This document shows positions 1-64,000 of a stretch of 64,000 bases of DNA, in pieces. This DNA comes from Kutzneria kofuensis (GTDB taxonomy: Bacteria > Actinomycetota > Actinomycetes > Mycobacteriales > Pseudonocardiaceae), in assembly GCF_014203355.1 (NCBI RefSeq), contig NZ_JACHIR010000002.1, positions 496,001-560,000 on the forward strand, in the 5' to 3' direction. The translations under genes were made by a program, and so were the position numbers. Position 1 is the first letter of the stretch. Each line of letters opens with the position of its first letter. Below the pieces are notes generated by a model. That model was not told the DNA's origin, searched no databases, and saw only the letters and a program-made list of their open reading frames with translations.

Positions 1-182
1 GGATCTACGGCCTGGTCATCGACCAGCAGAGCCGGGCCAACTTCGTGCCGCTGAACACCCCCGACAACTGGCTGCACTTCGGGCTCGGGATCGGCATGAT
101 CGCGCTCGGGCTGCTCGCGTACCGCGCGGTCCGCGCCGGCACGGCCACGGGCGTCGACGACCTTGGTGGGAGGAAGGCGTGA
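1..182 (+). CDS. DUF4383 domain membrane protein, C-terminal part
   Basis: Only the last 59 codons are present; the start lies left of the window. The visible part contains the pattern NFVPLNTPDNWLHFGLG followed by a hydrophobic stretch (GMIALGLLAY). That is the usual C-terminal end of DUF4383 proteins, small four-helix membrane proteins of unknown function common in actinobacteria. The stop (TGA 180-182) overlaps the GTG start of the hemerythrin gene by 4 nt, so the two are probably translated from one mRNA. The family is often found beside stress genes, which fits here; the function is unknown. Confidence 0.75.
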   Translation, partial: IYGLVIDQQSRANFVPLNTPDNWLHFGLGIGMIALGLLAYRAVRAGTATGVDDLGGRKA

Positions 183-757
183 GCACGACTTCCGACGAGG
201 AACTGGACGTCATCGAGTTGCTCCTGCGACAGCACCGGGAGATCAAGGGGCTGTTCAGCAAGGTGGAGATGTCCACCGGCGACCAGCGCCGGCAGGCGTT
301 CGAGCGGCTGGTGCACCTGCTGGCCGTGCACGAGACGGCCGAGGAGGAGGTCGTCCACCCGGCGGCCCGGGAGGCGGGCGTCGACCAGGTCGTGCGGGCC
401 AGGCTGCGGGAGGAGCACGACGCCAAGGAAGTGCTGCAGCAGTTGGACAAGCTCGGGCCCGACGCCGAGCACTTCATGGAGGCCTTCCGCCAGCTGCGCC
501 AGGACGTGGCCGAGCATGCCGAGCACGAGGAGCGCGAGGAGTTCCCGGCGCTGCGCGCCCGGCACGACCGGGACCGGCTCAAGACGATGGCGGCGGCGGT
601 CCGGGCGGCGGAGGCCATCGCGCCGACGCATCCGCATCCCGGCGTGGAGAGCGGCACCGCGAATGTTGTCGTCGGCACGCCGACGGCGCTCGTGGACCGG
701 GTCCGCGACGCGATCCGCAAGGTGATGGGCCGCAGCACGACCGGCACGTCCGAATGA
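179..757 (+). CDS. Hemerythrin-domain protein 1
   Basis: A 192-residue protein with a hemerythrin HHE fold: four helices carrying spaced His/Glu residues, seen here as RQHREIKGLF, HLLAVHETAEEEVVHP, LREEHDAKEVL and EHAEHEEREEFPAL. Such residues bind a non-haem diiron centre; bacterial HHE proteins bind oxygen or NO or scavenge peroxide and iron, in the cytoplasm. The GTG start at 179 overlaps the upstream DUF4383 stop (GTGA). The C-terminal ~45 residues are a less conserved tail containing THPHPGVESG. A second hemerythrin lies at 26202-26675. Fold assignment is secure; the ligand is inferred. Confidence 0.88.
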   Translation: MSTTSDEELDVIELLLRQHREIKGLFSKVEMSTGDQRRQAFERLVHLLAVHETAEEEVVHPAAREAGVDQVVRARLREEHDAKEVLQQLDKLGPDAEHFMEAFRQLRQDVAEHAEHEEREEFPALRARHDRDRLKTMAAAVRAAEAIAPTHPHPGVESGTANVVVGTPTALVDRVRDAIRKVMGRSTTGTSE

Positions 758-760
758 CCG

Positions 761-792
761 GTGAGGGGCGCCGCCCGATCGGCGCCCCTCAC
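761..792. terminator. Bidirectional hairpin terminator
   Basis: A perfect 12-bp stem, GTGAGGGGCGCC / GGCGCCCCTCAC, with an 8-nt loop lies between the convergent stops of the hemerythrin and Nramp genes and overlaps the Nramp stop. There is no long T-tract on either side, as is common in high-GC genomes. Confidence 0.75.
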
Positions 793-2036
793 CCTTGCAC
801 CACCAATAGCATGTTCAGGCCGCAGATGACCGCCGCCACCAGGGTTCCCAGGACCACGGTCGGGCGGCGGTTCACCGTCTTCCCCATCACGTCCGGTCGG
901 CTGGTCAGCACCACCAACGGAACCAGCGCGAACGGCAGGCCGAAGGACAGCACGACCTGACTGATCACCAGCGCCGTCGTCGGGTCCACACCCGTGCACA
1001 GCAACACCAGTGCCGGGGCCATCGTCACGAGCCGGCGCACGGCGGTCGGGATCTTGGCGCCGAGGAAACCGGTCATCACCATCTCCCCCGACCGCGTGCC
1101 GACGCAGGCCGAGGCAAGGCCGGCAATGAGCAACGCCAGCGCGAACACCAGGCCGACCGTCGGTCCCAGCGCGCTGGCCAGGCCGGCCCGGATCTCGTCG
1201 ATGGTCTCGAAGGCGCCGCCCCGACCGTGCAACGCGGCGGCGGCGATCATCAGCATCGCCAGGTTCGCCACGCCGGCGATACCCAGCGCCACCAAGATGT
1301 CACCGCGGATGCTCCGTAGGGTGCGACGGCCATCCCCGCCGCTGGTCAGTCCGGAGTGGAGATACACGGCGTGCGGCATCACCGTCGCGCCAACGATTCC
1401 GCACGCGAGCAGGACGCCGTCCCCGTCGCCGATGCTGGGCACCAGACCGCCGAACGCCTCGCTGCTGACGCCGGCGCGGCCGATCTGCCACAGGAACGCC
1501 AGCACGACCGCCATCAGCAACACCGCGATCGTCACCGTGAACCGACGCCGCCCGGCCGGCGCGGCCGCCAGCACCACACAGGTGCCGACGGCGGTCGCCA
1601 GGCCCGCCGCCGGCATCGGCATGCCGAACAGCAGGTGCAGGGCCAGCGCCGCGCCGACGAACTCGGCCAGATCCGTTGCCATCACGACGATTTCCGCCTG
1701 CGCCCACATCAGCCACACCACCGGCCGCGGCCACCGCTCCCGGCACAGCTCGGGCAGGCTCCGCCCCGTGGCCAGGCCCAACTTCGCCGACAGGTACTGC
1801 ACGAACATCGCCACGACGTTGGCCAGGCCGATCACCCACAGCAGCTGGTAGCCGTGCCGTGCGCCGGCCGCCATGTTGGTGGCGAAGTTGCCCGGGTCGA
1901 TGTAGGCGACGGCGACCACGAACGCCGGCCCGACCAGGGTCCAGCCGGGGCGGACGGCCTTGGCCCGGGCGGTCGCGACCGGCGCCGAGCCGACCGGGGA
2001 GCCGGTCGGCTCGGCGCCGACGAGGATGTCGGTCAT
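789..2036 (-). CDS. mntH: Nramp-family divalent metal (Mn2+/Fe2+) transporter
   Basis: A 415-residue polytopic membrane protein of the Nramp/MntH family, which imports Mn2+ or Fe2+ with protons. The family signature in TM1 is present (DPGNFATN, near residue 50), as is the metal-binding methionine motif of TM6 (ATVMPHAVYLHSG). Length and about 11 hydrophobic segments are normal for the family. The ATG start at 2036 lies 3 nt after the stop of the upstream manganese catalase, so the two genes form an operon. The partner supports Mn2+ as the main substrate: the transporter would supply the metal for the catalase. Confidence 0.92.
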   Translation of the reverse strand: MTDILVGAEPTGSPVGSAPVATARAKAVRPGWTLVGPAFVVAVAYIDPGNFATNMAAGARHGYQLLWVIGLANVVAMFVQYLSAKLGLATGRSLPELCRERWPRPVVWLMWAQAEIVVMATDLAEFVGAALALHLLFGMPMPAAGLATAVGTCVVLAAAPAGRRRFTVTIAVLLMAVVLAFLWQIGRAGVSSEAFGGLVPSIGDGDGVLLACGIVGATVMPHAVYLHSGLTSGGDGRRTLRSIRGDILVALGIAGVANLAMLMIAAAALHGRGGAFETIDEIRAGLASALGPTVGLVFALALLIAGLASACVGTRSGEMVMTGFLGAKIPTAVRRLVTMAPALVLLCTGVDPTTALVISQVVLSFGLPFALVPLVVLTSRPDVMGKTVNRRPTVVLGTLVAAVICGLNMLLVVQG

Positions 2037-2039
2037 GGC

Positions 2040-2870
2040 CTACTGCGCCGCCGTCGGGCCGGTGGCGAACAGCAGCGGGTCGGGCGGCGGGGCCAGGCCG
2101 GGCTCGCCCAGCGGCTGGGGCTGGGTGATGACCCCGAACTCGTGCCGGCCGTCGGGGGTCGGCCCGGCGGCCCACCGGCCGTTCTGGCTCTCCGTGCCGT
2201 CGGACAGGTGCCACAGCGTGGCGGCGTGCTCGGTGACCTCGACCTCGTGCAGCGAATCCTCAACGGTGTCGGCGAGCCCGTCCTCCCGCAGCTGCTCGAT
2301 GCCGGCCAGCCACTGGTTCTGGTGGGCGGTGTCGCGGGCCAGGTTGAACTGCAGCATCGCCTTCACGCCGGCGTCGTCGGTCATGCCGTACAGGCGAGCG
2401 GTCTGCAGCCGGCTCTGCGCCTCGGCCGCGACGTTGGCGTAGAAGTCGGCCAGCAGGTTGCCGCTGGCCATCACGTAGCGGCCGTTCCACGGGTAGCCGT
2501 TGCTGTCCGCGGGCAGCGCCGCGCCGCCGCCGATGATGGCCTGCTGCGGGTCCATGCCGCCGATCACGGCCGCGAGCACCGGGTCCTCGCCCACCGCCTC
2601 GGCGGTGACCTGGGCCGGCGCGCCTTCGAGCAGCCGGGCCACCATGGTGGCCAGCATCTCGACGTGGCCGATCTCCTCGGTGGCGATGTCCATGATCATG
2701 TCTTTGTACTTGCCGGGCATCCGGCAGTTGAAGCCCTGGAACAGGTACTGCATCGTCACGGTGATCTCGCCGGCCGCGCCGCCGACCAGTTCCTGCAGCC
2801 GCCGCGCGTACACCGGGTCCGGCCGCTCCGGCTTGGCCTCGAACTGCAGTTTGCCGGTGTGGAAGAACAT
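2040..2870 (-). CDS. Manganese catalase
   Basis: A 276-residue ferritin-like protein of the manganese (non-haem) catalase family, which converts hydrogen peroxide to water and oxygen at a dimanganese centre. Likely ligands are visible in order: Glu in AAGEITVTMQY, the Glu/His pair in TEEIGHVEML, Glu in NVAAEAQSRL and His in DTAHQNQWL. The ATG at 2870 is preceded by a good ribosome site (GAGAGGAGAACC). It is the first gene of a two-gene operon with the Nramp transporter. No clear SigB-like promoter was found in the 204 nt between this gene and the divergent regulator at 3075. Confidence 0.9.
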   Translation of the reverse strand: MFFHTGKLQFEAKPERPDPVYARRLQELVGGAAGEITVTMQYLFQGFNCRMPGKYKDMIMDIATEEIGHVEMLATMVARLLEGAPAQVTAEAVGEDPVLAAVIGGMDPQQAIIGGGAALPADSNGYPWNGRYVMASGNLLADFYANVAAEAQSRLQTARLYGMTDDAGVKAMLQFNLARDTAHQNQWLAGIEQLREDGLADTVEDSLHEVEVTEHAATLWHLSDGTESQNGRWAAGPTPDGRHEFGVITQPQPLGEPGLAPPPDPLLFATGPTAAQ

Positions 2871-3074
2871 CCGGTTCTCCTCTCGATGATTCGATGACCG
2901 GACGCTAGGCAGCGGCTGTCACCCGGGTGTCACCGAGCGCGGCCCCACCGGCGACCGCGGTCACCCCTCGTCACGGGACGACCACGTCGAATGCCGGCAA
3001 CACGATTACTTCCGCGCCGGCCGGGCACCTCGGGTGGACTCCGATCGCCGTGACGGATTTGTCGAGGTGCTTCG

Positions 3075-3764
3075 ATGGGTGAGGAACAAGTCGTGCTGCG
3101 CTTGCTGGGGGGCTTCTCGCTCAGCGTGGCCGGCCGGCAGGTCGCGCTCGCGCCCAATGCGGAGCGGTTGCTGGCCTATCTGGCGTTGGAACAGCGCTGG
3201 ATCACGCGTGCGGCGATGGCCGCGGCGCTGTGGCCCGACGCATCCGAGCGCCGGGCCTCGGGCAACCTGCGCTCGACGCTGTGGCGGATCGCCCGTGTGG
3301 CCGGCCAGGCGATCGTGGTGCGCCGAACGCACGACCTGCACCTGCACAACGGAGTGCAGGTCGACTTCGTCCGGGCCAGTCACCAGGCCGACAACGTGGA
3401 GAGCCTGGCGACGGCGGACGCGCTCGTGGCGGATCTCCTGCCGGGCTGGCCGGACGACTGGGTGGCCGTGCACCGGGAGTGCTTCCGCCAGCTCCGCCTC
3501 AGCGCCCTGGAATCCCTGTGCGCGCACCGCCGCGACCATGGCCGGCTGCGCGAGGCGCTGACCGCCGGCCTGACCGCTGTCGCGGCCGATCCGTTGCGGG
3601 AAAGCGCGTACCGGGAGCTGGTCGCCGTGCACCTGGCCGACGGCAACGTCGCGGAAGCCTTGCGCCAGTACCACTTCTACCGGCAGTTGCTGGGCAGCCA
3701 GCTCGGTTTGGTGCCGTCACGGGTGATGTGCGACCTGGTCGCGCCGCTGCTCGGCCCGAGATGA
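3075..3764 (+). CDS. BTAD (SARP-like) transcriptional regulator
   Basis: A 229-residue protein with an N-terminal winged-helix DNA-binding domain (LRLLGGFSLSVAGRQ, about residues 8-95) and a C-terminal bacterial transcriptional activation domain (BTAD, about 95-228) ending VMCDLVAPLL. This is the minimal architecture of AfsR/DnrI/SARP-type activators but without ATPase or TPR extensions. It is divergent from the Mn-catalase operon, with a 204-bp intergenic region, and could regulate that operon or itself; this is inferred from position only. The three nucleotides between its stop and the stop of the convergent antiporter leave no room for a terminator. Confidence 0.85.
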   Translation: MGEEQVVLRLLGGFSLSVAGRQVALAPNAERLLAYLALEQRWITRAAMAAALWPDASERRASGNLRSTLWRIARVAGQAIVVRRTHDLHLHNGVQVDFVRASHQADNVESLATADALVADLLPGWPDDWVAVHRECFRQLRLSALESLCAHRRDHGRLREALTAGLTAVAADPLRESAYRELVAVHLADGNVAEALRQYHFYRQLLGSQLGLVPSRVMCDLVAPLLGPR

Positions 3765-3766
3765 CC

Positions 3767-4834
3767 TCACGCCGTGGCGATGGCGAACAGGCCGGCCACC
3801 CCCAGCGCGTACAACACCAGGACCGCCAGTGAGTCGACGCCCATGCCGGCGATGCGCCGGGTCGGCCGGAACAGCAGGCCGGCCGCGTACACCAGAGTGA
3901 GCAGGATGCCGAGTGTGGTGAGGTAGATGTCGGTGTTCTGCGCCTGCGGCAGCACCGACTGGCCCGACAGCAGCGTAGCCAGCAGGAACAGGACGGGCAG
4001 GAAGGCGTTGCCGCCGAAGATGTCGCTGACGGCGAGCTGGTAGTCGCCATTGCGCACGGAGGTCAGGCCGGTCGAGATCTCCGGTAGCGAGGTGGCGGCG
4101 GCGAGCACCGTCGCGCCGAACAGGACGCCCGAAAGTCCGATGTGGTCGGCTATGGCGTCGCCGCTGCGCTCCAGCGCCACGCCGGCGACGAGCGTGATCA
4201 CGGCGGCGACGCCGAAGATGACGGCTGCCTTGGCGGTGCTGGTTCCCTTGTCGGTGGCCTGCTGCTCCACGTGCTTGCGGCGATGCCCCCGCGGGCGGTC
4301 CTGGCCGTCGGGCGCCTGCCCGGACTCCTGCCACGGCAGGGATGTGCCGGCGCGGTGCAGGAGCAGCAGCCCCACCACCCACAGCACGGTGATGAGCACC
4401 GGCCCCGGCGTCAGGCGGAACGCGATGAGGTCGGACGGGAGCTGTGTGCCGGCCACGACCACCGCCAGCACCGCGATCACGAGCATGCCTTCCAACACCA
4501 GCACGAGCGACGCGGCCCGGTAGGTGAGCGGCCGCCCGCCGCGCACGCCGGCCACGTCCAGCACGACCAGGACCACGGTCTGGATGGCGATGCCGCCGAG
4601 GATGTTGCCGACGGCCACGCCGAGGTTGCCCGACACCGCCGCGGTGGCGACGATGGCCAGCTCCGGCAGGTTCGTGGCCACCGCCAGCAGGATGAGTCCG
4701 CCCAGCGCCGATCCGAGGTGCAATCGGGTGGACAGCACGTCGGTCTGGTTGGACAGCTGCACACCGGCGATCCAGATGGCGGCGGCGGCCACGGCGAAGA
4801 TGGCCAGCAGCACCGGCAGCGGCAGTCCAGACAT
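3767..4834 (-). CDS. Ca2+/cation antiporter (CaCA superfamily)
   Basis: A 355-residue polytopic protein with the two alpha-repeats of the Ca2+:cation exchanger superfamily: ATNLPELA with VGNILGG in the first half, and ATSLPEIS with DIFGGNAF in the second. A charged cytoplasmic loop (QAPDGQDRPRGHRRKH) lies between the halves. It would exchange Ca2+ or other cations for protons or sodium across the membrane. The open frame extends to 5077, but the ATG at 4834 has a proper ribosome site (GGAGGCCGTGG), and the extra N-terminal part is low-complexity and would run into the divergent gene. The exact ion is not determinable. Confidence 0.85.
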   Translation of the reverse strand: MSGLPLPVLLAIFAVAAAAIWIAGVQLSNQTDVLSTRLHLGSALGGLILLAVATNLPELAIVATAAVSGNLGVAVGNILGGIAIQTVVLVVLDVAGVRGGRPLTYRAASLVLVLEGMLVIAVLAVVVAGTQLPSDLIAFRLTPGPVLITVLWVVGLLLLHRAGTSLPWQESGQAPDGQDRPRGHRRKHVEQQATDKGTSTAKAAVIFGVAAVITLVAGVALERSGDAIADHIGLSGVLFGATVLAAATSLPEISTGLTSVRNGDYQLAVSDIFGGNAFLPVLFLLATLLSGQSVLPQAQNTDIYLTTLGILLTLVYAAGLLFRPTRRIAGMGVDSLAVLVLYALGVAGLFAIATA

Positions 4835-4904
4835 CCACGGCCTCCGTTCGTCCCAGTGTAAGCAACCCAGTGCGAGTAACCGGAACCTCGTGCGCTCAAC
4901 CCGG

Positions 4905-4930
4905 GTGTCGTCCGATTCACGGCTGGGTAT
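4905..4930 (+). promoter_or_regulatory. SigB/SigF-like promoter for the DUF3618 gene
   Basis: GTGT, 16 nt, GGGTAT; the -10-like hexamer ends 38 nt before the ATG at 4969. It matches the pattern seen repeatedly in this window. Confidence 0.5.
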
Positions 4931-4968
4931 CCGCCCGTCACCACCCGGTTCGTGAACAGGAGCGCGAC

Positions 4969-5352
4969 ATGAACGCGAAGGATCAGGCCGCGGAGCTGCG
5001 AGAGCAGGCCGAGCGCACCCGTGAGGCGCTGGGCGAGACGGTGCAGCAGCTGTCCGACAAGCTCGACGTGCAGGCACGGGCCAGCGAGGGGATGCAGAAG
5101 GTCGGGGCCAAGGCCCAGCAGGTGGCCGCGACCGCGGCCGGCAAGGCCCAGCAGGCGACTGCCCAGGTCAAGGACACCGCGGTGCACACACTCGACGAGG
5201 CCGAGCGCAAGATCGACGACCTGCCCGAGGCCGTCCGGCAGCCCGCGCACCGCACGATGGACGTGGTCCGCCAGCGGCCCGGCATGGTGCTGCTGGGGCT
5301 GGCCGGGCTGATCGTGCTGCTGCGGCTGCTGCTGCGCCGGTCCCACGACTGA
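4969..5352 (+). CDS. DUF3618 domain protein with C-terminal membrane anchor
   Basis: A 127-residue protein: a charged, heptad-like N-terminal part (RERTREALGETVQQLSDKLD is the typical DUF3618 segment), an Ala/Gln/Lys-rich helix resembling LEA/apolipoprotein-like repeats (KAQQVAATAAGKAQQATAQV), and one C-terminal transmembrane helix (GMVLLGLAGLIVLLRLLLR). The ATG at 4969 has a ribosome site (AACAGGAGCG). Such proteins are common stress-induced membrane-associated proteins of unknown function in actinobacteria. The start is placed well inside the open frame because of the ribosome site and homology to the family. Confidence 0.85.
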   Translation: MNAKDQAAELREQAERTREALGETVQQLSDKLDVQARASEGMQKVGAKAQQVAATAAGKAQQATAQVKDTAVHTLDEAERKIDDLPEAVRQPAHRTMDVVRQRPGMVLLGLAGLIVLLRLLLRRSHD

Positions 5353-5429
5353 CTTCTCGAACAGGGTTTCGACCAGCGCCCGGTCGGGCACTCCCGGCGC
5401 GTCGAACCGATGCGTGTGGGAGGTGCGCG

Positions 5430-5627
5430 ATGAGCGAGCCCGAGTTGAACCCGGAGAAGCCCGTCGAGCAGTGGACGACCGGCGAGGAGCCGATGACCGG
5501 CCCGCAGGCCTCGTACCTGGGCACGTTGGCCCAGGAGGCCGGGGAGGAGCCGCCGCCGGAGAACCTGACCAAGGCGGAGGCCTCGCGCCGGATCGACGAG
5601 TTGCAGCAGCGCACCGGGCGAGGCTGA
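5430..5627 (+). CDS. Small DUF3072 domain protein
   Basis: A 65-residue protein with the complete DUF3072 pattern: PMTGPQASYLGTLAQEAGE followed by LTKAEASRRIDELQ. The second part resembles a small helix-turn-helix or SAP-like motif. The function is unknown; homologues are frequent next to stress genes in actinobacteria. Its own ribosome site (GGGAGGTGCGCG) precedes the ATG. It lies 77 nt after the DUF3618 gene, so they may share a transcript. Confidence 0.85.
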   Translation: MSEPELNPEKPVEQWTTGEEPMTGPQASYLGTLAQEAGEEPPPENLTKAEASRRIDELQQRTGRG

Positions 5628-5629
5628 CC

Positions 5630-6553
5630 TCACCGGATCGTCGGCAGACGCAAGAACACCGCGGACCGCTCCGAGCGGGCCGCGGTGTGGCGTTCGATGA
5701 CCAGCCACAGCACACCGATCACGGCCAGCACCGCGAGACCGCCCCAGCTCAACACCGTGAACAGGTTGACCTGCAACGGTGTCGGCCGGGGCTGGTAGCC
5801 CTGCTCCAGCAGTTCGAACTGCCTCGGCGTGCCGGTCAGCAGCAGCGTGAGCGCGAGGGCGATGCCGTGCATGGCGTCCCACAGCGCGTGCAGCAGGGAA
5901 ACACCCAGGTACGACAGCAGCAGGCGGCGGGTGAACGCGAAGTGCCGATGGTCGCTGGCCGAGAACAGCACACCGCCCAGGATCGCCGTCCACAGGCCGT
6001 GACCGACCGGCGCGAGCAGGCCTCGGAGAATCTCCGTCTGGACCAGGTCCATCAGCGACAGCCCCTGCTCGGTGAACAATGCCGTGAAGGCGTAGCCCGC
6101 CGACTCGAAGGCCGCGAAGCCGAAGCCGACCGCGGCGCCGAGGATCATGCCGTCGAGGGCGTACTTGCGGGTCAGGCGACGGGTCAGCACGGCGAGGGCG
6201 GCGAGCTTGACGGCTTCCTCGACGAGGCCGACACCGATGAACAGGCCGGCCGACGGGTGCAGCAGGTACGTCTCCAGCAGAGATGCGCCGAGCACACCGA
6301 GCACACCGCCGGTGATGAAGGTGGTCAGCAGCAGTTCGGCGGTGACCTCACCGCTGTGACGGTGCCCGAAGGCCCAGGCGACGAACGTGACAGGGACGAG
6401 GAAGCTGCCCAGCAGCACCAGGGTCGGCACCAGATTGGGATTTCCGGTCAGGAACGTCACCACGACCGTGAGCAGCCACAGCACCAACCCGGTGCCCAGG
6501 ATGCGAAGCCAGGCTCGGCGGCCCCGCACAGGGGTGGGATCAGCAGCGCGCAT
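5630..6553 (-). CDS. PrsW-family intramembrane metalloprotease
   Basis: A 307-residue multi-pass membrane protein of the PrsW/CAAX-protease-like group. The diagnostic glutamate pair is present (GLVEEAVKLAALAVL), followed by the FAAFESAGYAF helix, which has the conserved Glu, and later His residues (VGHGLWTAILG and LLHALWDAMHG). In Bacillus, PrsW cleaves the anti-sigma factor RsiW; actinobacterial homologues have unknown substrates. The ATG at 6553 is close to a SigB-like promoter (6563-6587). In a window rich in anti-sigma-type regulators, a role in proteolytic sigma-factor control is possible but not shown. Confidence 0.88.
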   Translation of the reverse strand: MRAADPTPVRGRRAWLRILGTGLVLWLLTVVVTFLTGNPNLVPTLVLLGSFLVPVTFVAWAFGHRHSGEVTAELLLTTFITGGVLGVLGASLLETYLLHPSAGLFIGVGLVEEAVKLAALAVLTRRLTRKYALDGMILGAAVGFGFAAFESAGYAFTALFTEQGLSLMDLVQTEILRGLLAPVGHGLWTAILGGVLFSASDHRHFAFTRRLLLSYLGVSLLHALWDAMHGIALALTLLLTGTPRQFELLEQGYQPRPTPLQVNLFTVLSWGGLAVLAVIGVLWLVIERHTAARSERSAVFLRLPTIR

Positions 6554-6562
6554 ACCCGGGGT

Positions 6563-6587
6563 GTACCCGAGTCCGGCGCGGTGATGC
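6563..6587 (-). promoter_or_regulatory. SigB/SigF-like promoter for the PrsW gene
   Basis: Read on the minus strand: GCAT, 15 nt, GGGTAC, ending 9 nt before the ATG at 6553. This would give a very short or absent leader, so it is a weaker candidate. Confidence 0.35.
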
Positions 6588-6590
6588 CGA

Positions 6591-6785
6591 CTAGGAATCG
6601 CTGTCGGGATTGGGTTTCGCGGGGTCCAGCACGATGTGCCGGACCCCGCGTTCCCGGGCCACGCGGCGGCCGAAGGCGACCGCGTCGCCCCGGTCCGCGC
6701 TGATCCGCGAGGCCCTGCTGTTGCCCTCCACCCGCGTCTTCCAGACGCCGTCCTCGTTGTAGGTGATCACATCTCCGTCGGACAC
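6591..6785 (-). CDS. Small DUF2188-like protein
   Basis: A 64-residue protein with the DUF2188 layout: an N-terminal strand pair (DVITYNEDGVWKTRVEGN), then an Ala/Arg-rich helix (DAVAFGRRVARERGVRHIVL) and a short acidic tail ending DSDS. DUF2188 proteins are small, of unknown function and often stress-related. The GTG at 6785 is supported by GGGGAAG just upstream. It follows the DUF2231-Rieske gene by 8 nt on the same strand and probably belongs to its operon. Confidence 0.75.
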   Translation of the reverse strand: MSDGDVITYNEDGVWKTRVEGNSRASRISADRGDAVAFGRRVARERGVRHIVLDPAKPNPDSDS

Positions 6786-6793
6786 CGCTTCCC

Positions 6794-7648
6794 CTACGCC
6801 ATCTTGACTTCGAGTCGGCTGCCACGTACCCGGCTGTCCAACCGCTGCTGCGGCGCGGTGGCGGGCCCGTGGGCCGGCCGGCCGTCGTCGAGCCGGAAAA
6901 CGCTGCCGTGCCAGGGACACTGGACACAGTCGACGCCGTCGACCTCCGTCAGCTCCCCCTCGGACAGTGGGCCGGACATGTGGCTGCACTGGTCGTGGAG
7001 CACCGCGAAGTCCTCGCCCCGCCGCACCACGAGCACCGGGATGTCCCCCGCCATCCGGCGCGTCGGCTTCGACTCGGCGAACTGCTCGACATAGCCGAGA
7101 TCACACCAGTCGGCCGGGCCGACCCGCGAGGCGTGCTCGGAATGGTTGGCGCCGACCGCCCGGCGGAACGCGAGATCGCCGCCGAGGGTGGCCCCGGCCA
7201 TGCTGAACGTCAGGCCCGCCATCGCCGACAGGACGCCACCACGCCGCCGGCCCTTGGCCCGCAGCGCCAGCGAGGCGACGTAGCAGACCAGGGCGGCCGA
7301 GTTGGCCGCGGCGTGCACGACGCCGACCCGCCGGTGGTCCTGCTGGCTGTCCGCGTAGTCGGCCAGTCCCGCCGCGGCCGCCGGAACGCTGCTGAGCACA
7401 CCGAGTCCGATCAGGCGGGCGGCGTCCCGGGAGTTGCCGCCGATGTCGAGCACGGCCGCGCTGGCGAAACAGCCGATGGGCACCTGCACCAGCGCGGGGT
7501 GCAGCGGGTGGCCGAGGAACACGCCGTGCAGCAGATCCTTCACCACACCCGGGCGCAGGACCGCGTGCACACCCCGGCGCAACGCGTCGCCCACGGCGTC
7601 CAGTCGTTCGTCGTCGGCGATCCGGTCGAAGACACGAGGCTGCTCCAT
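6794..7648 (-). CDS. DUF2231 membrane domain fused to Rieske [2Fe-2S] domain
   Basis: A 284-residue fusion. Residues ~40-180 form a DUF2231 multi-helix membrane domain (start motif GHPLHPALVQVPIG). Residues ~185-284 form a Rieske ferredoxin domain with both cluster-binding boxes, CSHMSGPL and CPWHGSVF. The Rieske part would carry one electron at the membrane, but no partner oxidoreductase is evident next to it. The ATG at 7648 was chosen because a SigB-like promoter (7658-7682) lies directly upstream and the longer frame is low-complexity. The downstream DUF2188 gene is probably co-transcribed. Confidence 0.88.
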   Translation of the reverse strand: MEQPRVFDRIADDERLDAVGDALRRGVHAVLRPGVVKDLLHGVFLGHPLHPALVQVPIGCFASAAVLDIGGNSRDAARLIGLGVLSSVPAAAAGLADYADSQQDHRRVGVVHAAANSAALVCYVASLALRAKGRRRGGVLSAMAGLTFSMAGATLGGDLAFRRAVGANHSEHASRVGPADWCDLGYVEQFAESKPTRRMAGDIPVLVVRRGEDFAVLHDQCSHMSGPLSEGELTEVDGVDCVQCPWHGSVFRLDDGRPAHGPATAPQQRLDSRVRGSRLEVKMA

Positions 7649-7657
7649 GCTGCCGGC

Positions 7658-7682
7658 ATGCCCAGAACTGGGGCGGATAAAC
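7658..7682 (-). promoter_or_regulatory. SigB/SigF-like promoter for DUF2231-Rieske
   Basis: On the minus strand: GTTT, 15 nt, GGGCAT, ending 9 nt before the ATG at 7648. It is back to back with the promoter at 7687-7711. Confidence 0.45.
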
Positions 7683-7686
7683 AAAG

Positions 7687-7711
7687 GTTGACCCAGTCCT
7701 CGGGCGGGTAC
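7687..7711 (+). promoter_or_regulatory. SigB/SigF-like promoter for the FAD/NAD(P)-binding gene
   Basis: GTTG, 15 nt, GGGTAC, ending 26 nt before the ATG at 7738. Together with 7658-7682 it forms a divergent promoter pair. Confidence 0.5.
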
Positions 7712-7737
7712 CAGAGCGCCGTGCGAGGCAACGGACG

Positions 7738-9555
7738 ATGACGTCACGGAACCAGCGGCTGCGGGTCGCGATCGTGGGCTGCGGGCCGCGCGGACTGGCC
7801 GTGCTGGAACGGCTCCTGGTCCGGCTGCGCCGCCGCCCGGGCGGCCAAGAGGTCGTGATCTGGGCTCTGGACCCGGTTGAGCACGGCTCCGGCCAGGTGT
7901 GGCGGAGCGACCAGCCCGAGTGGTACGCGACCAACGCCACCGCCGCCGAACTGACGGCGCAGTCCCTCGATTCGCCGGGCACACCGCGGTCGTTCGCCGA
8001 GTGGGCCGGGCACGACGCCGACTCCGCCCGGCAGACGTACCCCAGCCGGGCGAAATACGGCCGCTACCTGAGGGAGACCTTCGCCCGGCTGTGCGCGTCC
8101 GCCCCGCCCGGCGTGCGGGTGTTCCCGTTGACCGGCACCGCGACGGCACTGCGCCGTGTGGACGGTCAACTGCACCTCACCGTCGACAATGGACATCCTG
8201 ATCTCGTTGTGGACAAGGTTGTCCTGGCCACCGGCCACAGTGGTCTGGAGCCCGACGACGAGGAGCTCCGGCTGATGAACCATGGCCGCTACATCCGCGG
8301 TGGCATGGCCGCGACGATGCCGTTGGACGACATCGAACCGGACAGCACGGTCGCGATCCGCGGCCTGGGCCTGACGTTCTACGACGTCACCCGCGCGCTG
8401 TCGGTGGGTCGAGGTGGCCGCTTCGTCCGGCTGGCCGGTGAATTGCGCTATGTGCCCAGCGGCTTGGAGCCGCGGATGGTCGCCGGGTCGCGCAGCGGCC
8501 TGCCCTTCCTCGCCCGCGCCGAGCTGACCGAGCCCGCCGAGCTCGCTCCGCGCCCGGTCATCCTCACCGAGGACAAGCTGGCCGAGCTGCGCGCGGCCGC
8601 CGCCGACCGCCGTGGTAGCGCGAAGCTGGACTTCGCCGCCGAGGTGGAGCCGCTGGTCCGGGCCGAGCTCGAGTACGCGTACTACCGCTGCATCGTGCGC
8701 CAGCGGCACGGCGACGAGGCGGCCGCCGCCTTCAGCCTCGACGCGCTGGCCGACTTCGACCTGGACGACGTGCCGCCCTTCGACGTCGGCAAGCTGGCCG
8801 CTCCCTTCGCCGACCAGGGGTTCGGCGGCCCGGACGAGTTCCGGTCCCGGCTGCTCGGCGTTTTGCGCGAGGACGTGGCCAGGGCCTCGGCCGGGTCGAC
8901 CATCGACCCCGTCAAGGCGGCGCTGGAGGTGATGCGCTCGCTGCGCCCGGCCATGCCGGACGTGGTGGACTTCGACGGCCTGCTGCCGGACTCGCAGCGG
9001 GATTTCCTGACGCGCTGGGCGCCGATGAGCTTCCTGCTGTCGGCCGGGCCGCCCGTGGCGCACGTCGAGCAGCTGGCGGCGTTGATCGAGGCCGGCGTGG
9101 TGGACGTCGTCGGCCCCGACGCGCGGTTCTCGGCCGGCGACTCGGGCCTGTTCGTGACGGAATCGCCCGCGGTGGCCGGTTCCCGGCGGTTGGCCGACGT
9201 CCTGCTGGACGCCCGGGCGCCGGGTGCGGACCTGCGCCGCGACACCAACCCGCTGCTGCGCCAACTGCTGGCCGACGGCATGATCAGCGAGCACGTCAAC
9301 GCGGACCCGGCCACCGGGCGGCGGTTCGCCAGCGGCGGCCTGGCCGTCACCAGGTCCCCCTTCCACGTGGTCGACGCCCGGGGCGTGCCCGACCGCGACA
9401 TCCACGCCATCGGGGTCGTCACCCAGAACACCCGCTGGTTCACGCAGGTCGGCACCGGCCGGCCGGGACAGGACAGCCCGTTCCGCCGCGACGCCGACGC
9501 GATCGCCGGCGCCGTGCTGGCCGGGGAGGTGCGATCGTGGCCGATTCCGGCTTGA
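7738..9555 (+). CDS. FAD/NAD(P)-binding protein (NAD_binding_9 type)
   Basis: A 605-residue flavoprotein-like enzyme. The N-terminal dinucleotide-binding fold is clear (RVAIVGCGPRGLAVLERLL, residues ~9-27), with a second conserved element VVLATGHSGLEPDDEE. This matches the large FAD-NAD(P)-binding family (HI0933/YdhS-like) whose members act in amino-acid or natural-product oxidation but mostly lack a known substrate. The 3' end overlaps the GTG of the following YbdK/GCS2-type ligase by 19 nt, so translation is coupled and the two probably act on the same metabolite. A SigB-like promoter lies at 7687-7711. The reaction is unknown. Confidence 0.8.
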   Translation: MTSRNQRLRVAIVGCGPRGLAVLERLLVRLRRRPGGQEVVIWALDPVEHGSGQVWRSDQPEWYATNATAAELTAQSLDSPGTPRSFAEWAGHDADSARQTYPSRAKYGRYLRETFARLCASAPPGVRVFPLTGTATALRRVDGQLHLTVDNGHPDLVVDKVVLATGHSGLEPDDEELRLMNHGRYIRGGMAATMPLDDIEPDSTVAIRGLGLTFYDVTRALSVGRGGRFVRLAGELRYVPSGLEPRMVAGSRSGLPFLARAELTEPAELAPRPVILTEDKLAELRAAAADRRGSAKLDFAAEVEPLVRAELEYAYYRCIVRQRHGDEAAAAFSLDALADFDLDDVPPFDVGKLAAPFADQGFGGPDEFRSRLLGVLREDVARASAGSTIDPVKAALEVMRSLRPAMPDVVDFDGLLPDSQRDFLTRWAPMSFLLSAGPPVAHVEQLAALIEAGVVDVVGPDARFSAGDSGLFVTESPAVAGSRRLADVLLDARAPGADLRRDTNPLLRQLLADGMISEHVNADPATGRRFASGGLAVTRSPFHVVDARGVPDRDIHAIGVVTQNTRWFTQVGTGRPGQDSPFRRDADAIAGAVLAGEVRSWPIPA

Positions 9556-10634
9556 CCTTCGGCGTCGAGGAGGAGTTCCTCGTCGTCGACGCCACCGGCC
9601 GCCCCGTGCCGGCGGGCCGCTCCGTGCTGGGCGGCTCCGGCGGCGAGACCGACGAGCTCCAGCACGAGATGATCGCCTGCCAGGTGGAGTCGGCGACGCC
9701 GGTTTGCACCGGCGTGGGCGAGCTCCTCGGCCATCTGTGCCGGCTGCGCGAGACGCTGTCGGCGTCCGCCCGCGAGCGGGACCTCCGGCTCATCGCCAGC
9801 GGCACGCCGCCGCTGCCGGAGGCCACTCCCCCGCCGCTGACGTCCGAACGCCGCTACCACCAGATCGCCAGCCACTTCCGCAGCCTGCTCAAGTCGGCCA
9901 ACGTCTGCGGTTGCCACGTGCACGTCGGCGTGCCCGACCGGGAGACCGGGCTGCACGTGCTCAACCACCTGCGGCCGTGGCTGCCGGTGCTGCTGGCGGT
10001 CAGCGCGAACTCCCCGTTCAACGACGGCGCCGACACGGGCTACGCCAGCTGGCGGCACATGCAGATGTCGAACTGGCCCTCCGCCGGGCCGCCGCCGTAT
10101 CTGCGGTCGCTGGACGAGTACGACTCCACGCTGGACACGATGACTCGCTCCGGGGCGTTGCTGGATCCGGCGATGGCGTACTGGGACATCCGGCTCTCGC
10201 CGACGTACCCCACGGTGGAGATCCGCGTCTGCGACGTCACCATCACCGCGCAGGAGGCCGCGCTGATCGCCGTCCTGGTGCGCGGATTGGTCGCCCTGGC
10301 GCTGCTCACCGACGACGACGCGCCCGAGGTGGCGCAGGAGGTCATCCGAGCGGACCTATGGCTCTCCGCGCGGGACGGGCTCCGTGGGCGCTGCGCCGCC
10401 CCCAGCGGCAGCCCGCCCGAGTTCCACGCCCTCGACCGGCTGGTCGCGGAGGTTCGCCCGGTGTTGGACGACGAGGACCAGGACTTCGTCGAGCGGGTGA
10501 CCCGTCAGCTCGGCCGGGTCGGTGCCGGCGCGTCACGGCAACTCGCCGCTTTCGCCCGCGCCGGCAAACCCGAGGACGTCGTCACGATGCTCGCCGAAGC
10601 CACGGTCCCCTGTGACGCGCCGGCGTGTCCGTGA
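9537..10634 (+). CDS. Carboxylate-amine ligase, YbdK/GCS2 type (paralogue 1)
   Basis: A 365-residue member of the glutamate-cysteine ligase type 2 (YbdK/EgtA-like) family, which joins an amino-acid carboxylate to an amine or amino acid with ATP. Key motifs: GVEEEFLVVD at residues ~8-17, CGCHVHVGVPD in the centre, VSANSPF, and PTVEIRVCDV. The E. coli member YbdK has only weak glutamate-cysteine ligase activity, so the true substrate is open. The GTG at 9537 lies inside the 3' end of the FAD/NAD(P) gene (19-nt overlap). Two further paralogues are encoded at 17624-18697 and 21406-22488; this one looks closer to the third. Confidence 0.85.
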   Translation: MADSGLTFGVEEEFLVVDATGRPVPAGRSVLGGSGGETDELQHEMIACQVESATPVCTGVGELLGHLCRLRETLSASARERDLRLIASGTPPLPEATPPPLTSERRYHQIASHFRSLLKSANVCGCHVHVGVPDRETGLHVLNHLRPWLPVLLAVSANSPFNDGADTGYASWRHMQMSNWPSAGPPPYLRSLDEYDSTLDTMTRSGALLDPAMAYWDIRLSPTYPTVEIRVCDVTITAQEAALIAVLVRGLVALALLTDDDAPEVAQEVIRADLWLSARDGLRGRCAAPSGSPPEFHALDRLVAEVRPVLDDEDQDFVERVTRQLGRVGAGASRQLAAFARAGKPEDVVTMLAEATVPCDAPACP

Positions 10635-10638
10635 GCGG

Positions 10639-11808
10639 TCACGGCCGGAAGACCGCCCGCACGCAGCCGTCCGTCTTCTCCTTGAACATCTCGTATCCGA
10701 GCGCGCCCTCCTCCAACGGCAGCATGTGGGTGGCGAGGTGACTGGTGCTCAACTCCCCCTTGGCGATGCGGTCCAGCAGCATCGGCACGTAGCGCTGGCC
10801 GTGCTGCTGGGCGGCCCGCAACGTCAGCCCCTTGTTCATCAGCGCGCCGAGCGGGAACTTGTCCACGAAACCGGTGAACACGCCGAGCACGAACACGGAA
10901 CCGCCCTTGCGACAGTTGAAGACGGCCTCCCGCACCGCGATCGGCCGGTCGGTCTCCAGCTTGAGCTTGCTCTTGACCTGGTCGTACACGTGCTGCGGGC
11001 CGGGGCTGTGCGCCTCGCACCCCACCGCCTCGATGCACACGTCCGGACCGCGCCCACCGGTCTCCTCCCGCAGCGCGGCGCCGATGTCGACGGCCTCGTA
11101 GTTCAGCGTCTCCACACCGAAGACCCGCTCGGCCTGGCGCAGCCGGTAGTCGAACCGGTCGATGACGAGAACCCGTTCCGCGCCGAGCAGTTGGGCGGCC
11201 CGGGCGGCCATCTGCCCCACCGCGCCGCTCCCCCACACGGCGACGACGTCCCCGGGCTGGACGCCGCCGAGGTCCGCGCCCATCCACCCGGTCGGCACGG
11301 AGTCCGACGCGAACAACGCGCTCTGGTCGTCGACGCCGTCCGGGATCGGGATCGCGGTGTGGTCGGCGAACGGCACCCGGACGTACTCGGCGTGACTGCC
11401 CCGGAAGCCGCCCATGGCATGCGAGTAGCCGAAGATGCCGCCCGGGTCGGCGCCCCACAGCCCCTGGGTGATGCCGGGATCGGTGTTGGTGTTGTCGCAC
11501 AGGGACCACAGGTCGTGCCGGCAGTACCAGCACCGGCCGCAGCCGATGAACGAGCACACCACCACCCGGTCGCCCGGCTTGTGCCGGGTCACTCCCGGCC
11601 CCACCTCGACGACCTCGCCCATGAACTCGTGCCCAATGACGTCACCGGCCTGCATGAACGGGATGTGCCCGGTGAGCAGGTGCAGGTCCGAGCCGCAGAC
11701 GGTGCTCAGCCCCACCCGCAGCACCAGGTCCTCGGCGTCCTGGATGCGCGCGTCGGGCACGTCCTGCACCCGCACGTCGTTGACGCCCTCCCAGCACAGC
11801 GCCCTCAC
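10639..11808 (-). CDS. Zinc-dependent alcohol dehydrogenase, FdhA-like
   Basis: A 389-residue medium-chain dehydrogenase. Catalytic zinc ligands are seen in STVCGSDLHLLTGHIP and GDVIGHEFMGEVV; the four structural-zinc cysteines lie in CSFIGCGRCWYCRHDLWSLC. The nucleotide fold is present (VAVWGSGAVGQMAARAA). The length and the long insertion after EAVGCEAH resemble glutathione-independent formaldehyde dehydrogenases, which carry tightly bound NAD and dismutate formaldehyde. It is the last gene of a four-gene minus-strand operon and its ATG overlaps the preceding stop by 4 nt. The substrate is inferred. Confidence 0.88.
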   Translation of the reverse strand: MRALCWEGVNDVRVQDVPDARIQDAEDLVLRVGLSTVCGSDLHLLTGHIPFMQAGDVIGHEFMGEVVEVGPGVTRHKPGDRVVVCSFIGCGRCWYCRHDLWSLCDNTNTDPGITQGLWGADPGGIFGYSHAMGGFRGSHAEYVRVPFADHTAIPIPDGVDDQSALFASDSVPTGWMGADLGGVQPGDVVAVWGSGAVGQMAARAAQLLGAERVLVIDRFDYRLRQAERVFGVETLNYEAVDIGAALREETGGRGPDVCIEAVGCEAHSPGPQHVYDQVKSKLKLETDRPIAVREAVFNCRKGGSVFVLGVFTGFVDKFPLGALMNKGLTLRAAQQHGQRYVPMLLDRIAKGELSTSHLATHMLPLEEGALGYEMFKEKTDGCVRAVFRP

Positions 11809-12227
11809 AGCCGGCCCTCCTTCTGCGCCCGGCCCACGACCGCGCCCAGCAGCCGCCCGGCCGGCCCCGGATGTGCCGACCCCGGCGCGTCCGGGTGGAT
11901 CACGAGCCCCGTCTCGATCAGGGACTTCGCCTGCCGTAACGCCACCCGCAGATCCGACCGGGACACGCTCTCGTCGTCCGGCCGGGCCAGCAGTTCCGTG
12001 CCCTTGTCCCCGGCGGCCGGCCGCACCCGCAGCTCGACGCGATCACGCAGCCGGGCCAACGGTTCCGGCAGCGACTCGGCTGGTGTGAGCTGGTCGGGCG
12101 AGCAGTTGACCGTCACGGCGAGCCAGTGGTCGTCGCGGCTGTCGCTCGCGGCCTGGAGACGTCGTCCCAGCGCGATCGCCGCCGCGCCGACGCCGGCGAG
12201 GATTCCCGCCTTGGCTGCTGTTCTCAT
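11805..12227 (-). CDS. Hypothetical membrane-anchored protein, ADH-coupled
   Basis: A 140-residue protein that I cannot place in a named family. Residues 1-23 form a basic-hydrophobic segment (MRTAAKAGILAGVGAAAIAL), possibly one membrane anchor or an uncleaved signal. The rest is a soluble domain with alternating strands (WLAVTVNCSP, RVELRVRPA, TELLAR) that recalls part of an SRPBCC/cyclase-type fold. ATGA overlap with the ADH start (11808) suggests obligate co-expression. The ATG at 12227 is preceded by GAAGGCACGAGGT. Confidence 0.6.
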   Translation of the reverse strand: MRTAAKAGILAGVGAAAIALGRRLQAASDSRDDHWLAVTVNCSPDQLTPAESLPEPLARLRDRVELRVRPAAGDKGTELLARPDDESVSRSDLRVALRQAKSLIETGLVIHPDAPGSAHPGPAGRLLGAVVGRAQKEGRL

Positions 12228-12243
12228 ACCTCGTGCCTTCCGT

Positions 12244-13044
12244 TCAGTGGACGGTGGTGATCTGGTGGGTCTGGCCCCGCTCCAGGTAGTGCACCGAGGT
12301 CGACAGGTCGCTCGCCGCCATGACGTCGCGGAACTGCGACAGCGGCGTCTTGAACACGCCGTAGTCGTCGTAGTGGACCGGCACGGCGTGCCGCGGCTCG
12401 AGCATGGCCAGCAGGTCACGGCCCTGGAGGCCGTCCATGCTGACCAGAGCGCCGAGCACCCTGGTGCCGCCGAGGTGGACCACGGCGAGGTCGATCTCGG
12501 GGAACCGCCGGCCGATCTCGCCGAGTTCGTCGTGCATCAGCGTGTCGCCGGTCAGGTAGATCCGCAGCGGCCGCGCCCCGGCGTGCGACCGGTACTCCAG
12601 CAGCGTGCCCATGACCGGCGGCATCAGCCGCCCGACCAGGCCGAACGAGTGCCGGCCGGGCAGCGACGTCATGACCAGCGATGCCGGTCCGCTGCGCAGT
12701 TCCTGCTGCTGCCATGTCCGCAGCCCGACGGCCTCCCCGAAGCCGGAACTGTGCAGCCGGCGCGCGGCCTTCGGCGTGGTGACGACCGGCGTCGCGCGGT
12801 CAAGGCCACGCCGGGCCGTCCGGTCGAAGTGGTCGCCGTGCAGGTGCGAGAGCACGACGGCGTCCAGCGGCGGCAGCTCGTGGACTTGGAGGGCGGGTTC
12901 GGTTCGCCGCCGGCTGGCGAGGCCCTTGCCCAGGTAGGCCCACTGGCCCCGGCGCAGGAAGTTCGGGTCGGTGAGCACGGTGAACTCGTCCAGCCGCAGC
13001 AGGGTCGTGGCCGTGCCGATGAAGGTGATCGAGCCGGCCGCCAT
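12244..13044 (-). CDS. MBL-fold metal-dependent hydrolase (UlaG-like)
   Basis: A 266-residue metallo-beta-lactamase-fold hydrolase. The metal-binding motif is LSHLHGDHFDR (HxHxDH), with further ligands likely in LPGRHSFG, TGDTLMHDEL and AVPVHYDDYG. The overall pattern (FIGTATTLLRL at the N terminus, VVHLGGTRVLG near the end) matches UlaG-like or N-acyl-phosphatidylethanolamine phospholipase-like hydrolases. The ATG at 13044 is 1 nt after the upstream stop, so it sits in the operon that begins at 13393. The substrate is unknown. Confidence 0.85.
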   Translation of the reverse strand: MAAGSITFIGTATTLLRLDEFTVLTDPNFLRRGQWAYLGKGLASRRRTEPALQVHELPPLDAVVLSHLHGDHFDRTARRGLDRATPVVTTPKAARRLHSSGFGEAVGLRTWQQQELRSGPASLVMTSLPGRHSFGLVGRLMPPVMGTLLEYRSHAGARPLRIYLTGDTLMHDELGEIGRRFPEIDLAVVHLGGTRVLGALVSMDGLQGRDLLAMLEPRHAVPVHYDDYGVFKTPLSQFRDVMAASDLSTSVHYLERGQTHQITTVH

Positions 13045-13045
13045 C

Positions 13046-13393
13046 TCACGTCTGCCGATCGGCCTTCGGATGGGCCGGCTGCGCGGGCGTGCCGTGCGGC
13101 GGCGGCCCACCGGGCGGCGCGGCGGTCTGGCGGGTGACCGAGGGCCCCGCGTCGACGCCGGGCGGCTGCTCCGGCCGCCGCGCCGTCGGATCGCCGGTCG
13201 AGGGCTGGGCGCCGTGCCGGAGCGCGTCGACCCGAGCATCGATCATCTCCAGCACGGCGACCCGCCGGGCGTGCCCGTTCTCGTAGCCGCGGAGCTCGGT
13301 GAGATCGTCCTCGCGGAGGCTGCGGATCCGGTGTCGCAACGACGACACCGGCAGGTGGTCGTAGTCGGGCAAGGGGAGTTCCTGGTTGGTCAT
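13046..13393 (-). CDS. Small conserved actinobacterial protein
   Basis: A 115-residue protein. The first ~60 residues form a conserved helical module (LPDYDHLPVSSLRHRIRSL, then ELRGYENGHARRVAVLEMI), known from many short actinobacterial proteins and lipid-droplet-like proteins and resembling DUF8129. That family name is from memory and tentative. The last ~50 residues are a disordered Pro-rich tail (PPGGPPPHGTPAQPAHP). It is the first gene of the operon leading to the FdhA-like ADH and has a SigB-like promoter at 13404-13428. Confidence 0.65.
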   Translation of the reverse strand: MTNQELPLPDYDHLPVSSLRHRIRSLREDDLTELRGYENGHARRVAVLEMIDARVDALRHGAQPSTGDPTARRPEQPPGVDAGPSVTRQTAAPPGGPPPHGTPAQPAHPKADRQT

Positions 13394-13403
13394 GGGGAGC
13401 CGG

Positions 13404-13428
13404 ATACCCGTGCGCCGGGCGGACAATC
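13404..13428 (-). promoter_or_regulatory. SigB/SigF-like promoter for the 13393-10639 operon
   Basis: On the minus strand: GATT, 15 nt, GGGTAT, ending 10 nt before the ATG at 13393. It faces away from the promoter at 13433-13457. Confidence 0.55.
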
Positions 13429-13432
13429 GCCC

Positions 13433-13457
13433 GATTAGCGGCCGGGCCGACGGGTAG
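13433..13457 (+). promoter_or_regulatory. SigB/SigF-like promoter for the PP2C gene
   Basis: GATT, 15 nt, GGGTAG, ending 9 nt before the ATG at 13467. It forms a tight divergent pair with 13404-13428. Confidence 0.45.
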
Positions 13458-13466
13458 CCGTGCGGT

Positions 13467-14645
13467 ATGAGTGCGCCCAGTTCCGTGGCACGGATGCTGG
13501 CCGGCCTGTTGGAGGCGAGCCACCTGGCCACCTTCGACGACCTCGCCGGCCTCGTCGCCGGGCACGGGGCGGCGGCCGGCCTCACGGACGTGGTGGCGTA
13601 CCTGGCGGACCTACGTGAGGAGCACCTCGTCCGTCTGGACGACACCGCGGAAAGGTTGGCGATCGACACCACCGCGGCCGGCTGGGCGTTCCGGAACGTG
13701 CAGGTGGTCACCAGCCAGTCGTCGCTGTGGGTTCCCATGCTGGACGGCACCGAGCGCATCGGCGTGCTCGGCGCGACGGCCGGCGACGACGACACGGTGG
13801 CGAGGCTGCGGGCCCTGGCCTCGCTGGCGGCGCTGCTGATCGTCAGCAAACGTCTGCACAGCGACAGCTACCCGACAGTCGTCCGGTCCCGTCCGATGTC
13901 GCTGCCGTCGGAGGTGATCTGGCCGCTGATGCCGCCGCTGACCTTCGCCACCAAGGACCTCGCCGTGGCCGGAGTCCTCGAGCCGGCGTACGAGATCGGC
14001 GGCGACGCGGTGGACTACGCGGTGTCGCCGGACCTGCTGCACCTGTCCGTCTTCGACGCGATGGGGCACGACCAGTCCGCCGGCCTGACCGTCACCCTCG
14101 CCACCGGCGCGTGCCGCAACACCCGCCGGCGCGGCGCGCCGCTGGCGGAGATCGGGGACGCGATCGACGACGCCATCGCACGGCAGTTCGACCGGAAGCG
14201 TTTCGCCACCGGCGTGCTGGCCCACCTTCGGCCCTCGACCGGCCTGCTCACGTGGGTCAACCGCGGCCACCCGCCGCCGCTGCTGATCCGGCAGGGCCGA
14301 TGGCTGACCACTTTGCGCTGCCCGCCCGCGCCGCCGATGGGCTTCGACCTGGGCATCCCCGCGACCGAGTGCCGGTACCAGCTGCAGCCCGGCGACCGGG
14401 TGCTGTTCTACACCGACGGCATCACCGAGGCGCGGGACGACCAGGGCCGCGAATTCGGGCTGCAGCGGTTCACCGACCTCGTCGCCCGCGGCGCCGCCGA
14501 CGGCTACCCCGCGCCGGAAACCCTGCGGCGGCTGATGCGTGCCGTGCTTTCGCACCAGCACGGCCGGCTGCAGGACGACGCCACCGCGCTGCTGCTGGAG
14601 TGGCGCGGCGACCAGCAACACCGGCTGACGATCGGTTCCGCCTGA
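13467..14645 (+). CDS. PP2C-type (SpoIIE/RsbU-like) phosphatase
   Basis: A 392-residue protein. The N-terminal ~165 residues form a GAF-like or effector domain (start ARMLAGLLEASHLATFDDL). Residues ~170-385 are a PP2C/SpoIIE domain with acidic metal-binding motifs (EIGGDAVDYAV, VFDAMGHDQSAG, FYTDGITEARD, LQDDATALLLE). In SigB-type systems such enzymes dephosphorylate STAS anti-anti-sigma factors, and STAS proteins are encoded at 33128 and 34259. No transmembrane helix was seen, so it should be cytoplasmic. Regulation by the SigB-like promoter upstream would make a feedback loop. Confidence 0.88.
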   Translation: MSAPSSVARMLAGLLEASHLATFDDLAGLVAGHGAAAGLTDVVAYLADLREEHLVRLDDTAERLAIDTTAAGWAFRNVQVVTSQSSLWVPMLDGTERIGVLGATAGDDDTVARLRALASLAALLIVSKRLHSDSYPTVVRSRPMSLPSEVIWPLMPPLTFATKDLAVAGVLEPAYEIGGDAVDYAVSPDLLHLSVFDAMGHDQSAGLTVTLATGACRNTRRRGAPLAEIGDAIDDAIARQFDRKRFATGVLAHLRPSTGLLTWVNRGHPPPLLIRQGRWLTTLRCPPAPPMGFDLGIPATECRYQLQPGDRVLFYTDGITEARDDQGREFGLQRFTDLVARGAADGYPAPETLRRLMRAVLSHQHGRLQDDATALLLEWRGDQQHRLTIGSA

Positions 14646-14658
14646 GCAGAACGGGTAT
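14634..14658 (+). promoter_or_regulatory. SigB/SigF-like promoter for topoisomerase IB
   Basis: GGTT, 15 nt, GGGTAT, ending 9 nt before the ATG at 14668 and overlapping the 3' end of the PP2C gene. Confidence 0.5.
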
Positions 14659-14667
14659 TCCGGCTCT

Positions 14668-15645
14668 ATGCGGTTGAGACGGAGCCGGCTGACCGGCGAG
14701 TGCATCACCCGGCGTCGCCGTGGCCGCGGGTTCGGCTACCAGCACTACGACGGCACGCCCGTGACCGATCCCGCCACCCTCGACCGGATCCGGGCGCTGG
14801 CCATTCCACCCGCGTGGCGGGACGTGTGGATCTGTCCCTGGCCCAACGGCCACATCCAGGCCACCGGCACCGACGACGCGGGCCGTAAGCAGTACCTCTA
14901 CCACACCCAGTGGCGGGAGGACCGCGACCGGCAGAAGTTCGACCGTGTCCGCAAACTCTCCGCCAAGCTTCCCGCCCTGCGCCAGCAGATCGCCACCGAC
15001 CTCGACGCCGGCGGCCTGGCCCGCCAGCGCGTCACCGCCGTCGCCCTTCGCATGCTCGAACAGGGCGTCTTCCGCATCGGCAACGACGAGTACGTCGAGT
15101 CCAACGGCACCTACGGCGTGTCCACTCTGCTCCGTACCCACGTCACCGTCCGCCGCGACCGCCTGGACTTCTGCTTTCTCGCCAAGGGCAAGAAGGAACG
15201 CCGCGTCGCCCTGGAGGATCCCGAGCTGGCCAAGGCCGTCTCCAGCCTCAAACGCTCCCGTACCGGCAGTGACCGATTGCTCATGTACCGCAACGGCAAG
15301 GACTGGCGTCCCCTCGATTCCCAGGACGTCAACGAGCGCCTGCACGAGCTGGTCGGCGACGAGTTCACCGTCAAGGACCTCCGCACCTGGAACGCCACCG
15401 TGCTCGCCGCCGTCATCCTCGCCGGCCGCAAGGGCCAGGGCAGCAAGCGCACCGCCGTCCGCGAGATGTTCAAACAGGTCGCGCACCACCTCGGCAACAC
15501 CCCCGCCATCGCCCGCAAGTCCTATGTGGATCCCCGGGTCGTCCGCGCCTTCGAGCAGGACATGACCATCCGCCCCGCCACCGACCTCGAACGGGTGGAA
15601 CGCTCCGTGGCCCGCCTCCTCACCCGCATCAACTTCGACGACTGA
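14668..15645 (+). CDS. DNA topoisomerase IB (poxvirus-like)
   Basis: A 325-residue type IB topoisomerase, relaxing supercoils through a 3'-phosphotyrosine intermediate. The N-terminal domain has the family motif RGFGYQHYDGTPV and IPPAWRDVWICPWPNGHIQA. The catalytic domain contains FLAKGKKERRVAL (active Lys region), TVKDLRTWNATV (Arg) and the nucleophilic Tyr in ARKSYVDPRVV. Length is typical of bacterial members, which are common in actinobacteria and induced by stress in several species. The 3' end is followed by a large inverted repeat that may end transcription. Confidence 0.93.
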   Translation: MRLRRSRLTGECITRRRRGRGFGYQHYDGTPVTDPATLDRIRALAIPPAWRDVWICPWPNGHIQATGTDDAGRKQYLYHTQWREDRDRQKFDRVRKLSAKLPALRQQIATDLDAGGLARQRVTAVALRMLEQGVFRIGNDEYVESNGTYGVSTLLRTHVTVRRDRLDFCFLAKGKKERRVALEDPELAKAVSSLKRSRTGSDRLLMYRNGKDWRPLDSQDVNERLHELVGDEFTVKDLRTWNATVLAAVILAGRKGQGSKRTAVREMFKQVAHHLGNTPAIARKSYVDPRVVRAFEQDMTIRPATDLERVERSVARLLTRINFDD

Positions 15646-15646
15646 C

Positions 15647-15762
15647 CCCCGCGAGTCACGCTCTGGGACACACCGAATGTCGCTTTCGGGCAGAAGTGAG
15701 CCTCGAATCTCAGTTCTGCTCGAAACCTACATTCGGTGTGCCGGAGAGCGTGACTCGCCGGG
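15647..15762. repeat. Long imperfect inverted repeat, possible dispersed palindrome
   Basis: Left arm (15652-15695) begins CGAGTCACGCTCTG and contains ACACCGAATGT; right arm (15714-15757) is its near-complement and ends AGAGCGTGACTCG. The arms are about 44 nt with a few mismatches around an 18-nt spacer. The complementary CCCCG/CGGGG flanks extend it further. It can fold into a long hairpin after topoisomerase IB, so it may terminate transcription, but its size and uneven mismatches are more like a mobile palindromic repeat. Confidence 0.75.
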
Positions 15763-15776
15763 GTCGGGGACATCTG

Positions 15777-15801
15777 GTTTGGACTGGTCAGCTGGGGTTA
15801 T
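15777..15801 (+). promoter_or_regulatory. Weak SigB-like promoter for the methyltransferase
   Basis: GTTT, 15 nt, GGTTAT, ending 9 nt before the GTG at 15811. The -10-like hexamer departs from GGGTAT, so the call is tentative. Confidence 0.3.
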
Positions 15802-15810
15802 TCCGGAGCG

Positions 15811-16500
15811 GTGACCACCTTCGAGGAGCGGCTCGTTCCCTCGCCGGCGCTGCGGCTGTTCCGCTCGCCCGGCGTGTACCGGCCGCAGTCGGACACCTGG
15901 CTGCTGGCGGAGGCCGCCGCGGCGGCGAGGATTCCGCCGGGAGCCCGCGTGCTGGACATCTGCACGGGGACGGGGGCGCTGGCGATCACGGCGTCGATGT
16001 TGGGGGCCAGGCACGTCGTCGCCATCGACGTGTCCAGGCGGGCGGTGTTGTCGGCGCGGTTGAACGCCTGGTTGAACGGGCAGCGAATCACGGCGTTGCG
16101 GGGGTCGATGCTGGCGTTGCCGGCGAAGGCGTCTTTCGACGTGGTACTGGCGAATCCGCCGTACGTGCCGTGTCCGGCGGACACCGTCACCCGAGGGCGA
16201 CGGAGGGCCTGGAACGCGGGGAAGGACGGCCGGGCACTGCTGGACCCGATCTGCAGGTCGATGCCACAGTTGTTGAAACCGAACGGGTTTCTGCTGATGG
16301 TCCACTCGGCACTGTCCGACACGGACAAGTCGCTGCGGCAGTTGCGGGAAGGTGGACTGCGGGCGGACGTGGTGCTGACCAGCACGATCCCGTTCGGACC
16401 GGTGATGCGGAGCAGGACGGAGTTCCTGGAGCAGGAGGGGCTCATCGAGCCGGGGCAACGCCACGAGGACCTGGTGGTGATCCGTGCCGACCGACCGTGA
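15811..16500 (+). CDS. HemK2/MTQ2-like SAM methyltransferase
   Basis: A 229-residue class I methyltransferase. The SAM-binding motif is VLDICTGTGALAI and the catalytic NPPY motif is VVLANPPYVPCP; NPPY enzymes methylate planar nitrogens such as glutamine side chains. It lacks the N-terminal helical domain of PrmC/HemK and so resembles the short HemK2/MTQ2 group. Its 3' end overlaps the GTG of the CDGSH gene by 17 nt, so the two are translationally coupled. Position suggests a partner role with the convergent ligase/diiron-enzyme operon, but the substrate could also be a release factor or another protein. Confidence 0.85.
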   Translation: MTTFEERLVPSPALRLFRSPGVYRPQSDTWLLAEAAAAARIPPGARVLDICTGTGALAITASMLGARHVVAIDVSRRAVLSARLNAWLNGQRITALRGSMLALPAKASFDVVLANPPYVPCPADTVTRGRRRAWNAGKDGRALLDPICRSMPQLLKPNGFLLMVHSALSDTDKSLRQLREGGLRADVVLTSTIPFGPVMRSRTEFLEQEGLIEPGQRHEDLVVIRADRP

Positions 16501-16684
16501 GCACCGCCGCGTGGTCGTGGAGCCGGGCGGGCCCGTCCTGGTGGACGGGCCCGTCGAGATCGTGTTGCCGGACGGCACGACGGCGCGGTCCGATCGGTTC
16601 GTGGTGGCGGTGTGCGCCTGCCGACGCAGCAAGCGCTACCCGTTCTGCGACACCAGTCACCGCAAGAGGGTCCGCGACTCCTGA
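16484..16684 (+). CDS. CDGSH iron-sulfur protein
   Basis: A 66-residue single-domain CDGSH protein. The cluster-binding motif is complete: CACRRSKRYPFCDTSH (C-x-C-x2-S-x3-P-x-C-D-x2-S/T-H), which ligates a labile [2Fe-2S] cluster with three Cys and one His. The N-terminal ~40 residues form strands (VVVEPGGPVLVDGPVEIV). Such proteins transfer electrons or clusters. The GTG start lies within the methyltransferase gene (17-nt overlap) and the 3' end overlaps, on opposite strands, the end of the diiron enzyme gene. It could supply electrons to that enzyme; this is inferred from context. Confidence 0.9.
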   Translation: MPTDREHRRVVVEPGGPVLVDGPVEIVLPDGTTARSDRFVVAVCACRRSKRYPFCDTSHRKRVRDS

Positions 16685-17634
16685 CGCAGCGAGGACCGGC
16701 CGCTCCGCCAGGAGGACAGCAGGTGGTCGGCAAGATGCTGCTCCAGCAACTCCGTGGCCTGGATGCCGAACACGATGTCGGCGGCCAGTTCCGGTTCCCG
16801 AGCAAGCAGATCGCCGACGACGTCACGACGCAGCACCTGCTCGTGCACGGCGTCGGCCTCGATGTGCTCGGTGTAGAACAGCCGGCAGGCGTCGGGAGCC
16901 TCGAGACGGGTCAACGCGTTCTCCATCCGCTGGGCGCTGGGCCCGGTGCTGATCTCGGCGGCGGCGAAGTGGCCGACCAGGGCGCCGCGCAGCCGGCGGT
17001 GCAGACCGAACAGCGACATCATGTTGACGGTGGCCAGGGAACAGGCCGGCACGTCGTCGAGGTAGTGCAGGTATCCGGACGAAAGCCCGGCGGCGTCGAG
17101 CAGATCGGCGAACAGCCGGGCATGCACCCGCTCGGCCCGGCCGCCGCCGAACTCGTCGAACTCGACGGCGACCAGCGCGGCCTTGGCCCGGCCGCTCAGC
17201 CGGGGAATCACCCACGCGTGCGGGTCGGCCTCCTTGAGGTGGTAGATCGAGCGGTGCACGAAAAACTCTCGCATCTGCCACCACTCCCCCTCGTCACGCA
17301 GGAAGTGGCTGAGCCCGCTGCCGGGCACGTGCTCGACGAGCAGCTCGTCGATCTCCCCGGTCACGTCGTCGCCGCCGGGAACCGCGGCGTGCAAGGCGTC
17401 CTCGAAGACACGCTCCATGGAACCGCGCAACCGCAACAGGTCCGGGTCCCACTCCCACGCCGGGTCGACGTCGGGCAGCCCCTGGTAGTGCAGCTCGTAG
17501 CACAGGTGCAGGGCGAGCTGGAGGTCCTCGCCGAACGGGTCGGCGTCGTCGGCCGGGCCCGACGGCCGCACCGACCCGGCGGGCCGGCGCAGCACGCCGA
17601 TGACCTCCTCGGACAGCGGTCCCCTAGCGATCAT
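16657..17634 (-). CDS. Iron-containing redox enzyme, haem-oxygenase-like diiron family
   Basis: A 325-residue all-helical protein of the Haem_oxygenas_2 / haem-oxygenase-like diiron oxidase group. Conserved blocks: VHRSIYHLKEADPHAW (127-141), VEFDEFGGG (157-165), SLFGLHRRLRGALVGHF (207-223) and EHIEADAVHE (256-265). Their Glu, Asp and His residues are the likely iron ligands. Characterised relatives oxidise small molecules (N-oxygenation, C-C cleavage, desaturation). The ATG at 17634 was chosen because it overlaps the stop of the upstream ligase by 11 nt; the frame further upstream lies inside that gene. It is the last gene of the five-gene minus-strand run. The substrate is unknown. Confidence 0.87.
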   Translation of the reverse strand: MIARGPLSEEVIGVLRRPAGSVRPSGPADDADPFGEDLQLALHLCYELHYQGLPDVDPAWEWDPDLLRLRGSMERVFEDALHAAVPGGDDVTGEIDELLVEHVPGSGLSHFLRDEGEWWQMREFFVHRSIYHLKEADPHAWVIPRLSGRAKAALVAVEFDEFGGGRAERVHARLFADLLDAAGLSSGYLHYLDDVPACSLATVNMMSLFGLHRRLRGALVGHFAAAEISTGPSAQRMENALTRLEAPDACRLFYTEHIEADAVHEQVLRRDVVGDLLAREPELAADIVFGIQATELLEQHLADHLLSSWRSGRSSLRQESRTLLR

Positions 17635-18697
17635 CGTTGCCTCCCAAGGAAAGCTGTCGTACGACGGCGGACAGGCCGGCCGCGGCCAGCAGGCGCTGGC
17701 GGGTGGCCCCGGTGCACCGGTCCCGCAGCAACCGGTGCACCTCGTCGAGCTCGCCGGCGTCCACCAGCGCGTCCCGCACATGATCGAGCAACAGCGCCAC
17801 CATGACGGAGGCCGACACCTGCTTTCCCAGCACCGGATCGACGGCCGGACCGTCCATTCCGTACCGGGACGCCGTCCAGACGGCCGCGGCGGCAGTCTGC
17901 ACCGGCAACGCCTCCACCCCACGGTCCAGTTGCGCCAAGGCGGTGTTCACCAGCGCACGACACAGCAGCGCCTGCAACACGGCATCGTCCACAGTGGCCG
18001 CGGTGTCGGCGACGCGGAATTCGACCGTGGGCCACCGCGGCGAGGGCCGGGCGAACCAGAAGGTCTGCTTCTCGTCCACGAGAACTCCGCAGTCCACCAG
18101 GCGTGAGACCTCCTGCTGCCACCGGGAATGATCGGCGCACCAGGGAGCGATGCCGGAGCCCGGGAACCGCGACTGCTGCACGATGCGCCAGCTCTCGTAG
18201 CCGCGGTCCTGTCCATTGTAGAACGGGGAATTGACCGACAGCGCCAGCAATGTCGGCAACCACCGGGCCACGTGGTTGACCACGGCCACCGCCGTGTCCT
18301 TGTCCGGCACGCCGACGTGCACGTGACAACCGCACGCCTCGTAATCGCTCGCGATGTCCCCGTACAGCTCGTCGACGCGGCCGAACCGTGGGTCCACAGC
18401 CTTTTCCGGCTGCGCGGAGCCCAGCACCGGCGTGCCGGTGGCCAGCACACGCACGTCCGTGGCGGAGGCGGCAGCGGCCAGTGCCCGGCGACCGGCCGCG
18501 AGCTGGCCCCGCAGCTCGGCGGCGTCACTGCAGACACCGGTGGCCACTTCCACCTGGGTGTCGCGCAACTCCCGTTGCACCCTCATCCCGGCGGGCAGCG
18601 GCCCGGCGCACCGCGCCAGCACCTCGGCCGCCCGCGGCGTTGTGGTGCCGGAGCGGTCGATGAGGAGGAACTCCTCCTCGACTCCGACCGTGCTCAT
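17624..18697 (-). CDS. Carboxylate-amine ligase, YbdK/GCS2 type (paralogue 2)
   Basis: A 357-residue member of the YbdK/GCS2 ligase family with GVEEEFLLID at the N terminus, CGCHVHVGVPDKDT, ALSVNSPFYNGQD, and FWFARPSPRWPTVEFRVAD in the amino-acid-binding half. It is more divergent from paralogues 1 and 3 than those are from each other. The ATG at 18697 follows GGCGGGGTG. It is 32 nt after the M20 amidohydrolase stop and overlaps the diiron enzyme start by 11 nt. This tight coupling suggests that the ligation product is the substrate of the oxidase, which is a testable inference. Confidence 0.87.
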   Translation of the reverse strand: MSTVGVEEEFLLIDRSGTTTPRAAEVLARCAGPLPAGMRVQRELRDTQVEVATGVCSDAAELRGQLAAGRRALAAAASATDVRVLATGTPVLGSAQPEKAVDPRFGRVDELYGDIASDYEACGCHVHVGVPDKDTAVAVVNHVARWLPTLLALSVNSPFYNGQDRGYESWRIVQQSRFPGSGIAPWCADHSRWQQEVSRLVDCGVLVDEKQTFWFARPSPRWPTVEFRVADTAATVDDAVLQALLCRALVNTALAQLDRGVEALPVQTAAAAVWTASRYGMDGPAVDPVLGKQVSASVMVALLLDHVRDALVDAGELDEVHRLLRDRCTGATRQRLLAAAGLSAVVRQLSLGGNDDR

Positions 18698-18729
18698 CAC
18701 CCCGCCGAGATACCCGCCGAACACGGCAC

Positions 18730-19896
18730 TCAACCGGCCGCGTGGAAGTCCCGCCACGCCCGGTCGAGCAGGTCGGGCCGGGTCAGCACGTCGACGGCGG
18801 TGTCGGCCAGCGCCCGTGCGGCGGCCAGCATCACCGCCCGGCCCCGCGGGCTGGCGGCTGCCGCCGCGAACTCCGGCGTGTGGTCGGACTGGTCGGCGTC
18901 CGCGATGGCCACGAACGGGTGGATCGCCGGCAGCGTGTTGCTGACGTCGCCGATGTCCGAGGAGCCGAGGAAAACTCCCGGCGTCGGCTCGCCCAGGGTG
19001 ATACCGGATTCGGCGATGTGCTGGGCGAAGGCGCCGGACAGGGCGGCATTGTCACGAACGTGCTGGTAGCCGTCGCTCGCCGGCCAGACATCGACGGTCG
19101 TGCCGGTCGCCCGGGCGATGCCGTGGGCGCATTCGGTCAGCTGCGCCACCAGGTCGTCACGGGCGGCCGTGGTCAGGCCCCGGATGCCGAACCGCCCCTC
19201 GGCCAGGTCGGGCACGATGTTCGTGGCGGTCCCGCCCTCCGTGATGATGCCCTGCACGTGCGAACCCAGCGGCAGCCGCGACCGCAGCATCGCCAACGCC
19301 CCGAACAGCTGCACGAGGGCGGCGAGCGCGTCGATGCCCTCGGTGGGATTGCCGGTGGGATGCGCGGCGCGGCCGTGGAACCGGACGCCGACCTCGATCT
19401 GCGCGGTGAGCGGCGCGTACCGCCAGTCGTGCACGCCGGGGTGGAACATCAGCGCCGCCTCGATCCCGTCGAAGACGCCGGCCTTCAGCTCCAGCACCTT
19501 GCCACCGCCGCCCTCCTCGGCCGGCGTGCCGATGACCATCAGCGTCCCGGCGAGATCAGGCATCGCATACCGCACGGCGAGCGCGGCGCCGAGGCCGGCG
19601 GTGGCGATGAGGTTGTGCCCGCAAGCGTGCCCGAGCCCCGGCAACGCGTCGTACTCCAGCAGCAACGCCACCCGCGGCGGCGCACCCGTGCCCCAGTGGG
19701 CGCGGAAGGCCGTCGGCAGGCTGGCGACGCCGTGCTCCACCTCGAACTGCGCCGCCGTGAGCGCGGACACCAGCTCGGCGCTGGCCAGGTGCTCCTGGAA
19801 GGCGAGTTCCGGCTTGTCGTGCAGGAGAAGGCTGATCCGCCACAGCTCGTCCGCGTGGCGTTCGACCTCCTCCCGCACCCGCTCGTGCACGGTCAC
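18730..19896 (-). CDS. M20 family amidohydrolase (PM20D2/AbgB-like)
   Basis: A 388-residue zinc peptidase-like enzyme. M20 motifs are present: LEYDALPGLGHACGHNL, GTPAEEGGGGK (general-base Glu), and GRAAHPTGNPTEG. These residues are typical of N-acyl-amino-acid or p-aminobenzoyl-glutamate hydrolases that cleave amide bonds. The GTG start at 19896 overlaps the stop of the upstream decarboxylase by 4 nt (GTGA). In an operon with two amide-bond-forming ligases, it could hydrolyse a protected intermediate or reverse a wrong product, comparable to PM20D2 removing faulty dipeptides of beta-alanine with basic amino acids. Confidence 0.85.
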   Translation of the reverse strand: MTVHERVREEVERHADELWRISLLLHDKPELAFQEHLASAELVSALTAAQFEVEHGVASLPTAFRAHWGTGAPPRVALLLEYDALPGLGHACGHNLIATAGLGAALAVRYAMPDLAGTLMVIGTPAEEGGGGKVLELKAGVFDGIEAALMFHPGVHDWRYAPLTAQIEVGVRFHGRAAHPTGNPTEGIDALAALVQLFGALAMLRSRLPLGSHVQGIITEGGTATNIVPDLAEGRFGIRGLTTAARDDLVAQLTECAHGIARATGTTVDVWPASDGYQHVRDNAALSGAFAQHIAESGITLGEPTPGVFLGSSDIGDVSNTLPAIHPFVAIADADQSDHTPEFAAAAASPRGRAVMLAAARALADTAVDVLTRPDLLDRAWRDFHAAG

Positions 19897-21386
19897 GCCG
19901 GATCCTTGACCACGCGGACCGACTTCAGCTCCGAGTCGGCCGGATCGGGCAGCTGCATGCCCGCGTTCAGCCCGCTGCGCAGGTAGTCCAGCACCTCGCG
20001 GGTGATCACCTCACCCGGCACCAGCGCCGGCGCCCCGGGCGGATACGGGCTGATCATCTCGGCCGCCACCCGTCCGACCGCCTTGTCCACGTCGACCTGC
20101 TCGGTCTCGCCGAAGAAGGCGTCGCGCGGCAGCATCACCGTTTGGAGCTCCAACTCGTCGGGCCGGGGCAGGTCGACGGCCGGCGGGCGCTTCATCCGCT
20201 CGGCCGCCTGGGTGAGGTCCCGCAGGGCGTCCACCAGCACCGACGCCGTGTAGTCGTCGTCGGCGATGGTCAGGATCGCCACGATCCGCCGGTGGTCGGA
20301 GAGGCCGACCGTCACGCGCTTGCGGGCCCGCAGCCAGTCCGCCGCCTGGTAGCCGCTGATGCCCAGGCCGGACAGGTCGACGACCACCTTGAGCGGATCC
20401 AACGATGCCGCCAGGTCGGGGCCCACGAACTCCCGCTCCCCCATCACCCGCAACCCCGGCAGCTCGTCGATCTCCCGGCGAACCCGGTGCGCCAGCGACA
20501 ACGCGGTCGACAGCAGCTTCTCGCCGTCCTCGACCATCTGCCGCCGCCAACCGTCCAATGTGGCGTACACCAGTGACGAAGCACTAGTGGTGCCAAGGAG
20601 ATCCTCGCGCGCCTTCAGCACCGCCGGATCCACGCGGTCGCCCTGCAGATGGAAAACCGAGCTCTGCTCGACCGCCGCGCCCATCTTGTGCACGCTCGTC
20701 ACGCACAGGTCGGCGTTGGCGTCCATCGCCCACGGCGGCAGGTCCGGGTGGAATGGCAGGTGCGCGCCCCACGCCTCGTCCACGATCAGTGGCCGGTCGA
20801 ACTCGTGGCACACCTCGGCGATGGCCGCGATGTCCCCGCACGTGCCGTAGTCGGTCGGGGTCACCAGCAGCATGCCCTTGGCCTCGGGCTCGGCCTCGAA
20901 CGCCGCCCGCACCTCGTCCGGGCCGGGCGGATGCGACAGGTGCCGCTCCCCGTCCCAGTGCGGATGCACCCAGACGGGTGAGACGCCGCTGAGGATCAGG
21001 CCGGAGATGACCGACTTGTGCGCGTGCCGCACCACGATCAGCTTCTCGTGCGGCCCGGCCACCGCCAGCATCGCGCTCTTCACCGACAGCGAGCTGCCGC
21101 ACGTGGAGAAGAACGTGTGCTCGGCGCCGACGGCGTCGGCCATCAGCTCCTGGGCCTCCTGCAGCACGCCGTGTCGCATCAGCCGGTCGTCGAGCCCGTT
21201 GGGGCCGAGGACGTCGCTGCGGAACACGCCCTCCCCGACGACGTCGACGACCCGGCGGTCCGCCCCACGCCCCTGCTTGTGGCCGGGCGGGTTGAACGGT
21301 GTCATGCGCTGCTCGTGGTACTCGACGAGCGCGTCGAGCACCGGCGCCTTGCTGTGGTCCATGCGCTCGGATTCCCGCGCCGTCAC
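19893..21386 (-). CDS. PLP-dependent Orn/Lys/Arg-type decarboxylase
   Basis: A 497-residue fold-type I PLP enzyme of the Orn/Lys/Arg decarboxylase group. Visible features: NPPGHKQGRGAD near the N terminus, FSTCGSSLSVKSAML, LIVDEAWGAHL (PLP-binding Asp), and the PLP lysine in VTSVHKMGAAVEQ. It would make a diamine or agmatine from a basic amino acid. The GTG at 21386 is 19 nt after the preceding ligase; an ATG at 21362 (MDHSKAPVLDAL) is an equally plausible start by homology. Co-transcribed with ligases, amidohydrolase and oxidase, it may provide the amine for the pathway. Confidence 0.87.
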   Translation of the reverse strand: MTARESERMDHSKAPVLDALVEYHEQRMTPFNPPGHKQGRGADRRVVDVVGEGVFRSDVLGPNGLDDRLMRHGVLQEAQELMADAVGAEHTFFSTCGSSLSVKSAMLAVAGPHEKLIVVRHAHKSVISGLILSGVSPVWVHPHWDGERHLSHPPGPDEVRAAFEAEPEAKGMLLVTPTDYGTCGDIAAIAEVCHEFDRPLIVDEAWGAHLPFHPDLPPWAMDANADLCVTSVHKMGAAVEQSSVFHLQGDRVDPAVLKAREDLLGTTSASSLVYATLDGWRRQMVEDGEKLLSTALSLAHRVRREIDELPGLRVMGEREFVGPDLAASLDPLKVVVDLSGLGISGYQAADWLRARKRVTVGLSDHRRIVAILTIADDDYTASVLVDALRDLTQAAERMKRPPAVDLPRPDELELQTVMLPRDAFFGETEQVDVDKAVGRVAAEMISPYPPGAPALVPGEVITREVLDYLRSGLNAGMQLPDPADSELKSVRVVKDPA

Positions 21387-21405
21387 CAGCGGAAACCAGC
21401 GCGGG

Positions 21406-22488
21406 TCAGCCCGTCCAGGCCAGCACGTCGAGCACGTCGGCCATGTTTTCGGCGTTGTCGTGGGCGGCCCGCTGACGTTGCGCGCCGTTGCCCGAGGCGC
21501 GGACCTGGGCCAGGGCCTGGGTCACGAAGTCGGCGTCGTCACCGAGGCAGGGTTTGAGGTCGGCCACCAGGTCGTTGACGACCTGCCAGGCGGGCACGAG
21601 GTTCCCGGTGCGGGGGTGGACGCACCGGCCGGTGAGGCCGTCGCGAGCGGACCGCCACAGCCACGCCCGCAGGACCTCCGGTGGGGGTTGAGCGGCCGGG
21701 CGGGAGTCGGCCGACTGGGCGGCCAGGCCGCGGATCAGCGCGGCGAGCAGGGCTGCTTCGGTGGGGGTCGGGAGCACGTCGGCGATGCGCACCTCGACGG
21801 TGGGTTGGTGCGCGGAGAGCCGGATGTCCCAGTAGAGCATGGCGCGGTCGAGTGCCGCGCCGGCAACGGTGAGCGCCTCGACCCGTGACTCGTAGGCGTC
21901 GACGGAATCGAAGTGCGGCGGCGGGCCGGCGGACGGCCAGCGGGTCCACAGGACGTGGCGCCAGCTGGCGTAGGCGGTGTCGTCACCGTTGTGGAACGGG
22001 GAGTTGGCGGTCAGTGCCAGAAGCACGGGCAGCCACGGGCGGATGTGGTTGCTGATGCGTAATCCCGTTGCGGCGTCGGGGATCGACACGTGGACGTGGC
22101 AGGCGCAGGTCAGCGACGCCTGGGCGATCGCGCCGAACTCGCGGGCCATGCGGTGGTAGCGGACGTCGGGGGTGAAGCGTGGGGGACGGTCGTCCGCCAT
22201 GGGGGCGGTGCCGCTGGGGAGCAGACGGAGGTTCTGCTCCGCGGCTTTGGCCGCCAGGCCGTCACGGAGGGCATGCAGGCCGTTGACGACCTCGTCGATC
22301 GTCTCGCAGACGGCGGTCGCCGATTCCACCTGGCAGCGGCGGAGTTCGTGCTCGACCTGTCCGTCCAGGTCGTCGATGTCGTCGATCTGCTCGGAGATCT
22401 CGGGGCCGGCGGCAGCGAGGCGGCCGGTGGCGTCGACCAGGAGGAACTCCTCCTCGACGCCCAGCGTCAGACCCGGTCTGTCGGTCAT
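21406..22488 (-). CDS. Carboxylate-amine ligase, YbdK/GCS2 type (paralogue 3)
   Basis: A 360-residue YbdK/GCS2-type ligase: GVEEEFLLVDATGR, CACHVHVSIPDAATG, LTANSPFHNGDD, and YWDIRLSAHQPTVEVRIADV. Like paralogue 1 it has the SAGPPP segment, absent from paralogue 2. In the central motif it has CAC and SIP where the other two have CGC and GVP, perhaps altering substrate choice. It is the first gene of the five-gene minus-strand operon. Upstream on the minus strand is only a poor SigB-like match (GTTT, 17 nt, GGGCAT at 22498-22524). Confidence 0.86.
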   Translation of the reverse strand: MTDRPGLTLGVEEEFLLVDATGRLAAAGPEISEQIDDIDDLDGQVEHELRRCQVESATAVCETIDEVVNGLHALRDGLAAKAAEQNLRLLPSGTAPMADDRPPRFTPDVRYHRMAREFGAIAQASLTCACHVHVSIPDAATGLRISNHIRPWLPVLLALTANSPFHNGDDTAYASWRHVLWTRWPSAGPPPHFDSVDAYESRVEALTVAGAALDRAMLYWDIRLSAHQPTVEVRIADVLPTPTEAALLAALIRGLAAQSADSRPAAQPPPEVLRAWLWRSARDGLTGRCVHPRTGNLVPAWQVVNDLVADLKPCLGDDADFVTQALAQVRASGNGAQRQRAAHDNAENMADVLDVLAWTG

Positions 22489-22640
22489 GGGGGGAAGATG
22501 CCCGGTGGTGAGGGTCGTTCAAACGTGGGGGGCGTTGGCGGTCGGGGGTGGTGGGTTTTGGGGTGGTCGGTTGGGGGCGGGTTTTTGCGATGGGGGTCGC
22601 GTGGTCATGGTTGTGGGTTGCGTGGTCGCACTTGTGGGTC
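22489..22640. other. G/T-rich intergenic flank of HNH element 1
   Basis: No gene is seen. From about 22525 to 22640 the plus strand is rich in G and T and poor in C, with many runs of 4-6 G and three loosely repeated GGT(C/T)GCGTGG blocks. The downstream flank of the element is correspondingly A/C-rich. The G-runs could form G-quadruplexes on the plus strand. Confidence 0.6.
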
Positions 22641-22760
22641 GCGTGGATTTTGTGTGGAGCCTCTGGACGATGGCCTCCGAGGGGCAATTCCGGGGCAGGC
22701 TCCGCCTGCCCCTCGCGCGGAGAGCTCAGGCCATCGTCCACCTCAACACAAAATCCACGC
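22641..22760. repeat. Long palindromic repeat, left end of element 1
   Basis: Outer arms GCGTGGATTTTGTGT / ACACAAAATCCACGC, middle arms GGACGATGGCCT / AGGCCATCGTCC, and an inner GGGGCAGG-CTCCG-CCTGCCCC hairpin. Its reverse complement is nearly identical to the right-end repeat (24076-24198), apart from the outermost bases. Confidence 0.85.
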
Positions 22761-22866
22761 TCAGGTGTTCGGTCTCACCGCCGGAGTGGCGGTCGGCGCG
22801 ATTATGCATGAAACAATCACCCGTTAGTGATTCGAGTTCGATCACGCGTGCGAGTATTCTGGAGGT

Positions 22867-24009
22867 ATGGAAGAACTCACCCGTGAAATGGAGAACAGGG
22901 AACCCAGTGGGGACCTGTTCGACCTGGTCATGGGTGTGGACTGGGAAAGTCTGGGCGCCGACCAGTTGGTGACGGTGTCCATTCTCGCCCGCAAACTGAA
23001 GTCCGCCTGCGAATGGGTCGAGCTGGCCGCGCTGCGTCGGACCGAGGACCCCACCGAGCTCGCCATGGCCCTCACCGAACCTGAACAGACCGTGGCCCGG
23101 CGGAAAGAAGCCAGTGTGGTGTTGGAGATGCTGCCCCGGCTGGCCGACCAGCTACGACGCGGCGAGTTGGACTTCCGCCGACTGGACGCGGTGCGGGAGC
23201 GGGTCCGGCACCTGTCCCCCGACCTGGTCACCGAGGTTGAGGATGCACTGGTCGACGTGGCCGCCGGGTTGAACCGGACCCAGCTGTGCCGCAAGACCAC
23301 CGCCCTGGTCGCCCACGCCGACCCCGACGGCTACGAGCAACGCTGCCACAAAGCCACCAAAGACCGCCGGGTCGAGTTCTCCCCACTCCCCGACGGCATG
23401 GCCAAACTGACCTGGATCCTGCCCGCCACCGACGCCCACGTCGTGTTCCAACAACTCTGCAAAGACGCCAAAGCCCTCCCTGCCGACGACCGCACCACCG
23501 ACCAGAAACGCTCCGATGTCCTACTCGACCGGTTGCGGGGCACGACCCGCGACTGGAACGTCCGGACCTTCGTCACCCTCTCCATGGAGACGTTGATGGG
23601 CCTGACCAACGACCCCGGCCACCTCGCCGGCTACGGACCCATCTCAGCGGATGCTGCCCGGGAGCTGGCCATGCACGGCCCGTGGCGGGGCATCCTCCTC
23701 GACGAACACCGCCACGCCACCGCCATCACCACCGACACCTACCGCCCCACCACCCTGATGAAGGAATTCGCCCACGCGTCCGCCGGTGGGACCTGCACCG
23801 CCCCCGGCTGCGCCAGCCCCATTCAGGAGTACGACCACATCACCCCCTGGCCGCAGGGCGAGACCGAGCCCGCCAACCTCCAGGGCCTCTGCGCCTGGCA
23901 CCACCACCGCAAACACGACAACTACACCGTGACCAGGGACCCTGACGGCACCTCACACTGGACCACCCCGACCGGCCGCCATTACACGACTCGCCCCTTC
24001 GAATACTGA
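22867..24009 (+). CDS. DUF222 / HNH endonuclease, 13E12 family
   Basis: A 380-residue protein: an N-terminal DUF222 helical domain (ILARKLKSACEWVELAAL, residues ~38-55, through ~270) and a C-terminal HNH nuclease domain with paired cysteines and histidines (GTCTAPGCASPIQEYDH, then LCAWHHHRKHDNY). HNH proteins nick or cut DNA with one divalent metal. The family is highly repeated in actinobacterial genomes and its biological role is unknown. The ATG at 22867 follows TTCTGGAGGT. The neighbouring palindromes and a second, frameshifted copy at 55694 indicate that it is part of a mobile repeat. Confidence 0.92.
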   Translation: MEELTREMENREPSGDLFDLVMGVDWESLGADQLVTVSILARKLKSACEWVELAALRRTEDPTELAMALTEPEQTVARRKEASVVLEMLPRLADQLRRGELDFRRLDAVRERVRHLSPDLVTEVEDALVDVAAGLNRTQLCRKTTALVAHADPDGYEQRCHKATKDRRVEFSPLPDGMAKLTWILPATDAHVVFQQLCKDAKALPADDRTTDQKRSDVLLDRLRGTTRDWNVRTFVTLSMETLMGLTNDPGHLAGYGPISADAARELAMHGPWRGILLDEHRHATAITTDTYRPTTLMKEFAHASAGGTCTAPGCASPIQEYDHITPWPQGETEPANLQGLCAWHHHRKHDNYTVTRDPDGTSHWTTPTGRHYTTRPFEY

Positions 24010-24075
24010 CCCCCGGTTCTTTGACAATTCCACAGCGACCAACAACCGCCAACCCACCACCCCCAGCAATGCACT

Positions 24076-24198
24076 TGGGCCGATTTTGTGTGGAGGTGGA
24101 CGATGGCCTAAGCTCTCCGCGCGAGGGGCAGGCGAAGCCTGCCCCGGAATCGCCCCTCGTAGGCCATCGTCCAGATGGCTCCACACAAAATCGGCCCA
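24076..24198. repeat. Long palindromic repeat, right end of element 1
   Basis: Outer arms TGGGCCGATTTTGTGTGGA / TCCACACAAAATCGGCCCA, middle arms GGACGATGGCCTA / TAGGCCATCGTCC, and inner GGGGCAGGC-GAA-GCCTGCCCC. It lies 66 nt after the HNH stop. Confidence 0.85.
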
Positions 24199-24221
24199 CC
24201 CACGCAACAAAACCCCACCAC

Positions 24222-24845
24222 TCACAAATCCCGCAACACAATCTTCGCGAATCCCTCCGGATCCATGTACGGAAAAGCGTGCGGCATCCCCGGCAACGTT
24301 ATAACCTCCCCGCCCAGGCCCGCGACCCACCCCGGCGTGCAAATGGGATCCCGCTCTCCCCGCACCACAACCACCGGGCACCGCACCCCATCCAGCATTT
24401 CCTCCAGCGGGCACCGCAGCATCGACCGCAGGAGCACCCAGATCCTCCGCAGCCCTGCCTTCCCCCACTCGGGAAACTCCTGCCGCCCAAGCGATGCCGG
24501 TTCTCTCGTGCCGTCAATCATCCACCGCGCCATCACCCGCGGCACGGTCCGGTACGCGGGGTCGACGGTGGGGCTCCCCAGCACCAACCGCCGCACCTTC
24601 ATCTCCCGCGCCACCGCGGCGGCGACCTGCGTCCCCGACGAGTGCCCCACCAACACGACGTGGCGGTCACGAATCCGTTCAGCCACAACCGCTGCGTACT
24701 CCGGAATCCCCACCGGCGGACCCTCGACCGGCAGCCGCACAAGCTCACACCGCGCACCCGTCGCCTCGATGCATCGCACGGTCGGCTCCAGGTAGCGCGA
24801 GACGGCCAGGCCCGGCACCACCACGACGTCAGCTGGCACGGGCAT
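24222..24845 (-). CDS. Alpha/beta hydrolase
   Basis: A 207-residue compact alpha/beta hydrolase. It begins with a strand (DVVVVPGLAVSRYLEP), has the nucleophile elbow GHSSGTQ, an acid-loop candidate in GERDPICTPGW, and a catalytic His candidate in MPHAFPY. The ATG at 24845 lies within the 3' end of the upstream 453-residue gene (17-nt overlap); the longer open frame is shadow sequence of that gene. The two products probably function together. Its 3' end is 23 nt from the right palindrome of HNH element 1. The substrate is unknown. Confidence 0.82.
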   Translation of the reverse strand: MPVPADVVVVPGLAVSRYLEPTVRCIEATGARCELVRLPVEGPPVGIPEYAAVVAERIRDRHVVLVGHSSGTQVAAAVAREMKVRRLVLGSPTVDPAYRTVPRVMARWMIDGTREPASLGRQEFPEWGKAGLRRIWVLLRSMLRCPLEEMLDGVRCPVVVVRGERDPICTPGWVAGLGGEVITLPGMPHAFPYMDPEGFAKIVLRDL

Positions 24846-26190
24846 GCTCCAGCTGATCGAGCACCCTCTGTACGCCGATCCGCAACTGCCGGTCGTCGCC
24901 GCGCGGAATCGCCGACGAATACGCTGCCAGCGCCGCGAAATCCTCCGGATAGCGACCCAAGTCCGTCGCCGGAAGCCGCACGGCCCCGCTGTATTCGCGC
25001 AGCCGCAACCAGTCCTCCGGCTCGGCGATGCCGGCCGACCGCACACCGTGCGGGAACATCAGCACGTCGACGTTCGCGTACCGTCGCTCCCGCAGATACC
25101 CCGCCACCGCGTGCAGCGCGTCCCGGACCGGGAAGGCGGTCCAGAACGGCACGAGCCCGGCCTGGTTGACGCCGACCGGGTCGAGCATCACGAACGACTC
25201 CACCAGCAGCCGGTCCGCCGGCCGGCCGGCGGCCAGCAGCCACTCCCGGTGCATGTCCGCGACGGCAGCCGACAACCCGTGCGGCTCGTCGAACACGATC
25301 CGGTGCACGGGATGCCCGTGCGCGGCGGCCCACCGCTCGATCTCGCCGCCCAGCGAGGGTTCGAACCCCCACTCCGCCTCCGGCGCGTGGTCGTCGGCCG
25401 CCGGCGAGTCGAAGGACCGCAGCGGGGATCCCTGCTCGGACAGGAACTCCGCCACCCGTGGGCTGCCGCCGAGGTACTCGTCCGGCCGGAGGCCGCCGTA
25501 CGCACCGGTCTGGAACACGTGGCGGTCACCGATCCTGGTCACCGGCCACGACAGCTCGCAGTCCACGAGCACGATCGGCGCGCCGGGCATCAGCCGGGTC
25601 GCCAGGAACTCCTCGTACGCCCGGGGCAGCCGCAGCCACTTGAGCCGGAAGTACGTCATGAGGTCGATCATCAGCCGGTCCTGGTTGCCGTCGTGCATGT
25701 GGTGCAGGGCGACGTCAGGATTGTTGGCCAGTAACGGATCGGCGACCTCGGCGCCGAACTCGGCGGCCAGCACCGGGCGGTCCGGGTCGTTGCCGGACCA
25801 GCGCACCGGCACCAGCAGCGTCTGCGGCAGCCATGGAATCCCCGCTGCGGCGCACAGGTGCGTCATGGCGCCGTTGCTGGAACCGATGACCACGCCCGGA
25901 TACTGCGGCGGCCAGTCGTCGTAGTGGCCGGTCATCCACGACGCCACCTGCTGCATGTCGATCGACGACAGCATCGACGGTGTCACGCCCTCGGCCGCGC
26001 CGGAGATGCGGTACAGCTGGGTGCGCAGCGCCTCGGGCAGCAGGTTGGACAGGTGCAGCGGCGCCGCCATCAGCCGGCTCTGGCCCAGCACCGCGAACCG
26101 CTTGCCCCGCAACGCGAGCGAGACCGCACGCAGCATCGCGGTGGCGGAGTCGAAGCCCGCCACCGCCCGGCTCGGCGAGACCGTGGACAT
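24829..26190 (-). CDS. Uncharacterised 453-residue protein, hydrolase-coupled
   Basis: I do not recognise the family. Visible features: an N-terminal helix (AMLRAVSLALRGKRFAVLG), a possible nucleophile-elbow sequence VVIGSSNGAMTHLCAAAGIP (G-x-S-N-G), a middle part with VRWSGNDPDRPVLAAEFGAEV and HHMHDGNQDRLMIDLMTYF, and a C-terminal part with FDEPHGLSAAVADMHREW. There is no signal peptide or clear membrane helix. The ATG at 26190 was chosen since the upstream frame runs into the hemerythrin gene. It overlaps the alpha/beta hydrolase gene by 17 nt and may itself be hydrolase-like. Confidence 0.7.
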   Translation of the reverse strand: MSTVSPSRAVAGFDSATAMLRAVSLALRGKRFAVLGQSRLMAAPLHLSNLLPEALRTQLYRISGAAEGVTPSMLSSIDMQQVASWMTGHYDDWPPQYPGVVIGSSNGAMTHLCAAAGIPWLPQTLLVPVRWSGNDPDRPVLAAEFGAEVADPLLANNPDVALHHMHDGNQDRLMIDLMTYFRLKWLRLPRAYEEFLATRLMPGAPIVLVDCELSWPVTRIGDRHVFQTGAYGGLRPDEYLGGSPRVAEFLSEQGSPLRSFDSPAADDHAPEAEWGFEPSLGGEIERWAAAHGHPVHRIVFDEPHGLSAAVADMHREWLLAAGRPADRLLVESFVMLDPVGVNQAGLVPFWTAFPVRDALHAVAGYLRERRYANVDVLMFPHGVRSAGIAEPEDWLRLREYSGAVRLPATDLGRYPEDFAALAAYSSAIPRGDDRQLRIGVQRVLDQLEHARAS

Positions 26191-26201
26191 GACCGCCGTC
26201 C

Positions 26202-26675
26202 TCAGGCGCTCTGCAGCGCCAGCGGATCGCTCGGCGCGTCCGCCTTGGCCGCGGCCATGCGCGCGCCCAGCTCCTGCAACTGCTTGCGCCCCATCGCCTT
26301 GCGCACCTCGGGGAACCAGTCCTTCTCCTCCTCTTCGACGTGGTGGCGGACGTTCTCGATCAGCACCGTCACCTTGGCGTCGAAGTTCTCCGCGTCGGCC
26401 TCCAGCTTCGCCAGCTCCGAGAGCATCCACACCACGACGTGGTGCTCCTCCACGCTTTCCAGCACGTGGTCCTCGGTCTCCGGCACCGCCTTGCGCGCCT
26501 CCGGATAGAAGATGGTCTCCTCGATGTAGGCGTGTGTCGTGAGTTCCTTGATGATGGAGTCGACCAGCCTGCGTTTCGTGGCGTACGCCTTGTCACCGGC
26601 CTGCTCGAACTTCTTGAACAGCTGCTCGACCGTCTTGTGGTCTTCCTTCAGCAGCACGATCGCATCGGTCGACAC
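26202..26675 (-). CDS. Hemerythrin-domain protein 2
   Basis: A 157-residue HHE protein with typical motifs LLKEDHKTVEQLF, THAYIEETIFYPEA, VEEHHVVVWMLSEL and HHVEEEEKDWFPEV, giving the five His and two acidic ligands of a diiron site. It is shorter than hemerythrin 1 and lacks its tail. The GTG at 26675 has a strong ribosome site (GGAGGAG, 8 nt upstream) and a textbook SigB/SigF-like promoter (26719-26743). Role: oxygen, NO or peroxide-related iron chemistry in the cytoplasm under stress. Confidence 0.9.
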   Translation of the reverse strand: MSTDAIVLLKEDHKTVEQLFKKFEQAGDKAYATKRRLVDSIIKELTTHAYIEETIFYPEARKAVPETEDHVLESVEEHHVVVWMLSELAKLEADAENFDAKVTVLIENVRHHVEEEEKDWFPEVRKAMGRKQLQELGARMAAAKADAPSDPLALQSA

Positions 26676-26718
26676 GGGGCCCACTCCTCCCGGCACGGAT
26701 AAGACGAGACACCCACGG

Positions 26719-26743
26719 ATACCCCGCCGCATCGGCGACAAAC
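26719..26743 (-). promoter_or_regulatory. SigB/SigF-like promoter for hemerythrin 2
   Basis: On the minus strand: GTTT, 15 nt, GGGTAT, an exact match to the SigF-type consensus. It ends 43 nt before the GTG at 26675. Confidence 0.65.
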
Positions 26744-26747
26744 TGCG

Positions 26748-26774
26748 GTTTTCGACCGGGCCCCGCCGAGGTAT
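26748..26774 (+). promoter_or_regulatory. Weak SigB-like promoter for chaB
   Basis: GTTT, 17 nt, AGGTAT, ending 33 nt before the ATG at 26808. Spacing and first base differ from the consensus. It is divergent from 26719-26743. Confidence 0.3.
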
Positions 26775-26807
26775 CCCGTCCCCGTCCGAAGTCGACACTG
26801 GAGTGTG

Positions 26808-27212
26808 ATGGCCATGCCCGGGGCGAAGGAACTGCCCAGCACCCTCAAGCGGTCCCCGCAGAAGGCGCAGCGCACGTGGATCAAGGCGCACGACGCGGCC
26901 GTCGAGGAGTACGGCGAGGGCCGGCGCTCGCACCAGACGGCGTTCGCCGCGCTCAAGCACAGCTACGAGAAGGTCGGCGACCACTGGGAAGCCAAGAAGA
27001 ACAAGGGCCCGTCCGATCCGCAGGCGGCGCAGGGCAACCGCGCCAAGGCGAAGAAGACCGCCGGCGGCGTGGACGCCAACGCCAGCAAGACCCACCTGTA
27101 CGAGGTGGCGAAGAAGCTGGACGTGCCGGGCCGGTCCACGATGACCAAGCAGCAGCTGGTGAAGGCGATCCAGAAGGCCAACAACCGCAAGACCGCCAAG
27201 GCCAGGTCGTGA
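26808..27212 (+). CDS. chaB: ChaB-family protein with Rho N-terminal (SAP-like) domain
   Basis: A 134-residue protein. Residues ~5-65 are a ChaB domain (ELPSTLKRSPQKAQRTW, FAALKHSYEKVGDHWEAK); residues ~90-128 are a Rho N-terminal/SAP-like nucleic-acid-binding helix pair (THLYEVAKKLDVPGRSTM). ChaB was named for a regulator of a cation antiporter, but its biochemistry is unclear; actinobacterial fusions are stress-induced. Three possible starts exist: GTG 26805, ATG 26808, ATG 26814. I chose 26808 for its spacing from GGAG. It is very Lys-rich at the C terminus, consistent with nucleic-acid binding. Confidence 0.85.
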   Translation: MAMPGAKELPSTLKRSPQKAQRTWIKAHDAAVEEYGEGRRSHQTAFAALKHSYEKVGDHWEAKKNKGPSDPQAAQGNRAKAKKTAGGVDANASKTHLYEVAKKLDVPGRSTMTKQQLVKAIQKANNRKTAKARS

Positions 27213-27217
27213 CCGGA

Positions 27218-27244
27218 GAGGGGCAGCCGACCGGGCTGCCCCTC
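27218..27244. terminator. Hairpin terminator between convergent genes
   Basis: Perfect 11-bp stem GAGGGGCAGCC / GGCTGCCCCTC with a 5-nt loop, just after the chaB stop and overlapping the stop of the convergent gene. No U-tract. Confidence 0.7.
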
Positions 27245-27713
27245 AATCCCGGCGCATCACGCTGGACGGCCAGTCCGGGTCGCTCAACGCCCGCGGGAAC
27301 AGCCAGAGAACCAGCACCAGCCCCAGTATCGCGACGACGAGGTAGGCCAGCGAGGCGCCGGCGTCGTAGCCGAACACCTCCTGCCACGGTCCGGAGTCGC
27401 GCACCGCTGCCGACACCACGAAAAGCAGCCAGAACAGCGACGACTGAACACCCGACAGCAGCGCGGCGGCCCGGCGGCGGAGCGCACACGCCAGTGACAC
27501 CAGACCCGTCACCGCGATGATGCCCGCCTGCACCGCCGGCACGTGCACGCCGGCCACGAAAACCTGCCCCTGCAGCAGCGCCATGACGAACGCCCAGCCG
27601 CCGGCGAGGGCGAACACGATGCCCTGCCCGACGAGGATCCAGCGGCCGCGCCGGAAGGCGAGGTCGTTCGAGCCGTCGGCGATCGGGTCGATGATGACGT
27701 GACGGGTGGGCAC
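27243..27713 (-). CDS. Small four-helix membrane protein (DUF4383-like)
   Basis: A 156-residue integral membrane protein with about four hydrophobic helices (IVFALAGGWAFVMALLQG, AGIIAVTGLVSLACAL, SLFWLLFVVSA, AYLVVAILGLVLVLWLF). The layout resembles DUF4383 or other small actinobacterial membrane proteins, but I see no decisive motif. The start codon is GTG at 27713. Function unknown. Confidence 0.65.
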   Translation of the reverse strand: MPTRHVIIDPIADGSNDLAFRRGRWILVGQGIVFALAGGWAFVMALLQGQVFVAGVHVPAVQAGIIAVTGLVSLACALRRRAAALLSGVQSSLFWLLFVVSAAVRDSGPWQEVFGYDAGASLAYLVVAILGLVLVLWLFPRALSDPDWPSSVMRRD

Positions 27714-27730
27714 GGCTCATGGTTGCCCAC

Positions 27731-27755
27731 GCATGGCGGCGGCAAACGCGGGTAC
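27731..27755 (+). promoter_or_regulatory. SigB/SigF-like promoter for the SDR at 27765
   Basis: GCAT, 15 nt, GGGTAC, ending 9 nt before the ATG. Weak -35-like element. Confidence 0.4.
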
Positions 27756-27764
27756 GCCAGGGCC

Positions 27765-28580
27765 ATGACTGCCGCAAGCGAACGCGAAGCACGCCCCCTG
27801 ACCGCCGTCGTCACCGGTTCGGACTCCGGCATCGGCCGCGCCGTCGCCGTCGCGCTGGCCGGCGGCGGGGTCGACGTCGGCATCACGTACAACCGGGACG
27901 AGGACGGCGCCGAGCAGACCGCCCAGGAGGCCCGCGAGCAGGGCGTCAAGACGGCCGTCCGGCACCTGGACCTGACCGACCTGCCGACCGCCGGCGCGGT
28001 GATCGACGAGCTGGCCGACGAACTCGGCGGCATCGACGTGCTGGTCAACTGCTCCGGCACCGGCACCCACGAACGGGTCATGGACCTCGACTTCGACACC
28101 TGGCGCGAGGTGCTGTCGGTTGACCTCGACGGGGTCTTCGTCTGCTCGCAGCGGGCGGCCAAGCACATGATCGACGGCGGCCGGGGCGGCCGGATCATCA
28201 CCATCACCAGCGTGCACGAGCACGCGCCCCGGGTCGGGGCCGGCCCGTACTGCGCGGCCAAGGCCGGCGCCGGCATGCTGACCAAGGTCCTCGCGCTGGA
28301 GCTGGCCGAGCACGGCATCACCGTCAACGCGGTGGCCCCCGGCGAGATCTCCACGCCGATGACCGGCCAGGAGGACGTGGACCCGCACACCGAGCGCCGC
28401 CCGGGCATCCCACTGGGCCGGCCGGGGGCGGCCAGGGAGGTCGCGGCCGCGGTTGCGTTCCTCGCCACACCCGCCGCGGGCTACATCACAGGTTCCTCGC
28501 TGGTGGTCGACGGCGGCATGCTCCAGATGGGTCCGCAGGCCGGTTCCCACCTGACGAGCGACGACTGGCGCACACCGTGA
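27765..28580 (+). CDS. SDR-family oxidoreductase (glucose-1-dehydrogenase-like)
   Basis: A 271-residue classical short-chain dehydrogenase. The cofactor motif is VVTGSDSGIGRAVA (TGxxxGIG), the structural NSG-like motif is VLVNCSG, the catalytic Ser is in IITITSVHEH, and the Tyr/Lys pair is in GPYCAAKAG. The C-terminal VAPGEISTPM and GSSLVVDGGM blocks are typical of the group containing glucose 1-dehydrogenases and osmotic-stress YxjF/YdaD-type proteins. It reduces or oxidises a carbonyl/alcohol with NAD(P). Substrate unknown. A hairpin follows at 28601-28635. Confidence 0.88.
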   Translation: MTAASEREARPLTAVVTGSDSGIGRAVAVALAGGGVDVGITYNRDEDGAEQTAQEAREQGVKTAVRHLDLTDLPTAGAVIDELADELGGIDVLVNCSGTGTHERVMDLDFDTWREVLSVDLDGVFVCSQRAAKHMIDGGRGGRIITITSVHEHAPRVGAGPYCAAKAGAGMLTKVLALELAEHGITVNAVAPGEISTPMTGQEDVDPHTERRPGIPLGRPGAAREVAAAVAFLATPAAGYITGSSLVVDGGMLQMGPQAGSHLTSDDWRTP

Positions 28581-28600
28581 CGGATTGACCGATACCCCTT

Positions 28601-28635
28601 GTCCGGCAACGCCAAACCCGCATGCGTTGCCGGAC
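28601..28635. terminator. Inverted repeat after the SDR, terminator or operator
   Basis: Perfect 12-bp arms GTCCGGCAACGC / GCGTTGCCGGAC, 11-nt loop. It lies between the SDR stop (28580) and the large sensor gene. No U-tract; could also be a regulator binding site for the sensor gene. Confidence 0.5.
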
Positions 28636-28695
28636 CGTCGGACCTGCATCAAGCTGGAGGCATGGAGTCCCGTCGCAGAGAGGCCGGCCGGGTCG

Positions 28696-31600
28696 GTGAG
28701 TGACGTTTTTCCTGGCAGCAGCGAGATGGCCGCGCGGATGCGCGCCTACGACTGGTCCATGTCCACGCTCGGCGCGCCCGAGGGGTGGCCCGAGGCGATG
28801 CGCGCCGCCGTCCGGATCTGCCTGACCTCGCGCTTTCCCATGATCCTCTGGTGGGGTCGCGAGCTGCGGGTGTTCTACAACGACCCGTACCGCGAGCTGC
28901 TCGGCTCGAAGCATCCGGCCTTGGCCAAGCCGGGGCGGGAGGTCTGGTCGGAGATCTGGCACATCGTCGGGCCGATGCTGGAGGGCGTGCTCGCCACCGG
29001 CGAGGCGACCTGGTCCGACGACATGCTGCTGCCGATGAACCGGCACGGGTACTGGGAGGAGACGTACCACACGTACTCCTACAGCCCGGTGATCGACGAC
29101 GAAGGCGCGATCGTCGGCGTGTTCACCCCCGTCACCGAAACCACCGGGCGGGTCGTCGGCACCAGGCGGATGGCCGCGCTGCAGGACCTGGGGGCGCAGG
29201 CCGGGGCGACGACCGTCGACGAGGCGTGCCGCCGGATCGCGGAGTGGGCCGACCGGCACGGCCCGGACCTCCCGTACGTGTCGGTGCACCTCGACGGCCC
29301 CGTCGACGACCGCTGGCCGCTGGCCGAGGTGATGCGGACCGGTGAGCCGGTGGTCGTCACCAATGTGAGCGGGCTGCCGAACGGCGGCTGGGCGACGCCG
29401 CCGACCGAGGCGATGGTGCTGCCGCTGCGCAGCGACGCCGGCGACAAGCCGCTGGGCGCGGTGGTGCTGGCGGCCAGCGCCGGGCGTGCCCTGGACGAGG
29501 ACTACCGGGCGTTCCTGCGGCTGATCGCCGACCAGATCGCGGCCCTGGTCAACGGCGCGAAGGCGTACCAGGCGCAGCAGCGCCGGGCCGAGGAGCTGGC
29601 GGCGCTGGACCGCAGCAAGACCGTCTTCTTCTCCAACATCAGCCACGAGTTCCGGACGCCGCTGACCCTGATCACCGGGCCGCTGCGGGAGCTTCGCGAA
29701 CATGCGCCGCCGGAGATCGACGAGCAGCTGTCGATGATCGAGCGCAACGCCATGCGGCTGGGCAAGCTGGTCAATGCCCTGCTGGACTTCTCCCGCATCG
29801 AGGCCGGCCGCGTGCAGGCCCACTACGAGCCGGTCGACCTCGCCGTGCTGACCGCCGAACTGGCCAGCGTGTTCCGGGCCGCGATGGAGAAGGCCGGCCT
29901 GGCGCTGGAGGTGGACTGCCCCGCCCTGGGCCGGCCGGTCCACGTGGACCGGGAGATGTGGGAGAAGGTCATACTCAACCTGCTGAGCAACGCCTTCAAG
30001 TTCACCCTGGACGGCTCCGTCACGGTCACCCTCCGGCCCGACGGCGACCACGTGGTGCTGCGCGTGCGTGACACCGGCGTGGGCATTCCGGCGCACGAGA
30101 TGCCCCGGCTGTTCGAGCGGTTCCACCGCATCGAGCAGCCCCGTGCGCGGTCCACCGAGGGCAGCGGCATCGGCCTCGCGCTCGTGCGGGAACTCGTCCG
30201 GCTGCACGGCGGCGACATCTTCGCCGAGAGCGTCGACGGCGAGGGCACGTGCTTCACCGTGCGCATCCCGTTCGGCGAGGGGCTGGCCGTCGAGACGCGT
30301 GCGGAGCCCGCGCCGGTGTCGACGCCGTACGTGGAGGAGGCGCTGCGCTGGCTGCCGCCGGACGTGCCCTCCGGCGGGCCGTTCGACCGGGGGCCGGGCT
30401 ACGTGCTCGTCGCCGACGACAACGCCGACATGCGCGACTACCTGTCCCGTCTGCTCGGCGTGCGGCACACCGTGCGGACCGTCGGCGACGGGGCGCACGC
30501 GCTGGAGCTGGTCCGGTCGGATCCGCCGGACCTGCTGATCAGCGACGTGATGATGCCCGTGCTCGACGGCATCAGCCTGGTCCGGGAGTTGCGGGCGGAC
30601 CCGAGGACGGCTCGCCTGCCGGTGCTGCTGCTGTCCGCCCGCGCCGGGCAGGAGGCCGCCGCCGAGGGGCTGCGGGCGGGCGCCGACGACTACCTGGTGA
30701 AGCCGTTCGCCGCCGGCGAACTGCTCGCCCGGGTGAACACGCACGTCCGGCTGGGCCGGGTCCGCCGGCAGGGCGAGGAGCGGTTCCGCACCATGGCGGA
30801 CGTGGCACCGGCGCTGATCTGGGCGTCGGACCGGACCGGCAAGCGGGTGCTGGCCAACCGCGGCTGGTCGGAGTTCACGGGGACGGCCGGGCTGGCCGAC
30901 GAGTGGCGGGCGGCGCTGCACCCGGACGACCGCGACCGCTACCTGGCCACCTTCGAGCGGGCGACTCGGGACGGCCAGCCGTTCGACATCGAGTACCGGC
31001 TGCGCCGCGCCGACGGGGCGTACCACTGGATGGTGGAGCACGCGGTGCCGATCGGCAGCGGTTCCGAGTTCGGCGGGCACGTCGCCAGCTGCGTCGACGT
31101 CAACGAGCGCTACCGGGAGAGCGAACGGCAGCGGCTGCTGGCGCTGGTCGGGACGGCGCTGGACGCCGAGTCGGGCGTGCGGCAGCGGCTGGACCGGCTC
31201 ATCGGCGTGCTGATCGACAGCCGGCTGGCGGACGGCTGCGCGGTCACCCGGGTCACCGACACCGGCCTGCCGGTGACCATGGCCGAGGCCGGCGAGAGCA
31301 TCACTCCGACGATGACGGTCGTGGCCAAGCCGACCCTGATCAGCGACACGGAGATCGCGCTGCCGCTGTGCGCGCGGGGCGAGGTGCTGGCCGTGCTGAC
31401 CATGCGCCGCTCCCGCGACGAATCCGCGTACTGCGAGCGGGACCTGGAGCTGGCGAGCCAGATCGCCGACCGGGCCGGCATCGCGCTGGACAACGCGCTG
31501 CTGCTGGCCGAGGAGCAGGCCACCGCGCGCCGGCTGACGCTGCTGCAGCAGGCCACCGCGGACTTCTCCGCCGCCACGTCGCCGCAGCGCGTCGCCGAGA

Positions 31601-33138
31601 CCGCCGCGACGCACGGCCGGCGGCTGTTCCTGGACCACGAGTTCGTCGTCTTCGAACTGCGCGACCCGCATCGGCTGCAGCCGCTGATCGTGGCCGGTCA
31701 GCGGCACGGGCTGGAGCGGCTCGACCTCCGCGAGCACTCGCCCGTCGCCGACGCCGTGGGCAGCCTGTCCCCGCTGTGGCTGGACCGGGTCGACGACTGG
31801 CGGGACGAGTACCCGGACTTCGTCGACCGGGCGCGGACCATCGGCTTCCGCTCCGGCGCGGTGATTCCGTTGCTGGCCAACGGAACGTGCATCGGTGTGC
31901 TGGCGCTGGGCAGCCGCCACGAGTTCCCGCTCGGCGCCGGCGACAAGCGAGCCGCGCTCGCGCTCGCCGAACAGTGCGCGCAGGCGTTGGATCGGGCCCG
32001 GCTGTACCAGGCCGAGCACGAGATCGCCGAGACGCTACAGCGCAGCCTGCTGCCGGCCCGGCTGCCGCAGCTGGACCGGCTCGCGCTGGCGGCCCGCTAC
32101 CTGGCCGGTGCGGCGTTCAGCCAGGCCGGCGGCGACTGGTACGACGTGCTGCCGCTGGACGACGGCCGGGTGGCGCTCATCGTCGGCGACGTCGTCGGCC
32201 AGGGCCCGCGCGCCGCGGCCGCCATGGGCCAGCTGCGCAGCACGCTCGCCGCGTACCTGCTGGAGGGCCACCCGCCGGCCAGCGCCCTGGCCCGGCTGGA
32301 CGAGTTCGCCGCCCGCATCCCCGACGCCCTGGCGTCGACGGCCGTGTGCGTGGTGATCGACTGCGCCGCCGGGGAGCTGCGCTGGGCCAGCGCCGGCCAC
32401 CTGCCGCCGCTGGTGATCACCGACGGGTGCGGCGAGTTCCTGAGCGGTGCTCGCGGACCCGTCCTGGGGTTGGGCACCGGCATGGAGTTCACCGAGGCGC
32501 GGTGCGCCCTGTCGCCGCGGGCCAGCATCGTGCTCTACACGGACGGCTTGGTCGAGCGCCGGGACGCCGACCTCGACTCCGACCTGGAACGGTTGGCCGC
32601 CACCGCGGCGGACCTGCCGCCCGAGGAACTGGCGGTGTGGCTGGTCGACCACCTGCTCACCGACGAGGGCCCCGGCGACGACGTCGCGCTCGTGGTCGCC
32701 CGGCTGGTGCCGGAGCCGCTGCGAGGGACCCTGCCGGCCCGCCCCGACCAGCTGTCCGTCGCCCGACGCGACATCACCGAGTGGGCCAACCGGTCGGGAC
32801 TGCCACAGGCGCTGACCGACGACCTCCTGCTCGTCATCGGGGAGGCCACGGCGAACTCCGTCGAACACGCCTATCGGGACCGGCCCGCCGGCGACTTCAG
32901 CTACGAGCTGCGGTGCACCCCGGACGGCGCCGTCACGGGCGTGGTGACCGACGGCGGCAGCTGGCGGCCGGTCCCCACGGACAACGGCACCCGCGGCCGC
33001 GGCCTGGCCATGATCAAGGCCGCGTCGGTGCGCTCCGAGGTGCGCGGATCCGAGGCCGGCACACGTGTCGAGTTCACGCTGCCGCCAGCTGTTGCCGCCT
33101 CCGACACCCGTGGCTATGGTCGAGGTCATGGGCAGTGA
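28696..33138 (+). CDS. Giant hybrid sensor: PAS-GAF-histidine kinase-receiver-PAS-GAF-GAF-PP2C-HATPase
   Basis: A 1480-residue cytoplasmic signalling protein. In order: PAS-like sensor (~20-140), GAF (~155-305), HisKA with phospho-His 317 in FSNISHEFRTPLTLI, HATPase (~420-540), receiver with phospho-Asp 617 in LLISDVMMPVLDG, PAS (~695-810), two GAF domains (~815-940, ~945-1110), SpoIIE/PP2C (~1112-1335; QAGGDWYDVLPL, LYTDGLVERRD, GPGDDVAL), and an RsbW-like HATPase (~1345-1470; DDLLLVIGEATANSVEHAY). It unites two-component and SigB-type partner-switching modules in one chain. The GTG at 28696 is a choice; the frame is open to 28585 and an ATG lies at 28726. It overlaps the STAS gene by 11 nt. 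Confidence 0.9.
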   Translation: MSDVFPGSSEMAARMRAYDWSMSTLGAPEGWPEAMRAAVRICLTSRFPMILWWGRELRVFYNDPYRELLGSKHPALAKPGREVWSEIWHIVGPMLEGVLATGEATWSDDMLLPMNRHGYWEETYHTYSYSPVIDDEGAIVGVFTPVTETTGRVVGTRRMAALQDLGAQAGATTVDEACRRIAEWADRHGPDLPYVSVHLDGPVDDRWPLAEVMRTGEPVVVTNVSGLPNGGWATPPTEAMVLPLRSDAGDKPLGAVVLAASAGRALDEDYRAFLRLIADQIAALVNGAKAYQAQQRRAEELAALDRSKTVFFSNISHEFRTPLTLITGPLRELREHAPPEIDEQLSMIERNAMRLGKLVNALLDFSRIEAGRVQAHYEPVDLAVLTAELASVFRAAMEKAGLALEVDCPALGRPVHVDREMWEKVILNLLSNAFKFTLDGSVTVTLRPDGDHVVLRVRDTGVGIPAHEMPRLFERFHRIEQPRARSTEGSGIGLALVRELVRLHGGDIFAESVDGEGTCFTVRIPFGEGLAVETRAEPAPVSTPYVEEALRWLPPDVPSGGPFDRGPGYVLVADDNADMRDYLSRLLGVRHTVRTVGDGAHALELVRSDPPDLLISDVMMPVLDGISLVRELRADPRTARLPVLLLSARAGQEAAAEGLRAGADDYLVKPFAAGELLARVNTHVRLGRVRRQGEERFRTMADVAPALIWASDRTGKRVLANRGWSEFTGTAGLADEWRAALHPDDRDRYLATFERATRDGQPFDIEYRLRRADGAYHWMVEHAVPIGSGSEFGGHVASCVDVNERYRESERQRLLALVGTALDAESGVRQRLDRLIGVLIDSRLADGCAVTRVTDTGLPVTMAEAGESITPTMTVVAKPTLISDTEIALPLCARGEVLAVLTMRRSRDESAYCERDLELASQIADRAGIALDNALLLAEEQATARRLTLLQQATADFSAATSPQRVAETAATHGRRLFLDHEFVVFELRDPHRLQPLIVAGQRHGLERLDLREHSPVADAVGSLSPLWLDRVDDWRDEYPDFVDRARTIGFRSGAVIPLLANGTCIGVLALGSRHEFPLGAGDKRAALALAEQCAQALDRARLYQAEHEIAETLQRSLLPARLPQLDRLALAARYLAGAAFSQAGGDWYDVLPLDDGRVALIVGDVVGQGPRAAAAMGQLRSTLAAYLLEGHPPASALARLDEFAARIPDALASTAVCVVIDCAAGELRWASAGHLPPLVITDGCGEFLSGARGPVLGLGTGMEFTEARCALSPRASIVLYTDGLVERRDADLDSDLERLAATAADLPPEELAVWLVDHLLTDEGPGDDVALVVARLVPEPLRGTLPARPDQLSVARRDITEWANRSGLPQALTDDLLLVIGEATANSVEHAYRDRPAGDFSYELRCTPDGAVTGVVTDGGSWRPVPTDNGTRGRGLAMIKAASVRSEVRGSEAGTRVEFTLPPAVAASDTRGYGRGHGQ

Positions 33139-33505
33139 CGGAGGTTTTCCGACGCCCGCCGATGCGGTCCCGCCGGCCCTGGCCGCGGTCGACACGATGG
33201 GCCCCGTCTCCGTTGTCCACGTCAGCGGCGAGATCGACATGACCAGTCGGGACGCGGTCGAGCGGGTGCTCACCCGCACCGTCGACGGCCATCCCGAGGC
33301 GGTGGTCGTCGACCTGTCCGACGTGACGTTCTTCGGCTCGTCCGGGCTGCAGATGCTCGCCGAGGCCCGCGCCCACGCCGCCGCGAACGCGGTGCCGCTG
33401 CGGCTGGTGGCCAGCTCCCGCAAGGTGCTGCGGCCGCTGGAGATCACCGGCATGACCACCGCCTTCCCCGTCTACGCCAGCGTCGCCGAAGCCGTTTCCG
33501 GCTAG
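33128..33505 (+). CDS. STAS-domain anti-anti-sigma factor
   Basis: A 125-residue STAS protein of the RsbV/SpoIIAA type. The core pattern is VVHVSGEIDMTSRDAVERVL and VVVDLSDVTFFGSSGLQML; the serine following GS in FFGSSG is the usual phosphorylation site for an anti-sigma kinase. In the unphosphorylated form such proteins sequester the anti-sigma factor and release the sigma factor. The ATG at 33128 overlaps the giant sensor stop by 11 nt, so this is probably a direct substrate of that protein's C-terminal PP2C and HATPase domains. An in-frame ATG at 33116 is an alternative start. Confidence 0.88.
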   Translation: MGSDGGFPTPADAVPPALAAVDTMGPVSVVHVSGEIDMTSRDAVERVLTRTVDGHPEAVVVDLSDVTFFGSSGLQMLAEARAHAAANAVPLRLVASSRKVLRPLEITGMTTAFPVYASVAEAVSG

Positions 33506-33507
33506 CC

Positions 33508-33532
33508 GTTTCACCCGGCGCTGAGCGGGAAG
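33508..33532 (+). promoter_or_regulatory. Weak SigB-like promoter for whiB
   Basis: GTTT, 15 nt, GGGAAG, ending 9 nt before the ATG at 33542. The hexamer differs from GGGTAT at two positions. Confidence 0.3.
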
Positions 33533-33541
33533 CCGGCAGGC

Positions 33542-33865
33542 ATGACCAGCAGGAGAGTCCTCCCCCGACCGGTCGCCGCCGATTGGGCGTGGCAGCTGCG
33601 GGCCGCCTGCCGCGGCGGCCCCGAAGCGGTGTTCTTCCACCCGGACCTGGAACGCGGGTCGGCCCGACAGGACCGGGACGAGCGGGCGAAGGCGGTGTGC
33701 GCCCGCTGCCCGGTGATCGTGGAGTGCCGCCGGCACGCCATCATCGCCGAGGAGCCCTACGGCGTCTGGGGTGGTCAGGACGAGCACGAGCGGCGGCTGG
33801 TCATCGCCCGCCGCCGGCGGGACAATCGGCGGCGCGGGCGAGCCCGGGTGCGTTCCGAAGTGTGA
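33542..33865 (+). CDS. WhiB-family [4Fe-4S] transcriptional regulator
   Basis: A 107-residue WhiB-like protein. Four cluster-ligating cysteines are visible: one in LRAACRGG, then CARCPVIVEC (C-x2-C-x5-C). The G[VI]WGG beta-turn (YGVWGGQDE) and a basic C-terminal tail (RRRRDNRRRGRARVR) that contacts DNA are present. WhiB proteins bind RNA polymerase sigma factor region 4 and respond to oxygen or NO. Being next to partner-switching genes suggests participation in the same stress circuit. Confidence 0.93.
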   Translation: MTSRRVLPRPVAADWAWQLRAACRGGPEAVFFHPDLERGSARQDRDERAKAVCARCPVIVECRRHAIIAEEPYGVWGGQDEHERRLVIARRRRDNRRRGRARVRSEV

Positions 33866-33884
33866 GGTTTCCTGAAGGGGGTAG
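33860..33884 (+). promoter_or_regulatory. SigB/SigF-like promoter for the cheB-like remnant
   Basis: GTGT, 15 nt, GGGTAG, ending 33 nt before the GTG at 33918. It partly overlaps the whiB stop. Confidence 0.4.
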
Positions 33885-33917
33885 CCTCCGGATTCGGGAA
33901 TCGAACCGCCGAAAAGG

Positions 33918-34262
33918 GTGACGGAATTGCCCCACTGCCGCGACGTCGTTGTCGTCGGCGCATCAGCCGGCGGAGTCGAGTCATCGCGCGGCCTGCTGTC
34001 GGCGTCGCCGACGGATTTACCCGCCGCGGTGCCGGTGGTGCTGCACATGCCCGCCGGGGGCACGAGCGCCCTGCCGGCGGTCGACGCGCTGTTCCGCTCC
34101 GCGGCGCGAGCTGTCGGCCCGCGCGCCATCGGCGTCGTGCTGTCCGGGACCCTCGACGACGGCACGGCCGGCCTGATGTCGATCGCCGCCCGTGGCGAGC
34201 CGTCGGGTTTCAGCTGCCCGGACGGCGACGATGTTCTCACCGACGAGGGAACGGCGCTATGA
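33918..34262 (+). pseudogene. Internally deleted CheB-like methylesterase remnant
   Basis: An open frame of 114 residues. The start is clearly Che[15 protein letters not shown] with the catalytic Ser 16. But [13 protein letters not shown] (41-53) runs straight into [12 protein letters not shown] (54-65). In normal CheB about 55 residues lie between, including the segment with the catalytic His (usually HRPAVDPLFRSAA). [14 protein letters not shown] (73-86), with the catalytic Asp region, is kept. The tail [10 protein letters not shown] looks like the start of the zinc-ribbon-like extension of long CheB proteins, again joined to unrelated sequence. I infer serial in-frame deletions and loss of esterase activity. 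The stop overlaps the next gene (ATGA). Confidence 0.7.
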
Positions 34263-35008
34263 GCCTGCGCTCCGACCTCGCTGTCGACGTCAGCCAGCGC
34301 GGGAAGGCGGTGCTCGTGCGGCTCGTGGGGGACTTGGACCTGGCGAGCGTGGCCGGCGTGCGGACCGCGCTGATGAAGTGCGTCGCCGACGAGCCGTCCG
34401 GCGTCATCATTCAGCTAGACCGGGCGACCGTGGTCACGCCGCTCGCGCTGAGTGTGTTCAGTGTGGTGGCCCGCAGGGCCAGCGACTGGCCTGGCCTGCA
34501 GGTGATGCTGGTCGCGCGGCCCGGCCGGACCCGGGAGTTGTTGCGGCGCGGCGCCCTCGACCGCTTCGTGCCCACGTTCGCGCTGGTGGCCGAGGCGATG
34601 CGCGCGCTGCAGGGGGCGCCCGCCCGCCAGGTGGCCAAGCTCGAACTTCCGCCATCGGACGGCAGCCCCGCGCTCGCCCGTCGCTTCGTCACCGAGACGC
34701 TGCGGGAGTGGCGGGTCGACGGCCTGACCGAGGATGCCTGCCTGGTCGTCTCCGAGCTGGTGGAGAACGCCATTCTGCACGGCCAGTCGGCGGCGGGACT
34801 CCGGCTGGAGCTGCGCCGCGGACGGCTGACCATCGCGGTGCGCGACGGCAGCAACCGGGCGCCGTCGCGGTTGGAACCGGGCTCGGCGGAGAGCGGCGGT
34901 CGCGGCGTGTTCCTCGTGGACGCGATGTCGAAGGCATGGGGCACCACCCCGACGTGGGACGGCGGCAAGGTGGTGTGGGCCGTGCTCGCCGTGGCGGGCA
35001 CCGAGTGA
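34259..35008 (+). CDS. STAS-HATPase fusion (anti-sigma regulatory protein)
   Basis: A 249-residue fusion. Residues ~8-110 form a STAS-like domain ([17 protein letters not shown]) in which the usual phospho-Ser segment reads [12 protein letters not shown], so it probably is not phosphorylated in the standard way. Residues ~125-245 form an RsbW-like HATPase_c_2 domain with the N-box [14 protein letters not shown] and G-box-like [13 protein letters not shown]. It would bind ATP and a sigma factor or STAS partner. Overlaps both neighbours by 4 nt, so it is translated with the CheB and CheR remnants. Confidence 0.83.
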
Positions 35009-35151
35009 CCTCGTGCGCCGAGTACAGCGAGCGGGAGCTGCTCGGCGTCTCGGTGGTGTTCCATGACGTCCGCGTCGTCGCCAGCCCGCTGCGCGACCGC
35101 AACGGCGACACCGAGGGCGCGATCCTCGTCCTGGAGGAGAACCGCGCCTGA
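35005..35151 (+). pseudogene. CheR/PAS remnant, 48 codons
   Basis: A short frame starting with GTG in a GTGA overlap with the STAS-HATPase gene. The first half (LLGVSVVFHDV) matches the end of a PAS domain of large CheR-PAS proteins, where it is normally followed by a long coiled coil and another PAS. The second half (RVVASPLRDRNGDTEGAILV) matches the end of a PAS domain. The two are fused with everything between lost. Together with the shortened CheB it suggests decay of a CheB/CheR-type sensory pair. It could still be translated, but no domain is complete. Confidence 0.6.
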
Positions 35152-35154
35152 GCC

Positions 35155-35406
35155 TCAGGTGATGCTGACGACCAGAATGGACGGTAACAGGTCGACGGTG
35201 CCGTCCGGGCGGGTGACCGGGGCCCACCAGTCGTGGGTGCGGGGGTCGATGATCTCCGGGCCGGTGGCGCTGGCGCGGCAGAAGGAGTCCGGGCCGGCGG
35301 GCTCGGGGTCGAAGTAGACGACAACCGCGCCGGTGCTCAGGCGCGGGCTGTCCACAGGTGATTCCACGTCGGTCGGACCGCTGTCCTCCGGACTCATGCG
35401 TGTCAT
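35155..35406 (-). CDS. Small hypothetical protein
   Basis: An 83-residue protein with no family recognised. It contains RLSTGAVVVYFDPEPAGPDSF and HDWWAPVTRPDGTVDLLPS, suggesting a small beta-rich domain. The ATG at 35406 (another at 35397) is preceded, 9 nt upstream, by a GATT-N15-GGGTAT element, which supports it being a real gene. Convergent with the CheR remnant. Confidence 0.5.
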   Translation of the reverse strand: MTRMSPEDSGPTDVESPVDSPRLSTGAVVVYFDPEPAGPDSFCRASATGPEIIDPRTHDWWAPVTRPDGTVDLLPSILVVSIT

Positions 35407-35414
35407 GCCCTGGA

Positions 35415-35439
35415 ATACCCCGAAGGTGGGTGCGCAATC
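35415..35439 (-). promoter_or_regulatory. SigB/SigF-like promoter for the 83-residue ORF
   Basis: On the minus strand: GATT, 15 nt, GGGTAT. A GGGTAT without a good -35 partner also occurs on the plus strand at 35452-35457, before the transporter at 35466. Confidence 0.5.
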
Positions 35440-35465
35440 GCCGTGGATCCGGGGTATCCGGTGGA

Positions 35466-36305
35466 ATGCTCGGTGTCCTACTGGCAGTGCTGGCCTCCGC
35501 GATGAACGCGGCGGCCTCGGTGTTGCAGCGCAAGGCGGACCGCGACGAGCCGGCGCGGATGGCGTTCTCCATCCGCATGTTGTGGGACCTGGTCCGCCGA
35601 CCGGTGTGGCTGGCGGGAATCGGCGCGGTGGTGCTGGGTTTCGGGCTGCAGGCGGTGGCGTTGGCGGTGAGCCCGGTGTCGGTGGTGCAGCCCCTGCTGA
35701 TCAGCGAGCTGCCGATGACGCTGGTGCTGGCGTCGATGGTGTTCCGGCGGTCGATCGCGGCCCGTGACTGGTGGGCCGTGCTGGCGATGGCGGTGGGGTT
35801 GGCCGTGTTCTCGTACTGCCTGGCACCGACGGGCGGCCATCCGCTCGGGGCCCCGCTGTGGGCGTGGATCGTCGGCCTGGCGGCGAGCCTGGTGCTGATG
35901 GGCGCGTTGACGGTCGCGGGACGGCGGACGAAGGGCGGCCGGCGGGCGGCGTTGCTGGGGCTGGCCACGGGAGTCGGGTTCGGCACGACGGCGGTGCTGG
36001 TGGCCGCGGTGGGGGCGGCCGGCGTCGGCGCGATGCTGCTGACGTGGCAGACCTACGCGGTGGTGGTGATCGGCCCGACGTCGTTCTTCCTGCTGCAGAA
36101 CACCTTGCAGGCCGGCGAACTCGTGGCGTCCCAGCCGGGCATGACATTGAGCAATCCGCTGGTGGCGATGGCCTGGGGCTTCACCGTGTTCGGCGAGCAC
36201 GCCCGAGGCGGCGGCTGGCTGGCCGGCGAGATCCTCGGCGCGGCGCTGATCGCCGCCGGCACTCTCATTCTGGTTCGCTCTCCGGTGTTGAAGCCGGGCT
36301 CCTGA
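35466..36305 (+). CDS. DMT/EamA-type transporter
   Basis: A 279-residue membrane protein with about nine hydrophobic helices and two EamA-like halves (start MLGVLLAVLASAMNAAASVLQRKAD, 20-residue hydrophobic repeats throughout). The N-terminal pattern resembles NIPA-type magnesium transporters as well as EamA permeases. Substrate unknown. Its 3' end overlaps the end of the convergent AI-2E-type transporter by 41 nt. Confidence 0.8.
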   Translation: MLGVLLAVLASAMNAAASVLQRKADRDEPARMAFSIRMLWDLVRRPVWLAGIGAVVLGFGLQAVALAVSPVSVVQPLLISELPMTLVLASMVFRRSIAARDWWAVLAMAVGLAVFSYCLAPTGGHPLGAPLWAWIVGLAASLVLMGALTVAGRRTKGGRRAALLGLATGVGFGTTAVLVAAVGAAGVGAMLLTWQTYAVVVIGPTSFFLLQNTLQAGELVASQPGMTLSNPLVAMAWGFTVFGEHARGGGWLAGEILGAALIAAGTLILVRSPVLKPGS

Positions 36306-37356
36306 CGGCCGTCAGCCCGGCGTAGACACAGGCCGTGACCGGCACGGCCAGCAGCGCGCCGACGATGCCGGCCTCGGCGCCGCCGATGGCCACCACGACG
36401 ACCACCACCAGCGGATGCAGCCGGACGAAGTTCCCGGTCAGCAACGGATGCAGCACGTTGCCCTCCAACTGCTGCACGCCGACCACGACGGCCAGCACCA
36501 GCAGCGCGGTCACCGGGCCGCCGGCCAGCAGCCCCATCACCACCGCCGCCGCGCCCGAGGCGAACGCCCCGACGTACGGGACGAACGCGCCCAGGAACAC
36601 CAGGGCCGCCAACGGCACGACGAGCGGCACGTGCAGCAGGGCCAGCCCGATGCCGATGGCGATCGCGTCGATCAGCGCGACCAGGCCGGTGGTGCGGACG
36701 AACCGCACCAGCGCGTCGAAGGCCGCCCGTCCCGCGCGATCCATCCGGTCGGCGGTCCGCTTCGGCCACAGCGCGACGACGTGCTGCCAGACCCGCTCGC
36801 CGTCGTACAGGAACACGATCAGCATGAACAGCGCCAGCAGGATGCCGGCCCCCAACTCGGCAACCGCGGTCACCGTGTTCAGAGCCGTGCTCGCGACCAC
36901 GTCACGGTGACTGTCCACCCAGGACCGCAGCTGGTCGAACATCTGGGTCAGTTGCCGGTCGTCCAGATGCAGCGGCCCGTGCACCAGCCACCCGTGCGTC
37001 TGGTCGATGCCCTGGTTCAGGCGGGAACCCAGCTCCTGCCAGTCCGACACGACCGAGACCGTGATGAACGTGACGAGCCCGCCGACCACGACCAGCCCCG
37101 CCAGCAGAGCCACCAGCACGGCCAGAACGCGGGGCCAGCCGTGCCGGCGCAGCCAGCTGGCCAGCGGTGCGAGCAGGGCGGCCAGCAGCATCGCCACCGC
37201 CAGCGGGATCACCACGATGCTGATCTGCGCCGCGATCACGCTCAGCGCCCACAGCGCACCGAAGATGATCAGGATCTGGAACGCGCGCACGGTCGCGCGG
37301 CCGATCAGGCCGGAGGTGAGCACCGGCAGCCGGCCGCGGGGAGTGGACGCCGCCAT
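36265..37356 (-). CDS. AI-2E/PerM-family transporter
   Basis: A 363-residue polytopic protein of the AI-2E transporter (PerM/TqsA) family: helix pairs near the N terminus (VIAAQISIVVIPLAVAMLLA), a soluble helical segment in the middle (GSRLNQGIDQTHGWLV to LRSWVDSHRD), and the conserved C-terminal block (ALVFLGAFVPYVGAF and GGAEAGIVGALLAVP). Members export signals or act as Na+/H+ antiporters; the substrate here is unknown. Divergent from the DUF2231 gene. Confidence 0.87.
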   Translation of the reverse strand: MAASTPRGRLPVLTSGLIGRATVRAFQILIIFGALWALSVIAAQISIVVIPLAVAMLLAALLAPLASWLRRHGWPRVLAVLVALLAGLVVVGGLVTFITVSVVSDWQELGSRLNQGIDQTHGWLVHGPLHLDDRQLTQMFDQLRSWVDSHRDVVASTALNTVTAVAELGAGILLALFMLIVFLYDGERVWQHVVALWPKRTADRMDRAGRAAFDALVRFVRTTGLVALIDAIAIGIGLALLHVPLVVPLAALVFLGAFVPYVGAFASGAAAVVMGLLAGGPVTALLVLAVVVGVQQLEGNVLHPLLTGNFVRLHPLVVVVVVAIGGAEAGIVGALLAVPVTACVYAGLTAVRSPASTPESEPE

Positions 37357-37392
37357 GCACCCGGGTTGCCGCCGACACCGTCGCGGAAACGC

Positions 37393-37417
37393 GTTTGCCC
37401 GCAGGTCACCCGGGTAT
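37393..37417 (+). promoter_or_regulatory. SigB/SigF-like promoter for DUF2231 gene
   Basis: GTTT, 15 nt, GGGTAT: an exact consensus match ending 25 nt before the ATG at 37443. Confidence 0.65.
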
Positions 37418-37442
37418 TCGCCGACTGATCTGGAGGTGTGTC

Positions 37443-37994
37443 ATGCACATGGCCATGGACGCCGCGAAACGACCCCGCACCGTGCTCGCCGGGCCGTACG
37501 GCCACCCGTTCCACCCCATCGCCGTCACGCTGCCGATCGGGGCCTGGACGTGCGCACTCGTGTTCGACGTGGCGGCGTTGTTCGTGCGGCCGCCGGGCTT
37601 CCTGGAGCTCGGCGCCGTATGGCTGATCGGCATCGGCATCGCCGGCGCGCTGCTCGCCGCCCCGCTCGGGCTGATGGACTTCCTGCGCCTGCGCAAGGGC
37701 GACCCCGCCTTCCGGGTCGGCGCCGTGCACATGGTCCTCAACGTCTTCATCCTCGTCTGCTGGGCCGTGAGCTTCTACCTGCGCATGCTGGGCCAGTTCA
37801 ACGACTCCCGCACGTGGACGGTCATCTCGGACGTCGTGCTGCTGGCCATCCTCGGCGTCTCCGGGTACCTCGGCGGCATGCTCGCCTACCGCTACGGCGT
37901 GCGAGTGGCGACCGAGGCCACGCAGCGTGAGGGCTTCAACCCGTCCCTCGACGCCCCGCGACCGGATCCGCGTGGCCGTCGGCTGACGCGTTAG
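37443..37994 (+). CDS. DUF2231 membrane protein
   Basis: A 183-residue protein of the DUF2231 family with four helices; the signature GPYGHPFHPIAVTLPIG is at residues ~17-33, and helices follow (LIGIGIAGALLAAPLGLMDFL, MVLNVFILVCWAVSFYL, VVLLAILGVSGYLGGMLAY). Function unknown; the same domain is fused to a Rieske domain at 6794-7648. The ATG at 37443 has a strong ribosome site (GGAGGTGTGTC). Confidence 0.87.
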   Translation: MHMAMDAAKRPRTVLAGPYGHPFHPIAVTLPIGAWTCALVFDVAALFVRPPGFLELGAVWLIGIGIAGALLAAPLGLMDFLRLRKGDPAFRVGAVHMVLNVFILVCWAVSFYLRMLGQFNDSRTWTVISDVVLLAILGVSGYLGGMLAYRYGVRVATEATQREGFNPSLDAPRPDPRGRRLTR

Positions 37995-38005
37995 GGCCAA
38001 CGCCA

Positions 38006-38030
38006 GTTTGACCCGCAACCCGACGGGTAG
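38006..38030 (+). promoter_or_regulatory. SigB/SigF-like promoter for the flavodoxin operon
   Basis: GTTT, 15 nt, GGGTAG, ending 8 nt before the ATG at 38039. Confidence 0.5.
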
Positions 38031-38038
38031 CCGCCTAC

Positions 38039-38653
38039 ATGACTGCAGCGAAGGAAGTGCGCGCGCTTGCCCTCGTATGCACGCTCACGCCGTCACCCGC
38101 CGAGTCCAGCAGCGACCTGCTCGCCCGGCACGTGCTGGACCAGCTCGCCGCCCAGGGGGTCAAGGGCGAGACCATCCGGGTCGTCGACCAGGAGGTGAAG
38201 CCCGGCGTGGCGGTGGACATGGGCGACGGCGACGTGTGGCCGGCGATCCGGTCCCGGCTGCTGGAGGCGGACATCCTGCTGCTGGCCACGCCGATCTGGC
38301 TCGGCCACCCGTCCAGCATCGCCCAGCGCGTGCTGGAGCGGCTGGACGCGGAGCTGTCCGAGACCGACGACGAAGGCCGGCCGCGCATGTACAACAAGGT
38401 CGCGACGGTCGCGGTCGTCGGCAACGAGGACGGCGCGCACAAGGTCAGCGCCGACCTGTTCCAGGCCCTGGACGACGTCGGCTTCACCATTCCGGCCGGC
38501 GGCGTCACGTACTGGGTCGGCGAAGCCATGCACGGCACCGACTACAAGGACCTCGACGAGGTTCCCGAGCAGGTGGCCAAGACCACCGAGCAGCTCGCCA
38601 GCAACGCCGCCCACCTGGCGCGGGTGCTGCGCGAGAACCCGTACCCGGCCTGA
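38039..38653 (+). CDS. Flavodoxin/NAD(P)H-dependent FMN reductase family protein
   Basis: A 204-residue flavodoxin-like protein. FMN phosphate loop region: LVCTLTPSPAESSSDLLA; the second flavin-contact loop is ATPIWLGHPSSIAQRVLERL, typical of WrbA/FMN-reductase-like proteins. It likely performs NAD(P)H-dependent quinone or FMN reduction in the cytoplasm. First gene of an operon with the 58-residue ORF (13 nt gap) and a nucleotide-sugar-epimerase-like gene. Confidence 0.85.
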   Translation: MTAAKEVRALALVCTLTPSPAESSSDLLARHVLDQLAAQGVKGETIRVVDQEVKPGVAVDMGDGDVWPAIRSRLLEADILLLATPIWLGHPSSIAQRVLERLDAELSETDDEGRPRMYNKVATVAVVGNEDGAHKVSADLFQALDDVGFTIPAGGVTYWVGEAMHGTDYKDLDEVPEQVAKTTEQLASNAAHLARVLRENPYPA

Positions 38654-38666
38654 GGAGGCACCGCCG

Positions 38667-38843
38667 ATGGCGCTCACCAAGAACCCGGCCCGCCCGTCCC
38701 TCGTCCTCGACGGCAACCCGCCGCAGCAGCGCCGCCGCGCCGCCCGGCACGTAGCCAGCCTGTCCGACAACGCCGAGCAGTGCGCGGAGTTGCTGGACAT
38801 GCTCGGGCTCTCCGCGGACGACGGTCTCGCGCCCGAGGAGTGA
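38667..38843 (+). CDS. Small hypothetical protein (58 residues)
   Basis: A 58-residue protein, sequence starting MALTKNPARPSLVLDGNPPQ and ending in an acidic helix (DNAEQCAELLDMLGLSAD). Strong ribosome site TGAGGAGGCACC before the ATG, and tight spacing to both neighbours (13 and 6 nt), support translation. No known family recognised; the helix resembles short protein-interaction tails of actinobacterial stress proteins. Confidence 0.7.
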   Translation: MALTKNPARPSLVLDGNPPQQRRRAARHVASLSDNAEQCAELLDMLGLSADDGLAPEE

Positions 38844-38849
38844 TTCCCG

Positions 38850-39854
38850 ATGCGAGTCGTGGTGGTCGGCGGTTCCGGCAACATCGGAACCGCCTTGCTG
38901 CGCGCGATGGCCGGGACATTCGACTTCGACATGGTCGGTGTCTCCCGCCGGGCGCCGGCGTCTGACGTCCCCTGGCACGAGATCGACATCTCCCGGGCCG
39001 ACTCCGACGTGTTGCTGCGCGCGGCCTTCGAGACCGCCGACGCCGTCGTGCACCTGGCCTGGCTTCTCCAGCCCAGCCGGAACATCCCGCTGCTGGCCCG
39101 GACCAATGTGGACGGTAGCCGCCGGGTCTTCGACGCCGCCGTCGCGTCCGGCGTGCGGCACCTGGTGTACCTGTCCTCGGTCGGCGCCTACTCCCCCGGC
39201 CCGGAGGATCGGGCCGTCGACGAGTCGTGGCCGACCGACGGCGTCCCGTCCTCGTCCTACAGCACGCAGAAAGCGGCTGTGGAACGGATGCTCGACCTCG
39301 TGGTGGCCGGTGACCCGGACATGACGGTCACTCGGTTCCGTCCGGGCCTGGTGCTGCAACACGCCGCCGCCAGCGAGATCCAGCGCTACTTCATCGGCGG
39401 TCTCGCGCCGACGGCCGTGTTCGACCTCGCCGCCCGGGCCAAGCTGCGGCTGCTGCCGCTGCCGAGCGACCTCAAGCTCCAGTTCGTGCACGCGGACGAC
39501 GTCGCCGACGCCATCGTGCGGGCGTTGCGGGGCACCGTCTCCGGCGCGATCAACCTCGCCGCCTCGCCGCCGCTCACGGCGCGCAAGCTGGCCCGGCTGA
39601 CCGGCGCCGTGCACATCCCCATGCCGGCCGGTGCCCTCCGCGCGCTCGCCGCGACGAGTTGGCGGCTGCGGCTGCAGCCGACCGAGCCGGGCTGGCTCGA
39701 CCTCGCCATGTCGGTGCCGGAGATGGACACCAGGCGGGCGCTCAACGAGCTCGGCTGGCTGCCGAAGCACTCCGCCCAGGAAGCAGTCACCGCATTGCTG
39801 CGGGGACTGGCGGAGGGAGCCGGCGCACCGACTCCCCCGCTCGTACCGCGCTAG
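38850..39854 (+). CDS. NAD-dependent epimerase/dehydratase (extended SDR)
   Basis: A 334-residue extended SDR. Cofactor motif VVVGGSGNIGTALLRAM, followed by the DADAVVHLAW-type block (TADAVVHLAWLLQPS) and the catalytic YxxxK in SYSTQKAAVERML, with Ser/Thr in YLSSVGAYSPG. Substrate is not determinable from sequence; relatives act on nucleotide sugars, steroids or quinones. Third gene of the flavodoxin operon. Confidence 0.87.
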   Translation: MRVVVVGGSGNIGTALLRAMAGTFDFDMVGVSRRAPASDVPWHEIDISRADSDVLLRAAFETADAVVHLAWLLQPSRNIPLLARTNVDGSRRVFDAAVASGVRHLVYLSSVGAYSPGPEDRAVDESWPTDGVPSSSYSTQKAAVERMLDLVVAGDPDMTVTRFRPGLVLQHAAASEIQRYFIGGLAPTAVFDLAARAKLRLLPLPSDLKLQFVHADDVADAIVRALRGTVSGAINLAASPPLTARKLARLTGAVHIPMPAGALRALAATSWRLRLQPTEPGWLDLAMSVPEMDTRRALNELGWLPKHSAQEAVTALLRGLAEGAGAPTPPLVPR

Positions 39855-39858
39855 CTCC

Positions 39859-40338
39859 TCAGGCCCGGGGCCGCGGCCGGGGCTCGCCCAGCGTCGGCTC
39901 GGCCTGGGGCTGCGGCGCCATCCCGGCCGACGGGTCGTTGGTCACCGCGTACCCGTTCGGGTGCTCCCGCTCGTGCCGGAGCTCCCGCACCTGCGCGTCG
40001 AAGCCGGAGACGACCTCCTCCTGCTTGCGCCGGGTGAGCATGCGCAGCGCCACCGCGTACGCGACGGCCACCATGATCAGCAGCAGGCCGATGCGCACCA
40101 GGAACACCTGGTTCTGGTCGCCGCCGAACGGAATCGCCGCGAGCAGCGCGAGCAGTCCCAGCGTCACCAGGTGGAACAGCATCGACACCAGCATCGCGAC
40201 CGAGCCGGCGGACTCGCGCTCCCGCGGGGCGACGTTCGCGCCGGCCAGGTAACGCTTCCCGCTGAAGGCGAGCAGCCGTCCCACGATGACGATGGCGATG
40301 ACGCCGGCGACCAGGTAGTACACCGTTCCGGTGTCCAC
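39859..40338 (-). CDS. Small membrane protein with cytoplasmic tail
   Basis: A 159-residue protein with three or four hydrophobic helices (VYYLVAGVIAIVIVGRLLAF, VAMLVSMLFHLVTLGLLALL, VRIGLLLIMVAVAYAVAL) and a hydrophilic tail (QPQAEPTLGEPRPRPRA). I do not recognise the family. Start chosen as GTG 40338, which has GAGGAGAG at proper distance; GTG 40347 is an alternative. SigB-like promoter at 40371-40396. Confidence 0.65.
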   Translation of the reverse strand: MDTGTVYYLVAGVIAIVIVGRLLAFSGKRYLAGANVAPRERESAGSVAMLVSMLFHLVTLGLLALLAAIPFGGDQNQVFLVRIGLLLIMVAVAYAVALRMLTRRKQEEVVSGFDAQVRELRHEREHPNGYAVTNDPSAGMAPQPQAEPTLGEPRPRPRA

Positions 40339-40370
40339 GAGAACCACCTCTCCTCAGGGTTGACACCGGA

Positions 40371-40396
40371 ATACCCCGACACGCCGAAGCCGAATC
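40371..40396 (-). promoter_or_regulatory. SigB/SigF-like promoter for the 40338 gene
   Basis: On the minus strand: GATT, 16 nt, GGGTAT. The -35-like part overlaps the stop of the Pit gene. Confidence 0.5.
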
Positions 40397-41384
40397 ACCC
40401 GAGCACGAGGCTCGCCGGCCAGTACACGACCGCCGCGACGACGGCGGCGGCCGGCAGGGTCAGCACCCAGCCGGTGACGATGTCCCCGGCGATGCCCCAG
40501 CGCACGGCCGACGGCCGCCGGGTCGCGCCGACGCCCATGATCGCCGTGGTGATCACGTGCGTGGTGGAGATCGGGGCTGCCCAGGCGAAGGCCGTCACGT
40601 ACAGCACGGCCGCGCCGGACAGCTCGGCCGCGAAGCCGTGCGGCGGCGTCATCGGGAACACGCGGCGGCCGAGGGTCCGCATCACCCGCAGGCCACCGGA
40701 GTAGCTGCCGGCCGCCATCGCTCCGGCGCACGACAGCACCACCCACAGCGGCACACCGCTGCCGTGATAGACGCCCGTCACGGCCAACGCCAGCACGATC
40801 ACGCCCATCGACTTCTGGGCGTCCTGGAGCCCGTGACCGAGCGCGAGAGCCGCCGCGGACACGATCTGCGCGTGCCGGAACCCCCGCCGGACCCGATGCG
40901 CGTTGCCGCGCCGGAACGCCCAGAGCACGCCGGTCATCACCAGGTAGCCGAGCACCAGCCCGACCAGCGGTGAGACGACCATCGGGATGATCACCTTGTC
41001 CACGACGCCGGCCCAGTGCACCTGGCTCGCCGACGCGATCGCCGCGCCGACCAGGCCGCCGATCAGGGCGTGCGACGAGGAGGACGGCAGCCCGAAATAC
41101 CAGGTCGCGATGTTCCACACGATCGCGCCGACGACCGCCGCGAGCACCACCGCGAGACCGGTCCCGCCGTTCGGCGGCGCGATCACCCCGTCCGCGACGG
41201 TCACGGCCACACCTGTCGACAGCAGCGCGCCGATGAGGTTCATGGCCGCGCCCATCGCCAGCGCCCACCGCAGCGGCAGGGCGCGTGTGGACACCGCCGT
41301 GGCGACGGCGTTGGCCGCGTCATGAAAGCCGTTCGTGTAGTTGAACACCAGTGCGAGGGCGATCACCACCCAGAGGCCGAGCAC
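40395..41384 (-). CDS. Inorganic phosphate transporter (PiT family)
   Basis: A 329-residue permease of the PiT family, taking up phosphate (usually as metal-phosphate) with protons or sodium. Both inverted-repeat signatures are visible: FNYTNGFHDAANAVAT near the N terminus and GHGLQDAQKSMGVI in the second half. The GTG at 41384 lies 3 nt after the DUF47 stop. Third gene of a BrkB-DUF47-PiT operon. Confidence 0.92.
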   Translation of the reverse strand: MLGLWVVIALALVFNYTNGFHDAANAVATAVSTRALPLRWALAMGAAMNLIGALLSTGVAVTVADGVIAPPNGGTGLAVVLAAVVGAIVWNIATWYFGLPSSSSHALIGGLVGAAIASASQVHWAGVVDKVIIPMVVSPLVGLVLGYLVMTGVLWAFRRGNAHRVRRGFRHAQIVSAAALALGHGLQDAQKSMGVIVLALAVTGVYHGSGVPLWVVLSCAGAMAAGSYSGGLRVMRTLGRRVFPMTPPHGFAAELSGAAVLYVTAFAWAAPISTTHVITTAIMGVGATRRPSAVRWGIAGDIVTGWVLTLPAAAVVAAVVYWPASLVLG

Positions 41385-41387
41385 CCG

Positions 41388-42008
41388 TCAGCTCTCCTTG
41401 ACGGCGATCGTGTGCATGACGTCGGCGGCGTGCTCGAAGGCGTCCGCCGCCTCCTCAAGGCCGTCCACGATGTCCTTGAGCTTCATCACGGTCAGCGGCT
41501 CGTACTCGCCGCTGAACAGCAGGCTGAGCAGCCGCCGGTGGGTCTGGTCGGCGTCGTTCTCCACCTGGCTGATCTGCTGCCAGTACGGCACGAGGTCCTT
41601 GGGGGTGCGCAGCTTCGGCATCGCCGCGACCGTCAGCTCCGCCGCCTTCATCAGCTGCTGGACCTGCTCGAACACGCCGTCCGGGAACCGCTCGCAGCCA
41701 TAGAGCGTGGCCAGGTCGACGACCTCGTCCACGTAGTCCACGACGTCGTCCAGCCGGACCGCCAGCCGGTAGATGTCCTCGCGGTCGAACGGCGTCACGA
41801 AGGTGACGTCGATCAGCTCGATGATCGCGTGCGTGTGGTCGTCGCCGACGTGTTCCAGCCGGCGCATCTCCTCGGCGATCGGTGGCCGCGCGGCGGCGTC
41901 GGCGCGCACGAACCGGTCGAGCACGGCCACCGCGTCGGCGATGTTGGCCGCGACCGCGGTCAGCAGGTCGTAGAACCGGGCGTCCCGCGGTGCGGGTCGA
42001 AGCCTCAC
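41388..42008 (-). CDS. DUF47/PhoU-like phosphate transport regulator
   Basis: A 206-residue helical protein of the DUF47 (PhoU-like) family: RFYDLLTAVAANIADAV, GDDHTHAIIELIDVTFVTPFDRED and the DDVVDYVDEV acidic helix which binds metal clusters in PhoU proteins. It usually controls the adjacent PiT transporter. GTG at 42008 overlaps the BrkB stop by 4 nt. Confidence 0.9.
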   Translation of the reverse strand: MRLRPAPRDARFYDLLTAVAANIADAVAVLDRFVRADAAARPPIAEEMRRLEHVGDDHTHAIIELIDVTFVTPFDREDIYRLAVRLDDVVDYVDEVVDLATLYGCERFPDGVFEQVQQLMKAAELTVAAMPKLRTPKDLVPYWQQISQVENDADQTHRRLLSLLFSGEYEPLTVMKLKDIVDGLEEAADAFEHAADVMHTIAVKES

Positions 42009-42934
42009 TCGTCGGCCTCCCTGGGGGCGAGGAACGGCTCTTCGTCGGCCGGCTCGCCGGCGGCGAGCTGCCGGCCGCGGGCGAGTTCGGCGTCGAACGC
42101 GGCGCCCAGCAGCACCGCAAGATTACTGATCCAGAGCCAGACCAGGAAGACGATCACTCCGGCGAGGGAACCGTAGGTCTTGTTGTACGAGGCGAAGTTG
42201 GCGACGTAGATCGCGAAGCCGACCGAGGCGACCAGCCACAGCAGCACCGCCAGCACGCTGCCGGCGGTCAGCCAGAGGAACCGCGGCTTGGGCTGGCGGA
42301 CGTTGGGCGCGGCCCAGTACAGCAGGCAGATCGCCAGGCTGACCAGGATGACGATCACCGGCCACTTGGCGATGCCCCAGATCAGCAGCCCGGTGGACCC
42401 GATGCCGATCCACTGTCCAACCTGGTCGGCGACCGGCCCCGACACCGCCAGCCCGAACGCCGACGCCGCCAGCATCACCATCATGGCCAGCGTCAGCCCG
42501 AGCTGCAGCGGCACCGTCTTCCACAGCGGACGCCCCTCGGCCACGCCGTAGACGGCGTTGTTGGCCCGGATGAAGCCGCCGATGTAGCCGCTGGCCGCCC
42601 ACAACGCGCCGAGCACACCGATCACCGCCAGCGGCCCGGCTCCCGTGTGCGCGTTCTGGATGGCGCCGACCAGAAGATCCCGCCCCTGGCCGATCTGCAC
42701 GGTGTTGATGCTGTCGACGAGCATCTTGGTCGCGTCGGACCCGAGCAGGCCGACCGCCGCCGTCACCACGATCAGACCGGGGAACACCGACAGCACCGCG
42801 TAGTACGTCAGCGACGCCGCCCAGTCCATCAGGTGGTTGTCCTGGATCGCCTTCACGGTGCGTTTCAGCGCCGCCCACCACGAGTCGGCCGGCAGGTCGA
42901 TCGGTGTGCCGGGCGCGTCCGATTCCGTCGCCAT
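42005..42934 (-). CDS. YihY/BrkB family membrane protein
   Basis: A 309-residue membrane protein with six helices of the YihY/BrkB (UPF0761) family: DWAASLTYYAVLSVFPGLIV near the N terminus and GVIVFLVWLWISNLAVLLGA near the C terminus are family blocks. The function is uncertain (once called RNase BN). Start ATG 42934 chosen at family length; the frame continues upstream only through the coiled-coil gene. It leads the operon with DUF47 and PiT. Confidence 0.88.
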   Translation of the reverse strand: MATESDAPGTPIDLPADSWWAALKRTVKAIQDNHLMDWAASLTYYAVLSVFPGLIVVTAAVGLLGSDATKMLVDSINTVQIGQGRDLLVGAIQNAHTGAGPLAVIGVLGALWAASGYIGGFIRANNAVYGVAEGRPLWKTVPLQLGLTLAMMVMLAASAFGLAVSGPVADQVGQWIGIGSTGLLIWGIAKWPVIVILVSLAICLLYWAAPNVRQPKPRFLWLTAGSVLAVLLWLVASVGFAIYVANFASYNKTYGSLAGVIVFLVWLWISNLAVLLGAAFDAELARGRQLAAGEPADEEPFLAPREADE

Positions 42935-42968
42935 GGCCCCCGACTTCCCCCGGGCAAAGCGGGCGAAA

Positions 42969-43688
42969 CTACGAACCCCGCAGCCGCTGGGCCGCCTCGC
43001 GCAGCGCCTTGGCCCGCCGCTGGGCCTCGCGCCGCGCCTGTCCGACGGCCGCGTCGGCGTCGTCACGGGCCGAGCGGGCGTCGGCCAGTTCGGCCTGGAG
43101 CCGGTCCACCTCCTCGGTGCGCGACCGCAGTTCCTCCTCCGCCGCCTCCAGTGCCCGCTGGGCCTCCGCCTCCGCGGCCTCCGCCTCGTCGTAGGCCCGC
43201 TGCCGCTCCTTGTCACGCTTGGTGTCGCGCTTGGGGACCTCCGCGCCGGGCATGGGCATCGCGGCGTCGAAGCCCCAGCCGCCGCCCTCCGGCGCGGTCA
43301 CGACCCGCCCGGCGAGCAGGTCCTCGGCGGCCGCCGGGTCGGTGTACGACCGTTCCAGCAGGTCCCGCAGCCCGGGGTTGGCGTCCGACACCCGCCCGAC
43401 GAGCTTGTCCAGCACCTCGTTCCGCCGCCGGGACAGCTCCCGCAGCTCCGGTCCGTTCAGCGTCTCCTGAGCGCCCCGCATCTTCTTGCCGAGGTCCACC
43501 AGCGCGGCGACGTCCTTGGGGTGCTTGCGGGCGAGCTGGTTGGCCTGCCAGGCGGCGACGGTCGGCTTGCGCAGCTTCCGGACCCGCTCAGCGATCCCGG
43601 GCTCGGCCTTGGCCAGCTTGTCGCGTTCGGCGATGAACCGTTCCCGGGGCAGTCCGTAGAGCCGGTCGACCGCCGCCCCGAGGTCCAT
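42969..43688 (-). CDS. Hypothetical coiled-coil protein
   Basis: A 239-residue protein. The N-terminal ~75 residues form a conserved helical domain (DRLYGLPRERFIAERDKLAK, then TVAAWQANQLARKHPKDV) known from actinobacterial hypothetical proteins; the C-terminal ~80 residues are a long charged coiled coil (ERQRAYDEAEAAEAEAQRAL onward, ending RRAKALREAAQRLRG). No enzymatic motif. Possibly structural or nucleic-acid associated. 35 nt upstream of BrkB on the same strand. Confidence 0.7.
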   Translation of the reverse strand: MDLGAAVDRLYGLPRERFIAERDKLAKAEPGIAERVRKLRKPTVAAWQANQLARKHPKDVAALVDLGKKMRGAQETLNGPELRELSRRRNEVLDKLVGRVSDANPGLRDLLERSYTDPAAAEDLLAGRVVTAPEGGGWGFDAAMPMPGAEVPKRDTKRDKERQRAYDEAEAAEAEAQRALEAAEEELRSRTEEVDRLQAELADARSARDDADAAVGQARREAQRRAKALREAAQRLRGS

Positions 43689-43712
43689 GCGGGTCAGGCT
43701 AGCCCGCCCGGC

Positions 43713-43738
43713 GGTTGCGCGCAGGTCAGGACGGGAAC
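43713..43738 (+). promoter_or_regulatory. Weak SigB-like promoter for the 43749 gene
   Basis: GGTT, 16 nt, GGGAAC, ending 10 nt before the ATG. Hexamer differs from consensus. Confidence 0.25.
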
Positions 43739-43748
43739 ACCTGGTCGC

Positions 43749-44231
43749 ATGGAGACCTTCCGGCACGAGCTCGCCATCTACCTCAACGACCATCTCGCCG
43801 GCGCGACCGGCGGCGTCGAACTCGCCAACCGCATCGCCCACGAGCACGACGACGCCGAACTCGCCGGGCTGGCCCGGGACGTCGAGGCCGACCGGGACAG
43901 CCTGCTGCGCATCATGGCGGCGCTCGGCGTGCCGCAGGACCACATCAAGGTGGCCGGCGGCTGGCTGGGCGAGAAGCTGGGTCGGCTCAAGTTGAACGGG
44001 CACCTGTTCAGCCGGTCGCCGCTGAGCTACGTCATCGAGCTGGAGGCGATGCGGCTGGGCGTGGACGGCAAGGCGGCCGGCTGGCAGACCCTGCGCTGCC
44101 TGGCCGAGCACGACGACCGTCTCGACCGGACGCACCTCGACGAGCTGCTGGCCCGAGCCGAGGCGCAGAAGGAAACGCTGGAGACCCTGCGCCGCAGGGC
44201 CGCCGAGACGGTGTTCGTCAAGCCCAGTTGA
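43749..44231 (+). CDS. Hypothetical helical (ferritin-like) protein
   Basis: A 160-residue all-helical protein beginning METFRHELAIYLNDHLAGAT, with a bundle-like pattern (ELANRIAHEHDDAELAGLA, SYVIELEAMRLGVDGKAAGW, LDELLARAEAQKETLETLR). His and Glu residues recur, but I do not see a full diiron ExxH pair set, so ferritin-like is only a suggestion. Families of this type occur near stress genes in actinobacteria. Function unknown. Confidence 0.65.
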   Translation: METFRHELAIYLNDHLAGATGGVELANRIAHEHDDAELAGLARDVEADRDSLLRIMAALGVPQDHIKVAGGWLGEKLGRLKLNGHLFSRSPLSYVIELEAMRLGVDGKAAGWQTLRCLAEHDDRLDRTHLDELLARAEAQKETLETLRRRAAETVFVKPS

Positions 44232-44263
44232 CCGGTCACTTGACCGGAACAGGTCGCGCCGCC

Positions 44264-44288
44264 GGTTGTTTGCCCCCCGCCCGGGTAT
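44264..44288 (+). promoter_or_regulatory. SigB/SigF-like promoter for the DUF6292 gene
   Basis: GGTT, 15 nt, GGGTAT, ending 33 nt before the ATG at 44322. Confidence 0.5.
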
Positions 44289-44321
44289 TTGGCTGTGGCT
44301 ACCAAGGCGGTGACGAGCGTG

Positions 44322-44657
44322 ATGGAACTGGATTTTGACGACTCTGCCTTACGGAACCTACGGGCCTACGTCCAACGCGTGAGCTCGGCGATGGGGTCGC
44401 GCTGCGACTGCGCGTGCGTGCTGACGGAGCGGCCGGTCAGCGTCTACCTGGCCATCGACGGCCACCTGAGCGGGTACCCGGACCGCGACGCCGCGCTGCT
44501 GTGGGACGAGGAGCGCGGCTGGTCGGCGGCCGTGGAGACCTACAGCGGCGAGGACCTGCTCGTCATCGCCGACATGGACGCGGAGATCTGGCCGGAACCG
44601 TCCCGTGTGGCCGCGTGGGCGACGGGGCTGCTGGACGGCGTGCACGCCCGGATTTGA
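44322..44657 (+). CDS. DUF6292-family protein
   Basis: A 111-residue protein whose pattern (LRAYVQRVSSAMG, VYLAIDGHLSGYPDRDAALL, WDEERGWSAAVET, GEDLLVIADM) matches the actinobacterial DUF6292 group, small soluble proteins of unknown role. It contains a Cys-rich short piece (SRCDCACVL). Upstream in-frame GTG codons at 44310 and 44319 are alternative starts. Confidence 0.75.
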   Translation: MELDFDDSALRNLRAYVQRVSSAMGSRCDCACVLTERPVSVYLAIDGHLSGYPDRDAALLWDEERGWSAAVETYSGEDLLVIADMDAEIWPEPSRVAAWATGLLDGVHARI

Positions 44658-44675
44658 AACCTCGCGGGTGGGTAC
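44651..44675 (+). promoter_or_regulatory. SigB/SigF-like promoter for the TPP-enzyme/ctaD operon
   Basis: GATT, 15 nt, GGGTAC, overlapping the DUF6292 stop and ending 39 nt before the ATG at 44715. Confidence 0.55.
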
Positions 44676-44714
44676 CCGGCTGTCGAACACCGGCAGCTCA
44701 CGCGAGGAGGAATC

Positions 44715-46508
44715 ATGGCCGAGACCGTCGGCGACTACCTGCTGGGACGGCTGCGTGACTGGCAGGTGGACCAGGTCTTCGCCTATCCCGGGGACGGCAT
44801 CAACGGCATCGTCGCCGCCTTCGGCAAGGCCGACGACGCACCGCGCTTCATCCAGGCCCGCCACGAGGAGATGGCGGCGTTCCAGGCCGTCGGCTACGCC
44901 AAGTTCAGCGGCAAGGTCGGCGTGTGCATGGCCACTTCCGGCCCCGGCGCGATCCACCTGCTCAACGGCCTCTACGACGCCAAGCTCGACCACGTCCCGG
45001 TGGTCGCGATCGTCGGGCAGACCGCGCGCAGCGCGATGGGCGCCAGCTACCAGCAGGAGGTCGACCTGCAGGCGCTGTTCAAGGACGTGGCCAGCGCGTA
45101 CCTGGTCGAGGTGAACGTGCCCGAGCAGCTGCCCAACGCGCTGGACCGGGCCATCCGCGTCGCCGAGGCGGAGCGCGCGCCGACCGCCCTGATCATCCCC
45201 AGCGACCTGCAGGAGCAGCCGTACTCGCCGCCCGAGCACACGTTCAAGCAGTCCCCGTCCAGCCCGCCGAGCCACCCGCACACCGTGATGGTCCCGGACG
45301 CCGACGAGATCGAGCGCGCGGCCGAGGTGATCAACTCCGGCTCGAAGCTGGCGATCCTGGTCGGCCAGGGCGCCCGCAACGCCGCCGACGAGGTCCGCCA
45401 GCTGGCCGAGCTCACCGGCGCGGGCGTGGCCAAGGCGTTGCTGGGCAAGGACGTCCTGCCCGACGATCTGTCCTATGTGACCGGTTCGATCGGATTGCTG
45501 GGCACGCGCCCGAGCTACGAGCTGATGACCGACTGCGACACGCTGCTGATCGTCGGCTCCAACTTCCCGTACTCCCAGTTCCTTCCGGAGTACGGCAAGG
45601 CCCGCGGCGTGCAGATCGACATCGACGGCAAGTTCATCGGCATGCGCTACCCCACCGAAGTCAACCTCGTCGGCGACGCTCGGGCGACGCTGGCGGCGCT
45701 GCTGCCGAAGATCCGGCGCAAGGAGGACCGGAAGTGGCGTGAGACCGTGGAGCGCAACGTCGCCCGCTGGTGGGAGACGATGGAGCGCGAGTCCATGGTG
45801 TCCGCCGACCCGATCAACCCGATGCGCATCACGTGGGAGCTGTCCTCGCGCATCCCGGACAACGCGATCGTCACCTCCGACTCCGGCTCCGCCGCCAACT
45901 GGTACGCCCGCACGCTGAGGATGCGCGGCAACATGCGCGGCTCGCTGTCCGGCACGTTGGCGACGATGGGCCCCGGTGTGCCGTACGCGATCGGCGCCAA
46001 GTTCGCGCATCCGGACCGGCCCGTCATCGCGCTCGTCGGCGACGGCGCGATGCAGATGAACGGCCTGGCCGAGCTGATCACCATCCAGCGCTACTACGAC
46101 CGCTGGACCGACCCGCGTTGCGTGATCTGCGTGCTGCACAACAACGACCTCAACCAGGTCACGTGGGAGCTGCGCGCGATGGGCGGCGCGCCCAAGTTCG
46201 AGGAGTCGCAGGTGCTGCCGGACGTCGACTACGCCGGCATCGCCCGTTCCCTCGGCCTGGGCGGCATCACGGTCACGGAACCGGACCGGCTCGGCGCGGC
46301 CTGGGACGAGGCGCTGGCCGCGGACCGGCCGGTGCTGCTCGACGTGCACTGCGACCCGAACGTGCCGCCGATCCCGCCGCACGCCACCTTCGAGCAGGTG
46401 AAGGCGGCCGCGGAGTCCGTGCTCAAGGGCGACCCGGACGCGTTCAGCCTGGTCACCCAGGGCATCAAGACCAAGCTGCAGGAATTCGTGCCAGGCAGCC
46501 GACGGTGA
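44715..46508 (+). CDS. ThDP-dependent enzyme, pyruvate oxidase/PoxB-like
   Basis: A 597-residue thiamine-diphosphate enzyme of the pyruvate oxidase / acetolactate synthase superfamily. The catalytic Glu is in [20 protein letters not shown]; the ThDP-Mg motif is [16 protein letters not shown] with the NN motif in [26 protein letters not shown] precedes it. The size and lack of an AHAS regulatory subunit next door favour PoxB-like pyruvate:quinone oxidoreductase activity giving acetate and CO2. It overlaps ctaD by 4 nt (GTGA), linking it to respiration. RBS CGAGGAGGAATC. Confidence 0.85.
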
Positions 46509-48178
46509 CAACTCATTCTGGGACCACGACTCGACCACCGGCCCTGGAGCTGCCGCCGGTCCACGCCCGGCGGCAGCCCAAGGGCAGCGTCCTGGAGGAG
46601 ACGCTGTTCACCACCGATCACAAACGGATCGGGATGATGTACCTGGTCACCACGTTCGGGTTCTTCCTCGTCGGCGGTGTGCTGGCGCTGCTGATGCGGA
46701 CCGAGCTGGCCCAGCCCGGACTGCAGTTCCTGTCGCAGGAGCAGTACAACCAGCTGTTCACCATGCACGGCACCATCATGCTGCTGCTGTACGCGACGCC
46801 GAACGTGTTCGCCTTCGCCAACCTGGTGCTGCCGCTGCAGATCGGCGCCCCGGACGTGGCCTTCCCCCGGCTCAACGCCCTCTCCTACTGGCTCTACCTG
46901 TTCGGCGGCCTGATCGTCCTCTCCGGCTTCGTCACGCCCGGCGGGGCCGCCGACTTCGGCTGGTTCGCCTACGCCCCGCTCAACGAACTCGCGCACTCCC
47001 CCGGCGTCGGCGGCAACCTCTGGGCCGCCGGCCTGATCGTGTCCGGCCTGAGCACCATCCTCGGCGCCGTCAACATGATCACCACCGTCGTGTGCCTGCG
47101 GGCCCCGGGCATGACCATGTTCCGGATGCCCATCTTCACCTGGAACATCCTGTTCACCTCGTTCCTCGTGCTGGCCGCGTTCCCGATCCTGACCGCCGCC
47201 CTGTTCGGCCTGCTGGCCGACCGCACGCTCGGCGCGCACGTGTTCGACCCGCACAACGGCGGCGCGATCCTGTGGCAGCACCTGTTCTGGTTCTTCGGCC
47301 ACCCCGAGGTCTACATCGTCGCGCTGCCCTACTTCGGCATCGTCACGGAGATCTTCCCCGTGTTCAGCCGAAAACCCTGCTTCGGCTACAAGGGCCTGGT
47401 CTACGCCACCATCGCCATCGCCGGGCTGTCCATGACCGTGTGGGCCCACCACATGTTCGCCACCGGCGCCGTGCTGCTGCCGTTCTTCTCGTTCACCAGC
47501 TTCCTCATCGCGGTGCCGACCGGCATCAAGTTCTTCAACTGGATCGGCACCATGTGGAAGGGGCAGCTGACCTTCGAGACGCCGATGCTGTTCGCCATCG
47601 GCTTCCTGCTGACGTTCCTGTTCGGCGGGCTGGCCGGGGTCGTCCTGGCCTCGCCGCCGCTGGACTTCCACGTCACCGACACCTACTTCGTGATCGCCCA
47701 CCTGCACTACGTGCTGTTCGGCACGATCGTGTTCTCCACCTTCGCCGGCACCTACTTCTGGTTCCCCAAGATCACCGGCCGGATGATGGACGAGCGGCTG
47801 GGCAAGCTGCACTTCTGGACGACGTTCATCGGCTTCCACACGACATTCCTGGTGCAGCACTGGCTCGGCGCCGAGGGCATGCCCCGCCGCTACGCCGACT
47901 ACCTCGGCAGCGACGGCTTCACGGTGCTGAACTCGATCTCCACCGTCGGCGCGTACATCCTGGGCCTGTCCATACTCCCGTTCCTGTGGAACGTCTTGCG
48001 CAGCTACCGCTACGGCGAGATCGTGCACGTGGACGACCCGTGGGGCTTCGGCAACTCCCTGGAGTGGGCGACGTCCTGCCCGCCGCCGCGGCACAACTTC
48101 CACTCGCTGCCCCGGATCCGTTCCGAGCGGCCGGCGTTCGACCTGCACTACCCGCACATCAAAGAGAGAACTACATGA
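46505..48178 (+). CDS. ctaD: Cytochrome c oxidase subunit I
   Basis: A 557-residue haem-copper oxidase subunit I with twelve helices. Ligands are intact: haem a His in [15 protein letters not shown], CuB His and cross-linked Tyr in [14 protein letters not shown] (with the D-channel Glu), the CuB His pair in [10 protein letters not shown], and the haem a3/a His pair in [13 protein letters not shown]-family type by HPEVY motif. Unusually, subunits II and III are not nearby; instead the gene lies between a PoxB-like enzyme and DUF6328, so it may be a stress-specific isoform that uses subunits encoded elsewhere. GTG start overlaps the preceding stop. Confidence 0.94.
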
Positions 48179-48642
48179 GCGGGCCGGAGCAGGACGAGCA
48201 CCAACGCCTGGCCCGCAACGTCGGTGAGCTGCTGCAGGAGCTGCGCGTCGCCCAGAACGGCGTGCAGGTCCTGTTCGGCTTCCTGCTGTCGGTGGTCTTC
48301 ACCGACACCTACCGCAAGGCCGGCGACTTCGTGCACGTCACCCACGTGGTCGTGGTGATCCTCACCGCGGCCTCGGCGGGTTTCCTGATCGCCCCGGCGG
48401 CCTGGCACCGGGTGCTGTTCCGGCGCGGCGCGCGCGAGGCGATCGTGGACCATGCCAGCCGGTTCGTGGTGATCGGGCTGGTCCTGCTGGCGATGGCGAT
48501 GGCGGGCACGGTGCTGCTGATCGGTTACGTCGTCTTCGGCGGGGTCGTCGGTGTCGTGCTCGGCGCGGGCATCGGGCTGCTCTTCGCCATGCTGTGGTTC
48601 GTCCGCCCCAGGTCGTTCGACGATCAGGAACGGTCGCGGTAG
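48175..48642 (+). CDS. DUF6328 membrane protein
   Basis: A 155-residue protein of the DUF6328 family: [20 protein letters not shown], then helices with [18 protein letters not shown], and a C-terminal helix pair. Four TM helices are expected. Function unknown. ATG overlaps the ctaD stop (ATGA), so it is translationally coupled; the 3' end overlaps the convergent SRPBCC gene. Confidence 0.85.
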
Positions 48643-49187
48643 TCCTCCGGCTCGACGCCCGGCATGTCCCCGAGCACCGGGTCGGTCTCCGGCGGCTGGT
48701 TCGGCAGCGGCTCCTGGGTCACGTGGGTCTGCGGCTCCATCCCGACCTCGCCCCGCCACGCGCCCGTCTCGTGGCCGCGCTTCTCGATGAACGCCTTGAA
48801 CCGCTTCAGATCGCCGCTGATCCGGTTGTCCACGAGGCCGAGCGCCGTGCCGGCCTTCTCGGTGACGCCCTCCGGCTCGTACTGCATGGCCAGCGCCACC
48901 CTGGTGGTGGCCTGGTCGATCGCCTGGAAGGTGACCACCCCGCCGTGCGGCGGGCCGCCGATCGTGTTCCAGGCGACCAGCTCGTCGGGGTGCTGGGCGA
49001 TGATCTGGGCGTCGAACTCCCGGACGATGCCGCCGATCCTGGTCACCCAGCGGGTGAGCGTGTCGTCCACCTGGATGACCCGCTCCACACCCTCCATGAA
49101 CTCGGGGAAGGACTCGAACTGCGTCCACTGGTTGTAGGCGGTGCGGACCGGGACGTTGACGTCGATGGACTTCTCGATCGTGGTCAT
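48624..49187 (-). CDS. SRPBCC/polyketide-cyclase-like lipid-binding protein
   Basis: A 187-residue protein with an SRPBCC (START-like) fold: IEKSIDVNVPVRTAYNQWTQF, then the pattern EFDAQIIAQHPDELVAWNTI and TTRVALAMQYEPEG. The last ~35 residues are an extended acidic tail (LPNQPPETDPVLGDM). It would bind a hydrophobic ligand; these proteins are abundant in stress regulons of actinobacteria. ATG at 49187 chosen for the SigB-like promoter just upstream. Confidence 0.85.
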   Translation of the reverse strand: MTTIEKSIDVNVPVRTAYNQWTQFESFPEFMEGVERVIQVDDTLTRWVTRIGGIVREFDAQIIAQHPDELVAWNTIGGPPHGGVVTFQAIDQATTRVALAMQYEPEGVTEKAGTALGLVDNRISGDLKRFKAFIEKRGHETGAWRGEVGMEPQTHVTQEPLPNQPPETDPVLGDMPGVEPEDYRDRS

Positions 49188-49197
49188 GGTGTGTCGA

Positions 49198-49222
49198 ATA
49201 CCCGCGTCACCGGGACCCAACC
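49198..49222 (-). promoter_or_regulatory. SigB/SigF-like promoter for the SRPBCC gene
   Basis: On the minus strand: GGTT, 15 nt, GGGTAT, ending 10 nt before the ATG at 49187. Confidence 0.5.
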
Positions 49223-49258
49223 GGTTTTGGCAGGTCATGCGCGGGGCATCCGGGCGAC

Positions 49259-49627
49259 ATGGCACGAGCCGTCGAGTCAGCCGTGTGGTGGGCGGTGCTG
49301 GTCGGCATCTGGCTGACCACGCTGAGCACGGTGAACTGGCAGGACCTGCTGGTCGCCGCGGTGCTGGCCGTGCCGTGTGTGGTCGCCGCGACGCTGCTGC
49401 GGGTCGCCTACGGCGGCCGCTGGCGGCCGGCCCGCGCGTGGACATTGCCGCTGGAGATCGTGCGCGGCTGTGGGGCGCTGTTCAGCCGGCACAAGGAGCT
49501 GCGGCACATTCCCGTGTCCTCGCTGCGGAAGGGCGTGAAGACGGTGGTCGTGTCGGCGTCGCCGGGCGCGGTCGTGCTGGACGACGACGGTGACTCGCTG
49601 CTCGTGCACGCGCTGGGGGACGAATGA
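49259..49627 (+). CDS. mrpE: Mrp-type Na+/H+ antiporter subunit E
   Basis: A 122-residue subunit of an Mrp/Mnh cation-proton antiporter: two N-terminal membrane helices (SAVWWAVLVGIWLTTLS, LLVAAVLAVPCVVAATLLR) and a soluble C-terminal part (RKGVKTVVVSASPGAVVL). First gene of the seven-gene operon; the downstream genes overlap in 4-nt steps. Confidence 0.85.
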   Translation: MARAVESAVWWAVLVGIWLTTLSTVNWQDLLVAAVLAVPCVVAATLLRVAYGGRWRPARAWTLPLEIVRGCGALFSRHKELRHIPVSSLRKGVKTVVVSASPGAVVLDDDGDSLLVHALGDE

Positions 49628-49878
49628 GCGGCTGGGAGATCGCGACCTTGGCGCTGCTGGTCGGCGGCATGGTCCCCGCGCTGGTGCTCGTCGCGCGGGG
49701 CGGACCGGTGGATCGACTCGTCGGGCTGGAGCTGGCGTCCGCGGTCGGGGCCTTGACGCTGCTGGTGATGATCCAGGGCGACGGCCAGTCCAGCTACCTG
49801 ATCGTGCCGCTCGTGCTGGTGCTGCTGGGATTCGCCGGCACGCTCGTGTACACCCGGCTGCTCGGGCCGAAGCCGTGA
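49624..49878 (+). CDS. mrpF: Mrp-type antiporter subunit F
   Basis: An 84-residue protein with three helices typical of MnhF/MrpF: EIATLALLVGGMVPALVLVA and DRLVGLELASAVGALTLLVM (with the conserved RL-G-E-L pattern). ATGA overlap with mrpE and GTGA overlap with mrpG. Confidence 0.87.
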   Translation: MSGWEIATLALLVGGMVPALVLVARGGPVDRLVGLELASAVGALTLLVMIQGDGQSSYLIVPLVLVLLGFAGTLVYTRLLGPKP

Positions 49879-50156
49879 TCGCCTGGGTGCTGCTGGCGGC
49901 AGGCAGCCTCGTCGTCGTGGCGTCGTCCATCGGCGCCGTGCTGGCCCGCGACTTCTACCGCCGGCTGCACTGGCTGACGCCAGTCACGTCCATCGGCGGC
50001 CCGCTGATCGGCATCGCGCTGGCGGTGGCGAACGGCTGGGGCCTGACGACGGCGATCGTGCTGCTGACGGTTGCGGTGCTGGGGATTTCGGGCCCGGTGC
50101 TGACGGCGGCGGTCGGACGGGTCGGCGCGCAGCGTGACGGGATCGTGGACTCGTGA
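49875..50156 (+). CDS. mrpG: Mrp-type antiporter subunit G
   Basis: A 93-residue MnhG-like protein: VLLAAGSLVVVASSIGAVL, DFYRRLHWLTPVTSIGGPL (the conserved DFYxRLH segment), and LGISGPVLTAAVGR at the end. Overlaps both neighbours by 4 nt. Confidence 0.88.
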   Translation: MIAWVLLAAGSLVVVASSIGAVLARDFYRRLHWLTPVTSIGGPLIGIALAVANGWGLTTAIVLLTVAVLGISGPVLTAAVGRVGAQRDGIVDS

Positions 50157-50392
50157 CCGCGCTGCTGGTGGTGGCGTTCCTGCTCGTCGCGGCGGGCGGG
50201 ACGGTCGTGGTGTTGACCCGGGAGCCGGCGCGGCAGGCCGTGACGCTCTCGGTGTACGGGGTGCTGCTGACGCTGCTGTTCGTGCTGCTGCAGGCCCCGG
50301 ACGTGGCGTTGTCGCAGGTGGCGGTCGGTTCGGCGGTGGTGCCGCTGATGGTGCTGCTGGCCGTGCGGAAGGTCCGGGGAGGAAAGCGGTGA
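50153..50392 (+). CDS. MbhD-like antiporter subunit (MrpA C-terminal segment)
   Basis: A 79-residue membrane protein: TALLVVAFLLVAAGGTVVVL, QAVTLSVYGVLLTLLFVLLQ and APDVALSQVAVGSAVVPLMV. The APDVALTEAAVG-type segment is the MbhD/DUF4040 signature, elsewhere found at the C terminus of MrpA or as a separate subunit of archaeal Mbh/Mbx complexes. Here it is a separate gene. Confidence 0.82.
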   Translation: MTALLVVAFLLVAAGGTVVVLTREPARQAVTLSVYGVLLTLLFVLLQAPDVALSQVAVGSAVVPLMVLLAVRKVRGGKR

Positions 50393-51120
50393 GCCGGTCG
50401 GCCCGGTGGATCGTCTTCTGGCTCGGCGCCGGCGGCGTCGGGACGCTGATCGTGTTGGCGGTGCTGAAGCTGCCCTTCGGCGGGCTCGTGCACCCGTACC
50501 GCGAGCTGTCCGTGCCGGCGGCGATCGGCCGGTCGTCGCCGAACATCGTGTCGTCGGTGAACTTCGACCAACGGGCGCTCGACACGTTGGGCGAGGAGAC
50601 CATCCTGCTCGGCTCGGTGGTCGGCGCGGCGGCGCTGCTGCGCCCGTCGAAGAACGAGCGCGAACAGTTGGACCGCGACGAGGGCCGGGTGCTGGAGGCG
50701 ACCAAGCTGCTCGGCTACCTGCTGCTGCCGGTCACGTTGATCGTCGGCGCGGACGTCGTCACACACGGCCATCTGACGCCCGGCGGCGGTTTCCAGGGCG
50801 GCGTCGTGCTGGCCACCGGGGTGCACCTGCTGTACGTCGCCGGGAGCTACCGCATGCTGCGGCGGCTGCGGCCGACGAAGTGGTACCAGCTCGCCGAAGC
50901 GGTGGCCGCCGGGGCGTTCGTGGTGCTGGGGCTCGTGGGGCTGCTGCTGACGGGGGCGTTCCTGGCGAACGTCCTGCCTCTCGGCGTTCTGGGCGACCTG
51001 TTCTCGTCCGGAACGGTGTTCTTCCTGAACGTGGCCGTCGGGGCCGCGGTGACGTCCGGGGTCGTGGTGCTGCTGGCGGGATTCCTGGCCCAGGCGCTGT
51101 CCGTGCGGGAGGTCCGGTGA
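50389..51120 (+). CDS. Fused MbhE-MnhB antiporter subunit
   Basis: A 243-residue membrane protein. Residues ~1-90 end in PNIVSSVNFDQRALDTLGEE, the recognisable MbhE segment (in MrpA: VNVILVDFRGFDTLGE). Residues ~100-240 are MnhB-like, with HGHLTPGGGFQGGVVLATG, the classical MnhB motif. The fusion replaces the C-terminal end of MrpA plus MrpB. GTGA overlaps on both sides. Confidence 0.82.
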   Translation: MSRSARWIVFWLGAGGVGTLIVLAVLKLPFGGLVHPYRELSVPAAIGRSSPNIVSSVNFDQRALDTLGEETILLGSVVGAAALLRPSKNEREQLDRDEGRVLEATKLLGYLLLPVTLIVGADVVTHGHLTPGGGFQGGVVLATGVHLLYVAGSYRMLRRLRPTKWYQLAEAVAAGAFVVLGLVGLLLTGAFLANVLPLGVLGDLFSSGTVFFLNVAVGAAVTSGVVVLLAGFLAQALSVREVR

Positions 51121-51452
51121 CTCTGCTGCCGTATCTGGTCGCGGGCTGGCTGCTGCTGATCGGCTGCTTCGGCGTCGTGCGCAGCCGCGACCTCATCCAC
51201 ACGGTGGTGTGCGTGGCGGTCGCCCAGTCCGGGACGTACGTTCTGCTGCTCAGCCTCGGCTTTCAATACGGAGCTTCGGCACCGGTGCAGGGGGCGCCGG
51301 GGCCGGTGGTGGATCCGGTGGTGCAGGCGCTGACGCTGACCGACATCGTGGTGTCCGCCACGGTGACGGCGCTGCTGCTGGCGTTGGTGATCCAGATCGC
51401 CAAGCGGCAGGGCACGGTCGATCCCGACGAGCTCGACGAGTTGCGGGGGTGA
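51117..51452 (+). CDS. mrpC: Mrp-type antiporter subunit C (NuoK-like)
   Basis: A 111-residue NuoK/MnhC-like subunit with three helices: LLPYLVAGWLLLIGCFGVVR, DLIHTVVCVAVAQSGTYVLL and the C-terminal block DPVVQALTLTDIVVSATVTA (Q-A-L-x-L-T-x-I-V), which is the family signature. Involved in cation/proton translocation together with D. Confidence 0.87.
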   Translation: MTLLPYLVAGWLLLIGCFGVVRSRDLIHTVVCVAVAQSGTYVLLLSLGFQYGASAPVQGAPGPVVDPVVQALTLTDIVVSATVTALLLALVIQIAKRQGTVDPDELDELRG

Positions 51453-53245
51453 TCGTGGACCCGAGCTGGCTGCCGCCGCTGGGCATCGCGATCCCCCTGG
51501 CCGGCGCATGCGTGTTGCTCGCACTGGCCAAGTTCGTGCCTCGGCTCGTCGTGGACACGGTCGCCATGGTCACCGCCGTGGCCGGGGTCGTGGCCATGGC
51601 GTTTCTGGTCGTGGCGACGGATTCCGGGCGCGTTGTGACGTGGGTCGGCGGGTGGACACCGAAAGAAGGCACGAGCGTCGGGATCGTGCTGGCCGCCGAC
51701 CAGATCGGGGCCGGTTTCGCCTTGCTGGCCTGTGGGTTGACGGCGTGCGCGCTGATCTACACCTGGCGTTATTTCGACGACGCCGAGGCGCACGTGCACG
51801 TGTTGATCCTGCTGTTCATGGCGGGAATGGTCGGTTTCTCGCTGACCGCCGACCTGTTCGACCTGTTCGTGTTCCTGGAGTTGATGAGCGCCACCGCGTA
51901 CGCGCTGACCGGCCACAAGATCGAGGAGCCTCGGTCCGTACAGGGTGGCTTCACGTTCGGCGTGGTGACCTCGCTCGGCGCGTACTTCTCGCTGGCGGGC
52001 ATCGGAATTCTGTACGCCAGGACCGGCCAGCTCGGCATGCCGCAGATCGGGGCGGCGCTGGACCGGCACGGCATGGACGTCCTCGTCCTGGCGGCATTGG
52101 TGTTGGTGCTGACCGGTTTGCTGGTGAAGGCGGCGGTTGTGCCGTTCCACTTCTGGCTGGCCGACGCGCACGCCGTCGCGCCGACACCGGTGTGCGTGCT
52201 GTTCTCCGGCGTGATGGCGCCGCTCGGCCTGTACGGCGTGCTGCGGGTGTCGACAACCGTGTTCGGCGGCGTGCTGTCGGTGGCGTCGCTGCACGGGACA
52301 TTGGTGGTGCTCGGCGTCGTCACGGCCGTGCTCGGGGCGCTGTTGTGCCTGATGCAACGGCACCTCAAGCGGATGCTGGCGTACTCCACCATCGCGCACC
52401 TGGGATTGTTCCTGGTTGGCCTGGCGACGCTGACGGCGTCCGGGGTCGCCGGCGCGGTCGTGTACGTGTTCGGGCATGCCGGCGTGAAGGGCGCGTTGTT
52501 CCTGATGGTCGGCGTGTTGCTGGCTCGTAAGCGAAGCGTCGACGAGTTCGACCTGTACTGCGAGGGGCGGGACGAGCGGCTCACGAAGTGGCTGCTCCCC
52601 CTGGGCGCACTGGCGCTGGCCGGGCTGCCGCCGTTCGGCACCGGGCTGGGCAAGGCGCTCAGCGAGGAGTCGACCGGGAGCGTCGCCCTGACAGCGCTGT
52701 TCGTCCTGGTCTCGGCCGCGACCGGCGGCGCGGTGCTGCGGGCGTCGCTGCGTATCCACTTCGGCCTGGGGCCGCCGCCGCAGGACACCGACGTCGACAC
52801 CACCAAGGGCGACGACGAGGAGCAGGAGGGCCGCTTCCCCGACCGGATCCCGGCGACGATGATCGGCGCCATCGCCGTGTTGATGACCGGTGGCCTGCTC
52901 GTCGGAGCCGTGCCGGCGGTGGCGGAGACGATGGGCGCTGGGGCGCAACGGTTCCTGGACCGGGCGGGCATGCTGGCCCAGACCCTGCACGGCGCTTCCG
53001 CCACGGCTGTCGGCGGTGTCGAGGCGGAGTGGACGTGGGCGGGGGTGTTGTTGGGGCTGCTCAGCGCCGCTCTGGCAATGGGAATCGGATTCGTCGGCGT
53101 CCACTTCGGACTCGGCCGGCTGCGGGCGGCGTTGAAGGCGCCGTTGCACGTGGTGCACCGCCTGCACTCCGGCCACGTCGGTGACTACGCGGCGTGGCTG
53201 GTGCTGGGCATGGCCGCCGTCGGCGCACTCTTCGTGATCACCTGA
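51449..53245 (+). CDS. mrpD: Mrp-type antiporter subunit D (NuoL/M/N-like)
   Basis: A 598-residue proton-translocating subunit with about 14 helices. Key sites: DLFDLFVFLELMSATAYALTG (conserved Glu of TM5), VKAAVVPFHFWLADAHAVAP (conserved Lys and PxHxWLxxAH motif), and FGHAGVKGALFLMVGVLL. It is the only large antiporter-like subunit of the operon; no MrpA N-terminal NuoL-like protein is present. An acidic, probably cytoplasmic loop (DVDTTKGDDEEQEG) is unusual. GTG 51449 overlaps mrpC; GTG 51455 is an alternative. Confidence 0.9.
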   Translation: MIVDPSWLPPLGIAIPLAGACVLLALAKFVPRLVVDTVAMVTAVAGVVAMAFLVVATDSGRVVTWVGGWTPKEGTSVGIVLAADQIGAGFALLACGLTACALIYTWRYFDDAEAHVHVLILLFMAGMVGFSLTADLFDLFVFLELMSATAYALTGHKIEEPRSVQGGFTFGVVTSLGAYFSLAGIGILYARTGQLGMPQIGAALDRHGMDVLVLAALVLVLTGLLVKAAVVPFHFWLADAHAVAPTPVCVLFSGVMAPLGLYGVLRVSTTVFGGVLSVASLHGTLVVLGVVTAVLGALLCLMQRHLKRMLAYSTIAHLGLFLVGLATLTASGVAGAVVYVFGHAGVKGALFLMVGVLLARKRSVDEFDLYCEGRDERLTKWLLPLGALALAGLPPFGTGLGKALSEESTGSVALTALFVLVSAATGGAVLRASLRIHFGLGPPPQDTDVDTTKGDDEEQEGRFPDRIPATMIGAIAVLMTGGLLVGAVPAVAETMGAGAQRFLDRAGMLAQTLHGASATAVGGVEAEWTWAGVLLGLLSAALAMGIGFVGVHFGLGRLRAALKAPLHVVHRLHSGHVGDYAAWLVLGMAAVGALFVIT

Positions 53246-53246
53246 C

Positions 53247-53271
53247 GGATACTCGGCGGCCCGCTGGGTAC
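53247..53271 (+). promoter_or_regulatory. SigB/SigF-like promoter for the SDR/BaeRF2 pair
   Basis: GGAT, 15 nt, GGGTAC, starting 2 nt after the mrpD stop and ending 9 nt before the ATG at 53281. Confidence 0.4.
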
Positions 53272-53280
53272 CCGGGGGTC

Positions 53281-54300
53281 ATGGATCGAGTCGTTGTGAT
53301 CACAGGTGCCACTGGTGGTGTGGGCCGCGCGACGGCACGGGCGTTCGCCGAGCAAGGCGACCGCGTCGCGCTGCTGGCCCGCGGTGAGGCGGGCCTCGCC
53401 GCGGCGGCCGAGGAGGTCCGGCAGGCGGGCGGCACGCCGCTGCCCATCCCCGTCGACGTCGCCGACGCGGCGCAGGTGGAGGAGGCCGCGACGGCCGTGG
53501 AGACGGCGTTCGGTCCCATCGACGTGTGGGTCAACGACGCGTTCACCTCGGTGTTCGCCCCGGCCGACGAGATCAGCGCCGACGAGTACCGCCGAGTCAC
53601 CGAGGTGACGTACCTCGGGTACGTGTACGGGACGCTGGCGGCGCTGAAGCGGATGAAGCCGCGGGACCGGGGCACGATCGTGCAGGTCGGTTCGGCGCTG
53701 GCGCACCGGGGAATCCCGCTGCAGTCCGCCTACTGCGCGGCCAAGCACGCCATCAAGGGCTTCACGGAGTCGCTGCGGTGCGAACTGTTGCACGACCACA
53801 GCGGCGTGCACGTGACGATGGTGCACCTGCCGGCGGTCAACACGCCGCAGTTCGACTGGCTGCTGTCCCGGCTGCCGCTGCCGGCGCGCCCGGTGCCGCC
53901 GATCTACCAGCCCGAGGTCGCCGCCAGGGCCATCGTGCACGCCGCCGCGCACCCGCGCCGGCGGGAGTACTGGGTCGGCGGCTCGACCGTGGGAACGATC
54001 ATCGGCGAGAAGCTGGCCGGCGGCGTGCTGGACCGGTACCTCGCCCGTACGGGATACGACGCGCAGCAAGTGGAGCGCACACCGCCGCGATCGGGGCCGA
54101 ACCTGTGGGAGGCGGCCGATCGCCAGCTCGACCACGGTGCGCACGGCGCGTTCGACGACACGGCACGGCCGCGCAGCCGGCAGTGGTGGCTGAACTCGCA
54201 CCGCGGCGCCCTGGCCGCCGGCGCCCTCGCGACCACCGCGCTGCTGCTGCGTCGCCGTAGCCATCGAAAGGGAGATCATGGAGACGACCGAGCTACGTGA
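53281..54300 (+). CDS. SDR-family oxidoreductase with C-terminal tail
   Basis: A 339-residue classical SDR: VVITGATGGVGRATARAF (TGxxxGxG), VWVNDAFTSVF in place of the usual NNAG (here N-D-A-F, a deviation), catalytic Ser in VQVGSALAHRG and SAYCAAKHAIKGF (YxxxK). An extra ~90 residues at the C terminus contain SGPNLWEAADRQLDHGAHG and a hydrophobic stretch ALAAGALATTALLLRRRS, possibly a membrane anchor. It overlaps the start of the BaeRF2 gene by 23 nt. Confidence 0.85.
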   Translation: MDRVVVITGATGGVGRATARAFAEQGDRVALLARGEAGLAAAAEEVRQAGGTPLPIPVDVADAAQVEEAATAVETAFGPIDVWVNDAFTSVFAPADEISADEYRRVTEVTYLGYVYGTLAALKRMKPRDRGTIVQVGSALAHRGIPLQSAYCAAKHAIKGFTESLRCELLHDHSGVHVTMVHLPAVNTPQFDWLLSRLPLPARPVPPIYQPEVAARAIVHAAAHPRRREYWVGGSTVGTIIGEKLAGGVLDRYLARTGYDAQQVERTPPRSGPNLWEAADRQLDHGAHGAFDDTARPRSRQWWLNSHRGALAAGALATTALLLRRRSHRKGDHGDDRAT

Positions 54301-55369
54301 ACTGATCACCGCACCCGGCGACTTCGCCTCGGTGTACCTCGACGCCAGCCACGACACCGAGGACGCCGAGCACGCGCTGCAGTTGCGGTGGCAGGAGATC
54401 CGTAGCGGGCTCGAGGACCAGGGCGCGGACCGCGCGACCGTGGAGGAGCTGGAGCAGGCCGTTCTGGCCGGGGCGAAGCCCGTCGGCACGGCCGGGCGGG
54501 CGTTGATCGCCTCCGCCGGGCGGGTGCTGCTCGACACGTGGTTGCCGGTGCCGCCGCCGACGCCGATCGTGCGCTGGTCCTCGCTGCCCTATCTGCTGCC
54601 GCTGGCGTCGCAGAACGTGCCGCCGGTGCCCTATGTCGTCGTGATCATGGACCGGATCGGGGCGGACCTTCGCGGATACAGCTCGTCCGGGGAACTGGCC
54701 GGCAAGGCCACTGTGGACGGGAAGGACTTCCCCGTGCACAAGGTCGCCGGGACCGGATGGTCGCACCTGAAGATGCAGCACCGGGTGGAGAACACCGCCC
54801 GGGACAACGCCGGAACCGTCGCCGAGGCCGTGTCGCACCTGGCCGACGAACTGCAGGCTCAGCTGATCATCGTGGCCGCCGAGGTGCAGGCGCGCGCCGA
54901 CCTGCGGGAGGCGTTGCCCAAGCGGCACCGGGAGATCCTGGTGGAGACCCGGACCGGAGGCCGGGCCGACGGTGTCGACGAAGCGGCGCTGGAGGCCGAG
55001 GTCCGGCTCATCGTCGAGGACTACGCCCGGGCGGCGCAGCAGACGTGGGTGGACAGGTTCGCGGCCGAACTGGGCCGGGACAGCGGGTTGGCGGTGCAGG
55101 GACTGGAGGCCGTGACCGCCGCGCTGCGGGAAGCCCGGGCCGAGACGGTGGTTCTCACCGACAAACTGCCGGCCGACCGGCAGCTGTGGACCACCGGTGG
55201 ACTGGAGCAGGTGGCCACCAAGGCGGACGGGCTGGTCGAAGGCGATGCGGTGAAGCAGCGGGCCGACGAGGTGCTGCCGGCGGCGGCCTCGGTGTCGGGG
55301 GCGAATCTGGTGGTGCCGGATGGGTATGTGGAGTTGGCGGATGGAGTGGGGGCGTTGCTGAGGTATTGA
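54278..55369 (+). CDS. BaeRF2/Vms1-like (Rv2629 family) protein
   Basis: A 363-residue member of the bacterial-archaeal eRF1-related family (BaeRF2; M. tuberculosis Rv2629): start TELRELITAPGDFASVYLDA, central PYVVVIMDRIGADLRGYSS, and KMQHRVENTARDNAGTVAEA. This family shares the eRF1 domain-2 fold with the peptidyl-tRNA hydrolase Vms1/ANKZF1 and with ribosome-associated factors, so it may act in ribosome rescue or hibernation under stress. ATG overlaps the SDR gene, implying translational coupling. Confidence 0.85.
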   Translation: METTELRELITAPGDFASVYLDASHDTEDAEHALQLRWQEIRSGLEDQGADRATVEELEQAVLAGAKPVGTAGRALIASAGRVLLDTWLPVPPPTPIVRWSSLPYLLPLASQNVPPVPYVVVIMDRIGADLRGYSSSGELAGKATVDGKDFPVHKVAGTGWSHLKMQHRVENTARDNAGTVAEAVSHLADELQAQLIIVAAEVQARADLREALPKRHREILVETRTGGRADGVDEAALEAEVRLIVEDYARAAQQTWVDRFAAELGRDSGLAVQGLEAVTAALREARAETVVLTDKLPADRQLWTTGGLEQVATKADGLVEGDAVKQRADEVLPAAASVSGANLVVPDGYVELADGVGALLRY

Positions 55370-55467
55370 TGGTTGGTTAGGGGGTTTGGGTCTCGGGGGT
55401 GGCGCGGTTTCGGGTCGCGTGGAGTTGGTTGGTGCGCGGACTTGGGGGCGTGCAGATCTGTTGGGTC
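55370..55467. other. G/T-rich intergenic flank of HNH element 2
   Basis: No gene seen. As at element 1, the plus strand is rich in G and T with runs of 4-5 G and GGGTCGCGTGG-like blocks (one directly at the element boundary). Confidence 0.55.
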
Positions 55468-55587
55468 GCGTGGATTTTGTGTGGAGCCTCTGGACGATGG
55501 CCTCCGAGGGGCAATTCCGGGGCAGGCTCCGCCTGCCCCTCGCGCGGAGAGCTCAGGCCATCGTCCACCTCCACACAAAATCCACGC
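55468..55587. repeat. Long palindromic repeat, left end of element 2
   Basis: Differs from the left repeat of element 1 mainly in the 3' outer arm (CCACACAAAATCCACGC instead of CAACACAAAATCCACGC), which here pairs better with the 5' arm. Confidence 0.85.
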
Positions 55588-55693
55588 TTAGGTTTTCGGT
55601 GTCGCCGCCGGGGTGGCGGTCGGCGCGATTATGCATGAAACAATCACCCGTTAGTGATTCGAGTTCGATCATGTGTGCGAGTATTCTGGGCAC

Positions 55694-56835
55694 ATGAAAG
55701 AACGCACCCGTGAACTAGAGAATCAGGAACCCAGCGGGGACCTGTTCGATGTGATCATGGGTGTGGACTGGGCGAGACTGGACACCGACCAGTTGGTGAC
55801 GGTGTCCATTCTCGCCCGCAAACTGAAGTCCGCCTGCGAATGGGTCGAACTGGCCGCGCTGCGCCGGACCGAGGACCCCACCGAGCTCGCCATGGCCCTC
55901 ACCGAACCTGAACAGACCGTGGCCCGGCGGAAAGAAGCCAGTGTGGTGCTGGAGACGCTGCCCCGCCTGGCCGAGCAGTTGCGGCGCGGCGAGTTGGACT
56001 TCCGCCGGCTCGACGCCGTGCGGGAACGGGTCCAGCACCTGTCCCCCGAGATGGTGGCCGAGGTCGAGGATGCGCTGGTCGGTGTGGCCGCTGGGTTGAA
56101 CCGGACCCAGCTGTGCCGCAAGACCACCGCCCTGGTCGCCCACGCCAACCCCGACGGCTACGAAACCCGCTGCCACAAGGCCACCAAGGACCGCCGAGTC
56201 GAGTTCTCCCCGCTACCGGACGGCATGGCCAACTGACCTGGATCCTGCCCGCCACCGACGCCCACCTCGTGTTCCAACAACTCTGCAAAGACGCCCGATC
56301 CCTCCCCACCGACGACCGCACCACCGACCAGAAACGCTCCGATGCCCTGCTGGACCGCCTCCGGGGGACCAAGCGCGACTGGAACGTCCGCACCTTCGTC
56401 ACCGTCTCCATGGAAACCCTGATGGGCCTGACCAACGACCCCGGCCACCTCGCCGGCTACGGCCCCATCGCAGCCGACACCGCCCGCGAGCTGGCCATGC
56501 ACGGCCCCTGGCGCGGCATCCTCCTCGACCAGTACCGCCACGCCACCGCCATCACCACCGACACCTACCGCCCCACCGCGCTGATGAAGGAATTCGCCCA
56601 CGCGTCCGCCGGCGGCACCTGCACCGCCCCCGGCTGCGCCAGCCCCATCCAGGAATACGACCACATCACCCCCTGGCCAGCCGGCCACACCACACCCGCC
56701 AACCTCCAGGGCCTCTGCCGCTGGCACCACCACCGCAAACACGACAACTACACCGTCACCCGCGACCCCGACGGCACCTCACACTGGACCACCCCCACCG
56801 GCCGCCACTACACGACTCGCCCCTTCGAATACTGA
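55694..56835 (+). pseudogene. DUF222/HNH endonuclease, frameshifted copy
   Basis: The frame starts at ATG 55694 and runs through DUF222 to residue ~180, where GGCATGGCCAACTGACC replaces the GGCATGGCCAAACTGACC of the intact copy. Loss of one A in an A3 run (near 56231) creates a stop at 56234-56236. The HNH half (through FEY, stop at 56835) continues in the next frame and is otherwise intact, with LCRWHHHRKHDNY. The high similarity to the copy at 22867 in both halves suggests a recent loss, or a sequencing error, since the event is a single homopolymer base. Confidence 0.85.
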
Positions 56836-56900
56836 CCCCCGGTTCTTTGACAATTCCACAGCGACCGACTACCGCCAACCCATCACCGCCACAATGCACT

Positions 56901-57021
56901 TGGGCCGATTTTGTGTGGAGGTGGACGATGGCCTAAGCTCTCCGCGCGAGGGGCAGGCGAAGCCTGCCCGGAAATGCCCCTCGTAGGCCATCGTCCAGAG
57001 GCTCCACACAAAATCGGCCCA
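56901..57021. repeat. Long palindromic repeat, right end of element 2
   Basis: Outer arms TGGGCCGATTTTGTGTGGA / TCCACACAAAATCGGCCCA as in element 1; near the centre it has GCCTGCCCGGAAATGCCCC where element 1 reads GCCTGCCCCGGAATCGCCCC. Confidence 0.85.
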
Positions 57022-57083
57022 CCAAGAGCGCCAAAACCCCGCCACGCCGTTACAACATCGCCAACAACGGGTATCCCACAGTC

Positions 57084-57491
57084 ATGGTGACGCATATCGT
57101 CGCGACGACGATCGACTGTGCCGACCCGCACCGCCTGGCCGAGTTCTGGTGCGCCGTCCTCGGCTACCAGACGGTCCAGACCGGCACCAGCACCGACGGC
57201 ACCGCGTTCGTCGAGATCGGTCCGTCCGACTGGGACACCGTCCGCGGCCCTGCCGTGATGTTCGAGCAGGTGGCCGACGTCCCGCCGAAGACCGGCAAGA
57301 ACCGGGTCCACCTGGACATCGCCGCCCCGCCCGGCCGCCACCGGCTCGAGGTGGAGCGCATCCTCGGCCTGGGCGCCGCCCGGGCCGACATCGGCCAGGG
57401 CAACGACGAGCCGTGGACGGTGCTCACCGACCCCGAGGGCAACGAGTTCTGCGTCCTCAACCGTGACGAGCCGTCCGACATCCGGGGGTGA
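57084..57491 (+). CDS. VOC-family protein
   Basis: A 135-residue glyoxalase/bleomycin-resistance-like (vicinal oxygen chelate) protein: HIVATTIDCADPHRLAEFWC, VHLDIAAPPGRHRLEVERI and WTVLTDPEGNEFCVLN, the usual end of actinobacterial VOC proteins. Probable metal-binding His/Glu (H4, H76-type, E in GNEFC). Substrate unknown. A GGGTAT hexamer lies at 57069-57074 with a poor -35 partner. It overlaps the downstream gene by 4 nt. Confidence 0.85.
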   Translation: MVTHIVATTIDCADPHRLAEFWCAVLGYQTVQTGTSTDGTAFVEIGPSDWDTVRGPAVMFEQVADVPPKTGKNRVHLDIAAPPGRHRLEVERILGLGAARADIGQGNDEPWTVLTDPEGNEFCVLNRDEPSDIRG

Positions 57492-58090
57492 CCGCGCCCA
57501 TGCCCAACCGCCAAACCACCGTCAAGCAGCTGCTCGACCGGTTCGGCACCACCTTCGCCCACGAGGCCGGCATCCCCCTTCGCGACAAACCCTCGCCTCT
57601 CTACCAGCTCCTGGTGCTGGCGACCCTCCAGTCCACCCGCATCCGCGCCGACATCGCCGTGTCCGCCGCCCGGGAACTCTTCTCCGCCGGCTTCCGCACC
57701 CCTCAGCGCATGCTCGACGCCACCTGGCAGGAGCGGGTCGACGTCCTCGGCCGCGGCGGCTACGTCCGCTACGACGAGAGCACCGCCACCCGCCTCGGCG
57801 AGGGTGCCCAGCTGCTCCTCGACACGTGGCGCGGCGACCTGCGCCGCATGCGCTCCCCGCACCGCGAGGTCCAGAAGTTCCCGGGAATAGGCGAAACCGG
57901 CGCCGACATCTTCTGCCGCGAGGTCCAGGCCGTCTGGCCCCGGCTGCGGCCCTTCTTCGACCGACGCGCCCTCGACGCCGCCAAACACCACGGCCTCCCC
58001 GACGACCCGCACCGGCTCGCCGAACTGGTCAAGCCGGACCAGGTGGCCACCCTGGCCACGGCCCTGGTCAGGTCGACGCTGAGTCGCTGA
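57488..58090 (+). CDS. HhH-GPD-like DNA glycosylase/endonuclease
   Basis: A 200-residue helix-hairpin-helix DNA-repair-like protein. The HhH motif is KFPGIGETGADIFCREV, and the preceding LLVLATLQSTRIRADI corresponds to the glycosylase core. The catalytic Lys/Asp of endonuclease III and its Fe-S loop are not evident, so activity on damaged bases is uncertain. GTG 57488 overlaps the VOC gene; ATG 57500 is an alternative start. Confidence 0.78.
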   Translation: MTAPMPNRQTTVKQLLDRFGTTFAHEAGIPLRDKPSPLYQLLVLATLQSTRIRADIAVSAARELFSAGFRTPQRMLDATWQERVDVLGRGGYVRYDESTATRLGEGAQLLLDTWRGDLRRMRSPHREVQKFPGIGETGADIFCREVQAVWPRLRPFFDRRALDAAKHHGLPDDPHRLAELVKPDQVATLATALVRSTLSR

Positions 58091-58097
58091 TGGCGAG

Positions 58098-58122
58098 GTT
58101 TGGCCACCTCCCTACGCGGTAC
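58098..58122 (+). promoter_or_regulatory. SigB/SigF-like promoter for the LLM gene
   Basis: GTTT, 15 nt, CGGTAC, ending 10 nt before the ATG at 58133. Confidence 0.4.
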
Positions 58123-58132
58123 CCGTCTGACC

Positions 58133-59107
58133 ATGGTGAGCATCGGATACTTCCTGTCCAGCGAGGAGTTCGGGCCCCGGGAACTGGTCCGGCAGGCCAC
58201 CCTGGCCGAACGCGCCGGCTTCACTCGCCTGTGGATCTCCGACCACTACCACCCGTGGAACCGCCAGCAGGGCAACAGCCCCTTCGTGTGGTCGGTCATC
58301 GGCGCCCTCTCGGAACGCACCACCCTGCCGATCACGACGGCGGTGACCTGCCCGACGGTCCGCATCCACCCGGCGGTCATCGCCCAGGCGGCGGCGACCG
58401 CGGCGGTGCAGTGCGAGGGACGGTTCATCCTCGGCGTCGGCAGCGGGGAAGCCCTCAACGAGCACATCTTCGGCGACCCGTGGCCGACGGCCGACGTCCG
58501 GCTGTCGATGCTGGAAGAGGCGGTGGAGCTGATCCGGGCGCTGCACCGCGGCGGTCCGGTCAGCTACCAGGGCAAGCACTACACGGTCGACCAGGCCGAG
58601 ATCTTCACGCGTCCGCCGCAGCCGGTGCCGATCTACGTCTCCGGCTTCGGCCCCAAGGCCGCCTCCCTGGCCGGCAAGATCGGCGACGGCTTCGTCTGCG
58701 TGCAGCCGGACGCCGATCTGGTCAAGACGTTCCGCGAATCCGGCGGCGACGACCGGCCGACGCAGGGCGGCTTCAAGGTGTGTTACGCGCCCGACGAGCA
58801 GGAGGCCGTCGCGACGGCGCACCGGTTGTGGCCCAACGAACAGCTGCCCGGGGAGCTGGCGCAGGTGTTGCCGAGCCCGCGGCACTTCGAGCAGGCCAGC
58901 ACGCTGGTGACGCCGGAGATGATCGCGAAGGCGGTGCCCTGCGGGCCCGATCCGGATCGGTACGTCGAGCAGCTGCGCGCCTACATCGACGCCGGCTACG
59001 ACGAGGTCTACGTCCAGCAGATCGGGCCCGACCAGGACCAGTTCTTCGAGTTCTGGACGGAGCACGTGCTGCCCCGGGTGCCGGAACTCGCGGCGACGCC
59101 GGCCTAG
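58133..59107 (+). CDS. F420-dependent LLM-class oxidoreductase
   Basis: A 324-residue luciferase-like (LLM) TIM-barrel oxidoreductase: GYFLSSEEFGPRELVRQATL, LWISDHYHPWNRQQGNSPFV, FILGVGSGEALNEHIFGDPW and FVCVQPDADLVKTFRESGGD. These correspond to the F420-dependent G6PD/TIGR03557-like group. It likely uses F420 or FMN to oxidise or reduce an unknown compound. ATG 58133 matches the homologous start; the frame extends to 58100. The stop overlaps the convergent USP stop. Confidence 0.87.
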   Translation: MVSIGYFLSSEEFGPRELVRQATLAERAGFTRLWISDHYHPWNRQQGNSPFVWSVIGALSERTTLPITTAVTCPTVRIHPAVIAQAAATAAVQCEGRFILGVGSGEALNEHIFGDPWPTADVRLSMLEEAVELIRALHRGGPVSYQGKHYTVDQAEIFTRPPQPVPIYVSGFGPKAASLAGKIGDGFVCVQPDADLVKTFRESGGDDRPTQGGFKVCYAPDEQEAVATAHRLWPNEQLPGELAQVLPSPRHFEQASTLVTPEMIAKAVPCGPDPDRYVEQLRAYIDAGYDEVYVQQIGPDQDQFFEFWTEHVLPRVPELAATPA

Positions 59108-59760
59108 CGCACGACGTACACCGGGCACATGGCGTGGTGCAGCGCGGTTCGGGCGGCCAGCCCGAGCTGCGCTCCCCCGCCGATCACCACCAGGTCCGTC
59201 CCCTCCGGAACCGGCGCGGCGGCCCGCTGGCGCTCGACTTCCAGCACGGACCGCGTCAGCTTCGCGAACTCCTTGGCCCGTGCGACCACGACATCGTCGT
59301 CGCCGTCTTCGCCGAGCCAGGCCGTCACCTTGCGGAACTCGCCATGAACGGCCTGCGGACGGCCGCGCACGATGACGACGTCGCACTTCGCCGAGCCGGC
59401 CAGCCGCAGGGCGTTGCGGCCGACACCGAGGTGGCACTTGTGCTGCCCGCGGCAGCCGAGAACCAGTAGTCCGCTCTCCCCCGAGGCGGACAGCAGCATC
59501 GAGGCGGCATCGGCCCCGCTGCTCCGGATCCGGGCCGCGAGCAGCGGATATGGTCGGAGCACGGAGCCGGTTCCGATATCGGTGGGCAGGTCGGCCGGCA
59601 GGTCCTCGAACCGCCGGTCGGCCTCGAACACGTCGAGCTCAAGACCGGCGCGATGCGCGTGGCGGGCGGCCCAGCCGAGAGCGGCCCGCCCCCAGTACGA
59701 ACCGTCCGTGCCGACCGTCACCCGCCCGGGGCGGATGCGCGTCACCTGAGAGGGAATCAT
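59104..59760 (-). CDS. Universal stress protein (UspA family)
   Basis: A 218-residue protein with a USP domain: RVTVGTDGSYWGRAALGWAA at the N terminus, LLVLGCRGQHKCHLGVGRNAL (G-2x-G-9x-G-S/T-like nucleotide motif) and KCDVVIVRGRP. The C-terminal part resembles a second, shorter USP half (DLVVIGGGAQLGLAARTALH). ATP-binding stress protein of unclear mechanism. Start uncertain: ATG 59760 chosen; ATG 59826 is possible. Confidence 0.83.
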   Translation of the reverse strand: MIPSQVTRIRPGRVTVGTDGSYWGRAALGWAARHAHRAGLELDVFEADRRFEDLPADLPTDIGTGSVLRPYPLLAARIRSSGADAASMLLSASGESGLLVLGCRGQHKCHLGVGRNALRLAGSAKCDVVIVRGRPQAVHGEFRKVTAWLGEDGDDDVVVARAKEFAKLTRSVLEVERQRAAAPVPEGTDLVVIGGGAQLGLAARTALHHAMCPVYVVR

Positions 59761-59880
59761 CAGAGCGGTCCGTCGCCGCTCACCGTGTGCCACCACGTGA
59801 ACCCCTGGATTGTGAGACGGTCCCATGTGGACCGTTGCACCGCTGGATGCCCAGCCGGTGGGGGTTTCACACCATATATC

Positions 59881-60027
59881 TCAGTCCAGGCCGCGCACCA
59901 CGTTCGGCTCGTCCTCGCCGTCGGCGGCGAGCTGCGACAGGAACGCCTCGGCCCAGCCTCTGGGCAGCATCACGTCCGTATCGTCCGGAACTGGTCGGGG
60001 CTGGTCGGCCACAGTGTTGTCAGCCAT
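59881..60027 (-). CDS. Small hypothetical protein (48 residues)
   Basis: A 48-residue acidic protein (start MADNTVADQPRPVPDDTDVM, end DGEDEPNVVRGLD). A strong ribosome site (GGGAGGAAAC) precedes the ATG, and a GTGT-N15-GGGTAC promoter lies 38 nt upstream, so it is probably real. No family recognised. Divergent from the large FAD/Fe-S gene. Confidence 0.65.
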   Translation of the reverse strand: MADNTVADQPRPVPDDTDVMLPRGWAEAFLSQLAADGEDEPNVVRGLD

Positions 60028-60065
60028 GTTTCCTCCCTCAACTGAAGGGAAATCCTGTCCCCTAG

Positions 60066-60090
60066 GTACCCGTTCACATGCGCTTGACAC
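60066..60090 (-). promoter_or_regulatory. SigB/SigF-like promoter for the 48-residue gene
   Basis: On the minus strand: GTGT, 15 nt, GGGTAC, ending 38 nt before the ATG at 60027. Confidence 0.5.
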
Positions 60091-60109
60091 CTCGAAGGAG
60101 GCCCGTTCC

Positions 60110-63079
60110 GTGGAGCTGGCGGCGGAGCTGAGCAGGACGGTCAAAGGCGAAGTCAGGTTCGACGCCGGGAGCAGGGCCACCTACTCCACCGACGCCTCCA
60201 ACTACCGCCAGGTGCCCATCGGGGTGGTCGTGCCCAAGACCGTGGAGGACGCGGTCCGCGCGATCCGGGCGTGCCACGAGGCCGGCGTGCCGGTGCTGTC
60301 CCGGGGCGGCGGCACCAGCCTGGCCGGCCAGTGCTGCAACGAGGCCGTGGTGCTGGACTGGTCGAAGTACTGCACGAGACTGGTGTCGGTGGACGTCGCC
60401 GCCAAGACCTGCATCGTCGAGCCGGGCATCGCCCTGGACGAGCTCAACGACCAGCTGGCCAGCCACAACCTGATGGTCGGCCCGAAGCCGTCGACGCACG
60501 TCAGCTGCACCATCGGCGGCATGATCGGCAACAACTCCTGCGGCTCCACCGCGCAGGCCTACGGCAAGATGGTCGACTCGGTGGTACGGCTGGAGATCCT
60601 CACCCACGACGGCTGCCGGGCCTGGGTCGGCGAGACCGACGACGAGGCGTACGAGCGGATCCTCGCCGAGGGCGGCCGGCTGGCCGAGCTGTACCGGGGG
60701 ATGCGCGAGCTCCGCGACACCTACATGTCCGAGATCCGCACCCGGTACCCGAAGATCCCGCGTCGCGTGTCCGGCTACAACCTCGACTCGCTGCTGCCGG
60801 AGAACGGGTTCAACGTGGCGAAAGCCCTGGTGGGCAGCGAAAGCACGCTGGTGACGGTGCTGCGGGCGGAGATCCAGCTGGTCGACGTGCTGCCGGCACG
60901 GACCCTGGTAGTGCTGGGCTTCTCCGACATCACCGCGGCGGCCGACTGCGTACCGGCGATCCTGCCGCACAAGCCGGTCGCGCTGGAGGGCGTCGACGAG
61001 CAGCTGATCCAGCTGGAGCACAGCGAGCACCTGGCCGAGCAGGCCATCAAGCAGCTGCCCAAGGGCAGCGGCTGGCTGATGGTGCAGTTCGCCGGCACCG
61101 ACCAGGAGGAGGTCGACCGGCAGGCGCAGGCGCTGTGCGACGACCTGCACCGCAAGCCCAGCGCCCCCGGCGTCTCCTTCCTGGACGACCCGAGCCGGGA
61201 GGAGGAGCTCTGGCAGGCCAGGGAAGCCGGCCTCGGCGCCACCGCCTACCCGCCCCAGGGCCCGGAGACGCACGAGGGGTGGGAGGACGCCGCCGTTCCG
61301 CCCGAGAAGCTGGGCGACTACCTCCGCGAATTCCGGAGTCTGCTGGAACGGTACGAGTACGAGAACGCGTCCCTGTACGGGCATTTCGGGCAGGGCTGCG
61401 TGCACACCCGTATCCCGTTTGATCTCAAAACGGCCGACGGCGTCGCCAAATATCGCCGCTTCGCCAAGGAAAGCGCCGAACTCGTCGTGTCCTTCGGCGG
61501 CTCGCTGTCCGGCGAGCACGGTGACGGCCAGTCCCGGGGCGAGCTGCTGCCGCTGATGTTCGGCGCCCGCCTGGTCGAGGCGTTCGGCAAGTTCAAGGCG
61601 CTGTTCGACCCCGACGACCTGATGAACCCCGGCAAGGTCGTGCACCCGCACCGGCTGGACGAGAACCTCCGGCAGGGCAGCGACTACCGCCCGTGGGAGC
61701 CGACGACGCACTTCGCCTACCCCGAGGACGACAACCGCTTCGCCAAGGCCGCGGCGCGGTGCGTCGGCGTCGGCAAGTGCCGTGGGCACGAGAGCGGCGT
61801 GATGTGCCCGAGCTACCGGGCGACCCGCGAGGAGGAGCACTCCACCCGCGGCCGGGCCCGGCTGCTGTTCGAGATGCTGAACGGCGAGGTGATCCAGGAC
61901 GGCTGGCGCTCCGACGCCGTGCACGACGCCCTGGACCTCTGCCTGGCGTGCAAGGGATGCAAGAGCGACTGTCCGGTCAATGTGGACATGGCTACCTACA
62001 AGGCGGAGTTCCTCTCCCACCACTACGAGGGCCGGCTGCGCCCGCTGTCGCACTACTCGATGGGCTGGCTGCCGCTGTGGGCCCGCCTCGCCGCCTTCGC
62101 CCCCAGCCTGGTCAACTCCGTTTCCAACCTGCGGCTGGTCAAGGCCCTCGGCGGCATCGCCCGGCAGCGTGAGGTTCCTTTGTTCGCACGGCAGCGCCTC
62201 GTGAAGCGGCTGGCCGGCCGGACCAGCCCCGCCGGGCACCGCGGCAAGGTGCTGCTGTGGCCGGACACCTTCACCAACAACTTCCACCCCGCCATCGGCG
62301 AGGCCGCCGTGCAGGTGTTGGAGGCCGCCGGCTTCGAGGTGATCACTCCTGATCGGACTGTCTGCTGTGGACTCACCTGGATCTCCACCGGCCAGCTCTC
62401 CACCGCCGAGCGGGTCGCCCGTCGCACGCTGGAGACGCTGAAGCCGCAGCTTCGGGACGGCACCCCGATCGTCGTGCTGGAACCCAGCTGCGCCGCAGTG
62501 TTCCGGGACGACCTGCCCCACCTGCTGCACGGCGACCAGGACGCCCACCGGCTCGCCCACCAGACCAAGACGCTCGCCGAAATCCTCACCGAAAAGGCCC
62601 CCGACTGGCGGCCGCCCACCGTCGGTCGGCAGGCCGTCGCGCAACCGCACTGCCACCACCACGCCGTGCTCGGCTTCGACACCGACGAGAAACTCATGCG
62701 CCAGTACGGGATCGACGTCGACGTGCTCGACGCCGGCTGCTGCGGGCTCGCCGGCAACTTCGGCTTCGAGCAGGAGCACTACGACGTGTCCATGGCCTGC
62801 GCCGAGGACAAGCTGCTGCCGTCGCTGCGGGAGGCCGGCGAGGCCACCCTCGTGCTGGCCGACGGCTTCAGCTGCCGCACCCAGATCGACCAGTCCGACG
62901 TCAACCAGCGTCCCATGCACCTTGCCGAAGTGCTTGCGGCTGCGCTACACGGGACGCAGCCGCAACCCGAGCGGCCGTCCGCGCCGAGCAGGGCGGCGCG
63001 GACGGCCGTTGCGGCCGCGGCGGTGGCCGCGGCCGCCGGTCCCGCGCTGGCGTGGCTGTTCCGACGACGCTCCCGCTGA
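60110..63079 (+). CDS. FAD- and [4Fe-4S]-binding dehydrogenase (D-lactate / D-2-hydroxyglutarate type)
   Basis: A 989-residue fusion. Residues ~35-230 are an FAD-binding PCMH domain (PVLSRGGGTSLAGQCC), ~240-540 the FAD oxidase C domain (GEHGDGQSRGELLPLMFG), ~560-660 a two-cluster ferredoxin part (CVGVGKCRGHESGVMCP, CLACKGCKSDCP), and ~720-950 two CCG domains (VCCGLTW, GCCGLAGNFGFE). This is the GlcD+GlpC architecture of YdiJ-type D-2-hydroxyglutarate or D-lactate dehydrogenases that feed quinone. A C-terminal hydrophobic helix (AVAAAAVAAAAGPALAWLF) may anchor it. GTG 60110 chosen because of AAGGAGG 8 nt upstream; upstream frame has no RBS. Confidence 0.87.
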   Translation: MELAAELSRTVKGEVRFDAGSRATYSTDASNYRQVPIGVVVPKTVEDAVRAIRACHEAGVPVLSRGGGTSLAGQCCNEAVVLDWSKYCTRLVSVDVAAKTCIVEPGIALDELNDQLASHNLMVGPKPSTHVSCTIGGMIGNNSCGSTAQAYGKMVDSVVRLEILTHDGCRAWVGETDDEAYERILAEGGRLAELYRGMRELRDTYMSEIRTRYPKIPRRVSGYNLDSLLPENGFNVAKALVGSESTLVTVLRAEIQLVDVLPARTLVVLGFSDITAAADCVPAILPHKPVALEGVDEQLIQLEHSEHLAEQAIKQLPKGSGWLMVQFAGTDQEEVDRQAQALCDDLHRKPSAPGVSFLDDPSREEELWQAREAGLGATAYPPQGPETHEGWEDAAVPPEKLGDYLREFRSLLERYEYENASLYGHFGQGCVHTRIPFDLKTADGVAKYRRFAKESAELVVSFGGSLSGEHGDGQSRGELLPLMFGARLVEAFGKFKALFDPDDLMNPGKVVHPHRLDENLRQGSDYRPWEPTTHFAYPEDDNRFAKAAARCVGVGKCRGHESGVMCPSYRATREEEHSTRGRARLLFEMLNGEVIQDGWRSDAVHDALDLCLACKGCKSDCPVNVDMATYKAEFLSHHYEGRLRPLSHYSMGWLPLWARLAAFAPSLVNSVSNLRLVKALGGIARQREVPLFARQRLVKRLAGRTSPAGHRGKVLLWPDTFTNNFHPAIGEAAVQVLEAAGFEVITPDRTVCCGLTWISTGQLSTAERVARRTLETLKPQLRDGTPIVVLEPSCAAVFRDDLPHLLHGDQDAHRLAHQTKTLAEILTEKAPDWRPPTVGRQAVAQPHCHHHAVLGFDTDEKLMRQYGIDVDVLDAGCCGLAGNFGFEQEHYDVSMACAEDKLLPSLREAGEATLVLADGFSCRTQIDQSDVNQRPMHLAEVLAAALHGTQPQPERPSAPSRAARTAVAAAAVAAAAGPALAWLFRRRSR

Positions 63080-63122
63080 GCAAAGGAAATGGCCCCGGTT
63101 CACCGGGGCCATTCCTTTGCTC
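63078..63122. terminator. Strong bidirectional hairpin terminator
   Basis: Near-perfect stem of about 21 bp: GAGCAAAGGAAATGGCCCCGG pairs with its complement ending CATTCCTTTGCTC. It lies between the convergent FAD/Fe-S and GH15 genes and overlaps both stops. Confidence 0.85.
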
Positions 63123-64000
63123 ACTGCCACCCGCGCGACAACCTCGCCGCGCACTCCAGCAACATCCCGTGCACAAAAGCTTGCGGGATGTTGCCGCGCA
63201 GCTGCCGCTGGCCGACGTCGTACTCCTCGGTGAACAGCCCGGGCGGCCCGCAGGAGGCGCGGTTGCGTTCGAACCGGCGGGCGGCGGAGATGGCGTCGCC
63301 CTGTTGGTGTTCGGCGAGGGCGAGCCAGAAGCCGCACACGAGGAAAGCCCCTTCGGCGGCGCCGAGTTTCCGTTCGTCGTGACGGAAGCGGTAGACGTAG
63401 CCGTCGCGGCCGAGGTCCTCCTGGACGGCGCGCACGGTGGCGATGCTGCGCGGGTCGTCGGCGGGCAGCGCACCGCGCAATGCCGGCAGCAGCAGGGAAG
63501 CATCGACAGAATCGTCGTCTATGGATCGTTGCCAGTGGCCACGCGGATGCAGGGAAGTCCGGGCGGTCTCGGCCAGGATGGCATCGGCCAGGGCCGTGCA
63601 CCGGTTCGCCATCATGAACTTGGCGGTGCGTCGAAGGCCGGCCACGCAGATCAGGTTGGAATGGGTCCAGGACCGGTCCTCCAGTTCCCACACGCCGGCC
63701 TCGGTCTTGCGCCACTGCTGCTCGATGGCGTCGATGGCGACGTCGATGGCCCGCTCCGCGTCGGCCGTCAGGTGGTCGTGCTCGGCGGCCGCGCCGAACA
63801 GCAGCAGCGCCTCGCCGAAGGCGTCCAGCTGGAACTGGTGCCGCACGCGGTTGCCGACCCGGTCGGTGCCGCCGGGATAGCCGGGAAGGTCGAGTTCACG
63901 CTGGTCGGGGATCTGCCCGCCGGTGACGGTGTACGCCGGCTTGAGGTCGGGCCCGTGCTCGATCAGCCGTTCGGCGACGAAACGGACGGCGTCGTCCATG
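63121..64000 (-). CDS. Glycoside hydrolase family 15-like protein, C-terminal part
   Basis: About 292 residues; the gene continues past the right end of the window. Pattern: VRHQFQLDAFGEALLLF (family 15 active-site region with the Glu), SWTHSNLICVAGLRRTAKF, and FRHDERKLGAAEGAFLVCGFW near the C terminus, as in GH15 glucoamylases, glucodextranases and trehalases. A trehalase or glucan-hydrolase role would suit the stress context, but the substrate is not known. Confidence 0.82.
   Translation of the reverse strand, partial: MDDAVRFVAERLIEHGPDLKPAYTVTGGQIPDQRELDLPGYPGGTDRVGNRVRHQFQLDAFGEALLLFGAAAEHDHLTADAERAIDVAIDAIEQQWRKTEAGVWELEDRSWTHSNLICVAGLRRTAKFMMANRCTALADAILAETARTSLHPRGHWQRSIDDDSVDASLLLPALRGALPADDPRSIATVRAVQEDLGRDGYVYRFRHDERKLGAAEGAFLVCGFWLALAEHQQGDAISAARRFERNRASCGPPGLFTEEYDVGQRQLRGNIPQAFVHGMLLECAARLSRGWQ

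Follow-up and report, generated by a model that had tools for sequence, protein, structure and literature searches.

Four genes of Kutzneria kofuensis, encoding a YbdK/GCS2 carboxylate-amine ligase (ligase 2), a haem-oxygenase-like diiron enzyme (HDO), a CDGSH [2Fe-2S] protein and a HemK2/MTQ2-type methyltransferase, belong to a module (module A) that is conserved in the Pseudonocardiaceae and found with fewer members in other Actinomycetota, and the adjoining decarboxylase and M20 amidohydrolase genes look like a second, independently moving pair (module B). The explanation that we favour, to which we give about even confidence with its proposed chemistry included, is a general-stress gene island in which modules A and B happen to touch and the units are switched separately. 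The seven open reading frames described by the earlier note lie at the claimed positions of the window (the whole stretch of 64,000 nucleotides analysed), and their family assignments all held in the ORF check and profile searches. The observed features are as follows:

15811-16500, plus strand: HemK2/MTQ2-type N-methyltransferase, 229 aa, NPPY at residue 115 (TIGR00537; best solved match N6AMT1/HemK2); module A core
16484-16684, plus strand: CDGSH [2Fe-2S] protein, 66 aa, CACRRSKRYPFCDTSH, three Cys and one His kept (PF09360); module A core
16657-17634, minus strand: HDO, haem-oxygenase-like diiron enzyme, 325 aa from ATG, SznF-type ligand positions (PF14518); module A core
17624-18697, minus strand: YbdK/GCS2 carboxylate-amine ligase 2 of the HDO-linked clade, 357 aa when started at ATG 18697; module A
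18711-18735, minus strand: SigF/SigB-type promoter-like site GGTT-N16-GGGTA, preceding ligase 2 and conserved in three Kutzneria loci
18730-19896, minus strand: M20 amidohydrolase of 388 aa, closest among solved proteins to HmrA and Xaa-Arg dipeptidase; module B
19893-21362, minus strand: Orn/Lys/Arg-type PLP decarboxylase, 489 aa if read from the corrected ATG, with SVHK as the PLP lysine motif; module B
21372-21396, minus strand: SigF/SigB-type promoter-like site GTTT-N16-GGGAA, 9 nt before the decarboxylase ATG; four Kutzneria loci conserve it, with a spacer of 15 or 16, together with that ATG
21406-22488, minus strand: YbdK/GCS2 ligase 3, 360 aa, of a clade other than that of ligase 2, linked to either unit depending on the species
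22499-22524, minus strand: promoter-like GTTT-N17-GGGCA, preceding ligase 3 and conserved in three Kutzneria loci

The overlaps claimed for this region are present (4 nt at 19893-19896, 11 nt at 17624-17634 and a convergent one of 28 bp at 16657-16684), and the methyltransferase and CDGSH genes overlap by 17 bp (16484-16500). Two of the junctions held to be tight, ligase 3/decarboxylase and M20/ligase 2, are probably transcription starts, since promoter-like sites accompany the likely corrected gene starts there. For ligase 2, ATG 18697 is the most likely start, 32 nt past the end of the M20 gene, with its promoter-like site at 18735-18711. The start of the decarboxylase is most likely ATG 21362 and not GTG 21386; 51 of 80 decarboxylase homologues align only from residue 9 onward as counted from the GTG, residue 9 being this ATG, and the SigF-type site at 21396-21372 spans the GTG. 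The gap between decarboxylase and ligase 3 thereby amounts to 43 nt and contains this site.

Gene linkage was assessed in a family sample of 150 Pseudonocardiaceae genomes, K. kofuensis included, with cut-offs of at least 53% identity for the HDO, at least 47% for ligase 2, at least 62% for the M20 enzyme and a nearly full-length match for the decarboxylase, weaker or fragment matches being excluded. Among the matches listed, the HDO and ligase 2 genes are adjacent on the same strand in 57 of the 66 genomes having both, with a gap of 23-148 nt in 49 of the 57 pairs, and lie on separate contigs in the remaining nine. The neighbourhood of the HDO was further compared in 40 family loci (39 genomes), hand-picked from the HDO matches, mostly one to three per genus, and in 20 loci of other families of the phylum, hand-picked likewise from the 59 genomes with an HDO match among 396 outside the family. 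Within 3 kb of the HDO, the family loci carry CDGSH in 39, the methyltransferase in 34 and a YbdK-type ligase in 26 of 40, and the other phylum loci in 13, 8 and 3 of 20, respectively, with six of the latter showing no module partner near the HDO. CDGSH and methyltransferase occur together by the HDO in 34 of the 40 family loci, 22 with the ligase and 12 without it. The earlier note saw them as an add-on to the operon; in the family loci they are the steadiest HDO partners. In 14 of the 40 family loci and 17 of the 20 phylum loci the 3 kb around the HDO lack a ligase, so this enzyme cannot be essential to the HDO reaction everywhere. The order and orientation of the module A genes vary, so the module is not simply inherited as a fixed block, and the ligase 2-HDO and HDO-CDGSH-methyltransferase linkages exceed chance by a wide margin. 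On two plasmids the HDO and CDGSH genes overlap by 4 nt in the same direction, which makes CDGSH a plausible redox partner of the HDO, as had been suggested; on one of the two, the pair is flanked by SigB/SigF/SigG-type sigma genes. As a side observation, the commonest other neighbour cluster without a counterpart in the window was an FAD-Rieske oxidoreductase (13 of 64 loci, 5 within 5 kb); the simple ORF calling behind it lumped families together where overlapping frames were called wrongly, and in 14 of the 64 loci it overlooked the HDO frame, so its counts are not evidence.

The K. kofuensis genome holds seven strong GCS2 matches, three of them in the window, and one weak split one, which rules out the presence of several YbdK ligases as proof of a pathway. 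Ligases 1, 2 and 3 score 262, 234 and 271 bits against TIGR02050 (cut-off 176 bits), and the only PDB matches at E 0.001 are the solved YbdK 1r8g and its relative 1tt4. Although ligase 2 thus exceeds the cut-off of the known YbdK family, it falls in a clade of its own; the HDO-adjacent ligases form one clade in the tree (36 rows, support 98/91), and a separate deep clade (3 rows) adjoins the HDO in other classes. Together with the linkage counts, the tree upholds the ligase, HDO, CDGSH and methyltransferase as a conserved module. Amidoligase gene neighbourhoods were reportedly surveyed earlier by Iyer and co-workers.

The HDO matches PF14518 with E 4e-58 (196.6 bits, cut-off 28.9), and a cupin domain is absent among its Pfam matches in the profile search. 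Its phmmer matches among solved proteins are HrmI (1.6e-7, best by score), SznF (5e-7) and RohS (1.8e-5). Residues E135, E161, H171, E227, H257, D261 and H264 align gap-free to positions 189, 215, 225, 281, 311, 315 and 318 of SznF 6m9r, which we take to be metal ligands, and each is kept in 74 or 75 of 75 aligned rows. By profile and by these seven positions, the protein is classed as a SznF-type haem-oxygenase-like dimetal oxidase with predicted N-oxygenase activity. An AlphaFold model from a 17-row alignment is all-helical but reaches a pLDDT of only 39, and the fold is assigned from Pfam and the sequence matches to SznF, HrmI and RohS. SznF, HrmI and RohS belong to natural-product pathways, whereas the K. 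kofuensis HDO, which shares all seven SznF ligand positions, lies in a putative stress island, has CDGSH and a HemK2-type methyltransferase beside it and lacks a cupin match in Pfam. Excerpts of the HDO review describe such enzymes as known mainly from natural-product pathways, assign a 3H/4C ligand set to SznF and a 3H/3C set to HrmI, and, in a term search, yielded no match for CDGSH, ferredoxin, reductant or electron donor. As HrmI, the best-scoring solved match, has the 3H/3C set, the ligand count does not settle the reaction, and the SznF-like set of the HDO would point to substrate oxidation.

A different role is suggested by DtpC of Acinetobacter baumannii, likened here by description to the HDO in its HDO-type domain, its stress protection (proposed here for the HDO) and its catalase neighbour; according to excerpts of the source, DtpC shares a transcript with the catalase KatE, keeps H2O2 down in dried cells and depends on its metal-ligand residues, and the terms CDGSH, methyltransferase and ligase are absent from the main text as excerpted (PMC13232832). 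The HDO might likewise protect directly, removing O2 or peroxide or holding iron in drying or oxidative stress, with CDGSH as the electron source and with ligase and methyltransferase as unrelated stress genes. A Mn-catalase gene lies 14 kb from the HDO in K. kofuensis, and within 3 kb of it in 2 of the 40 family loci, which accords with such protection, as do the 12 family loci with CDGSH and methyltransferase and without the ligase; the adjacency of ligase 2 and HDO and the SznF-like ligand set count against it, and we consider it unlikely.

Promoter-like sites were sought in 76 HDO loci by scanning for GTTT-N14-17-GGGWA upstream of module genes, with six other spacer ranges as the control. 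This control took the place of an earlier background drawn from random 240-nt windows (59 of 3750), since such windows also cover coding DNA. Of the 76 loci, 25 have the pattern in front of a module gene, vs. 0 of 76 at each of the six control ranges, and 33 have the wider promoter class there, vs. 7, 4, 0, 5, 2 and 3; removal of the two duplicate pairs (L024/L156 and L029/L157) leaves 23 of 74 vs. zeros and 31 of 74 vs. 6, 3, 0, 5, 2 and 3. In 43 of the 76 loci no SigF-type site was seen upstream of any module gene, wider pattern included, and the decarboxylase has one upstream in only 10 of 79 loci. The window contains 8 SigF-type sites vs. 0.47 expected; those before decarboxylase and ligase 2 are of the GTTT/GGTT-N14-17-GGGWA form, and ligase 3 has a site only in the GGGCA form, which lies outside the spacer-controlled scans. 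A SigBFG sigma gene exceeds the profile cut-off in the K. kofuensis genome. Since ligase 3, decarboxylase and ligase 2-HDO each have their own promoter-like site kept in other Kutzneria, the three units look co-regulated rather than co-transcribed, and a single transcript over all five genes is unlikely.

The SigF regulon table of Mycolicibacterium smegmatis, as excerpted, includes genes annotated as a carboxylate-amine ligase, arginine decarboxylase, methylase, Mn-catalase and hemerythrins, most of them with GTTT-N15-16-GGGNA-type sites; the likeness is one of annotation, and these genes are scattered there by locus number (PMC4694148). That like-named genes share one regulon while scattered speaks for the K. 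kofuensis genes being mere neighbours in a SigF-type stress island, without joint function and linked through shared regulation, and the richness of the window in SigF-type sites and the reshuffling of units within such islands fit as well. Mere neighbourhood leaves the fixed ligase 2-HDO pair, the 4-nt overlaps and the second, distant ligase clade by the HDO in other classes unexplained, and it is quite unlikely.

The CDGSH protein scores 63 bits against PF09360, and CACRRSKRYPFCDTSH fits CxCx2(S/T)x3PxCDx(S/A/T)H, which we take to be the CDGSH iron-sulfur motif. The methyltransferase scores 103 bits against TIGR00537 (cut-off 87), and its nearest solved relatives, N6AMT1/HemK2, act on proteins. 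This relationship, and a strong conservation of the HDO that suggests a conserved partner, would suit a joint modification of a protein by HDO and methyltransferase, e.g., of a translation-factor glutamine side chain, instead of a metabolite. The solved relatives of the HDO act on small amines or guanidines, as the HDO review in part also states, and YbdK-type ligases are linked to the HDO, so that protein modification appears very unlikely.

The module B decarboxylase matches solved lysine/arginine decarboxylases and the short form 2x3l, and the best solved matches of the M20 enzyme are HmrA (2e-68) and Xaa-Arg dipeptidase (3.5e-63), presumably PM20D2; the pair thus resembles short Orn/Lys/Arg decarboxylases and Xaa-Arg dipeptidase/HmrA. 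Decarboxylase and M20 are neighbours, in the loci examined, only in part of the Pseudonocardiaceae and in one Actinacidiphila. Among the matches listed in the 150-genome sample, HDO and decarboxylase lie within 15 kb in only 5 of the 28 genomes having both, and HDO and M20 lie within that distance in 2 of 8; the conserved co-occurrence expected by the earlier note held for ligase 2, HDO, CDGSH and methyltransferase and failed for decarboxylase and M20 with the HDO. Within the sample, decarboxylase/M20 genes stand beside module A only in K. kofuensis and genome G057, and more loosely in G141, G015 and G110. All five genes are contiguous in G057, but its M20 gene is a remnant, and in Kutzneria sp. 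744 the decarboxylase-M20 block lies 490 kb from ligase 2-HDO, with an M20 tail left beside ligase 2. In at least 16 of the 80 decarboxylase loci, from Amycolatopsis (nine), Nocardia (six) and Mycolicibacterium (one), the HDO falls within the 10-kb flanks. Among the matches listed in the sample, 30 of the 37 genomes with a decarboxylase also have ligase 2, a joint presence with p 2e-5 (Fisher test, n = 150 genomes, ignoring kinship). The two-unit view explains this association only by a shared stress lifestyle, and in view of the joint presence and the recurring nearness, the decarboxylase may have shared regulation or a looser metabolic link with ligase 2/HDO. One five-gene pathway making and oxidising a polyamine amide, as first proposed, draws on these associations and on the contiguity in K. 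kofuensis and, all but an intact M20, in G057, but with independent units, own promoter-like sites, an M20 gene lost or moved and a decarboxylase usually elsewhere, it did not survive the scatter test, is largely refuted by gene order and is highly improbable.

In the favoured general-stress island, a SigF/SigB-type sigma factor would switch on each transcription unit separately. In module A, the YbdK ligase would use ATP to couple an amino acid with an amine; the HDO, with its SznF-like seven-ligand diiron site and O2, would oxidise nitrogen in the ligase product or a related small molecule, probably with electrons passed from CDGSH to the diiron site; and the NPPY methyltransferase would methylate a planar nitrogen such as that of an amide. 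Protection under oxidative or desiccation-type stress may come from the product or from O2 consumption as such. In module B, the M20 enzyme would split a dipeptide to free a basic amino acid, which the decarboxylase would convert into a diamine or agmatine. A bolder proposal, which we hold only tentatively and regard as rather unlikely, is a widespread actinobacterial stress system, outside recognised biosynthetic clusters, in which a SznF-type diiron N-oxygenase with its own CDGSH donor produces, as the stress metabolite, a small amide that is N-methylated and N-oxidised (N-hydroxy-, nitroso- or nitro-like).

Among the matches listed from the open-licence PMC literature, as excerpted, no description was found in which CDGSH, YbdK or a HemK-type methyltransferase forms one system with an HDO. 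The conserved HDO-CDGSH gene pair is a direct test candidate for the electron donor of an HDO. If the stress link is true, a partner enzyme would become known for the YbdK ligases, a common family as yet uncharacterised, and diiron N-oxygenase-type chemistry would belong, beyond specialised metabolites, also to the stress response of soil actinomycetes.

The window, which spans 496001-560000 on contig C2 of a 10.4 Mb genome, carries genes that, in comparison with related loci, look like two stress units, not one pathway. The gene content described by the earlier note is present, the gene overlaps it quoted are correct, and its family calls for seven genes agree with Pfam and NCBIfam, as listed here:

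Methyltransferase gene: HemK2-type
CDGSH gene: CDGSH
HDO gene (haem-oxygenase-like diiron enzyme): Haem_oxygenas_2
Ligase 2 gene: GCS2/YbdK
M20 gene: M20 amidohydrolase
Decarboxylase gene: Orn/Lys/Arg decarboxylase
Ligase 3 gene, head of the minus-strand run 22488 to 16657: GCS2/YbdK

The first four genes are referred to as module A, and the decarboxylase and M20 genes as module B. The cluster motif of the CDGSH protein, NPPY of the methyltransferase, the PLP lysine motif SVHK of the decarboxylase and GHACGH of the M20 enzyme are all intact, and the nearest named relatives of the decarboxylase are found in Kutzneria buriramensis and Kutzneria sp. 744 (88% identity). The alignments of 51 of the 80 decarboxylase homologues begin only at residue 9 of the GTG frame (GTG 21386) or later, residue 9 being ATG 21362, and a GTTTC-N-GGGAA site stands 9 nt before this ATG in four Kutzneria loci (the window, L149, L010 and L009) and overlies the GTG in the window; the most likely start is ATG 21362, correcting the GTG, and a second corrected start, ATG 18697, is most likely for ligase 2.

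Matches to the decarboxylase, HDO, ligase 2 and M20 were sought in a single 150-genome sample of the family that included Kutzneria kofuensis, with only strong matches tabulated. HDO was found in at least 96 genomes, ligase 2 in at least 75 and both in at least 66; among the matches listed, the two genes were adjacent on one strand in 57 of the 66 genomes with both and on separate contigs in the remaining 9. Also among the matches listed, HDO and decarboxylase lay within 15 kb in 5 of 28 genomes with both (K. kofuensis, G057, G015, G141 and G110), ligase 2 and decarboxylase in 4 of 30, and HDO and M20 in 2 of 8, while decarboxylase and the M20 orthologue were adjacent in 6 of 8. The decarboxylase and M20 part thus scatters in related genomes and module B is separable, and the one five-gene pathway of the earlier note is not borne out. 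Presence was associated for HDO and ligase 2 (Fisher p 9e-10) and for ligase 2 and decarboxylase (p 2e-5), with no clear association for HDO and decarboxylase (p 0.11), these values being only a guide because the 150 genomes are related. The co-presence of ligase 2 and decarboxylase, with ligase 2 in 30 of 37 decarboxylase genomes among the matches listed, is the best remaining support for a single pathway.

The phylum sample comprised 396 genomes, 60 of which had HDO, and HDO-centred loci were compared for the family (40 loci) and for other families of the phylum (20 loci). Within 3 kb of HDO, CDGSH was present in 39/40 family and 13/20 phylum loci, the methyltransferase in 34/40 and 8/20, a YbdK-type ligase in 26/40 and 3/20, and the decarboxylase in 1/40 and 0/20, and none of these four partners was found within that distance in 6 of the 20 phylum loci. 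The CDGSH and methyltransferase genes noticed earlier at the HDO locus are thus conserved there, and module A is, on these comparisons, a well-supported gene module. The arrangement of HDO and its partners differs among loci, being convergent, divergent or in one direction; a Streptomyces plasmid shows the order methyltransferase-CDGSH-HDO with a 4-nt CDGSH/HDO overlap, surrounded by SigB/SigF/SigG-type sigma, GAF-ANTAR and STAS genes, and a Curtobacterium plasmid shows HDO-CDGSH with a 4-nt overlap; the record of a third plasmid is unannotated in this region. In the midpoint-rooted ligase tree, the HDO-adjacent ligase 2 proteins formed one clade (36 rows, support 98/91), and three ligases beside HDOs of other classes formed a separate deep clade, which argues that a link between HDO and ligase either dates far back or had at least two origins. 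Ligases 1 and 3 fell outside, and two rows beyond these clades, a ligase 1 and a ligase 3, were scored as HDO-adjacent only through short distances in Kutzneria. In G110 (L129, L130), where HDO is present twice at a distance of about 250 kb, one copy is accompanied by ligase 2 alone and the other by CDGSH, methyltransferase and, 3.6 kb from HDO, the decarboxylase, and module A can therefore split between HDO copies. In a distant actinobacterium (L180, 5796-9441), the genes flanking HDO are a PLP decarboxylase from a different group (PF00282) and a member of a gene cluster recurring beside four distant HDOs, whose L176 member is a weak glycosyltransferase match.

Differential arrangements were also observed for module B. 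In Kutzneria sp. 744, ligases 3 and 2 are neighbours with an M20 tail between them (locus position 6834, equal to window 18760), and a decarboxylase-M20 block matching window 21401-18735 sits 490 kb off and starts just upstream of its promoter-like site, an arrangement suggesting that the block once lay between the two ligases and was lost or transferred from there. G057 shows the order ligase 3-decarboxylase-M20 remnant-ligase 2-HDO, with the M20 stretches of window 19836-19217 and 19079-18809 lacking a match in this genome; K. buriramensis shows ligase 3-decarboxylase and then a topoisomerase, and its matched genome (G109) had no HDO among the matches listed in the family search. These arrangements argue that module B moves and decays independently. 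In several Amycolatopsis and one Actinacidiphila, the decarboxylase and M20 genes lie side by side in divergent orientation. Of the 80 decarboxylase loci, at least 16 also have HDO loosely nearby (nine from Amycolatopsis, six from Nocardia and one from Mycolicibacterium); the two genes occur in islands of one kind, and this part of the single-pathway idea may still hold. In Mycolicibacterium canariasense (L065, 1017-11473), HDO lies downstream of a Peptidase_Mx zinc-ribbon gene with the decarboxylase one predicted gene beyond, and a STAS gene adjoins the methyltransferase.

The SigF consensus is given as GGWWT-N16-17-GGGTAY in PMC7693655, and the K. kofuensis genome encodes a SigBFG sigma factor above the family cut-off. 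The window contains eight GTTT-N14-17-GGGWA sites vs 0.47 expected, a number reached by 0 of 100 shuffles. This pattern preceded the methyltransferase, HDO, ligase 2 or CDGSH gene in 25/76 HDO loci vs 0/76 at each of six other spacer ranges (23/74 vs zeros without two duplicate loci), and a wider pattern allowing GGTT and GTTC boxes in 33/76 vs 7, 4, 0, 5, 2 and 3 (31/74 vs 6, 3, 0, 5, 2 and 3 without duplicates). The wide pattern occurred upstream of the decarboxylase in only 10/79 loci (controls 2, 1, 0, 1, 0 and 1), therefore its putative SigF-type control is less general. The window has promoter-like sites at 21372 for the decarboxylase, at 18711 for ligase 2 and at 22499 for ligase 3, each conserved in other Kutzneria and the last of them of the GGGCA type, and only a poorer GTTT-N14-GGGTT was seen by eye upstream of the methyltransferase. 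The SigF-dependent genes reported for M. smegmatis include arginine decarboxylase MSMEG_0266, methylase MSMEG_1771, with MSMEG_1772 assigned to apparently the same promoter, carboxylate-amine ligase MSMEG_5590, hemerythrins and Mn-catalase (PMC4694148); possible orthology between these genes and those of the window is a lead.

The window also has the look of a stress island, with Mn-catalase (2040-2870), hemerythrin (26202-27095), WhiB (33542-33865), FMN reductase (38039-38653), and SpoIIE and hybrid sensor proteins beside the eight SigF-type sites. The gene for a FAD/NAD-binding protein (region 7686-9555), with a SigF-type site upstream (7686-7710), overlaps ligase 1 (9537-10634) by 19 nt, possibly another ligase-redox pair. 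A 57-nt imperfect inverted repeat (15644-15765; 86% complementary, 8-nt loop) that separates the methyltransferase gene from that of topoisomerase IB is perhaps a small repeat element, and a 19-nt inverted repeat (22641-22760; 95%, arms 82 nt apart) lies upstream of ligase 3.

Among solved proteins, ligase 2 matches YbdK, and the closest relatives are N6AMT1/HemK2 for the methyltransferase and HmrA and Xaa-Arg dipeptidase for the M20 enzyme. The latter kinship suggests that the M20 enzyme may supply the decarboxylase by releasing a basic amino acid. HDO matches solved HrmI, SznF and RohS, and its E135, E161, H171, E227, H257, D261 and H264 align gap-free with SznF E189, E215, H225, E281, H311, D315 and H318, which we take to be the SznF metal ligands; they are kept in 74, 74, 74, 75, 75, 74 and 74 of 75 HDO rows, respectively. 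The SznF-like set favours N-oxygenation without proving it, because HrmI is an N-oxygenase with a 3H/3C set. According to PMC13108848, SznF has a 3H/4C set, and roughly one in four HDOs is estimated to share it. DtpC of Acinetobacter baumannii shows that proteins of the HDO type can act in stress survival (PMC13232832). Module A is apparently undescribed among the literature matches listed and its product is only weakly constrained; with solid comparative evidence behind it, the module would allow the redox partner of an HDO to be tested directly.
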